Source: Myxococcaceae bacterium (GTDB taxonomy: Bacteria; Myxococcota; Myxococcia; Myxococcales; Myxococcaceae). Taken from it: a stretch of DNA of 64,000 nt. The notes beneath the pieces were generated by a model, which saw only the letters and a program-made list of their open reading frames with translations, ran no database searches and had not been told where the DNA came from. The first letter of the stretch is position 1; each line of letters starts with the position of its first letter. Location: contig JAIBBQ010000009.1 of assembly GCA_019694595.1 (NCBI GenBank), positions 1 through 64,000 on the forward strand, given 5' to 3'. Positions 1 through 64,000 of this stretch are shown one piece after another. The position numbers and the translations under genes were made by a program.

Positions 1-618
1 GTCCCAGCCGTCCTTCGACACTTGGAACGCCGCCGAGTGATGGCTCCCCGCGAAAAGGTCGACCCCCTCAACTTGCCCGCCGGAATGAGCGAAGACATTT
101 CTAAGTTCGTACGAAATGGCGAGGGGCCAGCCGAAGGTCGACCTCACCATCGGTATCAACCCCGCCGTGCTTTGCGCCTCCGCACGGCCACCCACGAAGT
201 GAGAGAGGAGCTGGATCGGCGGGGGTCGCTCCTTTTCCTTGTTGTTCGGTCCGGGCTTGGGAAGCAGGACGCGACCCACGAACTCAGTAATTCGGTCGGC
301 GATCGACCACTGAATCCCGAGGTACGCCTGCATCGAGATGAGCCGAAGGTGCTGGAACTTCACGGGCTGCCGCAGCACTGCCACCGAGCCGGAACCATCA
401 TCCATGTGCGTCTCGAGCCCTTCGAGGAGCGCTAGAGAGGCAGCCCTTGCCTCCAAAGCCTCTAGCAGGTCGTCGATTTCGTGCTGGAAGGCGAGAAGGA
501 GTTCCAACCCCTTCTGTGCCTCGCCAGGAATCCGATCCCCGCTGGTTGCCAGCGACCTTTCGCAGGCCTTCAGGGCGCCACGTGTCTCCTGAAGCCGTTC
601 AGCGAGCGACTTGGTCAT
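1..618 (-). CDS. HEPN-type RNase candidate (partial, 3' end beyond window)
   Basis: An open frame runs off the left edge; 206 residues are visible. The ATG at 618 overlaps the TGA of the STAND gene in an ATGA arrangement, so it is the last visible gene of the BREX operon. The protein is mostly helical. Residues 173-178 read RNVFAH, which fits the R-[polar]-xxx-H motif of HEPN RNases; a Tyr/Glu-rich helix stretch (ISYEL) precedes it, as is common there. HEPN proteins often act as toxin-like RNases in abortive defence, and pairing with a signal-sensing STAND ATPase would fit. The frame and motif are seen; the family call rests mainly on the motif and the context. Base composition is less GC-rich than the chromosome in region 3. 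Confidence 0.6.
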   Translation of the reverse strand, partial: MTKSLAERLQETRGALKACERSLATSGDRIPGEAQKGLELLLAFQHEIDDLLEALEARAASLALLEGLETHMDDGSGSVAVLRQPVKFQHLRLISMQAYLGIQWSIADRITEFVGRVLLPKPGPNNKEKERPPPIQLLSHFVGGRAEAQSTAGLIPMVRSTFGWPLAISYELRNVFAHSGGQVEGVDLFAGSHHSAAFQVSKDGWD

Positions 619-3600
619 TCACCGCGCTCCTCTCGGGCTTCTTCTTCTTGCTGGCGAAGCTCGGCATCCGCGACTGCCTTCTGCCAAGACCAGAATGGCA
701 ACAGAACGGGATCGCGTTCCTCATCCAGTTGTCGCTTCGCCAACTCAGCTGCGGCGACAAAGACAGCTGGAACCTCGCCAGGAGTGCCGTGCCAGCTCCT
801 TGAACGAGAGCCACCGAGTGCACTGCAGAGAGTCGATAGCTTGGTCGCGTGCAGCGGTGACGAGAGAGCTGCGCGCGCAATCACCCGCCACGGTGGGCCG
901 CCAATCGCGTAGGCGCCGGCGACTCGGCCTAGGCGCAGCAGATCGTCGACTGAGGTCGCGTCGCCGATCGCCCGAGCCACCTCAGAAGGCACCGCCCACC
1001 CCTCAGGATCGAGTTCGGCCAACAGCTGAGGCGCGTAGTAGCCGATCGAGCTCTGATCGTGCACAAGAGCGATCAAGTCTCGAACCGCAGCCAAGGTCTG
1101 AGGGTGATTAGACGCCGACGAATCGAGCTTGCGGACGTACCTGCTCAGCATCGAGTGAGTGCTCATCGCCCGGAAGGGCTCGCCCGAGCGCTCGCGCATC
1201 TCCTCCGTTCTTCGCATCTTCAGAGCGCCTAGCAGCCAGGGCACATCAGGATACGGGACGCGTTTGAATATCTCGCCGAGGCGCCACTCGACGCCATCGC
1301 CGATCTCGTCGAGGTCCGAAATCAAGATTGCCTGGTCCAACAACCACGCCCCGAGGTCCGCTGGGGGCTCAATCTCATCGCGCCTGGCCCCCCAAAATAC
1401 TGACTCCACGAGGGCGTCCAAGCCGCGACGCAACTGGTCACCACGAAGGGTCGTGACTACTTCCTGAAGCGCCGACCGAAGCGAATTCCACTCGAGGTCG
1501 AAGGTCCACGCCACAGCATGCAGGAACCCAGGACCAGACTGCGCTCGCAAGAACAACGGCAACTGCTGTCGCAGATATTGATGCTCGGCAGGCGAAATGA
1601 CCTCGCCTCGCGGTGGCGCGAAGAACTCCTCAAGGAGCCGAGCTCGTTGCTCATCTGAGCCGCACGCATCAACCAACCGTTGTGTCACCGCAAGGGACTC
1701 ATCCGGGGCAGCCCTTCGAAGCTGAGCAACCCAACTCCGAGCCATCACTGAAGCAAAGTACCGCTGAGTTTCGTCCCCACTGCCGAGCCCAATCGGCACA
1801 AACTCGCGAGCAGCAGAGCTGCTGGGACAAAGGGCACCCAACTGCCAACCAACACCCTGCAGTCGACCAATGTCGGTCCCCAAGAAGCGCTGTGCGCGAC
1901 GCACGAATTCTACGATCCGATCAGGGCCAGGTTCGCACGCCAGCGACGTCGCTTTCTCTGTTGTTCGGGCGTCCTTCTCGTCAATGCTGTCCCACGACGT
2001 AAGGGGCTCGAACTCAGCTGCGAGACTGTTTCGGGAGTAGAACTGCTCGAGGCGCTCAGCGACGGTCCGTATGACTTGGTCGGTATCGAAGCGGCGGTGC
2101 CAGTCCCAAAGGTCTCTGGCGCATGCCAACTCCTCCAGTGGCACGGGGTTCGCGCCAAGAACGCTTTCAGCCCATTCGAGCTCTTGGAGGACGGCGTCGC
2201 GATACGCCAATCCAATGTCATCGCTCAGCTGCCGGCGTGCCTGGGTGAGCGAGCGATGCGACTCTACGACTGCTGCCCACAGGAGCTGTTTGGTTCGGGT
2301 CGGAACACCCGAAGCCTCAATTGCCCCACGCGCACTGGCGTGCACGCGCTCGCGTCTCGCCCACGCAGGGTCCGACGGGTGAATGACCCACCTCTGGATC
2401 GTAAAGGTCCGGCCCTCGGATGAGATTCGCTCACGCTCGACACCGAGGACGGAGTGCAAGAGAGCCCTGAGCGCGGCCGCCGCACCAAGACCGAGGGGCA
2501 CCGCCACTGCCGCATCCAGATATTGCAGCGCCAGCGCCTCAGCCGCCTCATCGAACTCGCCCCAGAACTCCGGACCGCCCTGGATCGTGCGGTCCACCAT
2601 CTCGGCCGCTCGCTTGCCATCGTTTGGAAGCCCACGATTCCGGCGCTGGCCGATCTCCGCTTCGCTCTCGGTCAGTAGGCACAGCTCCTGGAGCACTGCC
2701 GCAATCGAGGCAGCCGAGTCCGCTCCCGCGGCCGCGTGGTAGACGCTCCACCCCAGCGCCAAGACAACATCGTCATGCCCTACTCGCCGGAGGTTGCCCA
2801 AGAACCCGGGCACTTCTTGAGCCTCGACTGCCGAGGTTCTGAGGCGCCGGCTCATGTCGACGACGTCAAGGGGGCGAACGTAGGCGACCTCATGCAGGAC
2901 CTCTGCGATCGCAACGCGGCCGACTGCGTTCGTGCTCGCCAATGCCGCCCTCAGGGGCTCGAAGAACGAGCTCAACAGATCGACAGTCCGACCGGATAGC
3001 CGGAGCAGCATCTCGGTTCGGGCAAGAGCGACGAGGATCTTGCTCCCGACTGCATTGAGACCGCCCTCTCGAACAGCGGACGCGATTGGCTGCGCCAGTT
3101 CCAGCGCTGCGATTGACGGTGCCAGTTGCCCTCCCCCTCGTGATGCCACCGCTAGCCAAGTCAGGAGCACGTGATCGCGCATCACGTCGGGCTTCAACTC
3201 GACAAGTCGTCGATTCGCCCCCCGCTCCGTAAGTGCTCGTCGCTCGATGAGCCTCGTGATCGAAGACAGCACGACCTCCCGCTCAAGTCCTGTCCCCTCA
3301 CCAACGAGGCGCACTGCTGCCTGATCGTCCCTATTGAACGGCGCGAGGAGAGCAACCCATCGAAGTACCGACGTCAGTTGCTCCGGAGGAAAGTCGGCCT
3401 GCTGACGGACTATCTCCTCCAGATACTCTGAGGCGAGCTGCTCCGAGTTCGTGGGAACAAGGTTGAGGTCTCCGCGTGTCTCGAGCAGGTGGACCGCCAG
3501 CGTTAGCCACACTGGGTGCGTCGAGAAGCGCGCCGCCAGTTCAGTCGAGAGACGCTCGAGTTCCTCCGGACGACCGGTCCTCAGAGGACCCGCGCGCAGA

Positions 3601-4592
3601 AGGTTCAGACTCATCTGCGCGGCATCCTCCCGTGACAAGGCCACGACCTCGTGGACCTCGCACCTCCGCTGCATTCGTGCGGAGCTCAGGAAACGCAGTA
3701 CTGGGTCCTTGGGAGACCTGACGGCAACGACGACCTTCCACTGTGAGGTCCGTCCTGTTCCAAGCTGTTCGGCGAGAACCTGCAGGAGGCCTTCGTCCTC
3801 CGGTTCGTCCACCAACAGAAGGGTCGGTCGCTCTGGGATGATGCCGGTGAACCAGCTGGCCGACCCGGTCATGGTCGCAGTGTTCGCCCAGAGCACCTGC
3901 CAGTGGCCCTGCGCTGAGAGTTCTTCACCGGCCTCCAGCAACAGTCGTGTCTTGCCGACACCACCGGGCCCATGCATCACCAGAAACAGCCTATCGGTCT
4001 TAGCGAACGTTCCGACCCTCGCGACATCCTCCTGTCTCCCGACAAACTCACTTAGGTCGCGCTGCAGAAACGGTTCATCAGCGACCAACCGACTTCGGAT
4101 CTCCGGGAGCGAGAGGAGTGCTCGGGTCGTGTTCTCGAAGAAAGCCCGCGAAACCTCCGGGTACGCGTCCAGCAAGGCGTCGAGGTTCGCTCGCTCCCAG
4201 TAACTGGCCTCCAGCCCGAGAGCCGCGAAGAGCGGTACGACTTCCGACTTCCACTTCTGATCCGACGTTGGGTTGAACTCGGCGTTGGTGACCAAACGCC
4301 AGTGCGTCACACCCCTCCACTGTTCGAATCGACTGTGGCCCGGCTCTCGGCACCTCTTGATGTTGGCCACCTCCTCCTTCGCGTCCGCAATCGCCTTCGA
4401 AGCGGACCCATCTTCATGATGCTTCGCCTGGTAGACGAGAAGTCCGTCTCCGGAACGCGCATCCTGTCCCCCGTCCCGGCCCCGCCGTCCAAACAGCACA
4501 GCTCTGGGGTCCTTGAAGAAGACCAAGGTCGTGGCGAGTGCTTCGAACGTGGCTCCACTCCGAATGAGCCCCCAATTGCGATCGGCACTCAT
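615..4592 (-). CDS. Mrr-like nuclease fused to STAND NTPase (Avs-like defence protein)
   Basis: A 1,325-residue protein. The N-terminus resembles an Mrr/PD-(D/E)XK restriction nuclease: E17, a GRDGGQD block ending at D44, and YQAKHH with Q55-x-K57. A STAND-type P-loop NTPase follows, with Walker A GPGGVGKT at 208-215 and Walker B LLLVDE at 258-263. The remaining roughly 900 residues are Leu/Ala-rich helical repeats, the usual sensor region of such proteins. The architecture (nuclease, STAND, helical repeats) is that of Avs-type antiviral ATPases, which bind phage proteins and then degrade DNA. The ATG at 4592 overlaps the brxHI stop (ATGA), so it is probably translated with BREX. The trigger is unknown, and assignment to a numbered Avs family is not possible by eye. 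Confidence 0.85.
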   Translation of the reverse strand: MSADRNWGLIRSGATFEALATTLVFFKDPRAVLFGRRGRDGGQDARSGDGLLVYQAKHHEDGSASKAIADAKEEVANIKRCREPGHSRFEQWRGVTHWRLVTNAEFNPTSDQKWKSEVVPLFAALGLEASYWERANLDALLDAYPEVSRAFFENTTRALLSLPEIRSRLVADEPFLQRDLSEFVGRQEDVARVGTFAKTDRLFLVMHGPGGVGKTRLLLEAGEELSAQGHWQVLWANTATMTGSASWFTGIIPERPTLLLVDEPEDEGLLQVLAEQLGTGRTSQWKVVVAVRSPKDPVLRFLSSARMQRRCEVHEVVALSREDAAQMSLNLLRAGPLRTGRPEELERLSTELAARFSTHPVWLTLAVHLLETRGDLNLVPTNSEQLASEYLEEIVRQQADFPPEQLTSVLRWVALLAPFNRDDQAAVRLVGEGTGLEREVVLSSITRLIERRALTERGANRRLVELKPDVMRDHVLLTWLAVASRGGGQLAPSIAALELAQPIASAVREGGLNAVGSKILVALARTEMLLRLSGRTVDLLSSFFEPLRAALASTNAVGRVAIAEVLHEVAYVRPLDVVDMSRRLRTSAVEAQEVPGFLGNLRRVGHDDVVLALGWSVYHAAAGADSAASIAAVLQELCLLTESEAEIGQRRNRGLPNDGKRAAEMVDRTIQGGPEFWGEFDEAAEALALQYLDAAVAVPLGLGAAAALRALLHSVLGVERERISSEGRTFTIQRWVIHPSDPAWARRERVHASARGAIEASGVPTRTKQLLWAAVVESHRSLTQARRQLSDDIGLAYRDAVLQELEWAESVLGANPVPLEELACARDLWDWHRRFDTDQVIRTVAERLEQFYSRNSLAAEFEPLTSWDSIDEKDARTTEKATSLACEPGPDRIVEFVRRAQRFLGTDIGRLQGVGWQLGALCPSSSAAREFVPIGLGSGDETQRYFASVMARSWVAQLRRAAPDESLAVTQRLVDACGSDEQRARLLEEFFAPPRGEVISPAEHQYLRQQLPLFLRAQSGPGFLHAVAWTFDLEWNSLRSALQEVVTTLRGDQLRRGLDALVESVFWGARRDEIEPPADLGAWLLDQAILISDLDEIGDGVEWRLGEIFKRVPYPDVPWLLGALKMRRTEEMRERSGEPFRAMSTHSMLSRYVRKLDSSASNHPQTLAAVRDLIALVHDQSSIGYYAPQLLAELDPEGWAVPSEVARAIGDATSVDDLLRLGRVAGAYAIGGPPWRVIARAALSSPLHATKLSTLCSALGGSRSRSWHGTPGEVPAVFVAAAELAKRQLDEERDPVLLPFWSWQKAVADAELRQQEEEAREERGE

Positions 4593-7345
4593 GCAGCTCC
4601 CTCTGGGAGTTCAGGTTGGCGTTCCTGCTCAAGCGAGGCGAGACGTTGGTGCAGCACGAGCAAGATCTCAGCGTCCAGGGCGGCGTAACGCATCTGGTCG
4701 GCGTCGAGAGGTCGTCTGCTCCAGTCGGACGTCTGCTCCGACTTGTCGAGAGACAGCCCGAGCTCGCGCTCGCTGACCATCGCGAGGCTGTGTCCCCCGA
4801 GGACGTCTTTCCCGCGAAGTCGCCGCGACGCCTCCATCGTGTCGAACACGCCCGCGATGTCGATCCCAGCCTGAGCCAGAACGCGTCGCTCGAACCTCGC
4901 GTTGTGAATCACCTTGGTCGGCACAGGCTTCCCGAAGACAGCCTGGAGCGGAAGCAGGTCACCCACTGCAAACGGGTCGATGATGAAGGTCCGCTCCGGG
5001 GTCGCGACCTGCACGAGACACAGCGTTCCGAAGTCGCGGGCCGTCTCAACGTCGAGTCCCAGCACCTGGGCTTCAGCCAGCTTCTCGCAGACCAAGCGCA
5101 ACGCAGCCGGGGTCGCTACCCACTCGATCGTGTTCTTCGGTGTCGCGGCCCCCTTCGGCGAGGGGGCGAGCGGAATCGAGACGACCCCACCAAGCTCGTC
5201 TGAGAGCCGAGCACCAGCGGGCGCCTGGCTGAGGCGAATTCCACCGACCATGGCGGTCCCGAGGAACGCCAACGTCCCCGCGTGGTCGAGCAACTTCTCA
5301 GCAAGGAGGCGGTCCTCCGCGTCTTCGGGAAGGCAGGGCTGGAACTTACTCACCATCCCTCGAGCCATGTTCCGAGCGGCGTCTGCCGCGACCTGGCTCC
5401 AGTCGAGCCCCGCCAGTCCGGCGATGGCCTCCTTCGCAACGAGCCCCGTGATGTCCTTGCACTTCACCGACAGGTTGCCGGCGACCCAACGCTTCCCAGT
5501 CTTCGACTCCAGGCCCGCAGCGAGCAAGCGGTTCACCGCCCCGCCGGCGAAGGTGTGCCACTGCACGCCGTCGCTCTGCTCCTCGAGGGGCGACGTGCCC
5601 TCCTCCTCGAGCAACGGTGCGTACGAATCACGAAGCGCCTCGAGCTCGAGAAGCGCAGGCCTCGAGAGCCAGTTCACTTCCTCGCCCGAGTGCAGCAGCA
5701 CGTCCTGCATGGCCTTGCAGAGCTTCGTCGACAGCGTCCCCGCCAGACCGAGCCAATTGGGCACTCGTCCGCTGGTGGTCGGCTTCACGTAGGCGACGCC
5801 CTTCGACCAGTCGACCTGCCCTACCTCCCAGGGCCGTCCGCCGAGACGGAAGCAAAGCCGCCCCTGCCGGTGATCGTGCATGGACACGAAAACCGACTGC
5901 ACGTACCCAACGTCTTCCTTCCCGTAGACGACGCGCAACGCCGGCGGCGCGGTGAAGACCGCATAGAGCTCGAAGAAGTTCTTCTTCCCGTAGAGCTTCT
6001 CGCCGCGGCGGCCCAGCGAGAGGAGCCCATCCGCCTCGTAGAGGATCTCTCGCTCGAGCATCGTCTGGACGAGCTGCTGCAGACGGTCCTCGCCGATACC
6101 CGAGAACGGGTACGCAGCCTCGATCCAGGGCAGCAGCCGGTGCCGGGAGAGCCCTCCCTCCTGAAGCACCAGCGCCATCACCTGATGCGCGAGCACATGC
6201 ATCGCATGCGCGGCAGGCGTCACGTCCTCGACCCACCCCGCCTGTGCGAGGCGGAGCAACGCCACCGCCTGCAGCAGCGATTCGGAGGTCAGACAGAAGA
6301 AGGTGCAGTTCGCCCGGGTGTTTGCGCGTCGCCCTGTGCGTCCCATCCGCTGAAGGAAAGACGCAACCGTCGTGGGGGCGTCGAGTTGAATGACCTGGTC
6401 GAGGTCACCAACGTCGATGCCGAGCTCCATCGTCGACGTCGCGATGATGGCGGTGTTCTGTCCCTGTGCGAACCGTTCCTCAGCGAGCGCTCGGTCAGCG
6501 CGGCTCACAGAGCTGTGGTGAATGAAGACCTCGACACCGCTGCCCTCGAGCGCCTGCGCGACCTTCTCGGCACGGGACCGGCTCTCGACGAACACCAGGC
6601 TCTTCTTGCCGCGAGCGAGCTGCCCGATGCCCCGGGCCGCGTCATCGACGTCCGAGCACAGCTCGATCTTGAGATCGCGCTGCGCGGGAGGACGTGGCGG
6701 GTCAACCAAGCGGAACGGCCGAGTGCTGGAGCCCTGAAGCCACTCGCCGATGACCTTCGGATTGCCAACGGTCGCCGAGAGACCGATGCGCTGAACATCG
6801 CGACCACAGAACTGCTGAAGCCGCTCAAGCAAGGCGGACAGGTGAGCGCCTCGGTCGTCCGCCGCGAACGCGTGAACCTCGTCGATGATGACCATCGAGA
6901 GCCCGCCGAAGAGCGCCTTCGCGTCTGTCCGCTCGCTGATCATCATGACTTCCAACGACTCGGGCGTGGTCATCAGGATGTGTGCAGGCGACTTACGGAA
7001 GCTGCTCTTCTTCGAGTCGCTCACGTCTCCGTGCCACTTGAAGACCTCGAGGCCCACCATGCGGGCGTACGAGCGAAGGCGCTCCTCCTGGTTGTTCAGC
7101 AGCGCGCGGATTGGGCAGATGTAGAGAACGGAGACCGGCTTGAGTTCCTCAGTCAGGATCCGCGAGAGGACCGGGAAGATCGCAGCCTCGGTCTTGCCGC
7201 CAGCCGTGGGCGCGAGGACGACCGCGTTGGCGCCATCAAGAACCGCGTCGATGGTCAACTCCTGCACGGGCCTCAGCGACCTCCATCCGAGGTCGTGGAC
7301 GATGGCGTGCTGAAGGTGCGGGTGAAGTCGATCGATTCCCGCCAT
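4589..7345 (-). CDS. brxHI: BREX type 2 Lhr-like helicase BrxHI with C-terminal DEDDy exonuclease domain
   Basis: A 918-residue superfamily 2 helicase. Walker A APTAGGKT is at 45-52, the DEVH box lies in MVIIDEVH, and motif VI reads QRMGRTGRR; the long region after the helicase core is Lhr-like. Residues about 733-905 form a DnaQ/RNase D-type 3'-5' exonuclease domain: D755-x-E757 (exo I), IHNARFE at 803-809 (exo II, Glu809 where Asp is usual) and YAALD with Y877 and D881 (exo III). BrxHI is the last gene of canonical BREX-2 clusters. The ATG lies 3 bp after the brxD stop. Whether the exonuclease is standard in this family cannot be settled here; the domain itself is clear. Confidence 0.92.
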   Translation of the reverse strand: MAGIDRLHPHLQHAIVHDLGWRSLRPVQELTIDAVLDGANAVVLAPTAGGKTEAAIFPVLSRILTEELKPVSVLYICPIRALLNNQEERLRSYARMVGLEVFKWHGDVSDSKKSSFRKSPAHILMTTPESLEVMMISERTDAKALFGGLSMVIIDEVHAFAADDRGAHLSALLERLQQFCGRDVQRIGLSATVGNPKVIGEWLQGSSTRPFRLVDPPRPPAQRDLKIELCSDVDDAARGIGQLARGKKSLVFVESRSRAEKVAQALEGSGVEVFIHHSSVSRADRALAEERFAQGQNTAIIATSTMELGIDVGDLDQVIQLDAPTTVASFLQRMGRTGRRANTRANCTFFCLTSESLLQAVALLRLAQAGWVEDVTPAAHAMHVLAHQVMALVLQEGGLSRHRLLPWIEAAYPFSGIGEDRLQQLVQTMLEREILYEADGLLSLGRRGEKLYGKKNFFELYAVFTAPPALRVVYGKEDVGYVQSVFVSMHDHRQGRLCFRLGGRPWEVGQVDWSKGVAYVKPTTSGRVPNWLGLAGTLSTKLCKAMQDVLLHSGEEVNWLSRPALLELEALRDSYAPLLEEEGTSPLEEQSDGVQWHTFAGGAVNRLLAAGLESKTGKRWVAGNLSVKCKDITGLVAKEAIAGLAGLDWSQVAADAARNMARGMVSKFQPCLPEDAEDRLLAEKLLDHAGTLAFLGTAMVGGIRLSQAPAGARLSDELGGVVSIPLAPSPKGAATPKNTIEWVATPAALRLVCEKLAEAQVLGLDVETARDFGTLCLVQVATPERTFIIDPFAVGDLLPLQAVFGKPVPTKVIHNARFERRVLAQAGIDIAGVFDTMEASRRLRGKDVLGGHSLAMVSERELGLSLDKSEQTSDWSRRPLDADQMRYAALDAEILLVLHQRLASLEQERQPELPEGAA

Positions 7346-7348
7346 CGG

Positions 7349-8683
7349 CTAGCCGTCCAAGCGCTTCGTTGTGGGCTTCGGAGACTCCTCCGCTTCGACG
7401 TCTGGCGCTCGCCCACTGCGGACAGCAACTTCCTCGTCGGTCAGCTTCGACTCATCCAGCTCGAGCTTGTAGTGCGTCAACGGGTCGTAGTCAGCGTGGA
7501 GGTCTACCCGGTCCATCACGTCGATCAGTTCGCGTAGGAACAGGCGCGGAGCAAGTGAGACCTTGCCTCCGAACCCAGTGGTCACCTGGTTGACCAGCGC
7601 TGTCAGGAACTGATCGTTGACCCTCGAAGCCACCCGCTCGGCGTTCTTCGCTGGGTAGAGATCGCGGATCCGACGCCCAACGGTGAGGAGGCGGTCCTCG
7701 TTGAAAGCGTGCAACCGCACCTGCGTGGCCCGGAGGTTGTCGAAGCGCGCGTCCTCCGTGAAGTTCACCTGCACGCGCTGGTAGAGCGGAGCGAGCGCCT
7801 TGAGCCCCTTGTATCCCTCGTAGAAGTCGCGGGTTCCCGTCACCACCAGGTAGAGCCCGGGCAGTTCGTCCTTCGCCAGCATGTCCATCAGCTGCCGTAG
7901 GGCATTCAGCGATTTCTCGCGCGTCTGAGCGTTCATGCGCTGAATCGTCTCAACCTCATCGAGCACGACGACGAGGCCCTGGTACCCAGACTGCCTCAGG
8001 AGTTGCAGGAGTCCCGCGAGGAACGTGAGCGAGGCCTGCCCGTCGATCTTGCCCTTGGTCCCGGCCTCCTTAAGCACCGAGCGATCGGTGTGCGGCTGTC
8101 CAGCAAGCCAGGCGAGAAGCCCCTGCGCAGTCGCGAAGTCGCTGTCGTGAGTCGCTCGGTGGTACGCGCGGAGCACTTGCGCGAAGGCTGGGTTGCGCCT
8201 CGACAGGTCTGCCAGCTTGTCCTCGAGGCGTTGCTCGGTCGCATCGGCAAAACCTGGGTCGTCTTCCTTGATCCCGCGGAGCCGCGTGACCTCATCGCCG
8301 ATTTGGTACAGCCAGCCCTCAATGATGGCTTGGAAGGCATTGGGCCCGTCGGCCGCAGTTTCCAACCTTTCAATCAGGCGCCGGTAGATCGTCTCAAGGT
8401 GATGCAGCGGCGTGTCGTTGATCGAGATCTGAACTTCCGAAGTGGCGAAACGACGTTGGCGCGCCTTTGCACAGAGGTATCTGGCAGCGAACGTCTTGCC
8501 GGTACCGTACTCGCCGCGAATCCACTTCGCCTGGCCCTTCCCCGTCGCAACGAAGTCGAGATCCTCGTTCACGGCCTCGACCAGCGGATCGAGCCCAGTT
8601 GCGAAGTGCTCCAGGCCCCGCGCCGGGACGGTGCCACTCCGCAAGGCGTTCACGATGGCAGTTGAGTCAGCAACGGAGGCCAT
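7349..8683 (-). CDS. brxD: BREX ATP-binding protein BrxD
   Basis: A 444-residue P-loop ATPase. Walker A GEYGTGKT is at 57-64 and Walker B is GLVVVLDEVE; this is the pattern of the BrxC/BrxD (DUF2791) ATPases. It lies between the winged-helix gene and brxHI, the position expected in BREX type 2. The start ATG shares one base with the preceding stop (TGATG). BrxD is required in BREX-2 and is thought to act with PglY, but its exact role is unknown. Family and context agree, so the call is firm. Confidence 0.92.
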   Translation of the reverse strand: MASVADSTAIVNALRSGTVPARGLEHFATGLDPLVEAVNEDLDFVATGKGQAKWIRGEYGTGKTFAARYLCAKARQRRFATSEVQISINDTPLHHLETIYRRLIERLETAADGPNAFQAIIEGWLYQIGDEVTRLRGIKEDDPGFADATEQRLEDKLADLSRRNPAFAQVLRAYHRATHDSDFATAQGLLAWLAGQPHTDRSVLKEAGTKGKIDGQASLTFLAGLLQLLRQSGYQGLVVVLDEVETIQRMNAQTREKSLNALRQLMDMLAKDELPGLYLVVTGTRDFYEGYKGLKALAPLYQRVQVNFTEDARFDNLRATQVRLHAFNEDRLLTVGRRIRDLYPAKNAERVASRVNDQFLTALVNQVTTGFGGKVSLAPRLFLRELIDVMDRVDLHADYDPLTHYKLELDESKLTDEEVAVRSGRAPDVEAEESPKPTTKRLDG

Positions 8684-9621
8684 CAGTGCGACTCCTTCTT
8701 CATGACGAAGCGAAACTGGGTCTCGCCGTCGAGAAGTACTTCCGCCACGAACAACTCCAACCCGAGAGCGTGGAGCTTCCGGCGCAGTGTTCGCATCATT
8801 CCACCGATACGCCCCACGGGCCTGCCGAGTCGTTCAGCAAGATCAGTCGAGCGGCAGGATCCGACTCTCGCCAACACCCGGAGGGCGAACAGCTCCTCGG
8901 TATGAAGGGCATCAATGAGACCGGATGGAATGCCAAGCGCCGGGTCGTCGCCCGCGTCGAGCAACTCGTCCATGGCGCGAACCTTTCGCGTCAGAACATC
9001 TTCAGGATCGGGGCGTCTCTGTTCGCGATCGACGCGTTGAGAGGCTCCGCGCTGAGGCGTGCCCAAATAGAGCCGACCATCAGGTGTCTTGACGACCCCG
9101 CTGTCTTTCTCCTGGACCAGTCTCGAGAAATACACCTTCAGTGTGTTCCACTTCAGAGTCGGGAGTCGCTCTCTGAGCTGCTGCAGCAGTTCGGAATACG
9201 GCGTCGCGGTCTTCTCGTCTCGCCCCATCGCCTCCAAGAGAGCCGCCCGAACCTGAAGCTGAATCGGAGCGGGTCCGGTGACCGCGTCGTAAGGGCTGTA
9301 GTTCTCCTGCGGAAAGGGCTTCCGCCGTGGGTCTCTCTCTGGCTGGGTGAGTTCGTCTGCCAACGACTCTTGCTGATGCGCGCGTGAGACTTCTGTTGTG
9401 TTCAGCAGGTAGTAGCCGTGGCTTCCCGGCACTTTCGCGATGACGGGGCTCAATTCACGAACCATTGCAGAGAGGGTCGCCGGAATTGTGTCCTCCGCGT
9501 GGCCCTCGCTCAGCATCGGTTTGAGCTGCGCTGCCAGCGTGACGCCGAGCACCGCCTTGGCAGGGTCCGGCGCCAAGAGCCGAGGGAGCAACCGGGCCAA
9601 GTGGTCTCTCAACTTCGCCAT
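8683..9621 (-). CDS. Three-module winged-helix protein inserted between pglZ and brxD
   Basis: A 312-residue protein not in the canonical six-gene BREX-2 set. The ATG at 9621 shares one base with the pglZ stop; a longer frame exists upstream but would lie inside pglZ, so it was not used. Three helix-turn-helix-like modules can be seen, about residues 1-80, 120-185 and 239-312, each ending in a hydrophobic strand (GYYLL, GRLYL, FRFVM). The last module aligns without gaps to PglZ 784-856 with 31 of about 70 identities by hand count, including the shared LRR, GL-LF and DGET blocks. It may bind DNA or bridge PglZ to the complex. The function is inferred; the homology is seen. Confidence 0.8.
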   Translation of the reverse strand: MAKLRDHLARLLPRLLAPDPAKAVLGVTLAAQLKPMLSEGHAEDTIPATLSAMVRELSPVIAKVPGSHGYYLLNTTEVSRAHQQESLADELTQPERDPRRKPFPQENYSPYDAVTGPAPIQLQVRAALLEAMGRDEKTATPYSELLQQLRERLPTLKWNTLKVYFSRLVQEKDSGVVKTPDGRLYLGTPQRGASQRVDREQRRPDPEDVLTRKVRAMDELLDAGDDPALGIPSGLIDALHTEELFALRVLARVGSCRSTDLAERLGRPVGRIGGMMRTLRRKLHALGLELFVAEVLLDGETQFRFVMKKESH

Positions 9622-12191
9622 CAGCGAGGATCCTTGTCCCGGTACCGGTACATCGTCTCGCCGTCCGGAAGCGTCTCGCTCCCGAAAAGCACCAGCCCTC
9701 GCTCGTGCAGCGAGCGTCGCAGCGAGTGCATGAGGCCGTTCAGGCGGCCCGGGTTCTTCTTCAGGAGCTTCGCCAGCTCGCTCGCACGCGCCGAGCCATT
9801 CTCGCGCAGGAGCACCAGGACCGCCTTCTCGTCGTTCGACAGCTTCGCGAGCGCCTCGGCGGGCACAGGCAGCCCGGCCGCCTTGTCGGCCGGGTCGAAC
9901 AGGGACATCTGCGGCCGCGGCGGAGTCACGTTCGGCGTCGGCGTGACGAGAGGAGGGAGTACCGGCTTGGGCGACGCGAGCACGGGCACCGCCAGCGAGC
10001 CACCGCCGAACCACCACGCAGGCTCATCCGGCTGGAGCCCGTCGCGCACCAGCCACCCCATGGGCACGACCATCTCCTCCAGCGAACAGCCGCCATGGAA
10101 GCCGACCTGGGGCCCACCGAGGTACGCCCCCATCTTCCACGCGAACGCCCGACGCGCCGGAGGCCCGCCGAGAGACTTCACGTCGATCTCCAAGAAGCCC
10201 TCAGGCGCGCGCTCGCCGGGCCCCAGTGTGAGGTACCGCGGCGTCTGCCCCGCGCCAGCACGAAGCGTCTTGTCGACCCACGGGCTGTGCCCGTGGTCTG
10301 CGGTCACGAGCACCTTGCGTCCCGAGCGCAGCGCGCGGTGAAGCGCCGGCTTGAATCCAGCGATGTCCTCCGGCGAGGGGCGCCACGCAGTGCCCGTGTT
10401 CGCCGAGCCAATCTGATCGTCGACCGCGTTGAACACCGTCGCCACGACCTCGAGGTCTTCGTCTGCAAGTGCCGAGAGCAGCGCCTGCCCACCATCGGCG
10501 AGATCTCTCTTGAGGAACAGCCGCCGAGTTCGGCTCACGAGCGCATCGTTCTGCTTGAAGCGAGCCGGGTCCGTCTTCGCCTCGTCCTGGTCGCGGAAGA
10601 CGGTCTCCGCAACGAGCGGGTCCTGCGGCAACTGCCCCAGAAAGATCGACCCGCGCGCATGGCTCGTCACCGTAGGCAACGGAGACAGCCCTTGGAGGCC
10701 GATCACCCGGCCCTCCCGATCGGCCGAGAGCCCGACGGGGAACGTCGCGTCTTGTCCGAGCGCCTCCAGGAGCTCGAGGAAGACCGGATAGCTGCACCCA
10801 TCCAGAACGATAACGAACAACTTCTCTTTGGCGCTCGAGCTCCAGGTCGGCGCGACCACCCGCTTCCAGAGGCGATGCAGGGGGATGACGCCTTCCGCGT
10901 GCAGCGCTGCCTCGTAGTCGGCGGCGAGCGTGGTGGCGAAGTGCAGGTTCTGCCGGTCCCGGCGTTCCCGCGCGCGGGCGAGCACCTGCTGCGACTCGGC
11001 ATGGAAGTGAGCCGAGCTCGAGAGAGCACGCCGAAGCTGAGTCATGGCGAGATCGAGGAATGCGCCGTGGCGCTGGTACTCCTTCACCTGCTCGACGATG
11101 TCCTGCTGCAGCGCCAGCGGCTGGTCGAGCGCGCGTGACACGCGGGCGAGCGCTTCGATGACACCCAGGTCGGACTTGTTGAGCTTCGCCGCTCCGTGGC
11201 TGTGCAGCCAGGCGATCTCTGCAGCCCTAATGGGCTTCCCCTCTGCGGCCTGCGCGGCGAGCTGGTGGCAGCGATCCGAGAAGGCGAGCGGCAGCACCCG
11301 GCTGGTCTGCAGCTGACTCGGCGTAAGATTCTCTCGCCCCCTGCGATCGGCCTGTGAGAGCAGCGACGCACCAGCGTCACCAAGCACCGAGAGCGTCTCC
11401 CCTGCGAGCTCCGATAGAACGCGACGGAGGATGCGGCGATCGAGTTCAAGCGGCGCCTCGGCCGCCGCGGCCCACAACAGGCCCCATGCAGGTTTCGGCA
11501 ACTCGACCGAGTCGACGGTGAGCACCGCCCCAACGATCACCAGCTCGCGCAGCCGCTGCTCCGGCGCGGCGAGCGCCCAGGCCAACAACCGGCCCTCATC
11601 ACCATGAAGCCGCGGCAGCGCATCGCGAACCAGCAGGGAGACGTCGTTCGACCAATCGGGCGGCGCCTGCACCCACGCTGCGAGCAGTTGTGCTGGCGTT
11701 CGCGTTCGCACCTGCTCGCCTACGCTGACGTCGACGAGGAGCTCTGTGAGCAGCTGTCGATCGATGACGGTCGGCAACGTGCGTTTGTGGAGCAACTTGC
11801 TGATGCGCTCGAGATGATCAAGTGCGAGCTGCTGCAGGTGCGGCGCGTCGGCACCGATGACGCGCACACCGAGCACGAGCTCAAGCACGTCGTTGATCGC
11901 CAGCGCGTGTACTCGCTGGTCCTTCGCGCGGCGCACGACATCGGGCGCCGCCTGGATCTTTCGTGCGACCTCCTCGGGCAGCACGGCGATCAGCGGCGCG
12001 CCCTTCGCCTTCCACAGCAGGTGTCGCAGCCCCAGCTCCGAGGTGACCCGCTGGACGGCGTACTGCGCGCCGCCGCTATCGAGGCGATCCGGCAGTTGCT
12101 CCAGCCCCTCCCCGTCGAGGACGAGGACGAAGGTCTCGGGCCCGCGCGAGCGGTTCAGCACGTGATTGAGCAGGAGATTAGCGGTGCTCAC
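9621..12191 (-). CDS. pglZ: BREX phosphatase-fold protein PglZ
   Basis: An 856-residue protein with an alkaline-phosphatase superfamily (PglZ) domain: metal-site motifs FVIVLDGCS in the middle and TADHGHSPW toward the C-terminus. PglZ is the signature protein of all BREX systems. The start is GTG at 12191, overlapping the pglY stop (GTGA). The last about 73 residues are a winged-helix domain shared with the next gene. An N-terminal region (residues 1-150) with VLVLDGEG resembles a second, truncated copy of the fold start, but this is uncertain. Confidence 0.93.
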   Translation of the reverse strand: MSTANLLLNHVLNRSRGPETFVLVLDGEGLEQLPDRLDSGGAQYAVQRVTSELGLRHLLWKAKGAPLIAVLPEEVARKIQAAPDVVRRAKDQRVHALAINDVLELVLGVRVIGADAPHLQQLALDHLERISKLLHKRTLPTVIDRQLLTELLVDVSVGEQVRTRTPAQLLAAWVQAPPDWSNDVSLLVRDALPRLHGDEGRLLAWALAAPEQRLRELVIVGAVLTVDSVELPKPAWGLLWAAAAEAPLELDRRILRRVLSELAGETLSVLGDAGASLLSQADRRGRENLTPSQLQTSRVLPLAFSDRCHQLAAQAAEGKPIRAAEIAWLHSHGAAKLNKSDLGVIEALARVSRALDQPLALQQDIVEQVKEYQRHGAFLDLAMTQLRRALSSSAHFHAESQQVLARARERRDRQNLHFATTLAADYEAALHAEGVIPLHRLWKRVVAPTWSSSAKEKLFVIVLDGCSYPVFLELLEALGQDATFPVGLSADREGRVIGLQGLSPLPTVTSHARGSIFLGQLPQDPLVAETVFRDQDEAKTDPARFKQNDALVSRTRRLFLKRDLADGGQALLSALADEDLEVVATVFNAVDDQIGSANTGTAWRPSPEDIAGFKPALHRALRSGRKVLVTADHGHSPWVDKTLRAGAGQTPRYLTLGPGERAPEGFLEIDVKSLGGPPARRAFAWKMGAYLGGPQVGFHGGCSLEEMVVPMGWLVRDGLQPDEPAWWFGGGSLAVPVLASPKPVLPPLVTPTPNVTPPRPQMSLFDPADKAAGLPVPAEALAKLSNDEKAVLVLLRENGSARASELAKLLKKNPGRLNGLMHSLRRSLHERGLVLFGSETLPDGETMYRYRDKDPR

Positions 12192-15100
12192 GCCTCGCCC
12201 TCGCCCACGACGATCGTGATGCGCTTCTTCTCCACCTTCGCCAGCTCCGCGCGCAGCGTGTTGATGAACGCGTCGACCGATGCGGCGTCACTGGGAACCA
12301 CATCAGCACGAAGCATCAACCGCGCTGGAGCGGGCAAGGGCGGGGGCACCTTCGTCGCGGTTCCTGGTCCCTGCGGTGGCGGAGGCACCACTTCGACCAA
12401 TCGCCTCGTGAGCCTCCGAGCCTTTTCATTCCACTCGCGGACCCACTCACGCGTCAGCGGCTGCTCGACCTGCCGAGCAGCGAGCCGCGCATTAAGCGCC
12501 CCCAGGTGCAACGAGAACTCGCCAGCGAGCGTCGGGTGTTGCCGCCCGCCCTCGATGAGGGTCCGGCTGTGTCGGTCGAGGTCCGTCACCGCTTCCAGCA
12601 TTGAGCTCGCCTGCTGCACGACGATGCGGAATGGATCAGCCGGCTCATCTGCCCACGCAGTGAGCAGGTCCGAGAGCACCTTGAAGCTGTCCGTCGTATG
12701 CTGTGCGAGCGCGGCGAGCCGCTGGCTGGCCACTCCGAGTTCCTTCACCCGTTCGCCCTGCTCTGCGCCCAGCTCTACAAGCCGTTGGTGGAGCGACTGA
12801 AGCACGCCGCGCCGCGCCTTCCCGGCCTCAGCCAGGTCACGCGCCGAGGCGTCCTGCGACTGAAGCGACCGGTGCACCGACGGCCGGGCGAGCCCGAACA
12901 GCACGTGACCGAGATCGCGCACGCGGCCCCACTCAGCGCTGCCCAGCAGCTTCCCGCGCTGCAGGCGCAGCCGCTGGGACGCCGACATGTTGAAGCCCAC
13001 CTCCACCGTCTCGCCCGTGGCCTCGTCGATGGCTCGGTGGTCACGCCGGCAGAGGAAGTTCAGAAACAGCTCGATGAGGAGCGGCTGAAAGCCGTACTGC
13101 TCACGCAGGTGCTCAGCGACGGCGGTCCACGAGACCGAGTCGGCGTCGGAGCGCTGGAGCACATCCTTGATGTACCGGCTGTCGAGTCGCAGCGAGGCCT
13201 TGGTCTGGCCGACGTTGACCAGTTCGAGCGGCTTGGCGAGCGCATTGAGCACGCGCCCAGTCTCCTCGTCATAAGCCACCGACACGCCCTGCTCCCCAGC
13301 GCTGAGCATCCATTCCAGCAAGCACTGCAGGTCGGCCTTTTTCGGCTCGGCAGTGAAGAGCGGATGCTGCGGGTAGCGGCGGTCCATCAGCGCCGCAGTG
13401 ATGTGCTCGAGGTTCTCGAACAGCGTCTCGCGGGGTCGCGCAGAGTCGACGCCGTTAACGAGCGGGAAGAACTCGCCCTCCTTCACGTACACGCGAAGGA
13501 GCAGCGCATCGAGGTCATCCGCGAGCATCTTCTCGCGCGCGACGGCGTTCTCGAGGAGCTTCGTGCGGTCCTGCTTCCCAAACGTCTCGAGCAGGTCCTC
13601 CTGCCCCGCCTCAGAACGAAGGTACCGGACGGCGGCGAGCTCGGTAATGATCGCCAGCTCGCCGTCGGTGAAGTGGCGCGGCAGCCAGCAGACGGTGTGC
13701 AGGTTGCCCTTCTTCTTCCGGGCGGTTACCGCACGCATGCGGTCTTCGTCGACGGTGCGCCCGGGCTCGTCCCACGGGTAGTCGATGAGTACGGCAAAGG
13801 CGTCCTCTGGCGGCTCAAAGTCCTGTTGCGACATCTCGCGCACATTGTTGAGCTTGATGCGGCCGCGACGACGCGTCTTGCGCCAGAGCAGGGTCCAGTC
13901 CCCTTCGTTCGGCCCGCCGTCCTCGAAGCCCTTGGCGCCGTCGAGATCGAGCGCCTTTCGTAGCGCGCCCCAGAACGTCCGGAAGCGAGTCGAAAGATTG
14001 TCGACCTTCGACTGCGCGCGCTTGAGTACCTCGCCGAGGCTGACGCGCCCGAGCACGTAGGTGACCTGCGCCGTCTTGTCGGTGCCGACGATCTGCAGGT
14101 CTGGCAGCCGTGTCGACAACGCACGAAGGTCGGTCTGCGCAATGCGGACCTGGGTTCGGAAGCTCTCTCCTTCGACATCGGCGGTATTGAGCTGCACGAG
14201 CCGCTCGATGGTGAGACCCGATCCGGCAAGCCGCGTAGACACTGCCCCGAGGAGGACCGTCTTCACGTGATGCTGGAGCGCGGTCTTGCGCTCCGGCGTA
14301 AAGTCGGCACCCAGCTCCACGGCGAGCTGGTCGATTGTCGGCTCGAGGCGCAGGTAGTACGCGTGGTGAATCTCCTGCATCAGCTCGATCTTCTTGCTCG
14401 CCTCGACGCCAGCACGCGTGAAGATGGCTGAGAACGCAGAGCCGACCGGAATGAAAGCCCCGAGCGGAAGGTCGGGGTTGTGCACGACGAGCAGCTCGTA
14501 GAGGAGCCGCAGCGCCGAGCGCTCGCGCTGCATGAGCGAGGTCACGTCGACCAGCATCTCAATGAGCGCGGGGTGGAACGGGTAGACGTCCTTCAGGTAC
14601 GCGCTGTCCCCGTTCGCGAGCAACGCCTTCCACACCTTGTCGTGTTTCTCGGCGAGCGCGGCGACGGCGGCGTCGATGGCCTTCGGGTCCCTCGGCCGGA
14701 GCACGCGGCCACGCACGATGTGGCGCAGCTCGACGTCTTCGAGGTTCGTGACCTCGAAGCGCTGGGCCTGGTGATTGATGTGCTCGTAGATCTGCTTGTC
14801 GTCGGCGAGGTCGGGGAAGAACTCGCTCAAGCTGCGCTGGCGCGCGACGAAGACGAAGATCGGCGCGGCTCGCTGGCCCTTGTCGTGGTCGACGATCATC
14901 GTGAGGTTGTTGATCTCCTGGATGAACTCGCGCCCCGACTTCTCTGCGAGCCAGAGAACGAACTCGTCGACCATGAGCACGATGCCACCGAAGCCTTGCG
15001 CCTTCGCATGGGCGGCCATGCGCTTGAGGCCTTCACTCCACTTGGGGTCGATGCCGGCGTCGGCGAGGTTGCGCCCCTTGTGCTGCAGCCAGGCCTTCGC

Positions 15101-15733
15101 GAACGACTCGCGCGCGGTGATGGAGCCGGCGGCGATGGCCTCGAACTCCTCCTTGCTGCCGACGATCCCGGCGCTCTCGAGCTTCTTCCAGACGACGTCG
15201 CCGTACTCCTGCGCCTCGCGGCGGGCCTCGGCGAAGACGGCGTCGAGGTTGAGAAACTCGAAGGTGGCCTTGTCGCGGCGTGCGAGTGCCGCATTGAAGG
15301 CGTCGTAGACGGCGCGGTCGAAGCCGGTGGTGCGGCCGCGCGTCGAGAGCATGTGTAGCCGCACGACGAGGAGCCCGGCCTTCTCGAGCCACGCCTGGTG
15401 CTCGCCCTTCTTGAGCAGTGGACCAAACTTCGCCCACGCCTCGGGCACGTTCTCGAGGACGGCGGCGAGCATGGACATGAAGTGCGACTTGCCGCTGCCG
15501 AAGCTGCCGTGGATGAAGCGGCCGTACTCCTCGCCGCGGGAATAGACTTGCTTCATCTTGTCGAGGATGAGCGGCAGCTCCTTCTCCACGGAGGGGGTGA
15601 CGACGTAGTCGCTGACAAGGTTCTTAAACTCCTCCGACGCGCGGTCGGCCTCGCGCAGGCGCACCACGAAGCCCATCGAGGTGAGCTCGTTGGCGGGCTT
15701 GAGGTCGAAGACATCCTTGATGGTCTTGCTCAT
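12188..15733 (-). CDS. pglY: BREX type 2 ATPase PglY
   Basis: An 1,181-residue P-loop protein. Walker A is GSFGSGKS at 76-83 and the likely Walker B is GIVLMVDEFVLW near residue 240. PglY is the large BREX-2 ATPase, the counterpart of BrxC in type 1. The ATG at 15733 overlaps the pglX stop (ATGA); the frame is open further upstream to 15955, but that part lies inside pglX and begins with low-complexity Arg/Ala residues, so the overlap start is preferred. The C-terminal third is helical and charged. It is expected to assemble with PglZ and PglX. Confidence 0.93.
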   Translation of the reverse strand: MSKTIKDVFDLKPANELTSMGFVVRLREADRASEEFKNLVSDYVVTPSVEKELPLILDKMKQVYSRGEEYGRFIHGSFGSGKSHFMSMLAAVLENVPEAWAKFGPLLKKGEHQAWLEKAGLLVVRLHMLSTRGRTTGFDRAVYDAFNAALARRDKATFEFLNLDAVFAEARREAQEYGDVVWKKLESAGIVGSKEEFEAIAAGSITARESFAKAWLQHKGRNLADAGIDPKWSEGLKRMAAHAKAQGFGGIVLMVDEFVLWLAEKSGREFIQEINNLTMIVDHDKGQRAAPIFVFVARQRSLSEFFPDLADDKQIYEHINHQAQRFEVTNLEDVELRHIVRGRVLRPRDPKAIDAAVAALAEKHDKVWKALLANGDSAYLKDVYPFHPALIEMLVDVTSLMQRERSALRLLYELLVVHNPDLPLGAFIPVGSAFSAIFTRAGVEASKKIELMQEIHHAYYLRLEPTIDQLAVELGADFTPERKTALQHHVKTVLLGAVSTRLAGSGLTIERLVQLNTADVEGESFRTQVRIAQTDLRALSTRLPDLQIVGTDKTAQVTYVLGRVSLGEVLKRAQSKVDNLSTRFRTFWGALRKALDLDGAKGFEDGGPNEGDWTLLWRKTRRRGRIKLNNVREMSQQDFEPPEDAFAVLIDYPWDEPGRTVDEDRMRAVTARKKKGNLHTVCWLPRHFTDGELAIITELAAVRYLRSEAGQEDLLETFGKQDRTKLLENAVAREKMLADDLDALLLRVYVKEGEFFPLVNGVDSARPRETLFENLEHITAALMDRRYPQHPLFTAEPKKADLQCLLEWMLSAGEQGVSVAYDEETGRVLNALAKPLELVNVGQTKASLRLDSRYIKDVLQRSDADSVSWTAVAEHLREQYGFQPLLIELFLNFLCRRDHRAIDEATGETVEVGFNMSASQRLRLQRGKLLGSAEWGRVRDLGHVLFGLARPSVHRSLQSQDASARDLAEAGKARRGVLQSLHQRLVELGAEQGERVKELGVASQRLAALAQHTTDSFKVLSDLLTAWADEPADPFRIVVQQASSMLEAVTDLDRHSRTLIEGGRQHPTLAGEFSLHLGALNARLAARQVEQPLTREWVREWNEKARRLTRRLVEVVPPPPQGPGTATKVPPPLPAPARLMLRADVVPSDAASVDAFINTLRAELAKVEKKRITIVVGEGEA

Positions 15734-18700
15734 GACTCCTCGGCCTCTTCGGGGTCTGCGGTCTTCGTCTTCCTCTTGGCGGGGGGCTTCTTCGCGGCCT
15801 TGGCGGCGCGGCTCTTGGGCGGCGGGAATCGCTGGCCCCAATCGGCAACAAGCTCGGGGCTGGGGCCGTTCGGGCCAACGAGCGCTTGGAGCTCGGCCTT
15901 GAAGCGGGCCGCGACTGCGGGGTCCTCGCGCGCGACGTCGGGGAGCAGGCGCCACGCGCTGTCCAGCAGGCCGATCCGGTCGGCGAGTGCGATGTCCTGG
16001 TCCTCGAGCGTCTCGTCGATGGTGAGGATGGCCCTAACACGCTGCGTGGGCGTCCAGCCGGCCCATCCATAGAGGGTCTCGACGCCAGTGCGGCCTGGAA
16101 CTTCGGTGAGAGCGATGAAGCGCTCCTTTGGCACGTCGAGCTTTCCGCGAAGCTGCCAATACTCCGGCCTCAGATAGTCCGTGTTCGCGTAGTTCGGAGG
16201 CACCTCGGGCACTATCTTCTCTCCGGCGTCAGCTCGCGTTTGTTCAGTCCAGGTACGCTCCCAGGCTTTTCGTTTGGCAAATCCGGCCAGCGTGTAGATG
16301 TGCAGAGGGTGCTGCGGAACGGATTCCGCCTGCAGCACCTGTGCGACAAGCTGGGCGAGATTGAAGTCGCGACGGTCCGCCAGAACCTCACACACCGCCA
16401 GCGCGCTATTGTCGTGCTGGAGAGCGGCGACCAAATGTTCAAGCGAGAAGTATCGATTTCTTTCGCGCGCAACATCCTCCACGCGCTGGGCAAGCCACGC
16501 GCTCAGAGCCGTCTTTGTCTTATCAAGGAAGGTCCTATCGTATCGGCCGAATACCCCCTGCGTCCCTCGCCACAACCGCTTGTTGATCGGGCTCTCAATC
16601 AGCCCGAGAAAGCGGTCGGATTCGATGAGCCTCCGACGGCGAGCGTACTCATTGGCGACCCGTGGCGAGATATCATCCGGCGGCTTGCCGTCGGCCCATG
16701 CGAACGGCCTTGAGTCTGGATGAACTTCGCACTCATCCAACAGCGCCGTACTCTCAAGAGGAACCAAGCCGGTTAGGCGATAGACCTCCCAGTCGAGTTC
16801 TTCTTGCCAAAACACCATGCGAAGGAAAGCGCTCAGCTCCCTTTGCGCAGCGTCTCTCAGCGCGGCGGCCAGCGCATTTGAAGATGCGAGAGCGTCCCTG
16901 CGAGCGAGCACGCTAGTCGGAAGTTGATTCGTGCGCTCAGTGGCAAGGGCGTCGATGGTTGCCGCAATCCTACTGACGGAGCTTTCGGCAAGTCCGCGCG
17001 GCACCGGAAACGCGTTCAGCCCCGTAGCGGCGAACTCGTACCGATTGTTCTCGGGCATTAGTCCAGCCTTCGAAATGTCAGATGTTGCAGAACCCTTCGG
17101 ATAAAAGACCTGCTTCATCCAAAAACATGCGGTCGAAGAATTCAACACACCCACAAGCGCGAGGTGCATCTTCTCATTCACACCCCTTGACAGCTTGATG
17201 ATAGGAGCACTCTGCTTGAACACCCTTCCGCCACGATCGAGCACGAAGTGATTGTGAGTGGCGACAAAGGCAAACGTGATCGACAACTGAGTGCGCAACT
17301 TCGATGCCGTGAATCGCCCGTATTCGTACCATCTCAGGCCGTCCTCGACCTTTGTTCTCCCCCCGAACATCTTGTTGTTGGAGAGGCGGGTCTTATACGG
17401 AAGGAGCCATGCCTCGAGTTTGGTGCCGGCAACTGACTCCAGAACATTCAAGGCGTTATCGTAGGGAAAGACTGCGACATCCGTTGGCGCGGTGGTCCAA
17501 TCCCGAATGAGATCACCCTCGACCATGGCGCGGCGTTGTTCCACCGGAATGCCGTGGCGCACAAGCACTGCTTCGGGTGCAATAAATGCGTCGTCTTCAA
17601 GCGTAAAGCACGTGATGCCGATGCTCTCTGACTGCTTCCCGAGCGTCGACTCCGCCGCCATCTCGATTTTCTGTTTGAGTTCAGCAGCGCCACCGCCGCC
17701 GAGACTCCATGGATGAGCATTCAGGGTACTTCGAGAAACATCGGCAACGCTAATGTAATCATTGTCGAAACCAAGAGAAGCCCAGCGCGTCTCGATGCTT
17801 CTCCAAACCTCGCCATGCGCCGGATCACTTGGAGTGCCACTCTCGCCGCGCTTGCCGAGCACAGCGCGCACGGAATCGCCGACCGGCGTTCGGCATCGAC
17901 CAAAGAGCAGAACAGTGGGAGTCGAGTGGAACGGAATGTATGCCTGCGCGGCGTCGACGACGAGCGTCAGATCCTGACCCGCGAGCACCTTCTCGATGAG
18001 CGCCTTCCCAAAATCGCGCTTAGTAAAGTTGTTGCTGGTAATGATGCCCACGAAGCCATCCTTCTCGGCGAGTTGAAAACAGCGCTCTGTAAACGGCGCC
18101 CCAAGTGAGTACTTGCCGGTCGCGGAGACGTAGCGGCGGTCCTTGCCGATGAGTTCGCGGTGGTACGCCTTTCGCATCTCGTCGCGTTCGAGAATGTACG
18201 GCGGGTTCGCGACCACAGCGTGGAAGCGAATTTCGTAGACCTTTCTGAGCGCAAAGCGAACGTCTGACCTGGTCAGCTCCGCTCGCGGCCGCTCCACCGC
18301 CGGTTCGAACAACCCGAACTGTAGCGGCGGCTTCACCTCATCCCGCTCCACCTGCTCGAGCCCGTCCGCCCAGTAGACGTGTGGATGGAAGGCCGATGCC
18401 CCTTCTAGCGTCGTCACGCCCGCCAGTTCCGCGGCCGTCATTATGAGCCGCGCTCGCGCGAGCCCGCACGCGTAGTCGTTCAGGTCCACGCCAACGACAC
18501 GCGCCAGAGCATGCAGCACGACATCCATCTTCGACCAATCCGTATGCTTCTCCGTCGTCGCAGCGACCAGCCGTTTGAGCCCGTCGATTAGGAAGTGCCC
18601 AGACCCGCACGACGGATCCAACATCCTCACTGTGTCGGCGCCGAACTCCTCGACCGCCGGCGTCAGTGTCCGGTCGAGAATGAACGCGCGTACAAAATCG

Positions 18701-19278
18701 GGCGTCTGGCAGAGCGCGAACCGGTCCTTCACCACCGGATCGAGCTCCTGGTACAGGTCGCCCATCAGCTCGCCCTCGAAGCGCTCCTCCGCGAAGCTCC
18801 AGTAGGCCCCCGTGTCCGCGTCCTTGTGCCGCCAGAAGGCGATGAGCTCGCGCGACAGCTCGTCCGCCGGCAACGCCAGCTCCGCCGGCTGAGGGCTGAA
18901 CAGCTCCGGCAAGCCGCCGTTGGGGCTCGCGAGGTCCCGGTAGATCCACTTGAGGAACGCCGTCTCGCCGAGGTGCGGCGCCAGCTTCTCGAACAGGTGC
19001 TGCGCCTCGAGGTCGAGCAGCCGCCCCGGGCTCACCAGCCCCCGGTCCTCCAAGACGCGCACGTAGACCGACTTGAGCACCCAGAGCACCGCCGCGCGGC
19101 GCGACAGCACGTCCGTCCAGACGTCGAAGTCCTCGCCCACCTTCTCGTCCTGGTGGAGCCGCAGCGCCGCTTCCCGCGCAACGCCCGGCGTCCGCATCTT
19201 CACGCGCAGGTCCGCGGCGATCTTCGCCACCAACTTGCTCAGGGCCGACGTCAGCTTCAACCGATCAGCAGGCTTCAT
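15730..19278 (-). CDS. pglX: BREX N6-adenine DNA methyltransferase PglX
   Basis: An 1,182-residue gamma-class adenine methyltransferase. Motif I is DPSCGSGHF at 221-229 and the catalytic NPPY is at 358-361. PglX marks host DNA so that BREX acts only on foreign DNA. The ATG is 10 bp after the pglW stop, with a GAGAGAG purine stretch just before it. The gene is mosaic: by hand count the line 18961-19020 is 70% GC, while 17101-17160, in the middle of the gene, is 45%. The low-GC part probably holds the target-recognition domain and may have been exchanged. The methylation site cannot be predicted. Confidence 0.94.
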   Translation of the reverse strand: MKPADRLKLTSALSKLVAKIAADLRVKMRTPGVAREAALRLHQDEKVGEDFDVWTDVLSRRAAVLWVLKSVYVRVLEDRGLVSPGRLLDLEAQHLFEKLAPHLGETAFLKWIYRDLASPNGGLPELFSPQPAELALPADELSRELIAFWRHKDADTGAYWSFAEERFEGELMGDLYQELDPVVKDRFALCQTPDFVRAFILDRTLTPAVEEFGADTVRMLDPSCGSGHFLIDGLKRLVAATTEKHTDWSKMDVVLHALARVVGVDLNDYACGLARARLIMTAAELAGVTTLEGASAFHPHVYWADGLEQVERDEVKPPLQFGLFEPAVERPRAELTRSDVRFALRKVYEIRFHAVVANPPYILERDEMRKAYHRELIGKDRRYVSATGKYSLGAPFTERCFQLAEKDGFVGIITSNNFTKRDFGKALIEKVLAGQDLTLVVDAAQAYIPFHSTPTVLLFGRCRTPVGDSVRAVLGKRGESGTPSDPAHGEVWRSIETRWASLGFDNDYISVADVSRSTLNAHPWSLGGGGAAELKQKIEMAAESTLGKQSESIGITCFTLEDDAFIAPEAVLVRHGIPVEQRRAMVEGDLIRDWTTAPTDVAVFPYDNALNVLESVAGTKLEAWLLPYKTRLSNNKMFGGRTKVEDGLRWYEYGRFTASKLRTQLSITFAFVATHNHFVLDRGGRVFKQSAPIIKLSRGVNEKMHLALVGVLNSSTACFWMKQVFYPKGSATSDISKAGLMPENNRYEFAATGLNAFPVPRGLAESSVSRIAATIDALATERTNQLPTSVLARRDALASSNALAAALRDAAQRELSAFLRMVFWQEELDWEVYRLTGLVPLESTALLDECEVHPDSRPFAWADGKPPDDISPRVANEYARRRRLIESDRFLGLIESPINKRLWRGTQGVFGRYDRTFLDKTKTALSAWLAQRVEDVARERNRYFSLEHLVAALQHDNSALAVCEVLADRRDFNLAQLVAQVLQAESVPQHPLHIYTLAGFAKRKAWERTWTEQTRADAGEKIVPEVPPNYANTDYLRPEYWQLRGKLDVPKERFIALTEVPGRTGVETLYGWAGWTPTQRVRAILTIDETLEDQDIALADRIGLLDSAWRLLPDVAREDPAVAARFKAELQALVGPNGPSPELVADWGQRFPPPKSRAAKAAKKPPAKRKTKTADPEEAEES

Positions 19279-19288
19279 GACTCTCTCT

Positions 19289-22200
19289 TCAGGTCGGCAA
19301 GGGCTTGAGCAGCGGCAACGTCTGCCCGGGGAGGTGGAACACCGGGTCCTTCCCCTCGTTGAACAGGGGCTGCCGGTTGTGGATCACGCCAGGAACCACC
19401 AGCACCCAGAAGCCCTGGCCTTCACTGAACGGGAGCCGCGCGAGATCGACCGACTCGCACAGCCCCAGGAGCGCCGTGTCCCCCAATACCGTCACCCGCC
19501 CCGGCCGCCCGTGCTCCTCGATGAGACGCTTCATCGTGGCGCGCGCCGCTTCCTGGAGCTGCTCACGCTGGGCCACGAAGCGCGAGGCTCGCTCCAATTG
19601 CGGGAGGTCGGCCTGGTGCTCGGTAAAGAACGCGTCTTCAAATGAGACGAAAGTCGTACCGAGCGCCTTTGCCACCGAGCGGCCCAGCTCCGCATGCGTC
19701 TCCGGTGGCGTCACCAGCAACCGAAAGCCGTTCGCCCTCGCCGCCTCACGGAGCATGTCCCGCGTGACTTCCTCGGGCGTGCGCCCCGCCAGCAGTGCCG
19801 CAGGCAGCGCATCGGGCACCGGTTGCGGCTTCGCGAGTAGCGAAGCCTGTCGACCCTGCACCACCCGCTCATCCTGAACGTGGCACTCCAGCTCGGCCAG
19901 CACCGCGCCCAGGTGGGCAGCGTCGGGGTATGGAGTGGTGGCCCCGAACATGCGCGTGACCTGCTCCTTGAGCTTGTCCAGTGTCAGCGGCTCTCGAGCA
20001 CGATCGAGCACGAACTTGATGGTCTGCTTCGCATCCAGCGGCGGGACGAAGAGGTACCCCGACTCCGTCAGATTCACGTCGTCCAGCAGCCGCACGCCCA
20101 ACGCCAGCACGTCGCCCCGGTAGTACGGCATCGTTGCCTCGAGGCTCCGCCGCACCGAGTCTGGCTCGATCGGCGGCCAGGTGTTTGCGAGTCGGTTTAC
20201 CTCGGCCACAAAGGCCCGAAGGGTGTCGCGATCGAGCAGTGGCCGCGCGACCAGCGTCGTCTCGAGGCCATCGTCCACGAGGTGCATGGAGCCTGGGAGC
20301 ACTCGCACCAGCAGCCGCACCAGCCCGGCACCGCGGACATCACCCGCGGGCCACGCCTCCTCGAGCCGCTCCGCCAGCTCGTCCAGCCGAGCCACGCCGC
20401 CGAGACTGTCGAGAAGCTCCTCCAACGCCGCCTGCACGTCGGCCAGCACCGCCAGGTCGAGCACCTCGAGGCCCTGGTTCATATCGAGGCTCACTTGCGG
20501 CTGGCTGCGCTTCAGCTCGTCGGCAACCAGGCCCTGCGGCTTCGGGTCACCCTTCAGCCCAAGCGTCAGCTCGATGGCTTCCTTCTGTTCGTCCTTGAGC
20601 GGCCGAGAGGCGAGGTCCCAGAGGCCGTCGAGCGTGTGAGCCCGGTCGGCCGCGCCCTGGCTTCGGTCGCGGAATGTGGACAGCGCCTCGACCACCTTCG
20701 CGAACCTCGGCCGGCTCACGCCATCGAGCGCAAGGAGCTGGCTCTGCGTCAGGCTCGCCACCTGGCCAATCGTGGAGAGGTGGGACCGCTCGAGGTGCGC
20801 GCGGATGGTGCCGTCGAGCGGAAGCTTGTGGAGCGGCTCGAGCGACGAGGTCAGCTCGGGCACTAGCGGTGGCTCGACAGTGAGCGCGCTCGTGGAGCTC
20901 GGCTTGAGCCCCTTCGCCAGAAGCGACTCCTGCAGCGTGATGATCTCGTCAGCGGTCTTCGTCCCGATCGCATGGAGCGCCCGCACCTGCGCCGGCGGCA
21001 GCGCCAGCATCTGCCCAATAGTGAGCGCCTGGCACCGCGCAAGCGCGTTGACAGCTCGGTTCGACAGGCCAGAAAGCCGCAGCGGCGTCTTCTCATCGAG
21101 CGTCGCCGCGACCGGCGCCGGCGTCCCCTCGTGCTCCGGCTCCGCGCCCAGAGCGCGCAGGAGTCCGTCGCGCATCGTGCGCGCTGAGGTGAAGCGGAGC
21201 TCGGGCGTGGGGTTGAGCGCCTTGCGGAAGAACTCGGCAAGGCCCGGCGGGTCGATGTCCTCCTCGCGCACCGAGGGCATCACGCGCGGCTCGGGCACCC
21301 GGCCATCGAAGGCGTGCCGGCCAGCGTAGAGCTCGAACAGGCACAGCGCCGCTGCGTAACGATCGGTTCCGTGGGTCCAGCGCAGCGACGTCGGGTCGCG
21401 GTAGAGGGCGGTGCCACCGAAGGCTGCGTCCTCCTTCATGCCGGCGAGGCTGAAGTCGATGATCGTCAGGCGTCCGTCGTGAACCAGCAGGTTGTCGGGC
21501 TTGAGGTCCTTGTGCGTGATGCCACGGCTCTCGAGGTGCTCCAGGCCGGCGAGCAGGTTCTCGGCCAGCTGCCGCTGCATCGGCCCCGACGGCCGCTGGT
21601 TGGCCTGGAGCCACTGCCGCAGCGTCGTCTCCCCCACCCGCTCCATCACCAGCGTCAAGCGTCCCTCGACCATCTTCGAGAGGTCGATGACGCGCACAAT
21701 GTTCGGATGATCGAGATCGGAGAGCGCGTTGTACTCGTCACGCAGCGCCTGCTCGGCCGCATCGGTGCTGGAGGCGATCTTCAGGGCTCGCGTTCGGCCG
21801 CTGACAAGGTGGCGGGCTGCGTAGACGACGGAGAGCCCACCTTGGCCCAACCGAGAGACAACCTCGTAGTCAGCACCGAGGCGCGCACCCGGCGAGAGGT
21901 TGTCGACGTCGAGCGCCTGTTTCGGCGTGACGGCCACGTTCGGTAGCGCGCGATTCTGGGGGGCCGCGCCGAATCGCACCGCCTCGATGGCCTGCTCCAG
22001 CGAGGGGAAGCGGTCGCTGGGGCTGAGGGCGAGCATTTGCGTCACCGCCTCATCGAGGCTGAGCGGGACGTTCGGAGCGATGTCGCGCACGCGGCGGAGG
22101 AAGCGGCGCGTGTTGAGGTATTGCCGGGTGCTCTCGAAGAGCGGCTTGCCTGTGAGGGTGAGGGCGAGCAGCGCGCCGAGGCTGAACTGGTCGGACGCGG

Positions 22201-23362
22201 GCTCGGCGGTGCTGAAGGCCTGCACCACCTCGGGCGCGGAGAAGACGAGCCGCTCGTCAGCGATGCTCGTCAGGCGGATGGCAGTGTCGACATTCTGCTG
22301 CTTGGCGAGATCGAAGCCGGTGACCCGAACGACTGTGGGCTTCTCCGCGTCCTCGACGAGGAGCACTTCGGGGCGCAGCAGCCGGTGCACCACGCCCTCG
22401 CGGTGCGCGTCGGCGATGGCTTGCGCGAACTTGAGCCAGAGCGAGACTCGCGTCGTGAGGTCAGCCTTGCTTCGCCCTCGCGTGTCGACACCGTAGCGCT
22501 CCAGCCAGGAGGCGAGCGTGATGCCCTTGAAGGACTCAAGCGGAAGAACGATGCCCGCTTCGTCGGTGAACGGCGCATCCGCCGTCAGAACACCCTCAAT
22601 GCGGCCGATGCGGCGGAGGACCTGCGCCTCCCAGCTGGCCCGCTCCTTCACACGCTGTACCTGCTCTTCGCTGGCCAGGGGAGGGAGGCTGTAGATGCGC
22701 AATAGCCGCTCTTCGCCAGTGATGCGGTTCTTGCCGAGGAGTTCGGAGAAGGTCTCCTCGACCGAGACCTTCCGCACGACGTCGTACTCGCGCACCGAGC
22801 GCACGGGCCGGAGCGGGCCATTCTGGTTCGCCTGAAAGATCGCCAGCAGCGCTCGATCGGTGGCGGGGTTGACCGGAGTCGACATGCCGCGGCTCAGCCG
22901 CTTGAGGAGCTCGGTGTCCTGAAGCGCCAGGAGAATCTTGTCCTTGGTGTAGATGCGATCGTTGCTCGCTGGACCGCGGACACCGCAATTGAGCGTCTCC
23001 GAGAGAAAGATGAAGCCCTCGACCCAACTGCGACCCGCCGCGGAGTCGTGGTCTTTGAGCTGGTTCTTGAGGACCTGCGCCGTGATCCGGTTCAGCTTGA
23101 TTGGGCTCGTGATCGTTTCGGGGATGTACCAGTTGGTGTCGGTGCCCTCGATGCGGCCACGGTACGACTTGATCTCGACGACGAAGATCCCGTGGGGGGC
23201 GGAGACGACGGCGTCGAGCTCGTGGATGACGCCGGTCCGCTCGACGAGCCAGGGGTTGCCGTAGACGGTGAAGGTCGACGGAAGCCCGTCGACGAGCAGG
23301 CGCAGCGCTCGGCGCTCGTGATCGTGCCGCGACTCGGCGATCTGGATGAACTTGGCGGGCAT
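19289..23362 (-). CDS. pglW: BREX type 2 serine/threonine kinase PglW (NERD, pseudokinase, kinase)
   Basis: A 1,357-residue protein. Residues 1-115 are a NERD domain with a PD-(D/E)XK-like core (ELD at 48-50, VEIKS at 62-66). Residues about 195-465 are kinase-like but degenerate: HRL at 326-328 replaces HRD and GFD at 349-351 replaces DFG. Residues 498-740 are an intact Ser/Thr kinase: Gly loop GQGGLS 506-511, Lys528, HKDLKPDN 617-624, DFS 636-638. Two helical segments follow (about 765-830 and 860-920) resembling RNA polymerase alpha-CTD helix-hairpin-helix folds. In Streptomyces Pgl, PglW is the kinase subunit. The ATG lies 1 bp after the upstream stop. Confidence 0.93.
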   Translation of the reverse strand: MPAKFIQIAESRHDHERRALRLLVDGLPSTFTVYGNPWLVERTGVIHELDAVVSAPHGIFVVEIKSYRGRIEGTDTNWYIPETITSPIKLNRITAQVLKNQLKDHDSAAGRSWVEGFIFLSETLNCGVRGPASNDRIYTKDKILLALQDTELLKRLSRGMSTPVNPATDRALLAIFQANQNGPLRPVRSVREYDVVRKVSVEETFSELLGKNRITGEERLLRIYSLPPLASEEQVQRVKERASWEAQVLRRIGRIEGVLTADAPFTDEAGIVLPLESFKGITLASWLERYGVDTRGRSKADLTTRVSLWLKFAQAIADAHREGVVHRLLRPEVLLVEDAEKPTVVRVTGFDLAKQQNVDTAIRLTSIADERLVFSAPEVVQAFSTAEPASDQFSLGALLALTLTGKPLFESTRQYLNTRRFLRRVRDIAPNVPLSLDEAVTQMLALSPSDRFPSLEQAIEAVRFGAAPQNRALPNVAVTPKQALDVDNLSPGARLGADYEVVSRLGQGGLSVVYAARHLVSGRTRALKIASSTDAAEQALRDEYNALSDLDHPNIVRVIDLSKMVEGRLTLVMERVGETTLRQWLQANQRPSGPMQRQLAENLLAGLEHLESRGITHKDLKPDNLLVHDGRLTIIDFSLAGMKEDAAFGGTALYRDPTSLRWTHGTDRYAAALCLFELYAGRHAFDGRVPEPRVMPSVREEDIDPPGLAEFFRKALNPTPELRFTSARTMRDGLLRALGAEPEHEGTPAPVAATLDEKTPLRLSGLSNRAVNALARCQALTIGQMLALPPAQVRALHAIGTKTADEIITLQESLLAKGLKPSSTSALTVEPPLVPELTSSLEPLHKLPLDGTIRAHLERSHLSTIGQVASLTQSQLLALDGVSRPRFAKVVEALSTFRDRSQGAADRAHTLDGLWDLASRPLKDEQKEAIELTLGLKGDPKPQGLVADELKRSQPQVSLDMNQGLEVLDLAVLADVQAALEELLDSLGGVARLDELAERLEEAWPAGDVRGAGLVRLLVRVLPGSMHLVDDGLETTLVARPLLDRDTLRAFVAEVNRLANTWPPIEPDSVRRSLEATMPYYRGDVLALGVRLLDDVNLTESGYLFVPPLDAKQTIKFVLDRAREPLTLDKLKEQVTRMFGATTPYPDAAHLGAVLAELECHVQDERVVQGRQASLLAKPQPVPDALPAALLAGRTPEEVTRDMLREAARANGFRLLVTPPETHAELGRSVAKALGTTFVSFEDAFFTEHQADLPQLERASRFVAQREQLQEAARATMKRLIEEHGRPGRVTVLGDTALLGLCESVDLARLPFSEGQGFWVLVVPGVIHNRQPLFNEGKDPVFHLPGQTLPLLKPLPT

Positions 23363-23363
23363 G

Positions 23364-24113
23364 TCAGACCAGCACGAACGTCGCGGTGGGGAACCAGAGG
23401 GCGAGTTGCTCCTGCACGTGGAAGGCGCCGCCCTTCAACGCGGAGAGGCCGATCACAAAGTCGAAGGTGCGATTGCGAAGCGGGTGCTCGGGGTTCTTGA
23501 GGTCGTCCGGCGTGGCTCGAACGAGGAAGTCACCGGCGGGTGAGCCGTTCGCCAACGCGACGATCCCGGCGAGCGTGTGCTCCTGCCAGGTGCCGCAGGC
23601 GACGGTGAAGTTCGTCTGGAGGGAAAGCTCCGGGTGGACACTCACGAGGTGATGGGCGAGCTGGCCACCTGTGCCCGGCAGCTCGAGGACCTTCTGGTGC
23701 GCCTTGACGACGTGCAGGTCCGAGCGAGCGAGGCGCGCGTTGACCCCGAGGAGCTTGGCCTGCTCGGTGACGTAGTCTGCGGCGGAGCCGGTAAGTTCGA
23801 GGTGGGGGACGGCGGCGAGCCAATTCTCGACCACATGACGGGGGATGCGATCGAGCCGCGCCGGTGCCGCGACCGCGCTCGCCGCGAAGGGGACCTGGTG
23901 GAGCACGGCTGCGTCTTCAAAGAGCAGCGCGAGGAAGTCGCTAGCAGTGAGCCGGCCCTTGAACCGGTTCCAGGTCGCGAGCCCGGGTTCAGTGAGGCGC
24001 TGGGGCAGCCGGTTCGCCGCCTCTTCGCGGGCGATGGCGTGCAGCAGCACTGCTGCCCAGGTCGCGCTGGCCTGATGGTCTGGAGTCACACCTGAAAGAT
24101 CGAGGCTCTTCAT
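23364..24113 (-). CDS. Unknown 249-residue protein coupled to pglW
   Basis: I do not recognise this protein. The ATG at 24113 is preceded by GGAG at a good distance; a longer open frame to 24296 lacks such support. The stop is 1 bp from pglW, so the two are surely co-transcribed. The middle has KVLELPGTGGQLA near residue 140, reminiscent of a Rossmann/SAM-binding glycine loop, and the end has TFDFVIGLSAL, which sits where a methyltransferase motif IV strand would be but lacks NPPY. It may be a non-catalytic methyltransferase-like fold. It is not one of the six canonical BREX-2 genes. The reading frame is secure; the function is not. Confidence 0.75.
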   Translation of the reverse strand: MKSLDLSGVTPDHQASATWAAVLLHAIAREEAANRLPQRLTEPGLATWNRFKGRLTASDFLALLFEDAAVLHQVPFAASAVAAPARLDRIPRHVVENWLAAVPHLELTGSAADYVTEQAKLLGVNARLARSDLHVVKAHQKVLELPGTGGQLAHHLVSVHPELSLQTNFTVACGTWQEHTLAGIVALANGSPAGDFLVRATPDDLKNPEHPLRNRTFDFVIGLSALKGGAFHVQEQLALWFPTATFVLV

Positions 24114-24292
24114 CGCCACTCCGTTCGAAGGGTGAACGTAAGTGGAGACCACCGACTCGCCCAACGTCGTCCGCCCCCCACTCCGCCCCCCCCTTGTGAG
24201 GCTATCTACTTGATTTTCCGGGTGTCGCGCGCGCTTTTCGTCCGGGATGACTCGGCTTGATCGGTTGGTGGACGCCCACCTATGACCTAGGT
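24114..24292 (-). promoter_or_regulatory. Probable internal promoter region of the BREX core, with C-tracts and short direct repeat
   Basis: This 179-bp gap separates the AddAB-like module from the pglW unit. It contains homopolymer runs of six C (24174-24179) and eight C (24186-24193) on the plus strand, 73-80 bp before the start codon at 24113, followed by an AT-richer patch (24199-24223). The 7-mer TAGGTTC occurs at 24288-24294 and again at 24298-24304, exactly 10 bp apart, across the stop codon of the upstream gene. A promoter here is inferred from the gap; the tracts and repeat are seen. Confidence 0.4.
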
Positions 24293-27200
24293 TCACGTAG
24301 GTTCAGCCATATCGCTTCGCACAGCCAAATGGAGGTAACACCCAAGCAGCTTCTTTCGAAGCGCGCAGCTGAGCGCCTGGTGGTAGGCCGTCAACTGCGA
24401 AGCGAATCTGCCCACCTTCTCCATGGCCTTCGCGTCTCCCCCAGGGAACGACTTGTGATCGACCACGATGAACTGGTCCTTCGTCTCCAGCACCAGGTCC
24501 GCGATGCCACGGAGCGACTGGGCGTCGCCCACCGCATGCCCCACCATCAACTCTCGGTGCCACACGGCCCCTGGGGCGACCTGGTCCGCCCACCGGTAGA
24601 GAGCATCCGCACTCGCGACCAGCTCCTCCGGCCGCACCGCCCCCGAATGCCCCCACTGTGCGAGTGACTCCCTCGCCAGCTCGACCCTCCGCTCCCGCGC
24701 GAGCTCCCTCCGGTCCGCGGCGTAGAACCCATGAATCGCCTGACCGAGCTCGTTCATGTCCACGTCCCCCGAGATCGCCATCCGCTCGCCGATCTTCGTG
24801 ACCTCCACGCTCGCCGCCTTCCCCTCGAGGTTCGACGGAGAGATGAACGCCGGCGGGTACTCCACGGGACCCGAGGCGACGACCTCGGCATCCGGCTGCG
24901 GCTGGCTCGCCTCCTGCTCAACGACCTGGACCTCCCGGACCAGCGTCCCCACTTGCACCCCACCCCACTCGGAGGTCCCGGTTACCGGCTTCGGGGCATC
25001 GGGCAGCTCACCCAGGATCCACTTCCCGTCTCCCTCAGCGAGCACCAACCGGTCCCGTGCGCGGGTCCACCCGACGTACAAGAGCCGCAGCTCCTGCCGG
25101 TTCTGCTCATCCGCCTCGGCCGCAGCGCCGGGATCATTCTCGAGCCGCGTCCGTAGCTCCGTCTTCTGCGACGGGTTGAACGGGTTCGGCCAGTACCGGA
25201 TCCACCGCCCATCGAGCGGGCGCTCCAAGGTGAACTCCGGCGCGGTCGTACACACCTTGAACCCAAACCTCGGCAGATCGCGGTCGCTGCCAACCAGCGC
25301 GAGCACCGTCACCGGCCACTCCAGCCCCTTCGCGGCGTGCCAGGTCGACACCACCACCGCATCCTTTCCCGGGAGCCGCGCCCGCGAGTCCAGCGCCTCC
25401 GACTCCAGGAACTCCAGGTACGAGACGAGGCCCGCGGGCGTCGCCGCCCCACCCTGCGCATCGGCCTCGGCCACGTAATTCACGGCATGCGAGCGCAGCG
25501 CATCGAGGTTCGCGCGCCGCTCCGCCGACGCTCCCCACCGCGGCAGCACCTCATGGAGCCCGATGGCGTCGATCGCGGCCTCCAGCGCCGCCAGCGGCCC
25601 CGCGGCCGGGAACCGCTCCCGCGCCTGCCGCAGCTGCTGGTGGAACGGCGCCCCCTCGAACGCGAGCGCCCCGTCCTGCAGCGCCTCCTCCAGCCACCCC
25701 GACGCGTCATCCGGGTGCAGGAGCAGCCGCGCCAGCTCCCCCGCCGCCAGCCGGTCTCGCTCGTCGATAAACAGCCTCAGCGCCAGGACCGCCGACCGCG
25801 CCTCCGGGGTGAGCAGGAGCCCCTCTCGCCGCACCGTCGCCGCCACCCCGCGCAGCGCGAGCGCATCCGCCACCAGCTGACACTCCGTGTTCTTCCTCGC
25901 GAGGATCGCCACGTCGCCGGCGTTCGGCCGCCGCAGCGCGCCGTCCTCCCGGTCGCGAATCCGCACCGTCGGATCGGCCAGCAGCCGCACCACGCCGTCC
26001 GCCAACCCGTTGAGCCTCGTCTCCTTGTTCCGCCCCTCGATCGCCCACCGCTCCAGGCACGGCCCGAGCTCGGCCGCATCCTTCGCGTCCTTGGCCTTCA
26101 GCTTCACCAGCTCCGGCGCCACCCCGTGCTTCCCGAACGCCTCCGCGAAGAGGTTCGAGGTCAGCGCGACCAGCGGCGCCCGGCTCCGGTACGAGGTATC
26201 GAGCGTCTCCGGCGCCTTGTCCCCCAGCACCGCCTTCAGCGCGGCGTCCATCAGCGCCGGGTCGGTCCCCCGGAACCCGAAGATGGCCTGCTTCTGGTCG
26301 CCCACCCACAGCGAGGCCTTTGCCAGCTTCGCGAGGCGCGTGAAGAGCTGCAGCTGCAAGGGGTTCGTGTCCTGGAACTCGTCCACGAGCACGAGGTCGA
26401 GCTGCTCCGACAGCCGCGCCGCCAGCGTCTCGTTCTCGAGGAGCGCCAGCGCGCGCACCTCCTGGTCGACGAAGTCCAGCACGCCCAGCTCGCGCTTCTC
26501 CGCCTCCCACTTCGCGAGGGTCCGGCTGCTCACCTCGAACACCAGGCGGATGCTCTCCTCGAGGTCCTTCCGCAGCTGGGGGTGCGTGTCGACCTGCACC
26601 GCCACTTCGATGATCGGCGTGAAGACCGCCTTGGACGCCTGCGTCGGCTTCAGCCCCTTGGCCTTCGCCCACTGCGTCCACGTGCAGCGCCCGGCGCGGA
26701 GGGCCCCGAGGACCTCCTGCGAGGACTCCAGAGCCACCCGCGTCCCCTTCGTCGTGTCAGCCGAATCCACCTGCGCCAGCTGCCGCTCGAGGACCTCCTG
26801 CAGCTCGCGATCGCGGTCCTGGGCCACCCCGACCGCCGCTGGCAGGAACGCGAGCAACTGCTCCACGCTCCGCTGCGCAGAGAGGGTCAACGCCTCGGGT
26901 CCGATGCGGTTCGCGCGCGCGAGGTCCACCAGGGTCTGCACGGCGCCCTGCCAGCTCCAGTCCCAGAAGCGCGAGGCGAGCTCCGACAGCCGATCTCGCT
27001 CCTGCTGGGTCACCACCTGGCTGATGACCCGCCGCAGCGCGACCTTCGCCTGGTCCTGGTCCAGCACGCGCAGCTCGGGCGACAGGCCGAGGTCGAGGGC
27101 GAAATCCGTCACCAGCCGGCCGCACACCGAGTTCACCGTCCCGATGCGCGCCCCTTCGAGCCGCATCGCCGCGTCGGTGAGCCCGGCCCGGAACAGCTCC

Positions 27201-27367
27201 GTCCGCACGCGCTCCTTGAGTTCGTCCGCCGCCTTGTTGGTGAAGGTGGTCGCGAGGATCGCCTCCGGGCGCGCGTGCCCCTGCTCGATGCGCTCACGGA
27301 GCTCCCGCGCGATGCGCGTGGTCTTCCCGCTGCCCGCGCTCGCGGAGACGACGTCAATCCTGCCCAT
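24293..27367 (-). CDS. AddA-like UvrD helicase with C-terminal RecB-type nuclease
   Basis: A 1,024-residue superfamily 1 helicase-nuclease. Walker A ASAGSGKTT is at 9-17 and the helicase box DEFQDTN is present. The C-terminal nuclease shows GIADL (D957), VVDHK at 968-972 and QLTAY (Q991-Y995), the RecB-family signature. The ATG at 27367 is chosen because GGAGGTG lies 6 bp before it and Walker A follows at once; the open frame reaches 27418. It overlaps the AddB-like stop by 14 bp. AddAB processes double-stranded DNA ends; here, beside BREX, it may instead degrade phage DNA, or it may be the cell's own repair enzyme. Confidence 0.88.
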   Translation of the reverse strand: MGRIDVVSASAGSGKTTRIARELRERIEQGHARPEAILATTFTNKAADELKERVRTELFRAGLTDAAMRLEGARIGTVNSVCGRLVTDFALDLGLSPELRVLDQDQAKVALRRVISQVVTQQERDRLSELASRFWDWSWQGAVQTLVDLARANRIGPEALTLSAQRSVEQLLAFLPAAVGVAQDRDRELQEVLERQLAQVDSADTTKGTRVALESSQEVLGALRAGRCTWTQWAKAKGLKPTQASKAVFTPIIEVAVQVDTHPQLRKDLEESIRLVFEVSSRTLAKWEAEKRELGVLDFVDQEVRALALLENETLAARLSEQLDLVLVDEFQDTNPLQLQLFTRLAKLAKASLWVGDQKQAIFGFRGTDPALMDAALKAVLGDKAPETLDTSYRSRAPLVALTSNLFAEAFGKHGVAPELVKLKAKDAKDAAELGPCLERWAIEGRNKETRLNGLADGVVRLLADPTVRIRDREDGALRRPNAGDVAILARKNTECQLVADALALRGVAATVRREGLLLTPEARSAVLALRLFIDERDRLAAGELARLLLHPDDASGWLEEALQDGALAFEGAPFHQQLRQARERFPAAGPLAALEAAIDAIGLHEVLPRWGASAERRANLDALRSHAVNYVAEADAQGGAATPAGLVSYLEFLESEALDSRARLPGKDAVVVSTWHAAKGLEWPVTVLALVGSDRDLPRFGFKVCTTAPEFTLERPLDGRWIRYWPNPFNPSQKTELRTRLENDPGAAAEADEQNRQELRLLYVGWTRARDRLVLAEGDGKWILGELPDAPKPVTGTSEWGGVQVGTLVREVQVVEQEASQPQPDAEVVASGPVEYPPAFISPSNLEGKAASVEVTKIGERMAISGDVDMNELGQAIHGFYAADRRELARERRVELARESLAQWGHSGAVRPEELVASADALYRWADQVAPGAVWHRELMVGHAVGDAQSLRGIADLVLETKDQFIVVDHKSFPGGDAKAMEKVGRFASQLTAYHQALSCALRKKLLGCYLHLAVRSDMAEPT

Positions 27368-29960
27368 GCGGCACCTCCACGCTCCCGTACCGGGCGCCAC
27401 AGATGCCGTCGTATTCACAGAAGCGGCAGCCCGGCCCTACCACCAGCTCACCGTCGTCCGTCACCCCGGTCTCGGGGACCAGGTCCTCGGGCAGCACCCC
27501 GGGCGCGTGGGCCTTCTTCCGGTCCAGCGCCTGCCACGCCTTGCGGTGCAATTGCTCGAAGCGGCCCCACGTCTGCGCCGGACCGTGCTGCGTCGTGAGC
27601 TTCCCCGCGCCCGGCGCCAGCCCGCCGTCCGCCGAGAGAAGCGACGCGGTGGTGATGATGAAGTACCCGATGGCCGGGTCCTGGAAGCCTTGCTGCCGCA
27701 GCAGCTCCGCGTAGGCCGAGAGCTGCACGGCGGTCCCTTCCACCAGCGACTGCCGGCGGTACTTCTGCCCGCCCCACTTGAGGTCGATGACCGCCCGCCG
27801 CCCGTTCCTCTCGACGACGAGGTCGGAGATCCCGCCGAACTTCGCCCCCAGCGCGTCGCCGACCACCCGTTCCTCGGTCGACACCACCTTCCACCCGGAG
27901 GTGACGAGCTGGTGGAGGACGGCCGCGGCCTTCTGGAGCACCTGCTTCGCGGCGCCGAGCTCGGCCGAGGCCCCCGGCAGGAAGAGCTGCGCCACCAGGG
28001 AAGGCCCTTCCTCGAGCAGCGCCTTCGCGGCGGCCTCGCTGGCCGCTGCCGCCGACACATGGGGCACCTTGAGCGTGCGCTCCAGGAGGATGTGGTGCGC
28101 CAGCGTCCCCAGCATCCGGTCGTCGAGCGAGAGGGTCGCCGAGGCGCCCGACCACATCCGCGCCCTGTACCGGAGCACCCAGTTGAGCGAGCACCCCACC
28201 AGGGCTTCCGCGCTCGACGGCGACTCCTGCTCGCGACGCTCCAGCTTCGCGGGCAGCGTCCACTCGAGCACCGGCGCCGGGAGCACGAGCTGCGTCCGCT
28301 GCTTCTTCACCAATGGCGCGTCGAGCCGTGGCTCCTGCGTCACCAGTCGCGCGACCAGCTGCGGCGTCTTCGCGCGGGCGGCGATGGCGTCCCACGAAGG
28401 GTGCGGCGCGGCGTGGTCGCCATTCGGCTCGTGTTGCGGACAGACCAACCAGAGCGCCTCGGTGGCCATCAGGAAGGGCCGCTCCGCGGCGCGCGCGCGG
28501 TGGAGCGCCTGCTCCGACGTCGTCGGCAGGAAGACGCCCACGGCGGCTAGCGCGGCGTGCTCTTCCGCGAGCAGCGCCAGGGTGCGCGGCACCGGGACGC
28601 TGGAGCGCGTGTAGTTCCACCAGACGATGCGCTCGACGGGGGCCACGACGCCGCCGGGGTTGCGGACCGACCAGAGCCCCGCCTGCGCGGGGAAGGCGGA
28701 GGCCGCGGGCATGCCGTCGTGCGCTTCCTCGAGGAACCGGCGCACCTGCGTCATCCGCAGCGCGTCGACCGCCGATCGCTCCACGAGGTTGGTGAAGAGC
28801 GCCACCTGCCCCACCACCGCCTGCAGCCGGGCCTGCGACTCCTCGGAGGTCTCGCGACTCAAGCGCGCGTGTAGCCACTGCTGCAGCCAGCGCGCCCGCG
28901 CGAGGAGCACCTTCGTCGGGTAGCTCCCACCGCTCGGCACCGTGTCGCCGAAGACCGCCTGCAGGCGCTCGGTGAGCGTCTGCCGGGCCTCGTCGTCCTC
29001 GAGCTCTGGCAGGAGCCTGGTGATGGCGTCCTTCCAGGCCTGGCTGCCGATGGCGGGCCACTGCTCCAGCGCGCGACGGAGCTCCGACGCGACCCGCGGG
29101 CGAATGAGCCCCTGGGGAATGGTGAGCAGCTCGAGCGCACGCTGAGGATCCGCGGGCGCGACGCCGAGCTCGATGACGAGCGGCAGCAGCTCGCCGAGCA
29201 CGTTGTCGTGGGAGTCCTGGCCCGCGCCGGTGGTGGGCAGGCCATGCCGTCGCAGCGCCGCGTCGAGGATGGGATCGGAGCCGATGATGAGCGTGCGCGT
29301 CGAGCGCGTGGCGGCGAGCGCCGCGGCGACGGCGTCGGCCCCGGTGACCGGGCCGTGCGGGCGAATGAGCTGCAGCGCGCGCTCGCCGTGGACGGGTTCG
29401 AAGCCCGTGCCGCGCGCCGCCTCGAGGGTGGGCGCGGTCCGCGGCGACGGCTGGAGCGTCACCGCCCGCGACTCCACGGCGGCCGCGTCGAGCGCTTCCC
29501 GCCAGAGCCGTGGAAGGGACTCCCGCGCCGCGAAGGTCTCCAGCCCCCAGCGGACATCCTTAAACTCGTCCAGCCGCGTGATGGCCTTCCGCAGCCGCTC
29601 GGCGGGGCCCGGGTCGACCGAGCGCAGCGCGCGCGCGAGCGCTTCGAGTCGCGGCCCGCCCTGCCCCGTCCAGCCCTGCAGGCGCAGCGTGTCCGACCAG
29701 CGCAGCAGCTCGCGCGCCGTCGCCAGGCCATCGGCCTCGAGCGAGCGCGTCCAGAAGCCCGGGGTCTCGGTGAGCCCGCGCAGCGCCTGCCCCACGCGCA
29801 CGCCGGCGCCGACGGCGCGGTGGGTGAGGCCGAGGAGTGACTCGAACATCCCCAGCGTGCCCAGCGGCCCGAGCCACGACTCGCCGGCAGTCGCGGTCCC
29901 CGGGACGTGGCCGAAGTAGACGCCGCCGTCGAACGACTCGTCGAACCGGAGCCGCCTCAC
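27354..29960 (-). CDS. AddB-like PD-(D/E)XK nuclease with four-cysteine Fe-S site
   Basis: About 868 residues from the GTG at 29960, which overlaps the stop of the WYL gene (GTGA); another in-frame GTG at 29990 is possible. The C-terminal RecB-type nuclease has ISDL (D713), VIDLKW with D726 and K728, and Q746...Y750. C-x2-C-x5-C at 845-854 and an upstream Cys590 in GCSLNWVLRY match the four cysteines that staple AddB-type nucleases with a 4Fe-4S cluster. The N-terminal half is a degenerate helicase-like region without a clear Walker A. It should pair with the adjacent AddA-like protein. Confidence 0.85.
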   Translation of the reverse strand: MRRLRFDESFDGGVYFGHVPGTATAGESWLGPLGTLGMFESLLGLTHRAVGAGVRVGQALRGLTETPGFWTRSLEADGLATARELLRWSDTLRLQGWTGQGGPRLEALARALRSVDPGPAERLRKAITRLDEFKDVRWGLETFAARESLPRLWREALDAAAVESRAVTLQPSPRTAPTLEAARGTGFEPVHGERALQLIRPHGPVTGADAVAAALAATRSTRTLIIGSDPILDAALRRHGLPTTGAGQDSHDNVLGELLPLVIELGVAPADPQRALELLTIPQGLIRPRVASELRRALEQWPAIGSQAWKDAITRLLPELEDDEARQTLTERLQAVFGDTVPSGGSYPTKVLLARARWLQQWLHARLSRETSEESQARLQAVVGQVALFTNLVERSAVDALRMTQVRRFLEEAHDGMPAASAFPAQAGLWSVRNPGGVVAPVERIVWWNYTRSSVPVPRTLALLAEEHAALAAVGVFLPTTSEQALHRARAAERPFLMATEALWLVCPQHEPNGDHAAPHPSWDAIAARAKTPQLVARLVTQEPRLDAPLVKKQRTQLVLPAPVLEWTLPAKLERREQESPSSAEALVGCSLNWVLRYRARMWSGASATLSLDDRMLGTLAHHILLERTLKVPHVSAAAASEAAAKALLEEGPSLVAQLFLPGASAELGAAKQVLQKAAAVLHQLVTSGWKVVSTEERVVGDALGAKFGGISDLVVERNGRRAVIDLKWGGQKYRRQSLVEGTAVQLSAYAELLRQQGFQDPAIGYFIITTASLLSADGGLAPGAGKLTTQHGPAQTWGRFEQLHRKAWQALDRKKAHAPGVLPEDLVPETGVTDDGELVVGPGCRFCEYDGICGARYGSVEVPHGQD

Positions 29961-30988
29961 GCCGCGCCGCCGTACTTGCCGACGAGCCACTGCGCGTAGG
30001 TCCTGAGCTCGTCCTTCAGCGCCTTCGGCTCGAGCACCTCGACGTGCTCACGCCAGGAGGCGACCCAGTTGGTCACCTCGTACGAGGGCGTGCAGGAGAA
30101 GCGGAGCACCAGGCTGCCGTCGGCCTGCGGCTCGAGCGTCTCCGTGGGGTGCCACTTGCGCTCCTCGATGTACGGCCGCGCGAAGGCGTCGAACTTGAGG
30201 GCGTAGGACTCCATCGCCTTGCCGATGAAGATGCCGAAGGCGGTGTTCTCGAGCTTCTCGGGGTCGTACTCGGGGGGCACGGCCTCCGATTCGTCGAGCA
30301 CGGAGAGCTGCTTGAGGCGCTGCAGGTTGAGCAGGAGCACCGTCTTGAAGTGCGCGTGCCAGGCGTGCACGTAGAGGGTGCCGTTGTGGACGATGAGGCG
30401 CAGCGGGAGGACGCGGAAGCGCTTCTCGGCGTTGCCGCTGCTGGGCGCCTTGTAGGTGACGAGGCACACGCGGCGCTTGGAGATGGCGCCGATGAGCGGC
30501 CACATCACCTCGCGCGGGGCGTCGCGCCAGGCGAACTTCTCCCAGCTGAAGAAGCAGCGGTCGAGCTCGCGGAGCTCGTCGCGGCCCTTGCGCCCGAGCG
30601 CCTTCTCGATGCGGTCGGCGAGGTCTTCCATCACCGCGAAGAGGCTCTGGTTGCGCCGGAGGACGGTCGACTCTTCCAGCGCCAGGCGCAGCGCGAGGAA
30701 GTGGGAGACCTCGATGACGCTGGTGAGCTTGCCGCCGGCGTCGGCGTCGAGTCGCCAGCGCTTGCGCGTGCCCTCGCCGGTCTCGGTGACGAGCGGGATG
30801 CCGGCGTCGCGCAAGGCGTCGAGGTCGCGCCGCACCGTGCGCGTGGTGGTGCCGTAGCGCTCGGCGAGCTCGTAGAGGTCGCTCCCGCCGACGCGATCGA
30901 GGTCGCGCAGCATCCGCAGGATGCGGACGACCTGCTCGTTCCTCAGCACGTCGGACGCGCTCTCGGCGCTCGTGGCTCGCTTCGGCAC
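29957..30988 (-). CDS. WYL-domain transcriptional regulator heading the defence island
   Basis: A 343-residue regulator: an N-terminal DeoR-type winged helix (about 15-75, with the recognition-helix block TTTRTVRRDLDAL) and a C-terminal WYL plus WCX region (about 165-340). The WYL strand is divergent (TLYVHAWH). The GTG at 30988 is preferred because GGAGGGGA lies 6 bp upstream; an upstream GTG at 31003 is also open. WYL proteins of this build (BrxR/CapW type) commonly repress defence operons and sense nucleic acids or nucleotides. It is the first gene of the minus-strand island, and dyads lie 76-102 bp upstream. Confidence 0.9.
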   Translation of the reverse strand: MPKRATSAESASDVLRNEQVVRILRMLRDLDRVGGSDLYELAERYGTTTRTVRRDLDALRDAGIPLVTETGEGTRKRWRLDADAGGKLTSVIEVSHFLALRLALEESTVLRRNQSLFAVMEDLADRIEKALGRKGRDELRELDRCFFSWEKFAWRDAPREVMWPLIGAISKRRVCLVTYKAPSSGNAEKRFRVLPLRLIVHNGTLYVHAWHAHFKTVLLLNLQRLKQLSVLDESEAVPPEYDPEKLENTAFGIFIGKAMESYALKFDAFARPYIEERKWHPTETLEPQADGSLVLRFSCTPSYEVTNWVASWREHVEVLEPKALKDELRTYAQWLVGKYGGAA

Positions 30989-31063
30989 GAAGTCCCCTCC
31001 CACTGCGATGGTACGCAGAGTCTCAACGGGTTCCCTCTTGACGTTTCGGGGGAAACCAACCTG

Positions 31064-31090
31064 TCAGGCGGGTGTGACGCCTGAGGTCAC
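31064..31090. promoter_or_regulatory. Overlapping inverted repeats upstream of the WYL gene (dyad A)
   Basis: Two overlapping dyads are seen: TCAGGCG-N7-CGCCTGA at 31064-31084 and GTGAC-N7-GTCAC at 31074-31090, both perfect. They lie 76-102 bp before the WYL start, in the only gap ahead of the island, which suits an operator for autoregulation. Relatives of the second dyad occur at four other sites to 36.8 kb. Confidence 0.55.
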
Positions 31091-31150
31091 GGTCGGGTGC
31101 CTCGGCGTTCGCAGCGGTCCCAGGTCGAAAATCCGCCCGCGACCCTTTCG

Positions 31151-31795
31151 CTACTCGCAAGCCTTCTTGATCTGCTCCTGCGACATCCCGGACTTGGTCA
31201 TCGAAAGGACCTGGTCGACCGAGCACGCAGGCGCCCGGGCAGGCGCGGGCGGCGGCGGCGGCGGGGCCTCGACCACGGGAGGCGGCGCCGGCCTGGGCGA
31301 AACCTTGTCCAGCAAGTCCTCGTTGAAGAGTGCCACGGCACGGTGAAGGTGGGTGTCTGCCCGGGAGAGCTGGTCCATTCCGAGCGAGAAGAAGAGGACG
31401 GCGCCCGATGCACAGAACGAGGTGCCATAGGTGTTGAGGGCCTGGCTCTCGGGAGATGCAGGCCCCAGGAGCGGCAACACGAAGAACGTGATCGCCGCCG
31501 ACAGCGCTGCGTAGCCGATGATCTGGAACACGCGCGCCGTCGTGATCCGCGCCGCGAAAGCGTCGACTGCCGAACGTGTTCTCTCGCTCTGTCCGAGCCG
31601 CTCGAGGCCTCCCCCGAAGTATCCCGGCTTGACCACGGTGCTTCCGACCCGAACGCCGTCATCGACGAGCACTGCCGACGCCATCGCGTAGGCGCGAACC
31701 GGGTCGAGCACCGGCGCGTCCGCTGGCTCTGCGTGGGACGCCGTTGCCTTCAACATGAGGAACACCGCCAGAACAGGGCGGACGAGGTTGCGCAT
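31151..31795 (-). CDS. Exported/membrane protein with proline-rich C-terminal region, unknown function
   Basis: A 214-residue protein. The ATG at 31795 follows GGAGAG; the first about 22 residues are a signal peptide ending near SHA-EP. A hydrophobic segment (about 95-120, rich in Ile/Phe/Leu) and another near 125-145 may span the membrane. A Pro/Ala-rich linker (about 160-190) leads to a short tail with a DQVLSMTKSGMS motif, a SHOCT-like helical element (about 190-214). I do not recognise the family. It has its own upstream gap with two copies of the shared dyad. Confidence 0.7.
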   Translation of the reverse strand: MRNLVRPVLAVFLMLKATASHAEPADAPVLDPVRAYAMASAVLVDDGVRVGSTVVKPGYFGGGLERLGQSERTRSAVDAFAARITTARVFQIIGYAALSAAITFFVLPLLGPASPESQALNTYGTSFCASGAVLFFSLGMDQLSRADTHLHRAVALFNEDLLDKVSPRPAPPPVVEAPPPPPPAPARAPACSVDQVLSMTKSGMSQEQIKKACE

Positions 31796-31851
31796 GGACT
31801 CTCCGGTGGAAGCGCCAGACGGCGCGGACCTCAAGAGCCTCTGCGCTCACT

Positions 31852-31868
31852 GTGACGGCTGAGGTCTC
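31852..31868. promoter_or_regulatory. Dyad B (GTGAC-N7-GTCTC)
   Basis: One mismatch from the perfect dyad. It lies 57-73 bp upstream of the start codon at 31795 and shares the spacer CTGAG bases with dyad A. Confidence 0.45.
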
Positions 31869-31901
31869 AACCGGGACTCCCGGCAGTGATTCGCGCGGAC
31901 C

Positions 31902-31918
31902 GTGACCCCTCCCGTCAC
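31902..31918. promoter_or_regulatory. Dyad C (GTGAC-N7-GTCAC)
   Basis: A perfect dyad 33 bp from dyad B, between the stop at 31938 and the start at 31795. The spacer (CCCTCCC) differs from the other copies. Confidence 0.45.
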
Positions 31919-31937
31919 AGTCCTCGCCGGAGTTGGC

Positions 31938-32429
31938 TCAGCGTGACTTCGCGACGTACCGACGAGTCGACTCGTAGATGTACAGCTCGTCCTCGTCGGA
32001 CTCGTCGTATCCCCTGGACTCGCTCATCACTCTCCGGACCTCCTGAATCCTCAACTCAAGGGAGTCCGTGAGCAGTTGGGCCTGCTCGGGCGTCAACCCG
32101 GCCTCGAGGTGAGGACACTGCTCATCACAGAACAAGTAACTCGGCTTGGTGGCGATCGCGTGGATGAGCTCGAGCACTGACTCGAAGGTCTTGATCTGGA
32201 TCTTGGTCGAGTAGCGCTGCTGGTAGTTCGACTTGAAGTCGTCGTTGGGCCCTGGATGGTCCAGGCGCTGGTTGAGGCTCTGCCGAAGCCTCGCCTGGTG
32301 ACCGCTTCCGTCGAGGAGCGCCTTCCAGAGGTGCTTGAGCCGCTCGGCTGAGACCCCTCCGCCCTGGACTCCGGTGCCCTTGGACCTGACCTCGATCTTG
32401 TAGTCGCCCATGCGTGGAACCGTGGCCAT
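31938..32429 (-). CDS. Unknown 163-residue protein downstream of the FHA gene
   Basis: The ATG at 32429 has GAGGAGAA just upstream and lies 10 bp after the FHA stop, so the two form an operon. The protein is charged and soluble, with a CDEQC pair of cysteines near residue 113 and a helical, acidic C-terminal third. I do not recognise a family. The longer frame to 32726 overlaps the FHA gene antiparallel in codon use and was not used. Confidence 0.65.
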   Translation of the reverse strand: MATVPRMGDYKIEVRSKGTGVQGGGVSAERLKHLWKALLDGSGHQARLRQSLNQRLDHPGPNDDFKSNYQQRYSTKIQIKTFESVLELIHAIATKPSYLFCDEQCPHLEAGLTPEQAQLLTDSLELRIQEVRRVMSESRGYDESDEDELYIYESTRRYVAKSR

Positions 32430-32439
32430 TGCGTTCTCC

Positions 32440-33441
32440 TCACTGCGCTCGGGGAGACCACCGCACCGTCGCCACCTCGGCGAGCGAGACGCTCTGGCTG
32501 TCGACCGGGAGCATGCGGCGCTCCTGGCCATTCGAATGCGTGCCATTGGTGCTCCCCAAGTCGAAGAGCACGACTCGGCCAGTGGGGGAACGCACCAGGA
32601 GCGCATGAACGCGCGAGATGCGCTGGTCGCCGAGGATGCTCGAGCCATCGCAGCGCGTATCGCGGCCCAGGAGTACTCCGCGCTCGAGCGCGTGCGCGCC
32701 CACAGAGACCGAGAGTTCGCCGCCACCGCACGAGAGCTGGAGCGTCCCCGCCGGGAGTTCGGCCCCTTCGACCAGGGAGCCCTGCGCGATCGAGACCGGT
32801 CCGGCGGCGCGGCCCACCAGCGTGACGTCCCTCCTCGTGCACGACTGGAGCTCGAGTCTCGAGGCGTGGGAGTCGTGCCGCGAGAAGACCCGTGGGGTGA
32901 GCGTCTCCCAGGGCTTCAGGGCATCGAGTCGCCAGGGCCGCTCCTCGCCGGTCGGGAAGAGGAAGAACCACCACCCGGCTGCCCCCACGACCAGCGGCCC
33001 ATCAGTTTCGAGCTCCCCTGCCCGCTCGCCGCGCTCGTCGAAGAGTCCGTCCTCGGAGCGGAGGTCCAGCACGCGCACCCGGGTTCGCGCCCCGTCGCGC
33101 CGCGTGAGCACCAGCAGATGCCGGAGGCTGAGCGTCTCCTCGTACGGCAGGCACAGGTCGGCGCATGAGTGCCTGCCGATGCAACCACCCCGGAGCACTT
33201 CCGAGGCCTCGAGCCAGAGCGCCCCGGCCAGCCCGAGGTCGCCGGTGACCGCGAAGACCATCACCCCGGGCCGCGACTCGCGCGCGAGGGGCTCCGCCAT
33301 GGCGGCGTGCAGGAGATCGAAGAGGCGCGCAGGATTCCCTCGATGGTGGCGGTTGGCCTTGACGGTCGCGTCATTCGGCCGGTCCCCTGGTGGATGCCGG
33401 TCGAGGGACTCGGTGTAGCGGGTGCGATCGGAGGCGGACAT
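32440..33441 (-). CDS. FHA-domain protein, probably two FHA folds
   Basis: A 333-residue protein. The C-terminal FHA domain (about 250-325) is canonical: VLLGRD, ISRVHA and STNGT. An earlier stretch near residues 80-130 (GGCIGRHSCADL, then SLRHLLVL) looks like a second, degenerate FHA fold: GR and S-x-RH are kept but the NG turn is not evident. FHA domains bind phosphothreonine, so a Ser/Thr kinase partner is expected; myxobacteria have many, and PglW is nearby. The ATG at 33441 is preceded by GGAG. Dyad D lies 49-65 bp upstream. Confidence 0.85.
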   Translation of the reverse strand: MSASDRTRYTESLDRHPPGDRPNDATVKANRHHRGNPARLFDLLHAAMAEPLARESRPGVMVFAVTGDLGLAGALWLEASEVLRGGCIGRHSCADLCLPYEETLSLRHLLVLTRRDGARTRVRVLDLRSEDGLFDERGERAGELETDGPLVVGAAGWWFFLFPTGEERPWRLDALKPWETLTPRVFSRHDSHASRLELQSCTRRDVTLVGRAAGPVSIAQGSLVEGAELPAGTLQLSCGGGELSVSVGAHALERGVLLGRDTRCDGSSILGDQRISRVHALLVRSPTGRVVLFDLGSTNGTHSNGQERRMLPVDSQSVSLAEVATVRWSPRAQ

Positions 33442-33489
33442 GGACACTCCGGGGGAAGAGGGCCACATCGTGAAGTATCGAGGCGAGGT

Positions 33490-33506
33490 CTGACGTGTGG
33501 GGTCAC
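33490..33506. promoter_or_regulatory. Dyad D (CTGAC-N7-GTCAC)
   Basis: One mismatch from the perfect dyad, 49-65 bp upstream of the FHA start, in the 215-bp gap between divergent genes (33441 minus, 33657 plus). Confidence 0.45.
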
Positions 33507-33656
33507 GGGTGGCGCAGGAGGGGCTCATCACGCCTCCGCGCTCTTCCCAAAGGCGGCATTCGTTGTGGCGCCCAACCCCTGACATCGAAGCCGAGCAGGG
33601 GTTCAGCACTGCAAGCTTGACTCACCCCGTCTGGGCCGGTCTCCTCTCCGACAACC

Positions 33657-34868
33657 ATGAACGTCGCCAAGGGAGGTTCGGGACTCGACGTGGACCGCAG
33701 AGCGCTTGAACTGCTCGTAGTCGATAACGACGACCTCGAGCGACTCGAACTCCTCCTTTCCGAGTTCAACATCTTCGAGGCCTTGGGCGCGGTCCGCCAA
33801 GAACTGCGCCACTCAGAGCTTCTGGCATTCCTTCTCGACCCAAACGAAAGCCACGGGCTCGACGACACGTTCCTGCGACGGTTTCTACAACGCTCCCTTT
33901 CAAATGCAGGGGGTGGACACGAGATCTCCTCGGTTGACCTCGACATCTGGCAACTCGATGAGGTCGAAGTGCGCCGCGAGTGGGCGAACATCGACATTCT
34001 CCTGGTGGACGATCGAAACCAGTTCGCGATCCTCATCGAGAACAAGATCGACAGCACCGAACACTCCAACCAACTGCAGCGGTACTGGGAAGCGGCGCAT
34101 CAAGAGTTCCCGGACCACAAGATCGTCGGGCTCTACCTCACGCCAGGTCGCGAACAACCATCCAATAGTCGGTATATCCCGATCGACTACGACCTCGTGG
34201 CAAACCTTGTCGGGCGATTTCTAGAGGCTCGCTCCTCCACGACTGGCGCCGACGTCCAGACATTGTTGCGACACTATGAACAGATGCTGAGGAGACACAT
34301 CGTGAGCGACTCCGACATCGCTGACCTCTGCCGCAGGATCTACAAGAAGCACCGCCATGCGCTGGACCTCATCTACGAGCATCGCCCTGACCCGAGCCAT
34401 GGCGCTGCGCGAGACCTGCTCGAGAAGGCAGTGACTGCGGCGACAGAGCTCATCGCCGAGGATTCATCACGAAGCTACCTTCGCTTTCTGCCGAAGCAGT
34501 GGGACGTAGAGAAATTGCGACAAGGATCGGGGTGGACAAAGTCTCAGAGGATGCTGCTGTTTGAGTTGATCTTCACGAATGATCGCGTGTTTCTGAAACT
34601 GGTGATCGGCCCGGGACCTGCCGCGATTCGGGAATCCCTCTTCAACGCAGCCCAAAAGCACCACGACCTCTTCAAGGTGAGCGCCAAGACCCTGTCCCCG
34701 AAGTACCACCAAATCTTCCAGCGCGCGTTCGTAGACGGGAAGACACTCTCTAGCGAAGACCCAGAGGCGATTGAGGCGGCCATTGGCGAGCATTGGCGGG
34801 AGTTCATGTCCGAAGACCTGCCTGCGATCCTAGATGCGCTCGGGGATCTCACTGCACTCATCCCTTGA
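33657..34868 (+). CDS. PD-(D/E)XK nuclease family protein (DUF4268/PDDEXK_4-like)
   Basis: A 403-residue protein. LRHSELLAFLLDP near residues 50-62 and the nuclease core ANIDILL (D113) with IENK (E128, K130) and NQLQRYW (Q139) match the PDDEXK_4 family (PF14281). Many members lie in defence islands, but their role is mostly untested. The ATG at 33657 has no clear ribosome binding site. GC is low for the window: 34501-34560 is 53% by hand count, which suggests acquisition. It faces away from the FHA operon and stands alone. Confidence 0.8.
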   Translation: MNVAKGGSGLDVDRRALELLVVDNDDLERLELLLSEFNIFEALGAVRQELRHSELLAFLLDPNESHGLDDTFLRRFLQRSLSNAGGGHEISSVDLDIWQLDEVEVRREWANIDILLVDDRNQFAILIENKIDSTEHSNQLQRYWEAAHQEFPDHKIVGLYLTPGREQPSNSRYIPIDYDLVANLVGRFLEARSSTTGADVQTLLRHYEQMLRRHIVSDSDIADLCRRIYKKHRHALDLIYEHRPDPSHGAARDLLEKAVTAATELIAEDSSRSYLRFLPKQWDVEKLRQGSGWTKSQRMLLFELIFTNDRVFLKLVIGPGPAAIRESLFNAAQKHHDLFKVSAKTLSPKYHQIFQRAFVDGKTLSSEDPEAIEAAIGEHWREFMSEDLPAILDALGDLTALIP

Positions 34869-34870
34869 GT

Positions 34871-34913
34871 TCTGCGTTTCAAACGCGACTCACGCGAACT
34901 CGCGAAGCAGAAT
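34871..34913. terminator. Possible bidirectional terminator between convergent genes
   Basis: Outer arms TTCTGC (34871-34876) and GCAGAA (34908-34913) enclose a GC-rich inner hairpin, CGCG-N5-CGCG (34885-34897), and a short T run follows on the plus strand. It sits between the stops at 34868 and 34968. The stem is interrupted, so confidence is low. Confidence 0.3.
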
Positions 34914-34967
34914 TTGGTCCTCAGCGGTCGTCCGGCACAGCACTTGGGTGGCCGACTTTTTCGATGG

Positions 34968-35933
34968 TCAGAAGTCTGGCTCGGGCCCGACCGTGTACCA
35001 GTAGCCCAGCGGTACCTCATCGAGGTGCAGCTCCCAGTGAAATCGCCGGGCGGCATCTTCCACGGCAGCACGGGTGGCGTCCTCGAGCCCTCGATTCACC
35101 ACCGTTGCCCGGGCAATCAAGTGGCCAGCTGACTCCAGGTCGACGAGCAACGGGCCGATCCACTGCGCGGTGCCGTCAATCGTGAGCGACCAGCCGTCGG
35201 CGTCACGGACCGCAGAACATGGACCGTACTGCAGGTACTCGAGGGCACCGTTCCCCAAGAGCAATCGTGAGAGGCCATTCGACGGGACTCGGCCTCGCGC
35301 GAAGTCGAGCTCGAGGACACGGAGCTGCGGCCAGAACGGCCCGGCGACCAGAGCAGCCAAGGCAGCTTCGGAGCAACCGTTCACGGCCAGCCGGCGCAGC
35401 GCCGGCAGCGCCGACAGGGGGCCCTCGAGGCCGACCTCGGCGTGGTGACAGAGGACGTTGATGCCCTCGAGCGGCACGGGTTTGGTGCGCTCCCCCAGCA
35501 ACTGCAGCGCCCGGAGGTCGAAGCCGGTCACCACCCGGAGCGCCTCCATCACCGGGTGGGAGACCAGCTGCGCGCACTCCCACGGCGGCAGGCGCTGCGT
35601 CGTGGACATCACTCCTCGCAGGAAGTGAATCGTCCGCACCGTGCGCCACTCCGCGCGCCCGATGAGCCGGGTGAACTCGCGCGGCGTCACGCGCGCGAGC
35701 GTCACGTCCCACAGTAGCCCGCGGAAGACCGTGCACGAGTCGACCGCCCGCCTGAGTCGCCCGAGGACCACACGCTCAGCGGCGCTGGGCTCGCGTGGGA
35801 ACTCGTCCTGGATCGACAGGAGGATTCGCTCTCCGTCGGGGTCGCCGCGCTCGACCAGCGCGTCCGCGTAGATGCGGAGCGTCGTGAGGTCGTCGACGTT
35901 GGACAGCGCGGCGGTGCGCAACGTGTCGAGCAT
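34968..35933 (-). CDS. TIGR02996-domain protein with leucine-rich scoring region
   Basis: A 321-residue protein. Near the N-terminus, LRIYADALVERGDPDGE (about 18-34) is the TIGR02996 signature (YADWLEERGDPRGE type), common in Planctomycetes and myxobacteria before LRR-like repeats. The middle contains degenerate leucine-rich segments (LSALPALRRLAVNGC and LRVLELDF). The function of this family is unknown. The start ATG at 35933 is 11 bp after the previous stop. It is the last gene of a three-gene operon. Confidence 0.75.
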   Translation of the reverse strand: MLDTLRTAALSNVDDLTTLRIYADALVERGDPDGERILLSIQDEFPREPSAAERVVLGRLRRAVDSCTVFRGLLWDVTLARVTPREFTRLIGRAEWRTVRTIHFLRGVMSTTQRLPPWECAQLVSHPVMEALRVVTGFDLRALQLLGERTKPVPLEGINVLCHHAEVGLEGPLSALPALRRLAVNGCSEAALAALVAGPFWPQLRVLELDFARGRVPSNGLSRLLLGNGALEYLQYGPCSAVRDADGWSLTIDGTAQWIGPLLVDLESAGHLIARATVVNRGLEDATRAAVEDAARRFHWELHLDEVPLGYWYTVGPEPDF

Positions 35934-35944
35934 CGCGACGGGCG

Positions 35945-36514
35945 CTACCAATCGTCGTCGGACTTCGGGGGCGGCGCCCACGGGTCGAAGCCGCACCTGC
36001 GCAGGTCGTCGTTGGTGATCGTCTTGCCCGGCCCGAGCACCGCCGCAAGCGCCTCCAGGAGCAGGTCCTGCAGGACACTGGTCGTGGCGCGATCGCACTC
36101 CTCGAATCGGTCTCTGAAGCGCCGACACAGGAGGTACGCAGCGGTCGGGCGCCCTTCGAGCCCGGAGCCGAAGGGGGACGTCCGCGACGTGGCAACGGCC
36201 TCGACCGCGGCGTGAATGAGGTCCGTCAGGCTGCTGGCGTCGAGCGCCTCGGGACGTGGCATGCCTCGCACTCGCGCAGGCACGCCAAAGGCCTCTGCCG
36301 CGGCCTTCGCGAGTTCGCGGTGGTACCGGGACTCCTCATTCGTCCAGTTCGCCCGCCGGTGGCCCTCGACCAAGGCGTTGGCCAGGAAGTCCAGGTCGTA
36401 GCTCGAGCGGAGGGTCGCCAGCGCCGGGGGCGGGGGCGTTGGTCGCGGCTGCAAGCGCGGGCCGGGCACCTCGAGGGGCGCTGTTCTCTTCCTGGTCTTC
36501 GTGCCTCGGGCCAT
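35945..36514 (-). CDS. Unknown 189-residue protein
   Basis: The ATG at 36514 lies 14 bp after the previous stop. The N-terminus is basic and proline-rich (residues 1-32), followed by a helical domain. No motif is recognised. It is co-transcribed with the TIGR02996 gene and the small membrane protein gene. Confidence 0.65.
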   Translation of the reverse strand: MARGTKTRKRTAPLEVPGPRLQPRPTPPPPALATLRSSYDLDFLANALVEGHRRANWTNEESRYHRELAKAAAEAFGVPARVRGMPRPEALDASSLTDLIHAAVEAVATSRTSPFGSGLEGRPTAAYLLCRRFRDRFEECDRATTSVLQDLLLEALAAVLGPGKTITNDDLRRCGFDPWAPPPKSDDDW

Positions 36515-36528
36515 GTCGCGTCTCGTCT

Positions 36529-36723
36529 CTACTGAGCGATTTCCTTGATGAGTCGGAGCAGCAAGCTCCCCCACGTCAGCGCGCCGAACCACGCGAGCCG
36601 GAAGATCCATGTCTCGACGGGGTCGTCCTTCTTGTCCTCGTGCAGGCTCGACGCCCCGCGGCGCATCCGCGGGAAGCGCCGGACGTCCGGGTCGGTCACC
36701 TCGAGCTGGGTGTCGCTGCGCAT
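36529..36723 (-). CDS. Small protein with C-terminal membrane anchor (64 residues)
   Basis: From the ATG at 36723, a charged region of about 40 residues is followed by one hydrophobic segment (IFRLAWFGALTWGSLLLRLI) near the C-terminus. A longer frame to 36804 would run through dyad E. It is the first gene of the three-gene operon and could be a tail-anchored partner; its function is unknown. Confidence 0.55.
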   Translation of the reverse strand: MRSDTQLEVTDPDVRRFPRMRRGASSLHEDKKDDPVETWIFRLAWFGALTWGSLLLRLIKEIAQ

Positions 36724-36769
36724 GGGGAGTTCTCGGGGGAAACGTTCGAGAAGATTCTCGTCGGCCGCT

Positions 36770-36786
36770 CTGACGGCAGAGGTCAC
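36770..36786. promoter_or_regulatory. Dyad E (CTGAC-N7-GTCAC)
   Basis: One mismatch from the perfect dyad. It lies 47-63 bp upstream of the minus-strand start at 36723 and 75 bp from the plus-strand start at 36861, so it could serve either gene. Confidence 0.45.
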
Positions 36787-36860
36787 ACCCGCTCGGGGCC
36801 CCATCGCCTCAACGAGCCACCCGGCCCTATCGTCCGCTCACCCTCGGCCCCGGAGGACAC

Positions 36861-39083
36861 TTGGCCTCAGCGAGTGAGCTGCTCCAGAAGTACGGCGACA
36901 CGCACGGTCTCTCGGAGCTCGCGCTCTCGGAACTGGTCCGACTCCAGACACACCTTCCCCACTACGAACCGCCGCTGCACGCCAACGCGAAGACGCTCAT
37001 CTCGCTCGATGGCATTCCAGGCGCGGGGAAGTCGGCCACGCTCGCCTGGCTGCAGCCGGCCCTGGGCGCGGAGTACTTCTCGATGGCGCGCTTCGCGGAG
37101 GCGCGCGGCGTCTCGGCTGACGAGCGACGCCAGCACCAGCTCTCCTCCGGTCGCGCGCACCCGGTGGACCTGGCCTTCCTGGACGCGCTCGCCGCCAGCT
37201 CCGAACGGTTTCTCCTGCTCGAGAAGTTCCCGCGGACCGTCCTCGAGGCTGCCGAGCTCTTGAAGCTCGTCCAGGCCCGAGCCTGGCGCTTCGAGGTGCT
37301 CCACCTCCAACTCCCGGGCGATTGCGTGGCCCGCTCGACCCAGCGCCAGCTCGAGCGTGGACCGCACCGAGGCATCAGCCCGGAGCCTGCCTGGGCCCGG
37401 CACCGCGCGCTGGTGCACCTGTCGAGGGCGACGTCGGCGCGCGAGGCGCTGCGCACTGCCAGCGTCCGCATCCACGCCTTCGACATGACCAGGCCGGCGG
37501 TCGAGAACGTGCGGGACATCCGCACCGCGCTGGGCATCGACCCATCGACGCTCGGGTGGCACCTCCGGCCGCTGGAGATCCTCGAGCGGATCTCGCGCCG
37601 GTTGGGCATCGAGGCCTGGGTGTCGTCGGGGAGCGTGTACCGGCCCTTCTGGAACAACCGCTTCGGACCGGCGCAGCTGCCGACGGACGCCGACGTGGCG
37701 GTCCAGGACGAGCGCCACGTGGTGCCACTCCTCCGCGCCCTGGAGGCGGACGCTCCGACCGAGCGCTGGTCGGTCCTCTGCCCCGCCACCCGGCTGCGGC
37801 AGCGGCATGCCCTCGAAGTGGCGACGGCGCAGGAAGCGAAAGCCTTTGCCAGCCTCTTGCATCGGGCGGGGCTGGCGCGACTTCACCGCGGAGGCCTCGA
37901 GCTGCAGCTCGGTCCCGGCGTCGAAGGCGCGCTCTGGAGCGGAACCCTGAAGCTCAATCCCCTGCTCATCGAGCGACTCGGGGAGCCGCAACAGCGCCAG
38001 GTGCTCGCGCAGAGCAGCCATCACCTCCGGCGGGCGCTGTCCGACTACCCGGGTCTGCAGCTCTGTCCCCTGACCCGCGAGCTGCTTCGGGGCACACCAC
38101 ACCAGGTCGAGCACACTCCCAGTCTCGTCGGCTCCACGTGGCGCGCGCTCAAGACCGCGGTGCGCCGGGCGACGCGGCCCTCGTCAGCGGAGAAGGCCTT
38201 CTGTCGTCGCGCGCTCAGCCCCGCCGAGAAGGACATCGCGCTCGAGATCCTCGCCTTCCACCAGGCGAGCGACCTCACCCCGGAGGCCCCGCCGCTCCCG
38301 CCTCGCGGCGACCACGGCCCGCGAAGCTCGACGCTGGAGCTGATGGGCCGCGAGGCCAGTGACCAAGCGTTCGGCGAGTGGATTCTCGAGCAGACCCACC
38401 ACCACCGCCCGGCCGGCGGCGCGGATCGCTACCTCCGCTCGGTGCTCGACCTCTCCGTGTTCGGGGGGCACCTCGAGGCGCTGCAGGTGACCCAGAGCCC
38501 GATGCACCAGGGGTGGTCGCTCGACCGACACCTCGGCCAGAGCATGCTCCAGCTGCGGACCGACCACCTGCTCTCGCGGCTGAAGCGCCAGCACGCCCCG
38601 GAGTGGCTGGCGGACCTCCGGCTCAGCATGCGCCTGGCCATGCTCTTTCACGACACGGGCAAGCTGCTCGGCCAGCGGCCGCGCCGGCACGCGCTCATCA
38701 GCGCCCGGCTCTTCGCGCGCTTCAGACCCGGCTGGTTTCCGGCGCGCCTGGTTCCGCTCACCCAGTGGCTCATCCGCACGCACGACCTCTTCGGGGCCTT
38801 CGGTCGCGGCCTCACCGAGAAGCACGGCCACGAGGCCGCGGACTTCAAGGTCGGGCTCTCGCTGTCGAGTTCGTACTTCGGCGCCATGGACTCCCAGGCG
38901 GTGCGCCACGTGCTGCTGGAGTCGGGACTGCCACTCGACGAGGCCGCGGCGATCAACCGGGAGCTGTGGCAGGCGGACGTGGGTTCCATCGCGGCGCTGC
39001 GCTGGCTGTTGCCCGTGGCGGCGCTCGTGGAGCGGTTGCTGCTCGCACCTCACGGCCGGGTGGCGAGCGCTCGCGGTCGCTGA
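36861..39083 (+). CDS. P-loop kinase / nucleotidyltransferase / HD hydrolase fusion
   Basis: A 740-residue protein beginning with TTG, well supported by GGAGG just upstream. Residues 45-230 are a P-loop kinase-like domain with Walker A GIPGAGKS at 51-58. Residues about 240-385 resemble a nucleotidyltransferase: SGS at 256-258 and the metal pair D276-x-D278 in PTDADV. Residues about 550-720 are an HD hydrolase: H557, FHDTG with H597-D598, H610, and a later IRTHD. The order suggests phosphorylation, nucleotidyl transfer and hydrolysis of one small-molecule or RNA-end substrate. I know no named protein with this set. Domain calls are by motif. Confidence 0.7.
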   Translation: MASASELLQKYGDTHGLSELALSELVRLQTHLPHYEPPLHANAKTLISLDGIPGAGKSATLAWLQPALGAEYFSMARFAEARGVSADERRQHQLSSGRAHPVDLAFLDALAASSERFLLLEKFPRTVLEAAELLKLVQARAWRFEVLHLQLPGDCVARSTQRQLERGPHRGISPEPAWARHRALVHLSRATSAREALRTASVRIHAFDMTRPAVENVRDIRTALGIDPSTLGWHLRPLEILERISRRLGIEAWVSSGSVYRPFWNNRFGPAQLPTDADVAVQDERHVVPLLRALEADAPTERWSVLCPATRLRQRHALEVATAQEAKAFASLLHRAGLARLHRGGLELQLGPGVEGALWSGTLKLNPLLIERLGEPQQRQVLAQSSHHLRRALSDYPGLQLCPLTRELLRGTPHQVEHTPSLVGSTWRALKTAVRRATRPSSAEKAFCRRALSPAEKDIALEILAFHQASDLTPEAPPLPPRGDHGPRSSTLELMGREASDQAFGEWILEQTHHHRPAGGADRYLRSVLDLSVFGGHLEALQVTQSPMHQGWSLDRHLGQSMLQLRTDHLLSRLKRQHAPEWLADLRLSMRLAMLFHDTGKLLGQRPRRHALISARLFARFRPGWFPARLVPLTQWLIRTHDLFGAFGRGLTEKHGHEAADFKVGLSLSSSYFGAMDSQAVRHVLLESGLPLDEAAAINRELWQADVGSIAALRWLLPVAALVERLLLAPHGRVASARGR

Positions 39084-39126
39084 GGGCCGAACCGAAGGCG
39101 TCGGCCGCGCGCGACGGGACCTGCGC

Positions 39127-39132
39127 TACCTT
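39127..39132 (+). promoter_or_regulatory. -10-like hexamer TACCTT
   Basis: It ends 8 bp before the ATG at 39141, which has no ribosome binding site; this fits a leaderless transcript. Confidence 0.3.
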
Positions 39133-39140
39133 CGCCGCGA

Positions 39141-40259
39141 ATGATCACGCTGCACTGCACGGCGAAGCTCCTCGCCACGCTCAAGGTCGCCCCTGCGCCG
39201 GCAGCGGCACCGTCCTCCCGCCTGGGGAGCTGGTACGCCGGCCCCATTGCCGGTCCGCGCAGTCCGATCGTCTGCGTCAGCGAGCGGACCTACCTCCCGG
39301 TCGTCGTCAAACGATGCGGCGAGCGTGACCTGCCGCGGGCCCTCGCCGACGCGCTGGCGGCCTTGCTCGGCGCGCTCGACTTCCCGAAGGAGCTGATCGA
39401 ACAGGAACGCTTCGCGATGGCGCAGGTGACCTGGGCCAAGACCGCGAGCCGCGTGCTCCTCGGGGTGCTCAACGAGCAAACGAGGATGGCCGCGCACATT
39501 CTCAAGCAACGCCAGATGTCGCTCACCGGGCTCAACCGCGAGCTCTCGAACAACATCGTCAAGCAGCAGTTCCCCGTGGACCTGACCAGGCAGGCCTTCG
39601 GGCTCGAGGTGGCGCCAGATGGACCGCGCCCTGCCTCGCCCGCGGAGCTCGACCTCCGGAGGCTCGGCCTCATCCCTCTGGAGCTCTTCCCCCAGGGCGA
39701 ATGGGACCCTGCTGATGAGGATTGGGGTGAGGAAGGGGACCAACTCCCCTCATGGGCGAAGGAGATCATTGCTCGGGGCCCACGACCTGCGTTCGAGATG
39801 GAGCGGGTGCTCCCAGGTGCCGACCCCGATGACTGGGAGTCAGACCCGATCGTCGAGGCGGCGGAGCTGCAGCAGGCTGGCCGGCATCGCCAGTCGGTCG
39901 AGCTGCTCCGCGGGATCCTGGCAAGGGACCTCCGCTGTCTCGATGCGCATGCACACCTCGGCAACGCGGAGTTCGAACGCGAGCCGGAGCTGGCGCTGCA
40001 CCACTACCTCCTCGGCGCGCGAATCGGCGAGCTGAGCCTGGGGCCCAGCTTCGATGGTGTGCTGCTGTGGGGCTTCGTGGACAACCGCCCGTACCTGCGC
40101 TGCCTGCACGGGGTCGGCTTGTCCTTGTGGCGCCTGGGGCGAAATGCAGAGGCCGCAGTGGTCTTCCGGCGGATGCTCTGGCTGAACCCACGGGACAACC
40201 AAGGCGCGCGGTTCAACCTCGAGCGGGTCGAACTGGGGCTGGGGTGGACGCGGGACTGA
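39141..40259 (+). CDS. DUF6933-like N-terminus fused to TPR domain
   Basis: A 372-residue protein. The first about 150 residues, starting ITLHCTAKLLATLK, match the look of DUF6933 proteins, whose role is not known. Residues about 230-360 form tetratricopeptide-like helices (HRQSVELLRGILARD, NAEAAVVFRRMLWLNP). An acidic linker (DEDWGEEGD, about 197-205) separates the two. TPRs mediate protein contacts. Confidence 0.75.
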   Translation: MITLHCTAKLLATLKVAPAPAAAPSSRLGSWYAGPIAGPRSPIVCVSERTYLPVVVKRCGERDLPRALADALAALLGALDFPKELIEQERFAMAQVTWAKTASRVLLGVLNEQTRMAAHILKQRQMSLTGLNRELSNNIVKQQFPVDLTRQAFGLEVAPDGPRPASPAELDLRRLGLIPLELFPQGEWDPADEDWGEEGDQLPSWAKEIIARGPRPAFEMERVLPGADPDDWESDPIVEAAELQQAGRHRQSVELLRGILARDLRCLDAHAHLGNAEFEREPELALHHYLLGARIGELSLGPSFDGVLLWGFVDNRPYLRCLHGVGLSLWRLGRNAEAAVVFRRMLWLNPRDNQGARFNLERVELGLGWTRD

Positions 40260-40327
40260 GCCGAGGCGGAGGTGCTGCCCTCGGGGGCGGTGTGATCGGC
40301 TTCCACGCCGCCACAAGCGTTCCCAAC

Positions 40328-40594
40328 CTACCCCGGCAACATCGTGTCGCCCCACTCCTTGAGCCGGAAGCTCTTCACCAGCCCCTCGAGGATGAAGGGG
40401 TCTTCCTTCACGAAGGCCTCCGCCGCCTCGCGCGTCTTGAAGATGGCCATGTTCCCGCCATCCAGGAACGGCCCGATGCCCACCACGACGCCCTGTGCGA
40501 TGTAACGGTCCACCACGGCCTTGTGCCGCGGGTAGACCTTCATGATCTCCTCACGCGGGAGTCCCGCGCCTTCACCGATGACCACCGTCTTCAT
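40328..40594 (-). CDS. YciI-like small protein
   Basis: An 88-residue protein of the YCII type: a compact ferredoxin-like fold with a conserved region around VVGIGPFLDGGNMAIF and a later FVKEDPF. YciI-like proteins are dimeric and mostly of unknown activity. A GAGGAG ribosome site lies upstream, inside the end of the preceding short frame. Confidence 0.8.
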   Translation of the reverse strand: MKTVVIGEGAGLPREEIMKVYPRHKAVVDRYIAQGVVVGIGPFLDGGNMAIFKTREAAEAFVKEDPFILEGLVKSFRLKEWGDTMLPG

Positions 40595-40606
40595 GTCGTG
40601 TGCTCC

Positions 40607-40831
40607 TCAGTTGGAGGCCTGCGCTGGTACAGGGTGGCTCATTTCGGCGTGCGCCACCACGCCGTTGCGGTCGTCGTCGAGGCCGTTGCACCGCTCCTCG
40701 TGCCGCGTGCACGAGCAGACCGAGGTGGTGGTCGAGGCCTGCGTCTGACAGCGCCAGCCGGGTGGACACGCTGCTTCACCTCGGTCGAGCATGACGTCGA
40801 CACCGCCCGCGACTCGCGAGGCCAGGTTCAT
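40607..40831 (-). CDS. Short Cys-rich frame with MopE-type CNGLDDD motif (doubtful gene or remnant)
   Basis: Seventy-four residues with five cysteines. RCNGLDDDRNGV resembles the Ca/metal-binding repeats of myxobacterial MopE-like exported proteins (CNGLDDDCDG), but with Arg for the second Cys, and only one copy is present. There is no signal peptide at the ATG; the frame is open about 23 codons upstream to a TGA. It may be the end of a decayed secreted protein or a small gene ahead of yciI, 12 bp away. Confidence 0.4.
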   Translation of the reverse strand: MNLASRVAGGVDVMLDRGEAACPPGWRCQTQASTTTSVCSCTRHEERCNGLDDDRNGVVAHAEMSHPVPAQASN

Positions 40832-40967
40832 CCCGAACAGAAGCCACTCCCCAGGCGAAGGACTCCGTGTGCGCAGGGAATGCCCGATGCCACCTCGAAC
40901 AGGCGATCAGCAACCTCGGTTTCGTTCTGCGAACGGGCTATCAACAGGCGCTCACCAGGGGGAGTTC

Positions 40968-42926
40968 ATGCGCGCACTCATCGTCGCTTGCAGTCTGATC
41001 GCACTCGTCGCCACCAGCACGTCCTGCGGTGACGGAGGGGGCGCTTCCGGTGGCGGCTCCGGAGGCGGCACGAGCGGCTCGAGGGGCGGTGGCACGGGTG
41101 GCTCGGCCGGCGGCGGCACTGGCGGAGGCAACGGAGGCGCGTCCGGTGGCGGCACTGGCGGCGCGACCGGTGGCGGCACCGGCGGCTCCTCCGGTGGCGG
41201 AACCGGCGGCTCCTCCGGCGGCGGAACGGGTGGCGCGTCCGGCGGCGGCATGGGCGGCGGCGACGCAGGGACCGACGCGGGTCAGAGCGACGCGGGCGTC
41301 GACGCGGGCGTGCGCCTGCCCTCCATCACCTCGTTCACGGCGAACCCGACCTCCATCACCACCGGACTCTCGTCGACGCTGAGCTGGACCACGAGCGACG
41401 CGCTGACGCTCACCATCGACCAGGGCGTGGGCACCGTCTCCGGCGCGACGGGCATGACGACCGTCTCGCCGACCGCGACCACCACCTACACGCTGACCGC
41501 GAGCAGCGACGCGGGCATCGCGACCGCCATGGCCACCGTCACCGTCACCCAGCCGGTGATCCTCATCGGCTCGCAGCCGGTGTCGCAGACGCTGGCGCGC
41601 GGCGTAGCTCCCTACATCTACATCAGCAGCGTGAGCGGCGGGACCAAGCCGTACTCCGTCGCGTTCAAGAAGGTGGGCGTCAGCACCCCCGTCCAGACGT
41701 GGACCGGCTCCGGCTCCGGCTACTACCCGACCCTGCCCGCGGTGACGCTCGCCGACGAGGGCGCGCAGTACTTCTTCACCATCACTGACTCCGCCGTCCC
41801 CGCGAACACGGTCAACAGCGCGACCGCCACGCTGCACGTCATCGACTTCGGCCTCGCGGCCAGCCAGCCGGGCACGATGAAGGGCGCGCGCACCAAGCAC
41901 ACCGCGGCGCTGCTGCCGAGCGGCAAGGTGCTCCTGAGCGGCGGCCTCCTCGGCACCCTCGGGACTCCGAACAGCGAGACCTACGACCCCACCTCGCGTG
42001 CATTCAGCACCACCGACGGCGGCATGGTGACGCCGCGGTTCCTGCACCAGGCGGTGCCGCTGCCGAGCGGCAAGATCCTCCTCGTCGGCGGCCAGAGCTT
42101 CCCGGGCTCGATGTACCTGCGCTCGACCGAGCTCTACGATCCCGTCAACGACGGGTACGCGCCGGGCCCCGACATGAGCATCGAGCGCGTGGGCGGACAC
42201 ACGGCGACGCGGCTCGCGGACGGCCGCGTCCTCATCGTGGGCGGAGAGGCGACCGGCGCCCGGTCCACCTTCGACCTCTACGATCCCAACACCAACACCT
42301 TCGTGGCCAGCGGCAACCTGGTGAGCGCGACCTCGCGGCGCGCCTTCCAGGCGGCGGCGCTGCTCAAGAGCGGACAGGTCGTCATCGCCGGCGGCTTCGA
42401 CCAGACCTCGACGCCGACCGCGTCCACCGAGCTCTTCTCGCCCGACGCGGGCGCCTTCGCCGCCGGCAACACCCTTCCGAACAACGCCACCGGGCCGAAG
42501 GCAGTCGTCCTGCTCGACGGCGGCGTGGTGCTCCTGGGCGGCGGCAACTCCGGCACCAACACCAACGCGTATCCGTACCTGCTGGGCGGCGCGAACCTGC
42601 AGTGGACCGTGGCCACGCCGAACATCCCCAGCTACGTCCTCCCCCACAACTGGTACTCGCACTTCGACCGCTCGACCGAGCACACGATGTCGGTGCTCAC
42701 CAAGGCGGCGGTCTCGGGCTGGGTGCTGGTGGCGGGCGGCAACCAGGGCAGCACCACCAACGGCATCTACCTGTACGCGCCGGCGGAGAACGCGGTGTAC
42801 CCGTTGCCGCCGCTCTCTCAGAACCGGCAGTCGCACACCACCACCGTGCTGAACGACGGCTCGGTGATCGTCGTCGGCGGCGACAACGGCGCGATGTACC
42901 TGGACAGCGCCGACCTCTACCAGTGA
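40968..42926 (+). CDS. Kelch-repeat lipoprotein with Gly/Ser linker
   Basis: A 652-residue exported protein. The ATG at 40968 follows a GGGGGAG site. A signal peptide ends at STSC (Cys20), a weak lipobox. Residues about 21-105 are a Gly/Ser/Thr repeat linker, then Ig-like strands (about 115-300) and kelch-type repeats (about 300-650, with repeated KVLLSGG, RVLIVGG, QVVIAGG and VIVVGG blades), which should fold as a beta-propeller. Surface-exposed adhesion or binding is likely. The family is abundant in myxobacteria. Confidence 0.85.
   Translation: MRALIVACSLIALVATSTSCGDGGGASGGGSGGGTSGSRGGGTGGSAGGGTGGGNGGASGGGTGGATGGGTGGSSGGGTGGSSGGGTGGASGGGMGGGDAGTDAGQSDAGVDAGVRLPSITSFTANPTSITTGLSSTLSWTTSDALTLTIDQGVGTVSGATGMTTVSPTATTTYTLTASSDAGIATAMATVTVTQPVILIGSQPVSQTLARGVAPYIYISSVSGGTKPYSVAFKKVGVSTPVQTWTGSGSGYYPTLPAVTLADEGAQYFFTITDSAVPANTVNSATATLHVIDFGLAASQPGTMKGARTKHTAALLPSGKVLLSGGLLGTLGTPNSETYDPTSRAFSTTDGGMVTPRFLHQAVPLPSGKILLVGGQSFPGSMYLRSTELYDPVNDGYAPGPDMSIERVGGHTATRLADGRVLIVGGEATGARSTFDLYDPNTNTFVASGNLVSATSRRAFQAAALLKSGQVVIAGGFDQTSTPTASTELFSPDAGAFAAGNTLPNNATGPKAVVLLDGGVVLLGGGNSGTNTNAYPYLLGGANLQWTVATPNIPSYVLPHNWYSHFDRSTEHTMSVLTKAAVSGWVLVAGGNQGSTTNGIYLYAPAENAVYPLPPLSQNRQSHTTTVLNDGSVIVVGGDNGAMYLDSADLYQ
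41035..41265 (+). repeat. In-frame GGC-rich tandem repeat (linker of kelch lipoprotein)
   Basis: Degenerate 24-bp units encode GGGTGGSS-like octapeptides; two adjacent copies at about 41182-41229 are nearly identical. Because it is coding and in frame, unit number could vary and change linker length without frameshift. Confidence 0.8.
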
Positions 42927-43073
42927 CGGCGGGCGGAGCTCCGGGCCCAGCCTGGAGCCTCCCCGCGCGCAGTGTCTTCCCGCCCTGACACTCGGCGCCG
43001 CCAACCCCACGAGACGACGTCCCCGGCGCTGGCCCTCGGGGTGCATTGGTTCCCGGTTCGAAAGGGCACCCAC

Positions 43074-43445
43074 ATGCGCGCCATCCCACCGCCGCTCCCG
43101 GGCCACTCGGGCCGCCTCGGCTCGAGCACCCTCCAGCTGGTCTCGTGGACGGAGTACGCCCCCAAGCCGTCGCCGTTCAGCGCCCGGGTCCTGGCGCGCC
43201 GCTTTCTCACCCCCGCTCGACTCGCCGTGGTCGCCCTGGCCATGCTCGTCGTGCTGCTCGTGGCCACCGCCTGGCCTCCCGAGCCGCACCGGCAGCCGGT
43301 CACCGTGGAGCCGCCGCCCGCACCGGCCGCAGTGGTGGCCGAGCGCCCTGCCCCTCCGGCGCCCCCCGCCGTCGTTCCTGCGCCACCGGCTCCGGCGCCC
43401 AAGGCCAGCAAGCCGCTCAAGAAGCTCGTCGTCAGCCGCCGCTGA
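43074..43445 (+). CDS. Single-pass membrane protein with proline-rich tail (unknown)
   Basis: A 123-residue protein. The ATG at 43074 has AAAGGG upstream. A strong transmembrane segment (ARLAVVALAMLVVLLVATAW, residues about 44-63) is followed by a Pro/Ala-rich periplasmic stretch and a basic C-terminus. No family recognised. Its 3' end overlaps the convergent acetyltransferase gene by 14 bp. Confidence 0.6.
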   Translation: MRAIPPPLPGHSGRLGSSTLQLVSWTEYAPKPSPFSARVLARRFLTPARLAVVALAMLVVLLVATAWPPEPHRQPVTVEPPPAPAAVVAERPAPPAPPAVVPAPPAPAPKASKPLKKLVVSRR

Positions 43446-43956
43446 GCGGACGCGACGCCGGCGCGAGCGTCTTCACCAGCATCGCGACCAGCTTCCCGTG
43501 CGCCTCCTGCTCGCCTTCCTGGCGGAACCCGAGGCGCGCGTGAAAGGCGAGCGACTCCGGGTTCGCGGGGCGCAGGTTCACCTCGCAGCACACCACCGAC
43601 ATCCCCAGCCGCCGCGCATCGTCCTCGGTGGCCGCGTACAGGGCCGCGCCCAGCCCGCGCTTGCGATGCTCGGCCTCGACGGCCAACCGGTCGACGTACA
43701 GGAAGCGCTCGTGGCGTTCGCGGAACCAGAGGAAGTTGGGGCTGTCGTAGGGGACCTCGGGGGTCATCCCCAGCAGGAAGGCGACCGGGGCACCGGCTGA
43801 CGTGCACACCCACGCGCTGGCCGACATCTCGCAGAGCCCGACGAAGTCCTCGAACGTCTCCGAGCCGAGCCGCGGCACCTCGCGCTGGTTGAGCTCCCAG
43901 GCCCACGGCACGTCGCCCGCCACCATCCGCCGTCGCTCGTACCCGTTGGCCGTCAT
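43432..43956 (-). CDS. GNAT-family N-acetyltransferase
   Basis: A 174-residue protein with the GNAT fold: the acetyl-CoA loop is RKRGLGAALY (about 114-123), preceded by FLYVDRLAVEAEHR and followed by NPESLAFHARLGF, a RimI-type ending. It transfers acetyl groups to an amine on a protein, antibiotic or metabolite that cannot be named. The ATG at 43956 is preceded by GGAAAG. Confidence 0.88.
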   Translation of the reverse strand: MTANGYERRRMVAGDVPWAWELNQREVPRLGSETFEDFVGLCEMSASAWVCTSAGAPVAFLLGMTPEVPYDSPNFLWFRERHERFLYVDRLAVEAEHRKRGLGAALYAATEDDARRLGMSVVCCEVNLRPANPESLAFHARLGFRQEGEQEAHGKLVAMLVKTLAPASRPLSGG

Positions 43957-44055
43957 GGTGCGCTTTCCGTGCGTGAGCACCCTACCCGCCCTGGCCCGGC
44001 GCGACATTCCCTTCCGCCGCCGTCCACCCGGTGTCCCATCGCCCAGGAGGACGCC

Positions 44056-44940
44056 ATGCCTTCGCCCAAGATCCCCCCAACCGTGCCGTTGCACTCGCAT
44101 TTCCGGCTGGGAGAGACGCGGCGCGACGGGAAGCTCCTCGAGAAGACGGGGCGGCTGCTCGAGTACGCCAGAAGCGAGCTGAAGGACCTCCACCCCAAGG
44201 ACATCCTCTTCACCACGCGGGTGGTGGACAACGCGGCCGAGCTGCTCAACTTCGTCCACCGGGGCGGCGTCACCGTGCAGCAGCGCCCCATCTACGAGGA
44301 GCTCGTGGTCGAGCACGCGGCGCAGGCGGAGCGGCTCGCGGACTGGGACGTCGCGGCCCTCCGCGCCCAGTTCGACCGCACCCAGGACGGCGACCACTTC
44401 GCCTTCGACGCGCTGCTGTCGAACGGGCTGGTGACGCCGGATCCGGACCGCCCCGGCCGCTACCTCCCCGCGGGCGGCATGGAGGCCTTCGCCCACGGAC
44501 GGGGCACCGTTCACTTCACCGACGAGCGGCCGACGATCGATCGCTTCGGCGACCCGCGCCACGTTCCTCCGCCCAAGACCGAGTTCGAGAACGTCAGCGG
44601 CGCCTTCGTGGAGCTGCGCGCCTGCGTCGTCACCCCGCGGCGGCAGGCGGTGGACCTCGCGCGGGAGATCGCCGGCAACGACCGCGACCTGGCGGCCGCC
44701 GGCCACACCCGCGCGGAGGTCGACGCCGCCCTCCAGCGACTCGAGCGCGCCCAGTACCGGCCGAGGAACAACGACTACACCGGCTGGGAGGCCTCGCTGG
44801 ACCTCCTGCTCCACGACGTCCACGTCTGGGTCCACCAGATCACCGCGCGCGACCAGGACGGGGTGCCCAGCCAGTTCGGCCCGCTGCTCGAGGTGAAGAC
44901 GCTCGACGACCTGCTCGCGCTCTCGCGGCAGTGTCCGTGA
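44056..44940 (+). CDS. Unknown 294-residue protein
   Basis: I do not recognise this protein. The ATG at 44056 has an ideal AGGAGG 5 bp before it, so strong translation is expected. It is soluble and charged, with a possible ligand-binding fold; motifs such as HSHFRLGETRRDGK near the start and EFENVSGAFVELRACVV in the middle are well spaced but match nothing I know. It lies alone between the acetyltransferase and the histidine kinase. Confidence 0.7.
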   Translation: MPSPKIPPTVPLHSHFRLGETRRDGKLLEKTGRLLEYARSELKDLHPKDILFTTRVVDNAAELLNFVHRGGVTVQQRPIYEELVVEHAAQAERLADWDVAALRAQFDRTQDGDHFAFDALLSNGLVTPDPDRPGRYLPAGGMEAFAHGRGTVHFTDERPTIDRFGDPRHVPPPKTEFENVSGAFVELRACVVTPRRQAVDLAREIAGNDRDLAAAGHTRAEVDAALQRLERAQYRPRNNDYTGWEASLDLLLHDVHVWVHQITARDQDGVPSQFGPLLEVKTLDDLLALSRQCP

Positions 44941-44952
44941 AGCGACCGCGGC

Positions 44953-46455
44953 TCAGCTCGACTGGCACACGCGCGCGAGCAGCGCCTCGAGCTGGCCGGG
45001 CCGGAACGGCTTCTCGAGGCGAGGGACCTTGGTCTGCTCGAGGAACTCCCGGGCGCGCGGGCTGAACGCGCCGCCGGTCATGAACACCAGCCGCTGCACC
45101 ATGGCGGGCAACGACCGCTGCAGCTCCTCGTAGAAGTCCATGCCGGTGAGCTCGGGCATCATCAGGTCGCACACCACCGCGTCGAACCGCTCCCCCGCCG
45201 CGAGCTTCGCGAGCGCCTGCCGGGCCGAGGTCTCGGTCACCACGTCCATTCCGTCTCCCAGCGCCACGGCCAGCGTGGCGAGGAAGCGTTCCTGATCGTC
45301 CACCAGCAGCACGCGCAGGCGGCGCGTGGGCACCTCGGGCTTCGCGGCGGCCGGCGGCGCGGCCACGGTCCCCTTCGCGCGCGGCAGCGTCACCCGGAAG
45401 CGGGTCTCTCCCGGGCGCGACGACACCACCCCGATGGTACCGCCCAGGTCCTCGATGATCCGCCGCGACACCGTGAGCCCGAGCCCGGTGCCTTCTCCGC
45501 GAGCCTTGGTGGTGAAGAAGGGGTCGAAGAGCCGGTCGAGGTGTTCGGCTGCGATCCCCCTGCCGGTGTCCACGACGTCGACCTGCGCCCGGCCGTCGGC
45601 GTCCACCGAGAGCTCGAGCCGCACCTCGTGCCGTTCGGCGCTCCCTTCGTCGATGGAGTGCGCGGCGTTGATGATCAGGTTCAGGAAGACCTGCCCCAGC
45701 CGCGCCTCGGAGGCCGTCACCAGCGGAGACGCTCCGTAGACCTTCACCAGCCGCGCGCGCGGGCGCAGCTCGGCGGCGGAGACGCTCGCCGCCCAGTCGA
45801 GCGCCCGCGAGAGCTCGAAGGTGGCGCTCTCCGTCTCCGGGCTGCGGGTGAAGAACGCCAGGTCGCGGACGATCTGCCGGATGCGATCCGCCCCTTCGAG
45901 CGTCTCGCCGAGCTGGTGCGACCACCTCGCGAGCTCGGGGCTTCCTTCGGCCGCGCGCGCGCTCACCTCGCGCTGGAGGTTGCTCAGCTGGGTCATCATC
46001 CAGGCGAGCGGGTTGTTGATCTCGTGCCCCAGGCCGCCCGCGAGCACGCCGATGGCTGCCAGCCGATCCGCCTCCAGGAGGCGGGCCTCCATCTGCTTGC
46101 GCTCGGTGATGTCCTGCACGAGCAGCACCACGGTCCCCGGCTTCGTCCCGGGGAAGCCTTCGGCGCCGAACCACCGCGCGCCGCTGAGCACGGTGAGCGG
46201 GTATTCCAGTCGCACCGGCTGACGTTCGGCGCACACCCGGCGGATGACGTTCATGAAGACCGCGCCGCCGTCGACGCCGAACACCTCCTCGAGGGTGGCG
46301 CCCAGCAGCTCCGCGCGCGGCCGCGCCAGCAGCGAAGGGTCGTGCGTCCACACCTCGAGGTAGCGGCCCGACGCGTCGAACTCCATCACGATGCCGCGCA
46401 CGCAGGACTCGAGGAGTCGCAGGCGGTCTTCCAGCGTGGGGTTCGCGTCGCTCAA
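44953..46455 (-). CDS. Hybrid sensor histidine kinase (PAS, HisKA, HATPase, receiver)
   Basis: A 500-residue cytoplasmic two-component protein starting with TTG. A PAS domain (about 15-120) ends in VQDITERK; the phosphoacceptor is H144 in GLGHEINNPL. The ATPase has LNLIINAA (N box), DTGRGI, FDPFFTTK and GTGLGL. A receiver domain (about 372-498) has VDD, the acceptor Asp in AVVCDLMMP and LEKPF. No membrane segments are present, so the signal is probably internal. A TAACGG hexamer ends 9 bp before the start. No separate response regulator is nearby. Confidence 0.93.
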   Translation of the reverse strand: MSDANPTLEDRLRLLESCVRGIVMEFDASGRYLEVWTHDPSLLARPRAELLGATLEEVFGVDGGAVFMNVIRRVCAERQPVRLEYPLTVLSGARWFGAEGFPGTKPGTVVLLVQDITERKQMEARLLEADRLAAIGVLAGGLGHEINNPLAWMMTQLSNLQREVSARAAEGSPELARWSHQLGETLEGADRIRQIVRDLAFFTRSPETESATFELSRALDWAASVSAAELRPRARLVKVYGASPLVTASEARLGQVFLNLIINAAHSIDEGSAERHEVRLELSVDADGRAQVDVVDTGRGIAAEHLDRLFDPFFTTKARGEGTGLGLTVSRRIIEDLGGTIGVVSSRPGETRFRVTLPRAKGTVAAPPAAAKPEVPTRRLRVLLVDDQERFLATLAVALGDGMDVVTETSARQALAKLAAGERFDAVVCDLMMPELTGMDFYEELQRSLPAMVQRLVFMTGGAFSPRAREFLEQTKVPRLEKPFRPGQLEALLARVCQSS

Positions 46456-46494
46456 GGCGCCGAACCGTTACCACGGCCGCCAGGCAACGTGCGC

Positions 46495-46500
46495 TATGGG
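46495..46500 (+). promoter_or_regulatory. -10-like hexamer TATGGG
   Basis: It ends 6 bp before the ATG at 46507, in the 51-bp divergent gap shared with the histidine kinase. Confidence 0.25.
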
Positions 46501-46506
46501 GCCGGC

Positions 46507-46815
46507 ATGCGACTGTTCCTGGTGGTGGCGGTCCTGGTCGGCTTCAGCGCGTACACGCTGGGGGTGATGTGGTCGCACGGCGGCGTGCTGGGGTTCCTCG
46601 AGCTGGCCGGCCGCGAGCCGTGGGGCCTGCAGGTCTTCCTGGACCTCTGTCTGATGCTCACCCTGTTCGGCGCCTGGCTGTGGCGCGACGCGCGCACCCA
46701 CGGGCTGAGCCCCTGGCCGTACCTCGCGCTGCTCTCGCTCGGCTCTCCGGGGGCACTCATCTCCCTGGTGCGCCGCGAGCTCGCCGTGCGCGGTGCGAAG
46801 CGCTCGGCGGCCTGA
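46507..46815 (+). CDS. Small integral membrane protein, DUF2834-like
   Basis: A 102-residue protein with three predicted membrane spans (about 3-22, 40-58, 68-88) and a basic C-terminus. The spacing and the FLDLCLMLTLFGAWLWRDAR block recall DUF2834 proteins. The last 59 bp overlap the convergent protease gene, so both C-termini are encoded by the same DNA. Confidence 0.6.
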   Translation: MRLFLVVAVLVGFSAYTLGVMWSHGGVLGFLELAGREPWGLQVFLDLCLMLTLFGAWLWRDARTHGLSPWPYLALLSLGSPGALISLVRRELAVRGAKRSAA

Positions 46816-47653
46816 GGCGGGCGACGACCGCCGCCGAGAGCCAGAGCAGCGCTGGCCAGGGGGCGCTGGTGCAGCCGCCCGTGGGCACGCGCGGCTCGGC
46901 CGGTGTGGGGACCTCGCCTTCCGGCGTCCCGTCGGCCTCGGCCACGAAGGGCGCGATGAAGTCGGCCCAGCTGGGCTCGAGGAGCGTGGCCACGCCGAAG
47001 CCCGTGCAGTCCGCCGAGCCCGAGCGGACGATGCCCACGAGGCGCTCTCCCGCCTCGCTCACCAGCCGGAGCGCGCCGCCGGAATCACCCGCGCAGCTCA
47101 GCGAGGGGTCGCCCACGTAGGTCACCGTGTGCCCGTCGACGCGCTGGAAGCGCACGGTGCCGGAGCGCCGCTGGCCAGTCTCTCCGTCGACCGATGGCTT
47201 GCCGAACCCGACGATGCGGCCTCGCTGCCCGGCCTCGAGGCTGGGCCCTCCGACCTGGCCCGGCATCGCCTCGACCTGCCTGGCCAGCCGCACCAGCGCG
47301 AGATCGTTCTCCCGGGTCTCGGGGTCGTACGCCGGGTGAAGTCGTACCGCCTGCACGGCCGAGAGCCACTCGGGTCGCGACGCCTCGGCGCCGCCGAGCA
47401 CGGCCACGCCCTCGGCCTTCACGCCGAGCACGCAGTGGGCCGCGGTGACCGCCACGCGCGGTGAGAGCAGCACGCCTGAGCACTCGACGTGCGCACCGCT
47501 CGGCGCACCGAGCGCCACCACGTCGCGGTCGTCCGGCGACGCGCTCCCGGAGGTGATGGCGAGCGCGCGCCGTTCGAGCGGCTCCACCGGCTCCTGCCCG
47601 CACGCGAGGAGCAGGAGGAGTGCGGGCCAGTGCCGGGCTACCAGGTGCCGCAC
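46757..47653 (-). CDS. Secreted trypsin-like serine protease with MYXO-CTERM-like tail
   Basis: A 298-residue S1-family protease. The GTG at 47653 gives a compact signal peptide ending in the lipobox LLLAC; it lies within the end of the upstream gene (16-bp overlap). The catalytic triad is visible: His in TAAHC, Asp in ENDLALV, Ser in CAGDSGGA. The C-terminus (about 255-298) has GC, a hydrophobic span and an Arg-rich end, the three-part pattern of the myxobacterial C-terminal sorting signal. Expected at the cell surface, degrading extracellular or prey proteins. CTG/GTA codons near the start make the GTG start likely but not certain. Confidence 0.85.
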   Translation of the reverse strand: MRHLVARHWPALLLLLACGQEPVEPLERRALAITSGSASPDDRDVVALGAPSGAHVECSGVLLSPRVAVTAAHCVLGVKAEGVAVLGGAEASRPEWLSAVQAVRLHPAYDPETRENDLALVRLARQVEAMPGQVGGPSLEAGQRGRIVGFGKPSVDGETGQRRSGTVRFQRVDGHTVTYVGDPSLSCAGDSGGALRLVSEAGERLVGIVRSGSADCTGFGVATLLEPSWADFIAPFVAEADGTPEGEVPTPAEPRVPTGGCTSAPWPALLWLSAAVVARLRPPSASHRARRARGAPGR

Positions 47654-48252
47654 ACGCGGGTCGCGTAGTGCGTCTTCGCGGTGCCGGTGCAGGGGATGTA
47701 CGCGTCGTAGTAGCGGTGGTTGTGGCAGTGCTGCGTGCCGCAATAGACGTTGTCCTGCGTCTTGAGCGTGGTGCACCAGCCCGGGTAGCAGAGCAGCCAG
47801 CACGCGGTGCCCGAGGTGCCGTGCCCGCAGTAGGTGCTGGTGTGCTGCTCGGTCTCCGTCGACGCGCTCTGCTCGTGCGGCGTCATCGACTCGACGATCG
47901 ACGCCTTGTTCGCCTTGGCGAGGAGCCGCTCTTCCGCGGTCAACGGGGCTTCGCGCAGCTGCGCCGCGGTGACGACGCGCTCGCCGACGACCCAGCGCTT
48001 CGCGTTGCGCGCGTCCTCGTCGTCCACCATCGCGAAGACGCTGACGCACTGGCTGAAGCCAGGCGCCGTCACGTAGCCGCACACGCCCGTGGGGTGCGCC
48101 TCGCAGCCGGCCGGGTCGCCCTCGTACGCGTTGCACGGGTCGGCCAGCGCCGCCACGTCGGTGCCCACCCCGGCGGGCTCCAGGCTGGTGCCACAGCCGA
48201 CGGAGACGAAGCCCACCACGCACAGCCCAACCACCTTCGAGAAGTCGTTCAT
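47638..48252 (-). CDS. Cys-rich secreted lipoprotein (unknown)
   Basis: A 204-residue protein. The signal peptide ends in the lipobox VGC (Cys20). The rest has many cysteines, with clusters CNAYEGDPAGCEAHPTGVC and a C-terminal third with CGHGTSGTACWLLCYPGWC, implying disulphide bonds. No enzyme motif is seen. It overlaps the protease start and is probably co-transcribed with it. Confidence 0.7.
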   Translation of the reverse strand: MNDFSKVVGLCVVGFVSVGCGTSLEPAGVGTDVAALADPCNAYEGDPAGCEAHPTGVCGYVTAPGFSQCVSVFAMVDDEDARNAKRWVVGERVVTAAQLREAPLTAEERLLAKANKASIVESMTPHEQSASTETEQHTSTYCGHGTSGTACWLLCYPGWCTTLKTQDNVYCGTQHCHNHRYYDAYIPCTGTAKTHYATRVCGTW

Positions 48253-48382
48253 GCCGCCAGGAGGCCGGCGGGCGCGCGTTCTTGCGTTCCGGGCGAGGAA
48301 GGGTCGGCCAAGCCGTTGATGCCGAGGGCGAATCTCCCTCGAGGGCGGCGCCCTGCTCCGGGAGCCCCCTCCCTCCGCGCGC

Positions 48383-49177
48383 TCAGCCGACGGGCACGAA
48401 GACGCGCATCTGGCTCGACAGGCGGATGCGGTGGTCGCGCACGATGCTGGCCGACTCACCGCCGCCCGGCTGGGCGATCATGATGTGGCCGTGCTGGCCG
48501 ACGGCGCTGCTGCCGCCGGTGGCGCCCCACACCACGATGGCGCCGGGGGGCGCCTGGCTCACGTCGCTGATGTGGATCTCCTTGAAGCGCGGGTCGCGCG
48601 CCAGCACGTTGCCGTACATGTACGCGGAAGGCTGACGCGGCACCGCGAGGCCGATCGACTCCAGCGCGTTGGCGACGCCGCGCGCGCACAGGCCCGGCCG
48701 GTTGATGGCGTTGGCCGCCGCGACGCCAGCCCGCGCGAGCCGGTCCATCAGCGGGCCGCTCCCGGCCCCGCTCGGGCCCTTCACCGGAGCCGCGGCCTTG
48801 CTCCCCGCGACCGCGCCTGCCGCTGCCCCGGCGATGGCGGACCCGCCGGTGCTCCCCACCAGTGCGCGGGCGATGGCATTGGACAGCCCACCCTTCTCCG
48901 CTCGCGAGACGCCGTTGCCGTTGGTGTCCGCGCCGAGCGCGAGCCGCTTGCCCTGCACCAGCGCGTTGCGCGCGCCCTTCACCGAGACGAAGCCGTCAGC
49001 GTGGCGCACCGCCGCGAAGGCGGCCCGAAGCGCCCGGTCGGCGGCGCCCTTCACCTGGGCGAGCGCCCGCTGCTGCTCCCGCCACGACAGCTTGCCGTCG
49101 TGGTTGGTGTCGGCCTGGCGGGCGGCGGCGCGGGCCGCAGCGGCCCGGTTGGCGATGGTCGAGTGGGCGGTGGTCAC
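48383..49177 (-). CDS. EF-hand protein with CHAP/NlpC-like C-terminal domain
   Basis: A 264-residue protein starting with GTG at 49177. Two EF-hand loops bind calcium: residues 23-34 (DTNHDGKLSWRE) and 84-95 (DTNGNGVSRAEK). The C-terminal part has Cys164 in GLCARGVANAL and His in GQHGHIMI (229-231), the spacing of a papain-like CHAP/NlpC amidase active site, so peptidoglycan cleavage or cross-linking is plausible. There is no signal peptide, so it may be exported by another route or be an effector. The start has weak ribosome-site support. Confidence 0.7.
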   Translation of the reverse strand: MTTAHSTIANRAAAARAAARQADTNHDGKLSWREQQRALAQVKGAADRALRAAFAAVRHADGFVSVKGARNALVQGKRLALGADTNGNGVSRAEKGGLSNAIARALVGSTGGSAIAGAAAGAVAGSKAAAPVKGPSGAGSGPLMDRLARAGVAAANAINRPGLCARGVANALESIGLAVPRQPSAYMYGNVLARDPRFKEIHISDVSQAPPGAIVVWGATGGSSAVGQHGHIMIAQPGGGESASIVRDHRIRLSSQMRVFVPVG

Positions 49178-49293
49178 GCCCAGTTGTCCGCAGGCAGCCG
49201 CGCCCGTTTTCAGGGTGGGCTGTCAGCTCGGTTGCCGTGGCGTGGCTCGAGAACCCCGGTGAATGCAGGGACTTGTGGGCGCAGGTAGGACCT

Positions 49294-50268
49294 TCAGCCG
49301 GCCTTGGCCTTCACCGCCGGGACCAGGCCGGCGGCCGTCAGTCGCGCCGGCGCCTCGGCGCGCAGGCGGGCGAGCGCGCGGGCATCGACGCGCAGGGCGT
49401 CGAGCGCCTGCATGCGCTGCCGTTCTCCGGGCAGGTCGATGGTGAAGGGGTGCAGGCCCACGGGGACGTCGGTGGCCGCGGGCACCAGGCCGAAGCCGAG
49501 CTCGCTCGCCAGCACCTCGGCGAGCGCCACCACCGCCGCCACCGGGTGCACCACGCCTCCGAGCTCGAGCACGTGGTGCGATTGAATGACGAGCCGCACT
49601 TCGTCGGTGAGCTTCCATTCCGGGGCGAGGTGCGCGGCCACCCGCTCGTGCACCTGCGCCAGCGCCGGCCACAGCAGCGTCACCGGCCGGAGCGGCGTGG
49701 CGGGAGTGCCCGGCTTGCGTCCGGCCGAAGCGCCTTCGGCGAGCGCCACCAGCGCGGTCGAGTAGCCGACGTCGTGGAGCAGCCCGCAGAGGAAGGCGTA
49801 GTCGCCTTCGAAGGGCGTCGCGGTCGCCACCAGCCGCGCGAGGTGGGCGGTGGCCACCGAGTGGAGCCGCACCCGCTCCAGCGCGTCCTGGTACCCGGGC
49901 GCACGGAACACCCGCGTGCCGAGCGACTCTTCCATCACCAGGTCGCGCAGCTCGGCGAGGCCCAGTCGCACCACGGCGGCCTTGAGCGAACGCACCGGCG
50001 AGGTGGCCCCGAGCCCCGGCGCGTTGGAGCGCGTCACCACCCGCGTGGCGAGGAGCGAGTCGCGCTCCAGCAGGTGCACCAGCTCGGCGACCTCGACGTT
50101 GCGCTTGCCGGACAGCGCGAGGAGCTCCACCGCGACCTGGGGCAACTTGGGCGGGCGGTAGGAAGGGGAGGAGAAGGTGGTCTCGAGTGCGTGCCACAGC
50201 TCCGCTTCCTGGATGGGGTCGTCACCTTGACCCTCCTCCACCTCGTAGACCTGGGGTGCTGCGGTCAT
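49294..50268 (-). CDS. HDOD-domain signalling protein
   Basis: A 324-residue protein. The HDOD region (about 40-250) has PKLPQVAVELLAL at its start and FLCGLLHDVGY and QSHHVLE later. HDOD proteins regulate output by binding partners rather than by hydrolysis. The ATG at 50268 is chosen over an upstream ATG at 50328 because the shorter form begins with the acidic N-terminus typical of such proteins; no ribosome site decides it. Confidence 0.8.
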   Translation of the reverse strand: MTAAPQVYEVEEGQGDDPIQEAELWHALETTFSSPSYRPPKLPQVAVELLALSGKRNVEVAELVHLLERDSLLATRVVTRSNAPGLGATSPVRSLKAAVVRLGLAELRDLVMEESLGTRVFRAPGYQDALERVRLHSVATAHLARLVATATPFEGDYAFLCGLLHDVGYSTALVALAEGASAGRKPGTPATPLRPVTLLWPALAQVHERVAAHLAPEWKLTDEVRLVIQSHHVLELGGVVHPVAAVVALAEVLASELGFGLVPAATDVPVGLHPFTIDLPGERQRMQALDALRVDARALARLRAEAPARLTAAGLVPAVKAKAG

Positions 50269-50353
50269 CACCACGCGATTGCTGGGGCGCTGGCTCACGA
50301 CTGAACATCGGTGCACATCACGTTCCACGGCGCGCGTCAGCGCGTTGACGGCT

Positions 50354-50779
50354 TCACGGGCGCCCGCGGCGAATCGACTGCCCCTTGAGCGCCTGTTCTG
50401 CCACCCGGAGGAAGTCGGTCTCGGTGATGATGCCCACCAGCGCGCCTTCGCGGTCGACGACCGGGAGTGCGCCGATCTTCTTCTCGCGCATCAGCTTGGG
50501 CGCGAGGTGCGCCGGCGCTTCTTCGAAGACCGTCTGCACGTCGGTCGACATCAGCAAGCGCACCGGGGTGGCGCGGCCACGGCCAGGGACCGCGAGCGCC
50601 TTGGCCACGTCGCGGCTGGACACCATTCCCACCACCTCGCCGGTCGCGTTCACCACCGGGAAGTGGCGGATGCGCGCCAGCTTCATCTCCGCGAAGGCGC
50701 GACCCACCGACGCGTTCTCGCGCAGGGTGATGACCGCGCTGGACATCAGCTCACCGACCGTCAGCGATGAAGGGGGCAT
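50354..50779 (-). CDS. CBS-domain pair protein
   Basis: A 141-residue protein made of two CBS motifs (about 10-65 and 75-135), with typical FPVVN and LPVVDREGALVGIIT blocks. CBS pairs bind adenine nucleotides and act as energy sensors. The ATG at 50779 is favoured over the TTG at 50791, since GAGG precedes it. It is divergent from a second CBS gene 152 bp away. Confidence 0.85.
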   Translation of the reverse strand: MPPSSLTVGELMSSAVITLRENASVGRAFAEMKLARIRHFPVVNATGEVVGMVSSRDVAKALAVPGRGRATPVRLLMSTDVQTVFEEAPAHLAPKLMREKKIGALPVVDREGALVGIITETDFLRVAEQALKGQSIRRGRP

Positions 50780-50918
50780 GGACCTCGACAAGGCAAGGCC
50801 CGTGCCTCGCAGCGCCCCGGCGCGAAGAGTTGCAGCCTGCGCAGGCCTTGCCGCCTCGCGCCGTGGGCCCGCAGTTCGTGCGCGTACGTCGACGCTTCGG
50901 CGGCCTCGGCTCCTTTGT

Positions 50919-50924
50919 TACCGT
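50919..50924 (+). promoter_or_regulatory. -10-like hexamer TACCGT
   Basis: It ends 7 bp before the ATG at 50932, again with no ribosome binding site. Confidence 0.25.
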
Positions 50925-50931
50925 CGAGTGC

Positions 50932-51483
50932 ATGCCCGCTCGCACGATCGATCTCCTTCCACTCCGCGGTGAACTCTCGGCCCCCTTGCGCGGCAACTGG
51001 GTGGTGAAGCTCGACGACCCGGCGCGCTCGGTGATGACCGACTTCACCGAGCACCACCTCATCTCCGTGGCCGCCGCCACCCAGGTGGACGAGGCGCTGG
51101 AGCAGATGAAGCACGCCCAGGTGCGCTCCGCCTTCGTCACCGACCCGAAGAAGGACACCGTCGTCGGGCTCATCACCGCGTACGACATCATGGGTGAGAA
51201 GCCGATCCGCCACATCCAGGAGAACGGCGGCGCGCGGGAAGACGTCACCGTCGCCGACATCATGGACACCGCCCGCGACTGGCAGGTGGCGCGCCTCGCC
51301 GACGTGGAGAAGGCCACGGTGGCCACCATGCTGGAGACCTTCAAGGCGACCGGCCGCACGCACATCGCAGTCGTGGAAGAGAAGGACGGCAAGGGGCCGC
51401 GACTGCGCGGCGTCTTCTCCGGCGCCAAGCTCCTGCGGCTGACCGAGAAGGCGCGCCAGGCGGGCAAGGGCGCGAAGAAGTAG
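50932..51483 (+). CDS. CBS-domain pair protein (divergent copy)
   Basis: A 183-residue protein. Two CBS domains (about 30-95 and 105-170) are recognised by SAFVTDPKKDTVVGLITAYD and by HIAVVEE with GVFSGAKLLRL. A basic lysine tail ends the protein. It is not a close copy of the divergent 141-residue protein. A nucleotide-binding regulatory role is likely. Confidence 0.85.
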   Translation: MPARTIDLLPLRGELSAPLRGNWVVKLDDPARSVMTDFTEHHLISVAAATQVDEALEQMKHAQVRSAFVTDPKKDTVVGLITAYDIMGEKPIRHIQENGGAREDVTVADIMDTARDWQVARLADVEKATVATMLETFKATGRTHIAVVEEKDGKGPRLRGVFSGAKLLRLTEKARQAGKGAKK

Positions 51484-51534
51484 CTGCGGGCCGGCGGCTT
51501 GCCGCGGTGCTCGGTGGCGTGCGAGACAGCGCGC

Positions 51535-52674
51535 ATGGTCGCCATGCGTGCTCGAGCCTCGCTGCTGGTCGCTGCGGTGCTCGGCGCGGGCTGCTTCGCG
51601 CCGGTGGTGGAAGGCCCCCGCGACGGCGGCTCCGGTGGCGGCACCGGCGGAAGCGGAGGCAGTGCGGGAGGCGGGACCGGTGGTTCCTCCGCGGGCGGAG
51701 GCTTCGCTCCGGGTGGTGCGGGCGGCGGAGCGATCGCCGGCGCCTGGGTCGCGCGCGCTCCACTGAAGTTCGCGCGGGCCGAGTTCGCGACCGCCGTCCA
51801 CGACGGACTCATCTACGTCTTCGGCGGCACCACGGGCTCCACGGTGGGCACCGTGGAGGTCTACGACCCGGCGGTGAATCAGTGGGCGCTCGCGAAGTCG
51901 ATGCCCACCCCTCGACGCATGGCGATCGCCGCGACCCTGGGGCCGCGCATCTACGTGGTCGGCGGCTTCAAGGCCGACGAGAACCTCAACCAGCTGACGT
52001 ACACCAACGTCACCGAGGCCTACGAGCCGGCCACCAACACGTGGACCACGCTCGCTCCGCCGCCTTTTCCCGTGGCCTTCAACACCGTGCTGGGGAACCA
52101 GTTCGAGGCGGGCGCGGTCCTCGGAGGCAAGCTGCGGGTGCTGCTCTTCGACACCCAGGGGAACAAGGCCTTCGACTTCGACCCTGCGATGAACACCTGG
52201 ACCGAGGTCCAGCCTCCCGCGCCGATGATCGACTCGGTGCAGGTGGCGGTGAGCGCGGGCACGCTCTACGCCATCGGCGGCGGCCGCCGCATGGGCACCG
52301 GGGGCGACTTCACCCGGCTGGCGTCGGGGCCTCCCGACTTCTGGACCAATCTCACTCCGCTCCGGCCGGCCAGCTCGGGCGGGAGCCTGGTGCGCCGCGA
52401 ATGCGTCGCGCTGGTGGGCACCGCCAACGCCGTTGCCGCACTCGGCGGCTCGGTCCACGACTACAACCAGGGCATGCCCACGGTGGTGAGCGCGGTCGAC
52501 GTCTTCGACCCTGCCTCGCTCACCTGGAAGAGCGGACCGCCGCTCGCGCACGCCCGCCAGAGCCTGGGCGCGGTGGCGATCGGGAACACCATCTACGCCA
52601 TTGGCGGCACCACCGCGCCGGACGCCACGGAGATCGTCCCCGTGCCGTGGGTCGAGGCCTTCACCCTCCCCTGA
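51535..52674 (+). CDS. Kelch-repeat lipoprotein
   Basis: A 379-residue protein from the ATG at 51535 (a second ATG is at 51544). The lipobox is LGAGC (Cys near 20). A shorter Gly/Ser linker (about 32-65) leads to kelch repeats: LIYVFGG, RIYVVGG, TLYAIGG and TIYAIGG blades, enough for a six-bladed beta-propeller. It is probably surface-exposed. Confidence 0.85.
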   Translation: MVAMRARASLLVAAVLGAGCFAPVVEGPRDGGSGGGTGGSGGSAGGGTGGSSAGGGFAPGGAGGGAIAGAWVARAPLKFARAEFATAVHDGLIYVFGGTTGSTVGTVEVYDPAVNQWALAKSMPTPRRMAIAATLGPRIYVVGGFKADENLNQLTYTNVTEAYEPATNTWTTLAPPPFPVAFNTVLGNQFEAGAVLGGKLRVLLFDTQGNKAFDFDPAMNTWTEVQPPAPMIDSVQVAVSAGTLYAIGGGRRMGTGGDFTRLASGPPDFWTNLTPLRPASSGGSLVRRECVALVGTANAVAALGGSVHDYNQGMPTVVSAVDVFDPASLTWKSGPPLAHARQSLGAVAIGNTIYAIGGTTAPDATEIVPVPWVEAFTLP

Positions 52675-52717
52675 AATCCTGCACTCGGTGCAAGCACCGG
52701 GGGTCATACGGGTCCCC

Positions 52718-54340
52718 ATGCTCACCCGTCCGGCGGTCTGCAGCGCGCTCCTCTCGATGTTCACCCTGGCGTGCGCCGGCACCGGCGGTGCGAGCGGAGG
52801 CGGCAGTGGCAGCGCGGGTGGCGGCAGCGAGTCGTCGGGCGGAGGCAGCGGCGCGACCGGGGGCGGCATGGGCTCGTCCGGCGGTGGCATGGGCAGCTCG
52901 GGCGGCGGCAGCGCCGGCGGCGGCACGGGTGGCAGCGGCGGCATGAGCGGCGGCGGCTCCGGCAGCACCGGCGGCGGCTCCGGGCGCACGGTGAGCGGCA
53001 CCCGCTCCGCGACCTTCTACAGTGACAAGGCGCCGGTGGTGGTGAAGGCCGACCTCACCAGCGTCCCCGTCATCGCCTGGTGGGAAGCCGACGGGGGCTT
53101 CACGAGCGCCAGCGGCTCGGGCACCGCCGACGGTCACTTCAGCGTCCCGGGGCTCCCGACCGGACCGGTCTACCTGCGCCTGGGCGCGGCGTCGTTCATC
53201 TACACCCCGAGCGACACGGTGGACCTGGACCAGGCCGAGGTCGGCCGCCCCGGCCAGGCGACGGTCACCGGCACCAACCTCACCATCAACGCCACCGGTC
53301 TCTCAGGCTGGGCGACCTACGACGAGGTCGCCCTGGCGGTGACCAACAACGGCGCGCGGGTGGACGATCTAACCAAGGTGGGAGCGACCAAGCCCGCCAA
53401 CGGAGCCACCACCGCCTCGTTCGTCATCTCATATACCGGCCCGCTCATCGAGGCGGCGCAGGGCGACGTGGTGCGGCTGTACCAGAACCGCGTCTTCGCC
53501 ACGCCGGTGCCCAACCAGGTCGCGGTCAGCGCGGCGGCGGTGAACGGGCTCACCCAGATCAACGGCACTCCGAGCACGGTGAACGCGGTGTTCAGCCCGC
53601 TGGCGATGACCACCGTCGACCTCGACCTCAAGGTGAGCCAGTTCGAGGCGTGGAAGTCCGACGTGAATCCGCAGGCGACGGTGAGCTCGAGCCAGTTCGT
53701 GGTCTACGGCGCGCCGGCGGCGGCGGCGATGCACGGGCTCCCGGGGAGCACGCCCACCCTGCTCTTCGTGCCGGTGGACCCGGGCTCGGCCGACGTCACC
53801 GGCACCTTCAGCTTCGGCAACCCCTTCCCGTCGACGTCGACCCTGGTCACCTCGCGCGTCACGGCCTTCGCGGTGCCCTTCACCGCGCCGGGGGCGAGCA
53901 GCCCGCTCAAGCACAGCTCGCTGCTGGCGAGCATCACGCCGCTCGCCTTCCACCCGTCGACCTCGCTGCCCACCATCAGCCCGCCGCGCCAGCTCAAGGT
54001 GAACGGCCAGGCGCTCACCGCGCCGCTGTCCGGCGTGGGCCAGTCGCCGGTGGTGACCTGGGTGCCGCCCGCGCTCGGTACTCCCGACCGCTACGTGCTG
54101 TCGGTGCTGCGCCTGGTGAACAACGGGGGCGCGAGCGCGGAGCAGCTGGTGGCCACCATCCGCTGCAAGGGCACGGTGACCCGCGTCGCCATCCCTCCGG
54201 GCGTGCTCGCCGCGGGCTCGAGCTACCTGCTGGCGCTCACCGCGAGCGTCAACGGGGGCGTCGACGTGGACCAGCACCCGTTCGAGCTGGCCGCCATCTT
54301 CGACACCGCCGAGGCGGTCGCCGGCCCCATCACGCCCTGA
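52718..54340 (+). CDS. Lipoprotein with Gly/Ser linker and unknown beta-rich domain
   Basis: A 540-residue protein. The signal peptide ends at TLAC, followed by a Gly/Ser linker (about 20-90). The rest is beta-rich, with repeated Thr/Val strands (for example TYDEVALAVTNNGARVDD) and no kelch blades. It lies 43 bp after the kelch gene, so the two may be co-transcribed. I do not recognise the domain. Confidence 0.75.
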   Translation: MLTRPAVCSALLSMFTLACAGTGGASGGGSGSAGGGSESSGGGSGATGGGMGSSGGGMGSSGGGSAGGGTGGSGGMSGGGSGSTGGGSGRTVSGTRSATFYSDKAPVVVKADLTSVPVIAWWEADGGFTSASGSGTADGHFSVPGLPTGPVYLRLGAASFIYTPSDTVDLDQAEVGRPGQATVTGTNLTINATGLSGWATYDEVALAVTNNGARVDDLTKVGATKPANGATTASFVISYTGPLIEAAQGDVVRLYQNRVFATPVPNQVAVSAAAVNGLTQINGTPSTVNAVFSPLAMTTVDLDLKVSQFEAWKSDVNPQATVSSSQFVVYGAPAAAAMHGLPGSTPTLLFVPVDPGSADVTGTFSFGNPFPSTSTLVTSRVTAFAVPFTAPGASSPLKHSSLLASITPLAFHPSTSLPTISPPRQLKVNGQALTAPLSGVGQSPVVTWVPPALGTPDRYVLSVLRLVNNGGASAEQLVATIRCKGTVTRVAIPPGVLAAGSSYLLALTASVNGGVDVDQHPFELAAIFDTAEAVAGPITP

Positions 54341-54344
54341 AGGC

Positions 54345-55169
54345 TCACTTCCCCGCGAAGTTCGGCGTGCGCTTCTCGAGGAACGCCGCCATCGCTTCCT
54401 GGAAGTCGGCGGACTGCATGATGGACGTGTTGTGCATCAGCGCCTCGCGCAGGCCGACCGCGATGCTCGACTCCAGCCGGGCGTTCATCACCCGCTTGGT
54501 CGCGGTGACCGCGAGCGGCGGGTTGGCGGCGAGCTGGGCGGCGAGGCCCCGGGCGCGGATCATCAGCGCCGCCGCGTCGGGCAGCACCGCGTTCACCAGG
54601 CCGATGCGCTCGGCGTGCGCCGCGGGGTAGTCGCCGCCGGTGAGCGCGAGCTCGCGGGCATGCCCTTCCCCCACCAGGTACGGCAGCCGCTGCAGCCCAC
54701 CGAGGTCGGAGACCATCGACATCTTCACCTCGCGCAGCGAGAAGCGCGCTCCTTCAGTGCACAGGCGCAGGTCGCAGGCGCAGACCAGCTCGAGCCCGCC
54801 GCCGATGCACCACCCGTCGATGGCGGCGATGACCGGCTTGCCGAGCGCCGCCAGCACCTCGAAGGAGCGCTGCATCTTGCGGCCGAGCTCGAAGATCTGC
54901 GCGCGCGCCCCGGCGCCGCCGTCGAGGAGAGGGCCGATCTCCGGGGCCACGCCCATCAGGTCGAGGCCATAGCTGAAGTTGGCGCCTTCCCCGCGGATGA
55001 TGACCGCCCGCAGCCCGGGGTCGGCGTCGAGCGCGGCGAACACGCCCGGCGCCTCGTTCCAGAAGTCGGGCCCCAGCGCGTTGCCGCGGCCAGGCCCCAG
55101 GAGCACCACCTCGGCCACGTGGGCCCCGGCGGGGTGCTCGATGCGCATCGACTGGAGAGGAGAGCTCAT
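54345..55169 (-). CDS. Crotonase-family enoyl-CoA hydratase/isomerase (dienoyl-CoA isomerase-like)
   Basis: A 274-residue crotonase. The oxyanion-hole region is [12 protein letters not shown] (about 120-131) and an earlier FSYGLDLMG stretch binds Co[18 protein letters not shown] (about 152-168) closely resembles the catalytic Asp region of mammalian ECH1, delta3,5-delta2,4-dienoyl-CoA isomerase, so isomerase activity on unsaturated fatty acyl-CoA is more likely than simple hydration. Convergent with the preceding lipoprotein, 4 bp apart. Confidence 0.85.
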
Positions 55170-55192
55170 GCGCTCCCCTCTACCTCAGGCGC

Positions 55193-55606
55193 TCAGCGCT
55201 TCGCAGGCCGCACCAGCACCCAGGCGCGCGACGGCTGGTGGTAGGGGTCGGTGCCCTCGAGCGCCACCTCGAGCCCGAGCGCCTCGACGAACTCCGGCGG
55301 ACTGGAGTGCAGCCGGTCGAGCGAGAGCTCCTTGCTCTGCCCCGCGCGCGAGACCTCGAGCATGCAGCGCGACTCGTTGTCCGAGCCGCCGTCACGGGTC
55401 GAGAGGTGGGCGTACATCATCGCCCTCGCCTTCAGGGTGTAGTCGCCACTGCGCTGCGGCTGGCCGTCGAGGAGCTCGAGCTTCACGGGGTCTGGAGTCA
55501 CGGGCGGGGCTTTCTGCGGCGCACCCTTGGGCGGACTGCCGGCGAGCACCAGCCCGGCCGCCAGGGTGACGACGAGCGTGAGGAACGTGCGCACGCCTTC
55601 GAGCAT
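55193..55606 (-). CDS. Secreted small protein (unknown)
   Basis: A 137-residue protein. A signal peptide (residues 1-23, ending near VLAGS) is followed by a proline-rich stretch and a folded domain with few recognisable motifs (CMLEVSRAGQSKELSL). The ATG at 55606 is followed directly by a basic-hydrophobic signal. Divergent from the ABC ATPase gene. Confidence 0.65.
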   Translation of the reverse strand: MLEGVRTFLTLVVTLAAGLVLAGSPPKGAPQKAPPVTPDPVKLELLDGQPQRSGDYTLKARAMMYAHLSTRDGGSDNESRCMLEVSRAGQSKELSLDRLHSSPPEFVEALGLEVALEGTDPYHQPSRAWVLVRPAKR

Positions 55607-55656
55607 CGCATTCCCGGTCCCGGTGCGACAGACACGCACGGCAGCCCCGCGAGGCC

Positions 55657-55662
55657 TAGGCT
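55657..55662 (+). promoter_or_regulatory. -10-like hexamer TAGGCT
   Basis: It ends 6 bp before the ATG at 55669, without a ribosome binding site. Confidence 0.25.
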
Positions 55663-55668
55663 CGACCC

Positions 55669-56424
55669 ATGTCCGGCCCGACACTCGAGCTGCGCGAGGT
55701 GAGCAAGGCCTTCGGGGCCCAGCGGGTGCTCGACGGGTTCAGCCTCGAGGTTCGCCCGGGTGAGCTCTGCGCGCTGGTGGGCGAGTCGGGGTGCGGCAAG
55801 ACGGTGGCGCTCAAGCTCGCCGCCGGGCTCCTGCGGCCCGACCGCGGCGAGGTGCGCTTCGACGGGGTGGACCTGGCCACCCTCGACGAGCGGGGGCTCC
55901 GGCACGTGCACGAGCAGATGGGGCTGCTCTACCAGGGCGGGGCGCTGTTCGATTCCATCGACGTGGCGGCGAACGTGGCCTTCCCGCTCCAGGAGATCGC
56001 CCACCTGCGCGGGGAAGAGGCCGAGCGCAAGGTGACGGCCACCCTGCGCCGCGTCGGGCTGGAGTCGGCGGCGCACCTCAAGGTCTCCGAGCTGTCGGGC
56101 GGCATGCGCAAGCGCGTGGCCTTCGCGCGCGCCATCGTGCTCGAGCCGCGCCTCTTGCTGCTCGACGAGCCCACCGCCGGCCTCGACCCGCTCACCACCG
56201 CGGTCATCGCCCGGGTCATCGCCAGCGCCAGCCGGGAGCTGAAGGCCACCGTGCTGCTGGTGACGCACGACCTCGCCACCGCCTTCGCCATCGCCGACCG
56301 GGTGGCGCTGATGAGCGAGGGCCGGGTCGCGGCGCTCGACACCCCCGACGCGCTCCTGCACTCGAGCGACGCGCTGGTGACGCGCTTCACCCACGCGCTG
56401 CGCGAGCGCCTCGAGGGGCCCTGA
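55669..56424 (+). CDS. MlaF-type ABC transporter ATPase
   Basis: A 251-residue ATP-binding protein. Walker A GESGCGKT is at 38-45, the Q loop reads GLLYQGGALFDSI, the signature is SELSGGMRKR, and the Walker B is LLLLDEPTAGLDP; the H loop is VTHD. The YQGGALFDS and GGMRKR forms are typical of MlaF/Mkl ATPases that drive lipid or mammalian-cell-entry (MCE) transporters. The permease and MCE partners are not in the window, so they must lie elsewhere or be absent. Confidence 0.88.
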   Translation: MSGPTLELREVSKAFGAQRVLDGFSLEVRPGELCALVGESGCGKTVALKLAAGLLRPDRGEVRFDGVDLATLDERGLRHVHEQMGLLYQGGALFDSIDVAANVAFPLQEIAHLRGEEAERKVTATLRRVGLESAAHLKVSELSGGMRKRVAFARAIVLEPRLLLLDEPTAGLDPLTTAVIARVIASASRELKATVLLVTHDLATAFAIADRVALMSEGRVAALDTPDALLHSSDALVTRFTHALRERLEGP

Positions 56425-56432
56425 CGCCGGAC

Positions 56433-57572
56433 TTACTTGGCGACGGCCTTGAGCGCGGCGAGCTTGCGCGAAAGCTCCGGAGGCACGCTGGTGCCCGCGC
56501 TGCCGGTGAAGGCCAGTGTCACGTTGCTCTCCAGGCGCTCGTGGCAACGCCGCGCGAGCTCGCTGTGCGGGTTCTCGCGGATGCAGGCCTCGAAGTAGAG
56601 CTGGTCGAGCTCGTAGCGGAAGGTGTCCGGCGTGCCGCTGGCCGACAGGCCGAGCAGGTAGAGCGCCTCGCCGCGGCTCTTGCCCGTGGGCTCCCGGGCG
56701 AGCGCCCGGTGGAGCAGCGCGCCGGCGCGCAGGAGCGTCACCTCGCCGGGCAGCGGGCCCCCGGCATTCAACAAGGCCCGCGCCCGCGCCACCGTCGCCG
56801 CGACGGGCTCGTCCTTCGCCGGCGCCGGCTCGGCGCGCCAGGCCTCGGCTTCCTTGAGCCACGCCTCGACGTCGCGCCGCAGCGCCACGCCCAGCTCGGG
56901 GCGCTTGGTCAGCTCGCCGAGCCAGGCCACCGTCTCCTGGGCGTCGTCGTGGACCACCACGGTGATGCGCAGCGCCCCCTTGGCGGCGTCGGCCAGGAGC
57001 CGCTGCGCGAGCTCGCCGCGCGCCGGTCCCGCGAGGAGTTCCTGGTACAGCGCCAGCGCCTCGCGGAACTGCCTCGTCGCCGCGAGGAGATCGGCGCGCT
57101 CGAGCGGGGTGAGCTCGAGGCTCGACACCTGCCCCTGGAGGTCGGCGTAGTCCTTCGCCACCACCACCCGCGTGTGGCACCCGAGGCAGAAGCCGGTCGC
57201 GGTCTGCAGCTGGTGGCGCGCGGCCTCGTGGGCGCCCTTGGCGAAGCGGTCCTGCGCGGTCGAGAGGTAGCCGTCGAAGAGCGCCATCATCGCCGCCACG
57301 CCGGGCTCCTCGGTGCGCGGCGGAGCGCGGAAGGCATGGCGGGTCTGCCGGAGAATGACGAGCTGGTGGGCGATCTCCTCGGCGTTGCCGGGGTCGGCGA
57401 AGCGCGCCTGGCTCGCCAGGTACGGCTGCAGGGTCATCAGCGCCCCGAAGTTGGCCCGCATCGCGGAGACCACCGCGGGCCGGCCGGCGTCGGGAGCCCC
57501 CGCGGCAAGCGCCGCACCGCCGAGGAGGACGAAGGCGCACGGCAGCGAGCGCGCGAAGAGCGTCACGGTCAT
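56433..57572 (-). CDS. Secreted c-type haem protein with tetratricopeptide-like helices
   Basis: A 379-residue protein with a signal peptide (about 1-24, AALAAGA). One haem-binding CLGCH lies at 129-133, implying covalent haem c in the periplasm. The remaining sequence is helical and Leu/Ala/Arg-rich, TPR-like. It may carry electrons or sense redox. The ATG at 57572 follows AGGGCGAC. The 237-bp gap to the next plus-strand gene is divergent and holds promoters of both. Confidence 0.75.
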   Translation of the reverse strand: MTVTLFARSLPCAFVLLGGAALAAGAPDAGRPAVVSAMRANFGALMTLQPYLASQARFADPGNAEEIAHQLVILRQTRHAFRAPPRTEEPGVAAMMALFDGYLSTAQDRFAKGAHEAARHQLQTATGFCLGCHTRVVVAKDYADLQGQVSSLELTPLERADLLAATRQFREALALYQELLAGPARGELAQRLLADAAKGALRITVVVHDDAQETVAWLGELTKRPELGVALRRDVEAWLKEAEAWRAEPAPAKDEPVAATVARARALLNAGGPLPGEVTLLRAGALLHRALAREPTGKSRGEALYLLGLSASGTPDTFRYELDQLYFEACIRENPHSELARRCHERLESNVTLAFTGSAGTSVPPELSRKLAALKAVAK

Positions 57573-57809
57573 GCGTCGCCCTGTGCCAGATGTCGCCGCG
57601 ACAGTCGCCACATTCTCGCCATGCCTCGCGCAACTGCAGCCTGCGTGCCCGGGCGCAGAGCCGCGAGGTTCCAGGGGGCCGCCGCGGCCGGGCGCGCACG
57701 GGCTGCGCGCAGTCTCTGCGCGTGGCGTTCGCGCGAAGGATGGCTATCTGATCACTCGCCCCCGACGTCGGTGGTCGGGGCACCTCTCGCGGTGCAGGCC
57801 AGGTGGCCC

Positions 57810-58367
57810 ATGACGCCAGTCGTGCTCATGCTGACGCTCGTCGCCGCCACGCCGGCGCCTCCGGAGCTCGAGCACCCCGGGCTCGGCCACCGCGTCGCGG
57901 GCCACACTGCGTTCTTCTCGGGCCTGGCGGCGTCCGCCGCGCTCTCCTTCGGTCTCGCGCTGCTTCCCCCGCACGCGAGCTTCGAGGCCACCGGCAGGCC
58001 CGAGCCGCTTGCGCTCGCTGGCGGCATCGCGCTGGGCGTGGTGACCGACGCGCTGCTCACCTTCCTCGTGTTGCCCGAGCTGTACCGGCTGGGCGGCGAC
58101 GACGTGGCCCGCGTCGACGTGGGCGCGGTGCGCGGCGAGATGTGGCGGCTCGCGCGCTGGCCGGCGCTCGGCGCGGCGGCCGGGGCGCTCACCCTGGGCA
58201 TCGGCGCGGCGCTGGAGCACCAGGCCTACGGCCGGGGCCAGGTGGCGATCGTCGTCGGGCTCCTCGGCGTGTTCATCTCCGCCGGCGTCTTCGAGGTCAT
58301 GTCCGCCATCGGCGGCGTGCACGGCTACCAGCTCGGGCTCGCAGCACCCTCCGGAGGCTCACCATGA
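57810..58367 (+). CDS. Integral membrane protein (unknown)
   Basis: A 185-residue protein from the ATG at 57810, preceded by AGGTGG. Four to five hydrophobic helices can be seen, with LALAGGIALGVVTDALLTFLV among the clearest. No family is recognised. Its TGA overlaps the phosphatase start (ATGA), so the two are coupled. Confidence 0.7.
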   Translation: MTPVVLMLTLVAATPAPPELEHPGLGHRVAGHTAFFSGLAASAALSFGLALLPPHASFEATGRPEPLALAGGIALGVVTDALLTFLVLPELYRLGGDDVARVDVGAVRGEMWRLARWPALGAAAGALTLGIGAALEHQAYGRGQVAIVVGLLGVFISAGVFEVMSAIGGVHGYQLGLAAPSGGSP

Positions 58368-59659
58368 CCTTCACCCGCCGCGACGTGCTCATCGCGCTGT
58401 CCGCGTCCACCGGGCTGGTGCGCTGCGCCGGCGCGCCGCTGGTGCCCGCGGCCTCCACCGCCTTCCCGCTGGGCGTGGCCGCGGGCGACCCGACCTCCGA
58501 CGGGGCCGTCCTCTGGACCCGGTACGCCGGAGAAGGAGCGCTCACCGCCCTGGTGTGGGCCGACGGCGTGCAGGGCGAGGCGCTGGCGACGCAGTACGAG
58601 GTGCGCGCCGGCGACGGCGGTTACGCGCAGGTCGAGGTCTCGGGCCTCGAGCCCGGCACCTGGTACCGCTACGCCTTCGTGGCCAGCGGTCAGCGCGACG
58701 CGCGCTCACCCTCGGGCCGGTTCCGCACCGCTCCCGCCGCGGGGACCCGCGACGTGGTGAAGCTCGGCGCCACCTGCTGCACGCAGTACGGCAACTCCTT
58801 CGAGGTGCTGGGGCACGCCGGCGCCCGCGAGGATCTCGACGCGTTCCTCCTGCTGGGAGACACTGTCTACGCCGACGGCGCGCACGACCCCGACGCCTTC
58901 CGCGCGTGCTGGCAGCGCTCGTTCTCCACGCCGGAATACCAGGCGCTGCGCTCCTCGACCGGCGTCATCGCGGTGTGGGACGACCACGAGTTCAACAACG
59001 ACTGGTCCGGCGACAGCATCGCGCCCGACCGCTTCTCGTGGGCGAGCGGGGCCTGGTTCGACCACATGCCGATGCGCCGCCACCCCACCAACCCCGAGCG
59101 CATCTGGCGCAGCTACCGCTTCGGAGACACGGTGGAAGTGTTCGCCCTCGACGGCCGCAGCGAGCGCATCCGCAGCCAGGCGCAGTACCTCTCGGAGGCA
59201 CAGCTGGCGTGGCTCGAGGAAGGGCTGCGCACCAGCACCGCGACCTTCAAGGTGCTGATGAACTCGGTGCCCATCTCGAGCTTCGCGGTGCCCTTCTTCT
59301 CCACCACCGCGCACGACCGCTGGGAATCCTTCCCCCAGGCGCGCGCGCGGGTGCTGGAGTTCATCGACGCGGAGCGGATTCCCGGCGTGCTGTGGCTGTC
59401 GGGCGACTTCCACCTCGCGTGTGCCGGCAAGGTGGGCCTCGAAGGACCGGGCAAGGACGCCGTCGAGGTGCTGGTCGGCCCCGGCGCGCAGACGCCCAAC
59501 GCCGCCCCCAGCTACCCGGGGTTCCCCCAGTTCGAGTGGAGCTCCGGCATCAACAACTACGGCGAGCTGACGCTCGACCCGTCGACGGGGGTGGCGAAGG
59601 TGGCGTGGATCCGCGGCAACGGCCGGCGCATCTTCTCGCGCAGCTACCAGCTGGCCTGA
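58364..59659 (+). CDS. PhoD-like alkaline phosphatase D
   Basis: A 431-residue exported phosphatase. A twin-arginine-like signal (TRRDVLIAL) begins the protein. Metal-binding motifs of the PhoD family are visible: LLLGDTVYAD, VIAVWDDHEFNN and LWLSGDFHLA. PhoD enzymes hydrolyse phosphomonoesters and diesters using Fe and Ca. The N-terminal about 100 residues form the usual beta-sandwich of the family. Confidence 0.9.
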   Translation: MTFTRRDVLIALSASTGLVRCAGAPLVPAASTAFPLGVAAGDPTSDGAVLWTRYAGEGALTALVWADGVQGEALATQYEVRAGDGGYAQVEVSGLEPGTWYRYAFVASGQRDARSPSGRFRTAPAAGTRDVVKLGATCCTQYGNSFEVLGHAGAREDLDAFLLLGDTVYADGAHDPDAFRACWQRSFSTPEYQALRSSTGVIAVWDDHEFNNDWSGDSIAPDRFSWASGAWFDHMPMRRHPTNPERIWRSYRFGDTVEVFALDGRSERIRSQAQYLSEAQLAWLEEGLRTSTATFKVLMNSVPISSFAVPFFSTTAHDRWESFPQARARVLEFIDAERIPGVLWLSGDFHLACAGKVGLEGPGKDAVEVLVGPGAQTPNAAPSYPGFPQFEWSSGINNYGELTLDPSTGVAKVAWIRGNGRRIFSRSYQLA

Positions 59660-59662
59660 GCC

Positions 59663-60664
59663 TCACCAGGTGGCGCTGAGGCCCACGCCCAGGCCGCCAC
59701 CGGGCACCACCACCGGCACCACGGTCACCGCGTCGAGCACGCCGTCGTCCCGCCGGTGCGGCAGCCCGTCGGCGCCGTTGCGGTAGCGGGTCGAGCGGTG
59801 CTGCACCACCCAGCGGCCGATGCCGAAGCCGATGGCCGCCCCGAGGATCGACTCCGACGCGAAGTGGTAGTTGTCCAGCACCACGGTGACCGCGATGAAG
59901 GCGCCCACCGCCTGCAGCGCCACCGTGAGCCAGGTCTGCGCGTAGTACGTCGAGAGCGCGGTGAGGATGGCGTAGGCCGTCACCACGTGCCCCGACGGGG
60001 TGCCCGACGGCCAGAGACGGAAGAAGGCCGTCGGACCTCCGTAGGCGCCGTCGCTGGAGAGCGCTCCGGGGGTGAGCCCGTCCTTCGGGCCGGCGCGGCC
60101 GGTGAAGAGCTTGATGACGTTCGAGTACAGCTGCCCGATGAGAAAGGCCTCCACCGCGAGCGTCGCCGCCTCGACCTCCGCGGGCCGCGAGCCGATGAGC
60201 CCCACCAGGAAGACGGTGGCCACCGAGGCCCACAGGCTCGCCCAGAGCGCCACGTCGCGCGCCGGCGTCCACCAGATGATGGTGTTCTCGCCCAGGCCGC
60301 TGCGGAGCGCGCGCTGCAGCCGCACGTCGAGCGACGGCCCCAGCGGCAGCGACAGCGTCACCGTGGACGCCACCACCACGCCCGCTTCGGTGAAGTCGAA
60401 CGCGCTCCACCCCGCCACGCCCGAAGGAATCGCCACCACGTCGAGCAGCGTGCGCAGCGCGAGCCCCGGCAAGAGCGAGTGGCGGCCGTAGCGGTACGCG
60501 TCGCTGGTGAAGACGCCCCGGCCCGCAGCATCGGCAGGCACGGGCACCGCCGGCGCCTCGACGGGAGCCGCAGCGTCGGAGCCAGGCGCCTCGTCCACCG
60601 GGGCGGCGGCGAGAGCGACGACGAGGGAGAGCGCACACACCATTCGCTGGCGTGGGCAATGCAT
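59663..60664 (-). CDS. PAP2-fold protein, degenerate active site
   Basis: About 333 residues (the ATG at 60643 is an alternative). A signal/membrane segment starts the protein, then five to six spans. PAP2 motif 2 is intact (PSGTPSGH). Motif 1 reads KLFTGRAGP, where Arg-Pro would be expected as RP: the Arg is replaced by Gly. Motif 3 reads YHFASES, with Glu in place of the Asp and no clear preceding Arg. It is likely to have reduced or altered phosphatase activity, or to be a structural relative. Confidence 0.8.
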   Translation of the reverse strand: MHCPRQRMVCALSLVVALAAAPVDEAPGSDAAAPVEAPAVPVPADAAGRGVFTSDAYRYGRHSLLPGLALRTLLDVVAIPSGVAGWSAFDFTEAGVVVASTVTLSLPLGPSLDVRLQRALRSGLGENTIIWWTPARDVALWASLWASVATVFLVGLIGSRPAEVEAATLAVEAFLIGQLYSNVIKLFTGRAGPKDGLTPGALSSDGAYGGPTAFFRLWPSGTPSGHVVTAYAILTALSTYYAQTWLTVALQAVGAFIAVTVVLDNYHFASESILGAAIGFGIGRWVVQHRSTRYRNGADGLPHRRDDGVLDAVTVVPVVVPGGGLGVGLSATW

Positions 60665-60677
60665 CTCATGCGCCAGG

Positions 60678-61025
60678 ATGAGCGCCACCGTCGCGAGCGT
60701 GCTGCTGTCGGTGCTGCTGGTGGCCGAAGGGCCCCCGGTCGCCGCGCCGCGAGAGGTGGCGGGGCGTTCCATCGCCCTGGCGGTGGTCGGCCAGGTGCTG
60801 GTGCTGTCCGGCGCCACCCTCGCCACCATGGGGGTTGGCCCGTCCTACGACGCCGTCAGCGACGGGGTGTCCCGCTCCAACGCCGCGGGCGCAGCCGGGT
60901 TGGTGGGCGTGGGCCTGTCGCTGATCCTCTTGTCGCTGGTCTTGCACTGGGCCGATGGCTGGTCCGCGCAAGCCTTGCGCCTCCCCGGTGATGCGCGCAC
61001 CGTTTTCGCGCCCCTCGCGTGGTAG
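60678..61025 (+). CDS. Small membrane protein (unknown)
   Basis: A 115-residue protein with a signal-like N-terminus and two hydrophobic segments (about 30-50 and 70-92). It starts 13 bp from the divergent PAP2 gene and its end overlaps the next gene by 7 bp, so it begins a three-gene operon. Confidence 0.6.
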   Translation: MSATVASVLLSVLLVAEGPPVAAPREVAGRSIALAVVGQVLVLSGATLATMGVGPSYDAVSDGVSRSNAAGAAGLVGVGLSLILLSLVLHWADGWSAQALRLPGDARTVFAPLAW

Positions 61026-62446
61026 CGGCGGCGCTGCTCGCAGGACTGCTGGCGAGCGCCGACGCCGGGCAGCTGCCGGCCGACGCGCCCCTGGCCGAGC
61101 CGTCGCCGCAGCCGCACCAGACCTTGCCCCAGTGGGCGCGCTTCGGCGTCGCGCTGGCGGAAGGCACCGCGCTCGACTTCTGGTTCCTGACCTTCAGCAA
61201 CCTGGTGAGCCGGGAGCCCTTCGCCCGCATCTCGGGCGCGACCATCGCCGCGCACCTCCAGCCCAGCAGCTGGACCCTCGACGGCGACTACTACCTGACC
61301 AACCAGTTCGGGCACCCGTACCAGGGAGCGCTGCACTTCACCGCCGCGCGCTCCGCAGGCCTGGGGTTCTGGACCTCGGCGGTGCTCACCTCGCTCGAGA
61401 GCCTGGCCTGGGAGCTGTTCTTCGAGGTCGACCCGCCGTCGCTGAACGATCAGATCACCACCAGCCTGGGCGGCGCGATGCTGGGCGAGGTGCTCCACCG
61501 CACCGCGCTCAAGGTCCGCGGACCGACCGAATCGGTGATGCGCCACGTGGCGGCCTTCGTCATCGACCCGTTCGGGGGCGCCAACCACGCGCTGCTCGAC
61601 CTCGAGGAGGTCGACGACCCGGTGCAGCTCTACGCGCGCTTCGACAGCGGCGCGGCGGTCGCGGCGGTGATCGACCGCGACACCAACGCGCTGATCGCCC
61701 GCTCGCCGCTCCAGGCGCGGGTCGCGGTGACGCTCGGCTACGGCCTGCCGTGGGACCCGCTCGCCCGCTTCGACGCGCCCTTCTCGTCGTTCGAGCTGCG
61801 CGCCGACCTCTCGTTCCCCCGCGACGTCTACGGAAACCTCTTCATCCGCGGCGTGGTGGAAGGCCTGCGCATCGGCGACGGCTACGACTCGCACCTGCGC
61901 GGGGTGTGGGGGCTCTTCGGCATGTACGACTACAGCGCGCCGGCCATCATCCGCGCCTCGGCGCTGGGCCTGGGTCCCGGGGTGATGGTGCAGTGGGCGG
62001 GAGACGGCGACGCCTTCCTGCAGCTGTCGGCGGCGCTGGGCCTGAGCCCCTACGCCACCGCCGGGCAGATCCAGGTGCCGGCCGACGTGACGCGCGACTA
62101 CCACGTGGGCCCCGCGCTGCAGTCCTTCGTGGGGCTCGCCGTCGGCCACCGCCGCCGGGTGATGGTGGAGATCCACGGGCGCAACTGGCTGGTGGCGGGC
62201 GTGTACACACCCGACCGCACCTACGAGTCGATCACCTTCATGACCACCGCGGTGACGGTGCGCCTCTGGCGGTGGCTCGGCCTGAGCGCGGAGGCCACGC
62301 TCGCCAGCCGGCGCGCCGGCGTCCCCGAGGACCCCACCAGCGCGGTGCACGACACCGGGCTCGCGCTCCGGCTCACCCTCTGCGTGATGTCCGACGAGTC
62401 CTTCGGCACCACGCCCCGCCCACTCAAGGTGCCCGATGCGAGCTGA
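61019..62446 (+). CDS. DUF3943-family outer-membrane protein
   Basis: A 475-residue protein with a GTG start overlapping the previous stop. A signal peptide (1-16, LASADA-G) and then the DUF3943 pattern: an FGHPYQGALHFTAARSAG block and SLESLAWELFFEV. The C-terminal half is beta-rich and could form a barrel. The DUF has no known function. It overlaps the next PAP2 gene by 11 bp, so a link with lipid phosphates is possible. Confidence 0.85.
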   Translation: MVAAALLAGLLASADAGQLPADAPLAEPSPQPHQTLPQWARFGVALAEGTALDFWFLTFSNLVSREPFARISGATIAAHLQPSSWTLDGDYYLTNQFGHPYQGALHFTAARSAGLGFWTSAVLTSLESLAWELFFEVDPPSLNDQITTSLGGAMLGEVLHRTALKVRGPTESVMRHVAAFVIDPFGGANHALLDLEEVDDPVQLYARFDSGAAVAAVIDRDTNALIARSPLQARVAVTLGYGLPWDPLARFDAPFSSFELRADLSFPRDVYGNLFIRGVVEGLRIGDGYDSHLRGVWGLFGMYDYSAPAIIRASALGLGPGVMVQWAGDGDAFLQLSAALGLSPYATAGQIQVPADVTRDYHVGPALQSFVGLAVGHRRRVMVEIHGRNWLVAGVYTPDRTYESITFMTTAVTVRLWRWLGLSAEATLASRRAGVPEDPTSAVHDTGLALRLTLCVMSDESFGTTPRPLKVPDAS

Positions 62447-63299
62447 CCGCTTCCGCGCTGGCGCTGCGCTGTTCCTCGCGGGCCGGCTCGCCGTCGCCCA
62501 GCCCGCCACCGCGCCCGTCGACGAGCCGCCGCCGCCGCCGCGCCCGCTCGCCTGGTCGCCGGTGGGCGACGGCATCGCCACGTCGGCGCTGGCGCTGGAA
62601 TGGCTGCTCTTCGAGACCGCGCTCAAGCCGCTCGCCCCGGCCGAGTGCCGCTGGTGCACCGCGAGCGGCCTGGACCTCGCCTTTCGCCGCCTCTTCGTGC
62701 CCAACCCGCTGGGCGACGGCCGCGGCATCGGTCCGGCGGACACTGCGAGCAACGTGACCTGGGCGCTGATGCCGGTCGCCACCATCGGGCTGTCCACCTT
62801 GCTCTCGTGGCGAGAGACGCCCGACGGCCCGTGGCTCTCGCGCTCCGCCGTCGATGCGCTGGTGGTGCTGGACGCCGCCTTCGCCGCGGTGGCGGTCAAC
62901 CAGCTGGTGAAGTTCACCGCCGGCCGCGCGCGCCCCTTCGTGAGTGACCTGACCCCGGCGCAGCAGGTGCTCACCAAGGACCCGCGCGACAACAACCTGT
63001 CGTTCTACAGCGGGCACGCCACCTGGGCCTTCGCCTTCGCCACCGCCGCGGGCACGGTGGCCTCGATGCGCGGCAGCCGCTTCGCCTGGCTGGTGTGGGC
63101 CATCGGCTTGCCGCTCGCCGCCACCACCGCGGTGCTGCGCATGGCCGCGGACAAGCACTGGTTCTCCGACGTGCTGGTGGGCTCGCTGTCGGGCGCGGCC
63201 TTCGGAGTCGGGCTGCCGCTGCTGCTCCACCGCGACGGGGCGCCGGCGCTCACCGTGCTGCCTTCCGGCTCCGGCGTGACCGTCGCCGTCTGGTGGTGA
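62436..63299 (+). CDS. PAP2-family phosphatase, intact motifs
   Basis: A 287-residue membrane protein with all PAP2 motifs: KFTAGRARP (motif 1, Lys then Arg-Pro), YSGHATW (motif 2) and RMAADKHWFSD (motif 3, Arg, His and Asp in place). Lipid phosphate or undecaprenyl pyrophosphate is the likely substrate, outside the inner membrane. It follows the DUF3943 gene. Compare the degenerate PAP2 gene at 59.7-60.7 kb. Confidence 0.9.
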   Translation: MRADRFRAGAALFLAGRLAVAQPATAPVDEPPPPPRPLAWSPVGDGIATSALALEWLLFETALKPLAPAECRWCTASGLDLAFRRLFVPNPLGDGRGIGPADTASNVTWALMPVATIGLSTLLSWRETPDGPWLSRSAVDALVVLDAAFAAVAVNQLVKFTAGRARPFVSDLTPAQQVLTKDPRDNNLSFYSGHATWAFAFATAAGTVASMRGSRFAWLVWAIGLPLAATTAVLRMAADKHWFSDVLVGSLSGAAFGVGLPLLLHRDGAPALTVLPSGSGVTVAVWW

Positions 63300-63302
63300 C
63301 CT

Positions 63303-63800
63303 TCAACGTCTGCGCTTGGCGCGCCGGGCCGCCTCTTCTTCCGCCTCGACCTCCGCCCTCGCCTCGCGCGCGCCCTGCCCCGCGAGGTGGTCGGCGCGCT
63401 CGTTGCCCTCGTTCCCGTTGTGGCCGCGCACCCACTGCCAGCGCACGGTGAGGCGCCGGCGGGTGATGGCGTCGTCGATGCGCTTCACGCTGTCGAGCAG
63501 CACCGCGTCGACCTTGGCGAAGCCCCCCGCGCGCCAGGCGGACAGGTTCTTCGCCAGGCTCTCCACCATCGTCTGGTTGTCGGAGAAGACCGCGGCGCTC
63601 GCCCCGTCGGGGAGCGCCGCGAGGGCCTCGGCCACTGCCCGGTACTCCATCGCCTTGGACACGGTGTCCCGCGCCTTGCCGTACCCTTCGAGCGGGGGCC
63701 CTGCGGGCGGCTTGATCCAGTACCCCCAGCCGCCGGGAGCGCCAGCAACGGCCTTGCTCGAGCCGTCGGTGTAACAGAGGTACTCGAGCGGACCGGCCAC
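63303..63800 (-). CDS. rnhA: Ribonuclease HI
   Basis: A 165-residue protein with the full RNase HI catalytic set: D12 (YTDGSS), E52 (MEYRAV), D74 (SDNQ), H127 (RGHNGN) and D137 (NERADHLA). It degrades the RNA strand of RNA-DNA hybrids. The start is GTG at 63800; TAACCT ends 10 bp before it. A long Arg/Glu-rich tail follows the core. Convergent with the PAP2 gene, 3 bp apart. Confidence 0.9.
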   Translation of the reverse strand: MAGPLEYLCYTDGSSKAVAGAPGGWGYWIKPPAGPPLEGYGKARDTVSKAMEYRAVAEALAALPDGASAAVFSDNQTMVESLAKNLSAWRAGGFAKVDAVLLDSVKRIDDAITRRRLTVRWQWVRGHNGNEGNERADHLAGQGAREARAEVEAEEEAARRAKRRR

Positions 63801-63843
63801 GGTGACCGCGAGGTTAGAGACGAACGGCGCCCCACCGGTAGCG

Positions 63844-64000
63844 TCACTTCACCTCGAGCCAGAGCCCGACGGCCCAGGCGAGCGCCGAGGTGACCAGGCC
63901 GATGGCCATCAGGGTGAGCCCCTCGCGCAGCGTGGAGCCCACCGTGTTGCGCGCCTTGACCGCCCCCAGGGCGAAGAGCGCGAGCGCAGCGACCGCCACC
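63844..64000 (-). CDS. C-terminal end of VIT-family metal transporter (partial)
   Basis: Fifty-two residues enter from the right edge. Two hydrophobic helices joined by LGAVKARNTVGSTLREG, ending in GLWLEVK, match the C-terminus of VIT/CCC1 vacuolar-iron-transporter family proteins, which carry Fe or Mn. Only the last part is in the window. Confidence 0.65.
   Translation of the reverse strand, partial: VAVAALALFALGAVKARNTVGSTLREGLTLMAIGLVTSALAWAVGLWLEVK

What the first reader, a model, noticed from the sequence alone, without database searches (positions are those of the whole stretch)
8683..12191. A winged-helix protein between pglZ and brxD shares its C-terminal domain with PglZ
Residues 239-312 of the extra protein align without gaps to PglZ 784-856 with 31 identities in about 70 positions (hand count). 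It seems a domain was duplicated and the copy became a separate subunit, perhaps a DNA-binding or bridging component of the BREX complex. It is not among the six canonical BREX-2 genes.
Basis: seen in the sequence. Interest (0 to 1): 0.75.

Follow-up and report, generated by a model that had tools for sequence, protein, structure and literature searches.

The report
PglZ tail domain on separate BREX protein
A myxobacterium's BREX anti-phage operon carries an extra small protein made of three DNA-binding-type (winged-helix) domains, the last of which is a copy of the tail of the system's nuclease-like subunit PglZ; the same arrangement has arisen separately in at least two other BREX lineages, which suggests that this tail is a plug-in connector for accessory proteins.

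Summary
Confirmed, with one change of emphasis. Window 8683-9621 (-) encodes a 312-aa protein between pglZ and brxD of a complete BREX-2 operon; residues 239-311 align ungapped with PglZ 784-856 at 31/73 identities (BLASTP E=1e-14; shuffled controls far below). AlphaFold2 models give the same winged helix, element for element, at a constant offset of 545. The rest of the protein is two further, tandem winged helices. The gene matches no Pfam, NCBIfam or PADLOC family. It is rare: about 108 of roughly 120 resolved pglZ-brxD junctions have pglZ abutting brxD, including the dozen nearest relatives. Yet two other junctions (one canonical BREX-2, one BREX-6) carry a small ORF whose C-terminus copies the PglZ tail of its own subtype behind an unrelated N-terminal half: three independent origins. 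The window's copy is not a recent copy of its own PglZ (AU p=0.017). Best reading: an accessory subunit that docks on the BREX complex through a PglZ-type winged helix and adds DNA contacts; function is inferred, not shown. In passing: BREX-2 PglZs carry a conserved sliding-clamp-binding-like motif (QxxLF) just before this domain; the copy lacks it.

The parts
8683..9621 (-). extra gene, 312 aa: three winged-helix domains, the last shared with PglZ
   Evidence: no Pfam/NCBIfam/PADLOC family
9400..9621 (-). winged helix A of the extra protein (residues 1-74)
   Evidence: AlphaFold2 model; 39% identity over 72 aa, E=5e-16, to the N-terminus of an HrgA-like protein in another myxobacterium, L056
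9058..9273 (-). winged helix B (residues 117-188), tandem relative of A
   Evidence: the same L056 domain matches it at E=1e-6
8686..8907 (-). winged helix C (residues 239-312), PglZ-type
9621..12191 (-). pglZ, BREX-2 phosphatase/nuclease-like subunit, 856 aa
   Evidence: NF033446 241.6 bits, cut-off 200; PF08665
9624..9842 (-). PglZ C-terminal winged helix (residues 784-856)
9897..9911 (-). QMSLF (PglZ 761-765), sliding-clamp-binding-like motif in the disordered linker before the winged helix; absent from the extra protein
7349..8683 (-). brxD
   Evidence: NF033438 539 bits
4589..7345 (-). brxHI helicase with a C-terminal 3'-5' exonuclease-like domain (PF01612)
12188..15733 (-). pglY (start inferred at MSKTIKDVF, overlapping the pglX stop)
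15730..19278 (-). pglX methyltransferase
   Evidence: NF033451 883 bits
19289..23362 (-). pglW kinase
   Evidence: aligns through its C-terminal end with PglW of relatives that lack the extra gene

Best explanation
The extra gene encodes an accessory subunit of this BREX-2 system. Its third winged helix is a PglZ-type tail domain that docks where the PglZ tail docks (on a BREX partner, on DNA near PglZ, or side by side with the PglZ tail as MarR-type winged helices pair), and its two tandem N-terminal winged helices add further DNA (or protein) contacts, so that the subunit helps the complex hold or recognise target DNA during restriction. Shown here: the gene, its tight operon position, the shared domain, the three-winged-helix architecture (predicted), and three independent origins of such proteins, each matched to its own PglZ subtype. 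Inferred: docking, DNA binding, and a role in restriction. The published Streptomyces pglZ(1-834) allele, which lacks the last 130 residues, is phage-sensitive yet still restrains PglX (PMC4365076), so the tail region serves restriction, and an extra copy of it most plausibly acts in that step.
For: Shared domain, E=1e-14, same predicted topology (PglZ tails were rows of the alignment used for the extra protein, so the two models are not fully independent). The copy keeps 17 of 20 positions conserved among PglZ tails of the clade, in the range of genuine PglZ rows, including the Arg/Gly/Leu/Arg/His pattern of the recognition helix and the wing Glu and Gly; helix 3 carries net charge +5. Same-subtype matching by profile: window copy to its own clade 99.6% probability versus 15% and 0.4% to other types; L045 copy 99.7% to canonical BREX-2; L057 copy 99.9% to BREX-6 (also NCBIfam hits to the tail ends of BREX_PglZ_2 and BREX_PglZ_6). 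All three ORFs are intact, pack tightly in the operon, and end with the junction spacing to brxD that PglZ has in relatives. dN/dS between copies and PglZ tails about 0.24-0.56 where synonymous change was not saturated. Winged-helix/MarR-type matches in the PDB for domain C, Z 8-9. Type-2 PglZ tail described as a three-stranded wHTH in PMC12839542; role of the tail region from PMC4365076.
Against: No interaction, expression or phage data. The extra gene is missing from all near relatives, whose systems have the same core genes, so it is dispensable. Subtype matching is also expected if each copy simply arose in place by duplication of the pglZ 3' end. Only one sequence of the window's version exists in the collections searched, so selection on the N-terminal half cannot be measured. 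Helix 3 of domain A is acidic (net -2), which does not favour DNA contact there.
Confidence: 0.45

Rival explanations
1. Transcriptional regulator: a multi-winged-helix protein encoded in the middle of the operon binds the BREX promoter and tunes expression, as BrxR/WYL regulators do in type 1 systems; the PglZ tail was picked up only as a spare DNA-binding domain.
For: Three winged helices with MarR-type and response-regulator-type structural matches; weak MarR hit, PF01047 E=0.078, below its cut-off.
Against: Position inside the operon, translationally coupled between pglZ and brxD; a regulator would not need the tail of its own subtype's PglZ in three separate lineages, and the other two cases have no obvious regulator-like N-terminal half.
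Confidence: 0.17
2. By-product of gene insertion: foreign DNA entered at the pglZ 3' end by an event that duplicated that end, so PglZ stayed whole and the inserted ORF came to end in a second tail. The tail copy has no function of its own.
For: In all three loci the copy-to-brxD junction has the ancestral pglZ-to-brxD spacing (-1, -4, +3 nt), in L057 with near-identical DNA across the junction; in L045 the bases after the pglZ stop (GTGAGCCA) resemble the brxD start; insertions of unrelated genes at this junction occur in 9 other loci.
Against: The tail copies are old (41-56% identity), keep the conserved positions (17/20 for the window) and show dN/dS below 1, so they appear to have been kept by selection; unrelated insertions at the same place that were examined carry no tail copy.
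Confidence: 0.18
3. Competitor or decoy: the free tail domain occupies the PglZ docking site to hold PglZ in check, or absorbs a phage inhibitor aimed at the PglZ tail.
For: The copy carries the tail domain without the clamp-binding-like motif that precedes it in PglZ, as a competitor lacking one function would; PglZ-PglX control is toxin-antitoxin-like (PMC4365076).
Against: A decoy would not need two further winged helices; no phage inhibitor of the PglZ tail is known to me.
Confidence: 0.12

Closest known systems
Type-2 BREX PglZ C-terminal wHTH (described in PMC12839542)
   Same: Same domain family and predicted topology; 31/73 identities.
   Different: In the extra protein it ends a separate 312-aa protein with two other winged helices and without the linker motif QxxLF.
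BrxA / BrxA-like tripartite HTH modules (BrxA, DUF4007, the triple wHTH in PglW; PMC12839542)
   Same: Three HTH/wHTH units in one BREX-encoded protein.
   Different: No match to any Pfam, NCBIfam or PADLOC model; the third unit is PglZ-like; the window's PglW is full length relative to its relatives, so the extra protein does not replace its module.
HrgA-like / HARE-HTH restriction-associated proteins (L056 homologue)
   Same: Winged helix A shares 39% identity with the N-terminal domain of an HrgA-like protein.
   Different: No HrgA C-terminal half, and no Pfam HARE-HTH match.
Small ORFs between pglZ and brxD in L045 (BREX-2) and L057 (BREX-6), found here
   Same: Same place in the operon; C-terminus copies the PglZ tail of the same subtype.
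   Different: Unrelated N-terminal halves (hydrophobic, probably membrane, in L045; unknown family in L057); different tail subtypes, hence separate origins.

Membership tests
BREX type 2 (Pgl) system | PglW, PglX, PglY/BrxC, PglZ, BrxD and BrxHI encoded together | tested here: met
   PglX NF033451 883 bits, PglZ NF033446 241.6 bits (cut-off 200), BrxD NF033438 539 bits; PglY and PglW below NCBIfam cut-offs but strong in PADLOC
Type-2 PglZ C-terminal wHTH | sequence similarity and same winged-helix topology | tested here: met
BrxA or BrxA-like tripartite DNA-binding component | three HTH/wHTH units in one BREX-encoded protein | tested here: met
   AlphaFold2 model, (prediction)
BrxA or BrxA-like tripartite DNA-binding component | match to a BrxA/DUF4007-type sequence model | tested here: not met
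   no family at E<=1 in Pfam, PADLOC or NCBIfam
BrxA or BrxA-like tripartite DNA-binding component | DNA binding | not testable with these tools
   needs purified protein
MarR family regulator | PF01047 above its gathering score | tested here: not met
   13.3 bits against 24.6; the fold alone resembles it
HARE-HTH / HrgA | HARE-HTH or HrgA-type match of the N-terminal domains | tested here: inconclusive
   no Pfam match; one homologous domain sits in an HrgA-like protein

The most novel reading that the evidence does not exclude
The C-terminal winged helix of PglZ is a portable docking module of BREX: at the pglZ-brxD junction different lineages have independently put this domain on otherwise unrelated small proteins (a winged-helix pair, a membrane-type segment, a domain of unknown family) and so plug new activities into the restriction complex. 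Together with the QxxLF linker motif it would make the PglZ tail the part that carries BREX to its target, possibly to sliding clamps at replication forks.
Probability: 0.35. Interest if true: 0.75.

Novelty: new variant of a known kind. Interest (0 to 1): 0.52.

Why it matters
How BREX stops phage replication is still unknown, and the tail of PglZ is a required but unexplained part of type-2 systems. Natural, repeated reuse of that tail on separate proteins marks it as a likely interaction module and gives small baits with which to find its partner. The conserved clamp-binding-like motif beside it gives a direct, testable hypothesis for how PglZ could reach replicating phage DNA.

Tried and rejected
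A recent duplication of this very pglZ tail: rejected (AU p=0.017). A general BREX-2 gene: rejected by the junction survey. Replacement of a lost PglW triple-wHTH: PglW aligns to its end with relatives lacking the extra gene. One old family shared by the three cases: rejected, the tail copies match only their own subtype and the N-terminal halves share nothing. Relatives in plasmids, phages (domain A only) or viral contigs: none. Relatives in the PDB by sequence: none. Relatives of the N-terminal winged helices in 193 Myxococcota genomes: one orphan HrgA-like protein, G134/L056, and one marginal hit. BrxD in viral contigs: none. The first automatic tally counted L058, L120 and L150 as carrying a tail copy; reading the frames showed contig-edge fragments of ordinary PglZ tails. 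The 249-aa ORF before brxD in L187 is not a tail copy on inspection. BrxA was not among the listed structural matches, which tests nothing.

Full report
What is there. The minus strand of the window's left end holds a complete BREX-2 (Pgl) operon: PglW 19289-23362, PglX 15730-19278, PglY 12188-15733, PglZ 9621-12191, the extra gene 8683-9621, BrxD 7349-8683 and BrxHI 4589-7345, in a genome (G000, 7.28 Mb, 99% complete) whose relatives are Myxococcota. The long ORF call for the extra gene (8683-10017) runs back into pglZ; the true start is taken as the ATG at 9621, in TGATG with the pglZ stop, and the extra gene ends in the same TGATG with brxD.

The observation. Extra residues 239-311 and PglZ 784-856 align without gaps with exactly 31 identities in 73 positions; the best ungapped window score is 140 against a maximum of 41 in 200 shuffles. 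BLASTP extends this to 36/87, E=1e-14. Nothing else in the extra protein resembles PglZ or another BREX subunit of the window.

Structure. AlphaFold2 on the extra protein (13-row alignment, mean pLDDT 80) gives three winged helices: 1-74, 117-188 and 239-305, joined by poorly ordered linkers. The PglZ model (12 rows, pLDDT 75) has the same last domain with every element shifted by 545 residues. Because PglZ tails were rows of the alignment for the extra protein, the agreement is not independent of the sequence match, but the match by itself is decisive. PDB matches for domain C are MarR-type, response-regulator and ScpB winged helices at Z 8-9; domains A and B resemble cullin winged-helix domains. 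These show fold, not function. Domains A and B are tandem relatives, bridged by the N-terminal domain of an orphan protein in another myxobacterium (L056), which matches A at 39% identity, E=5e-16, and B at E=1e-6; the rest of that protein matches HrgA, a restriction-associated family. No Pfam, PADLOC or NCBIfam model hits the extra protein.

How common it is. I examined the pglZ-brxD junction in BREX loci from the genome collection (80 loci), from 195 genomes of the window's phylum and from samples of 346, 398 and 297 genomes of three other phyla (centred on Actinomycetota, Pseudomonadota and Acidobacteriota loci), and from eight plasmids. About 108 distinct junctions have pglZ abutting brxD (105 from the tally plus three contig-edge fragments); 9 have unrelated insertions; 3 have an ORF whose C-terminus is a PglZ tail: the window, L045 and L057; a few were unresolved. 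The dozen nearest relatives of the window's system, with PglZ 42-68% identical to the window's, lack the gene. The window's version was found in no other of the 195 genomes of the phylum, nor in plasmids or viral contigs.

Three origins. L045 (canonical BREX-2, NF033446 419.6 bits) has a 221-aa ORF whose last 100 residues are 56% identical to its own PglZ tail, behind a hydrophobic N-terminal half. L057 (BREX-6, NF033443 1639 bits; PglX NF033455 2128 bits) has a 250-aa ORF whose last 86 residues are 55% identical to its own PglZ tail and 67% (over 72) to that of a relative, behind an N-terminal half of unknown family. Profile comparison pairs each copy only with its own subtype: 99.6, 99.7 and 99.9% probability, against 0.4-44% for the others. 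In each locus the copy-to-brxD spacing is the ancestral pglZ-to-brxD spacing (-1, -4, +3 nt), and in L057 the DNA across that junction is nearly identical to the pglZ-brxD junction of a relative. So each probably arose by duplication of the pglZ 3' end in place or in a close relative, with new coding sequence in front. For the window, a tree of the tails rejects pairing the copy with its own PglZ (AU p=0.017) and leaves it unresolved near other PglZ tails of the clade. The tail is short, so this says old, fast-evolving or imported, without choosing.

Has it been kept? The window copy retains 17 of 20 positions conserved in PglZ tails, much as genuine PglZ rows do in leave-one-out, and 70 of 81 variable positions hold a residue seen in some PglZ. 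dN/dS between copies and PglZ tails is 0.24-0.56 where measurable; synonymous sites are near saturation, so this is rough. That speaks against an idle relic.

What it probably does. Recent work describes the type-2 PglZ tail as a three-stranded wHTH that replaces the beta-sandwich of type 1, and BrxA-like triple wHTHs inside PglW; it does not report a separate wHTH gene of this kind in the passages I read (PMC12839542). [quoted passage not shown]). In Streptomyces, a pglZ allele without the last 130 residues is phage-sensitive but still restrains PglX (PMC4365076). So the tail region serves restriction. The simplest use of an extra tail domain with two further winged helices is an accessory subunit that docks like the PglZ tail and adds DNA contacts. 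I give this 0.45; the rivals are listed with their tests.

Side finding. What the copy lost relative to PglZ is chiefly a short motif just upstream of the domain: PglZ 761-765, QMSLF, in the disordered linker. Relatives have QLSLF, QGDLF, QPELF; Pseudomonadota have QPDLF, QDQLF, QPGLF. Among 81 non-redundant BREX-2 PglZ linkers, Qxx[LM]F occurs in 34 (0.6 expected from shuffles, maximum 4), and in the rest of these proteins only 4 times in 65,944 residues against 34 in 6,184 linker residues; [LMI]F occurs in 69 of 81 (13.6 expected), LF followed by D, G, A or E in 55 (3.3 expected). The published beta-clamp-binding consensus is QL(S/D)LF, canonically Q-aliphatic-x-[LM]-[FL] (PMC11139829). Position 2 is often Pro, Gly or Asp here, so only 11 of 81 meet the canonical form (2.8 expected), and most Actinomycetota lack the Gln; another partner for an LF motif is not excluded. 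The two BREX papers checked do not mention a clamp, and a search for papers holding both 'BREX' and 'sliding clamp' gave four papers, none with either term in title or abstract; I did not read them.

Limits. No complex prediction, no expression data, one sequence for the window's version, and L045 comes from a fragmented genome with a broken brxHI frame.

Noticed in passing
window 9897-9911 (-), PglZ residues 761-765; same place in L050, L049, L061, L069, L070, L074, L082, L106 and others: BREX-2 PglZ carries a strongly conserved QxxLF / LF motif, like a beta-sliding-clamp-binding motif, in the disordered linker before its C-terminal winged helix (34 of 81 linkers versus 0.6 expected). Mostly absent from BREX-6 PglZ and absent from the extra protein.
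   Followed up: partly
window 615-4592 (-): A 1325-aa STAND-type NTPase gene overlaps the brxHI stop by 4 nt and so extends the operon; its first 90 residues look by eye like an Mrr-type PD-(D/E)XK nuclease (GRRGRDGGQD...YQAK). No hit to it in the relatives' loci.
   Followed up: partly
window 23364-27418 (-): Two genes directly upstream of pglW on the same strand: a 310-aa protein without family hits, sharing one short stretch (50% over 32 aa) with a 313-aa protein before pglW in L048, and a UvrD-type helicase with a PD-(D/E)XK domain.
   Followed up: partly
window 4589-7345 (-): BrxHI has an extra C-terminal 3'-5' exonuclease-like domain (PF01612); judging by length also in L050-L052 (917-922 aa) but not in L049/L053 (704-709 aa).
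   Followed up: no
L056 9276-10301 (+): Orphan HrgA-like protein in another myxobacterium; its N-terminal winged helix is the only good relative found of the extra protein's first two domains.
   Followed up: partly
L045 11419-11478 and 12140: The 8 nt after the pglZ stop region (GTGAGCCA) match the brxD start, as if the junction itself had been duplicated when the tail-copy ORF arose.
   Followed up: partly
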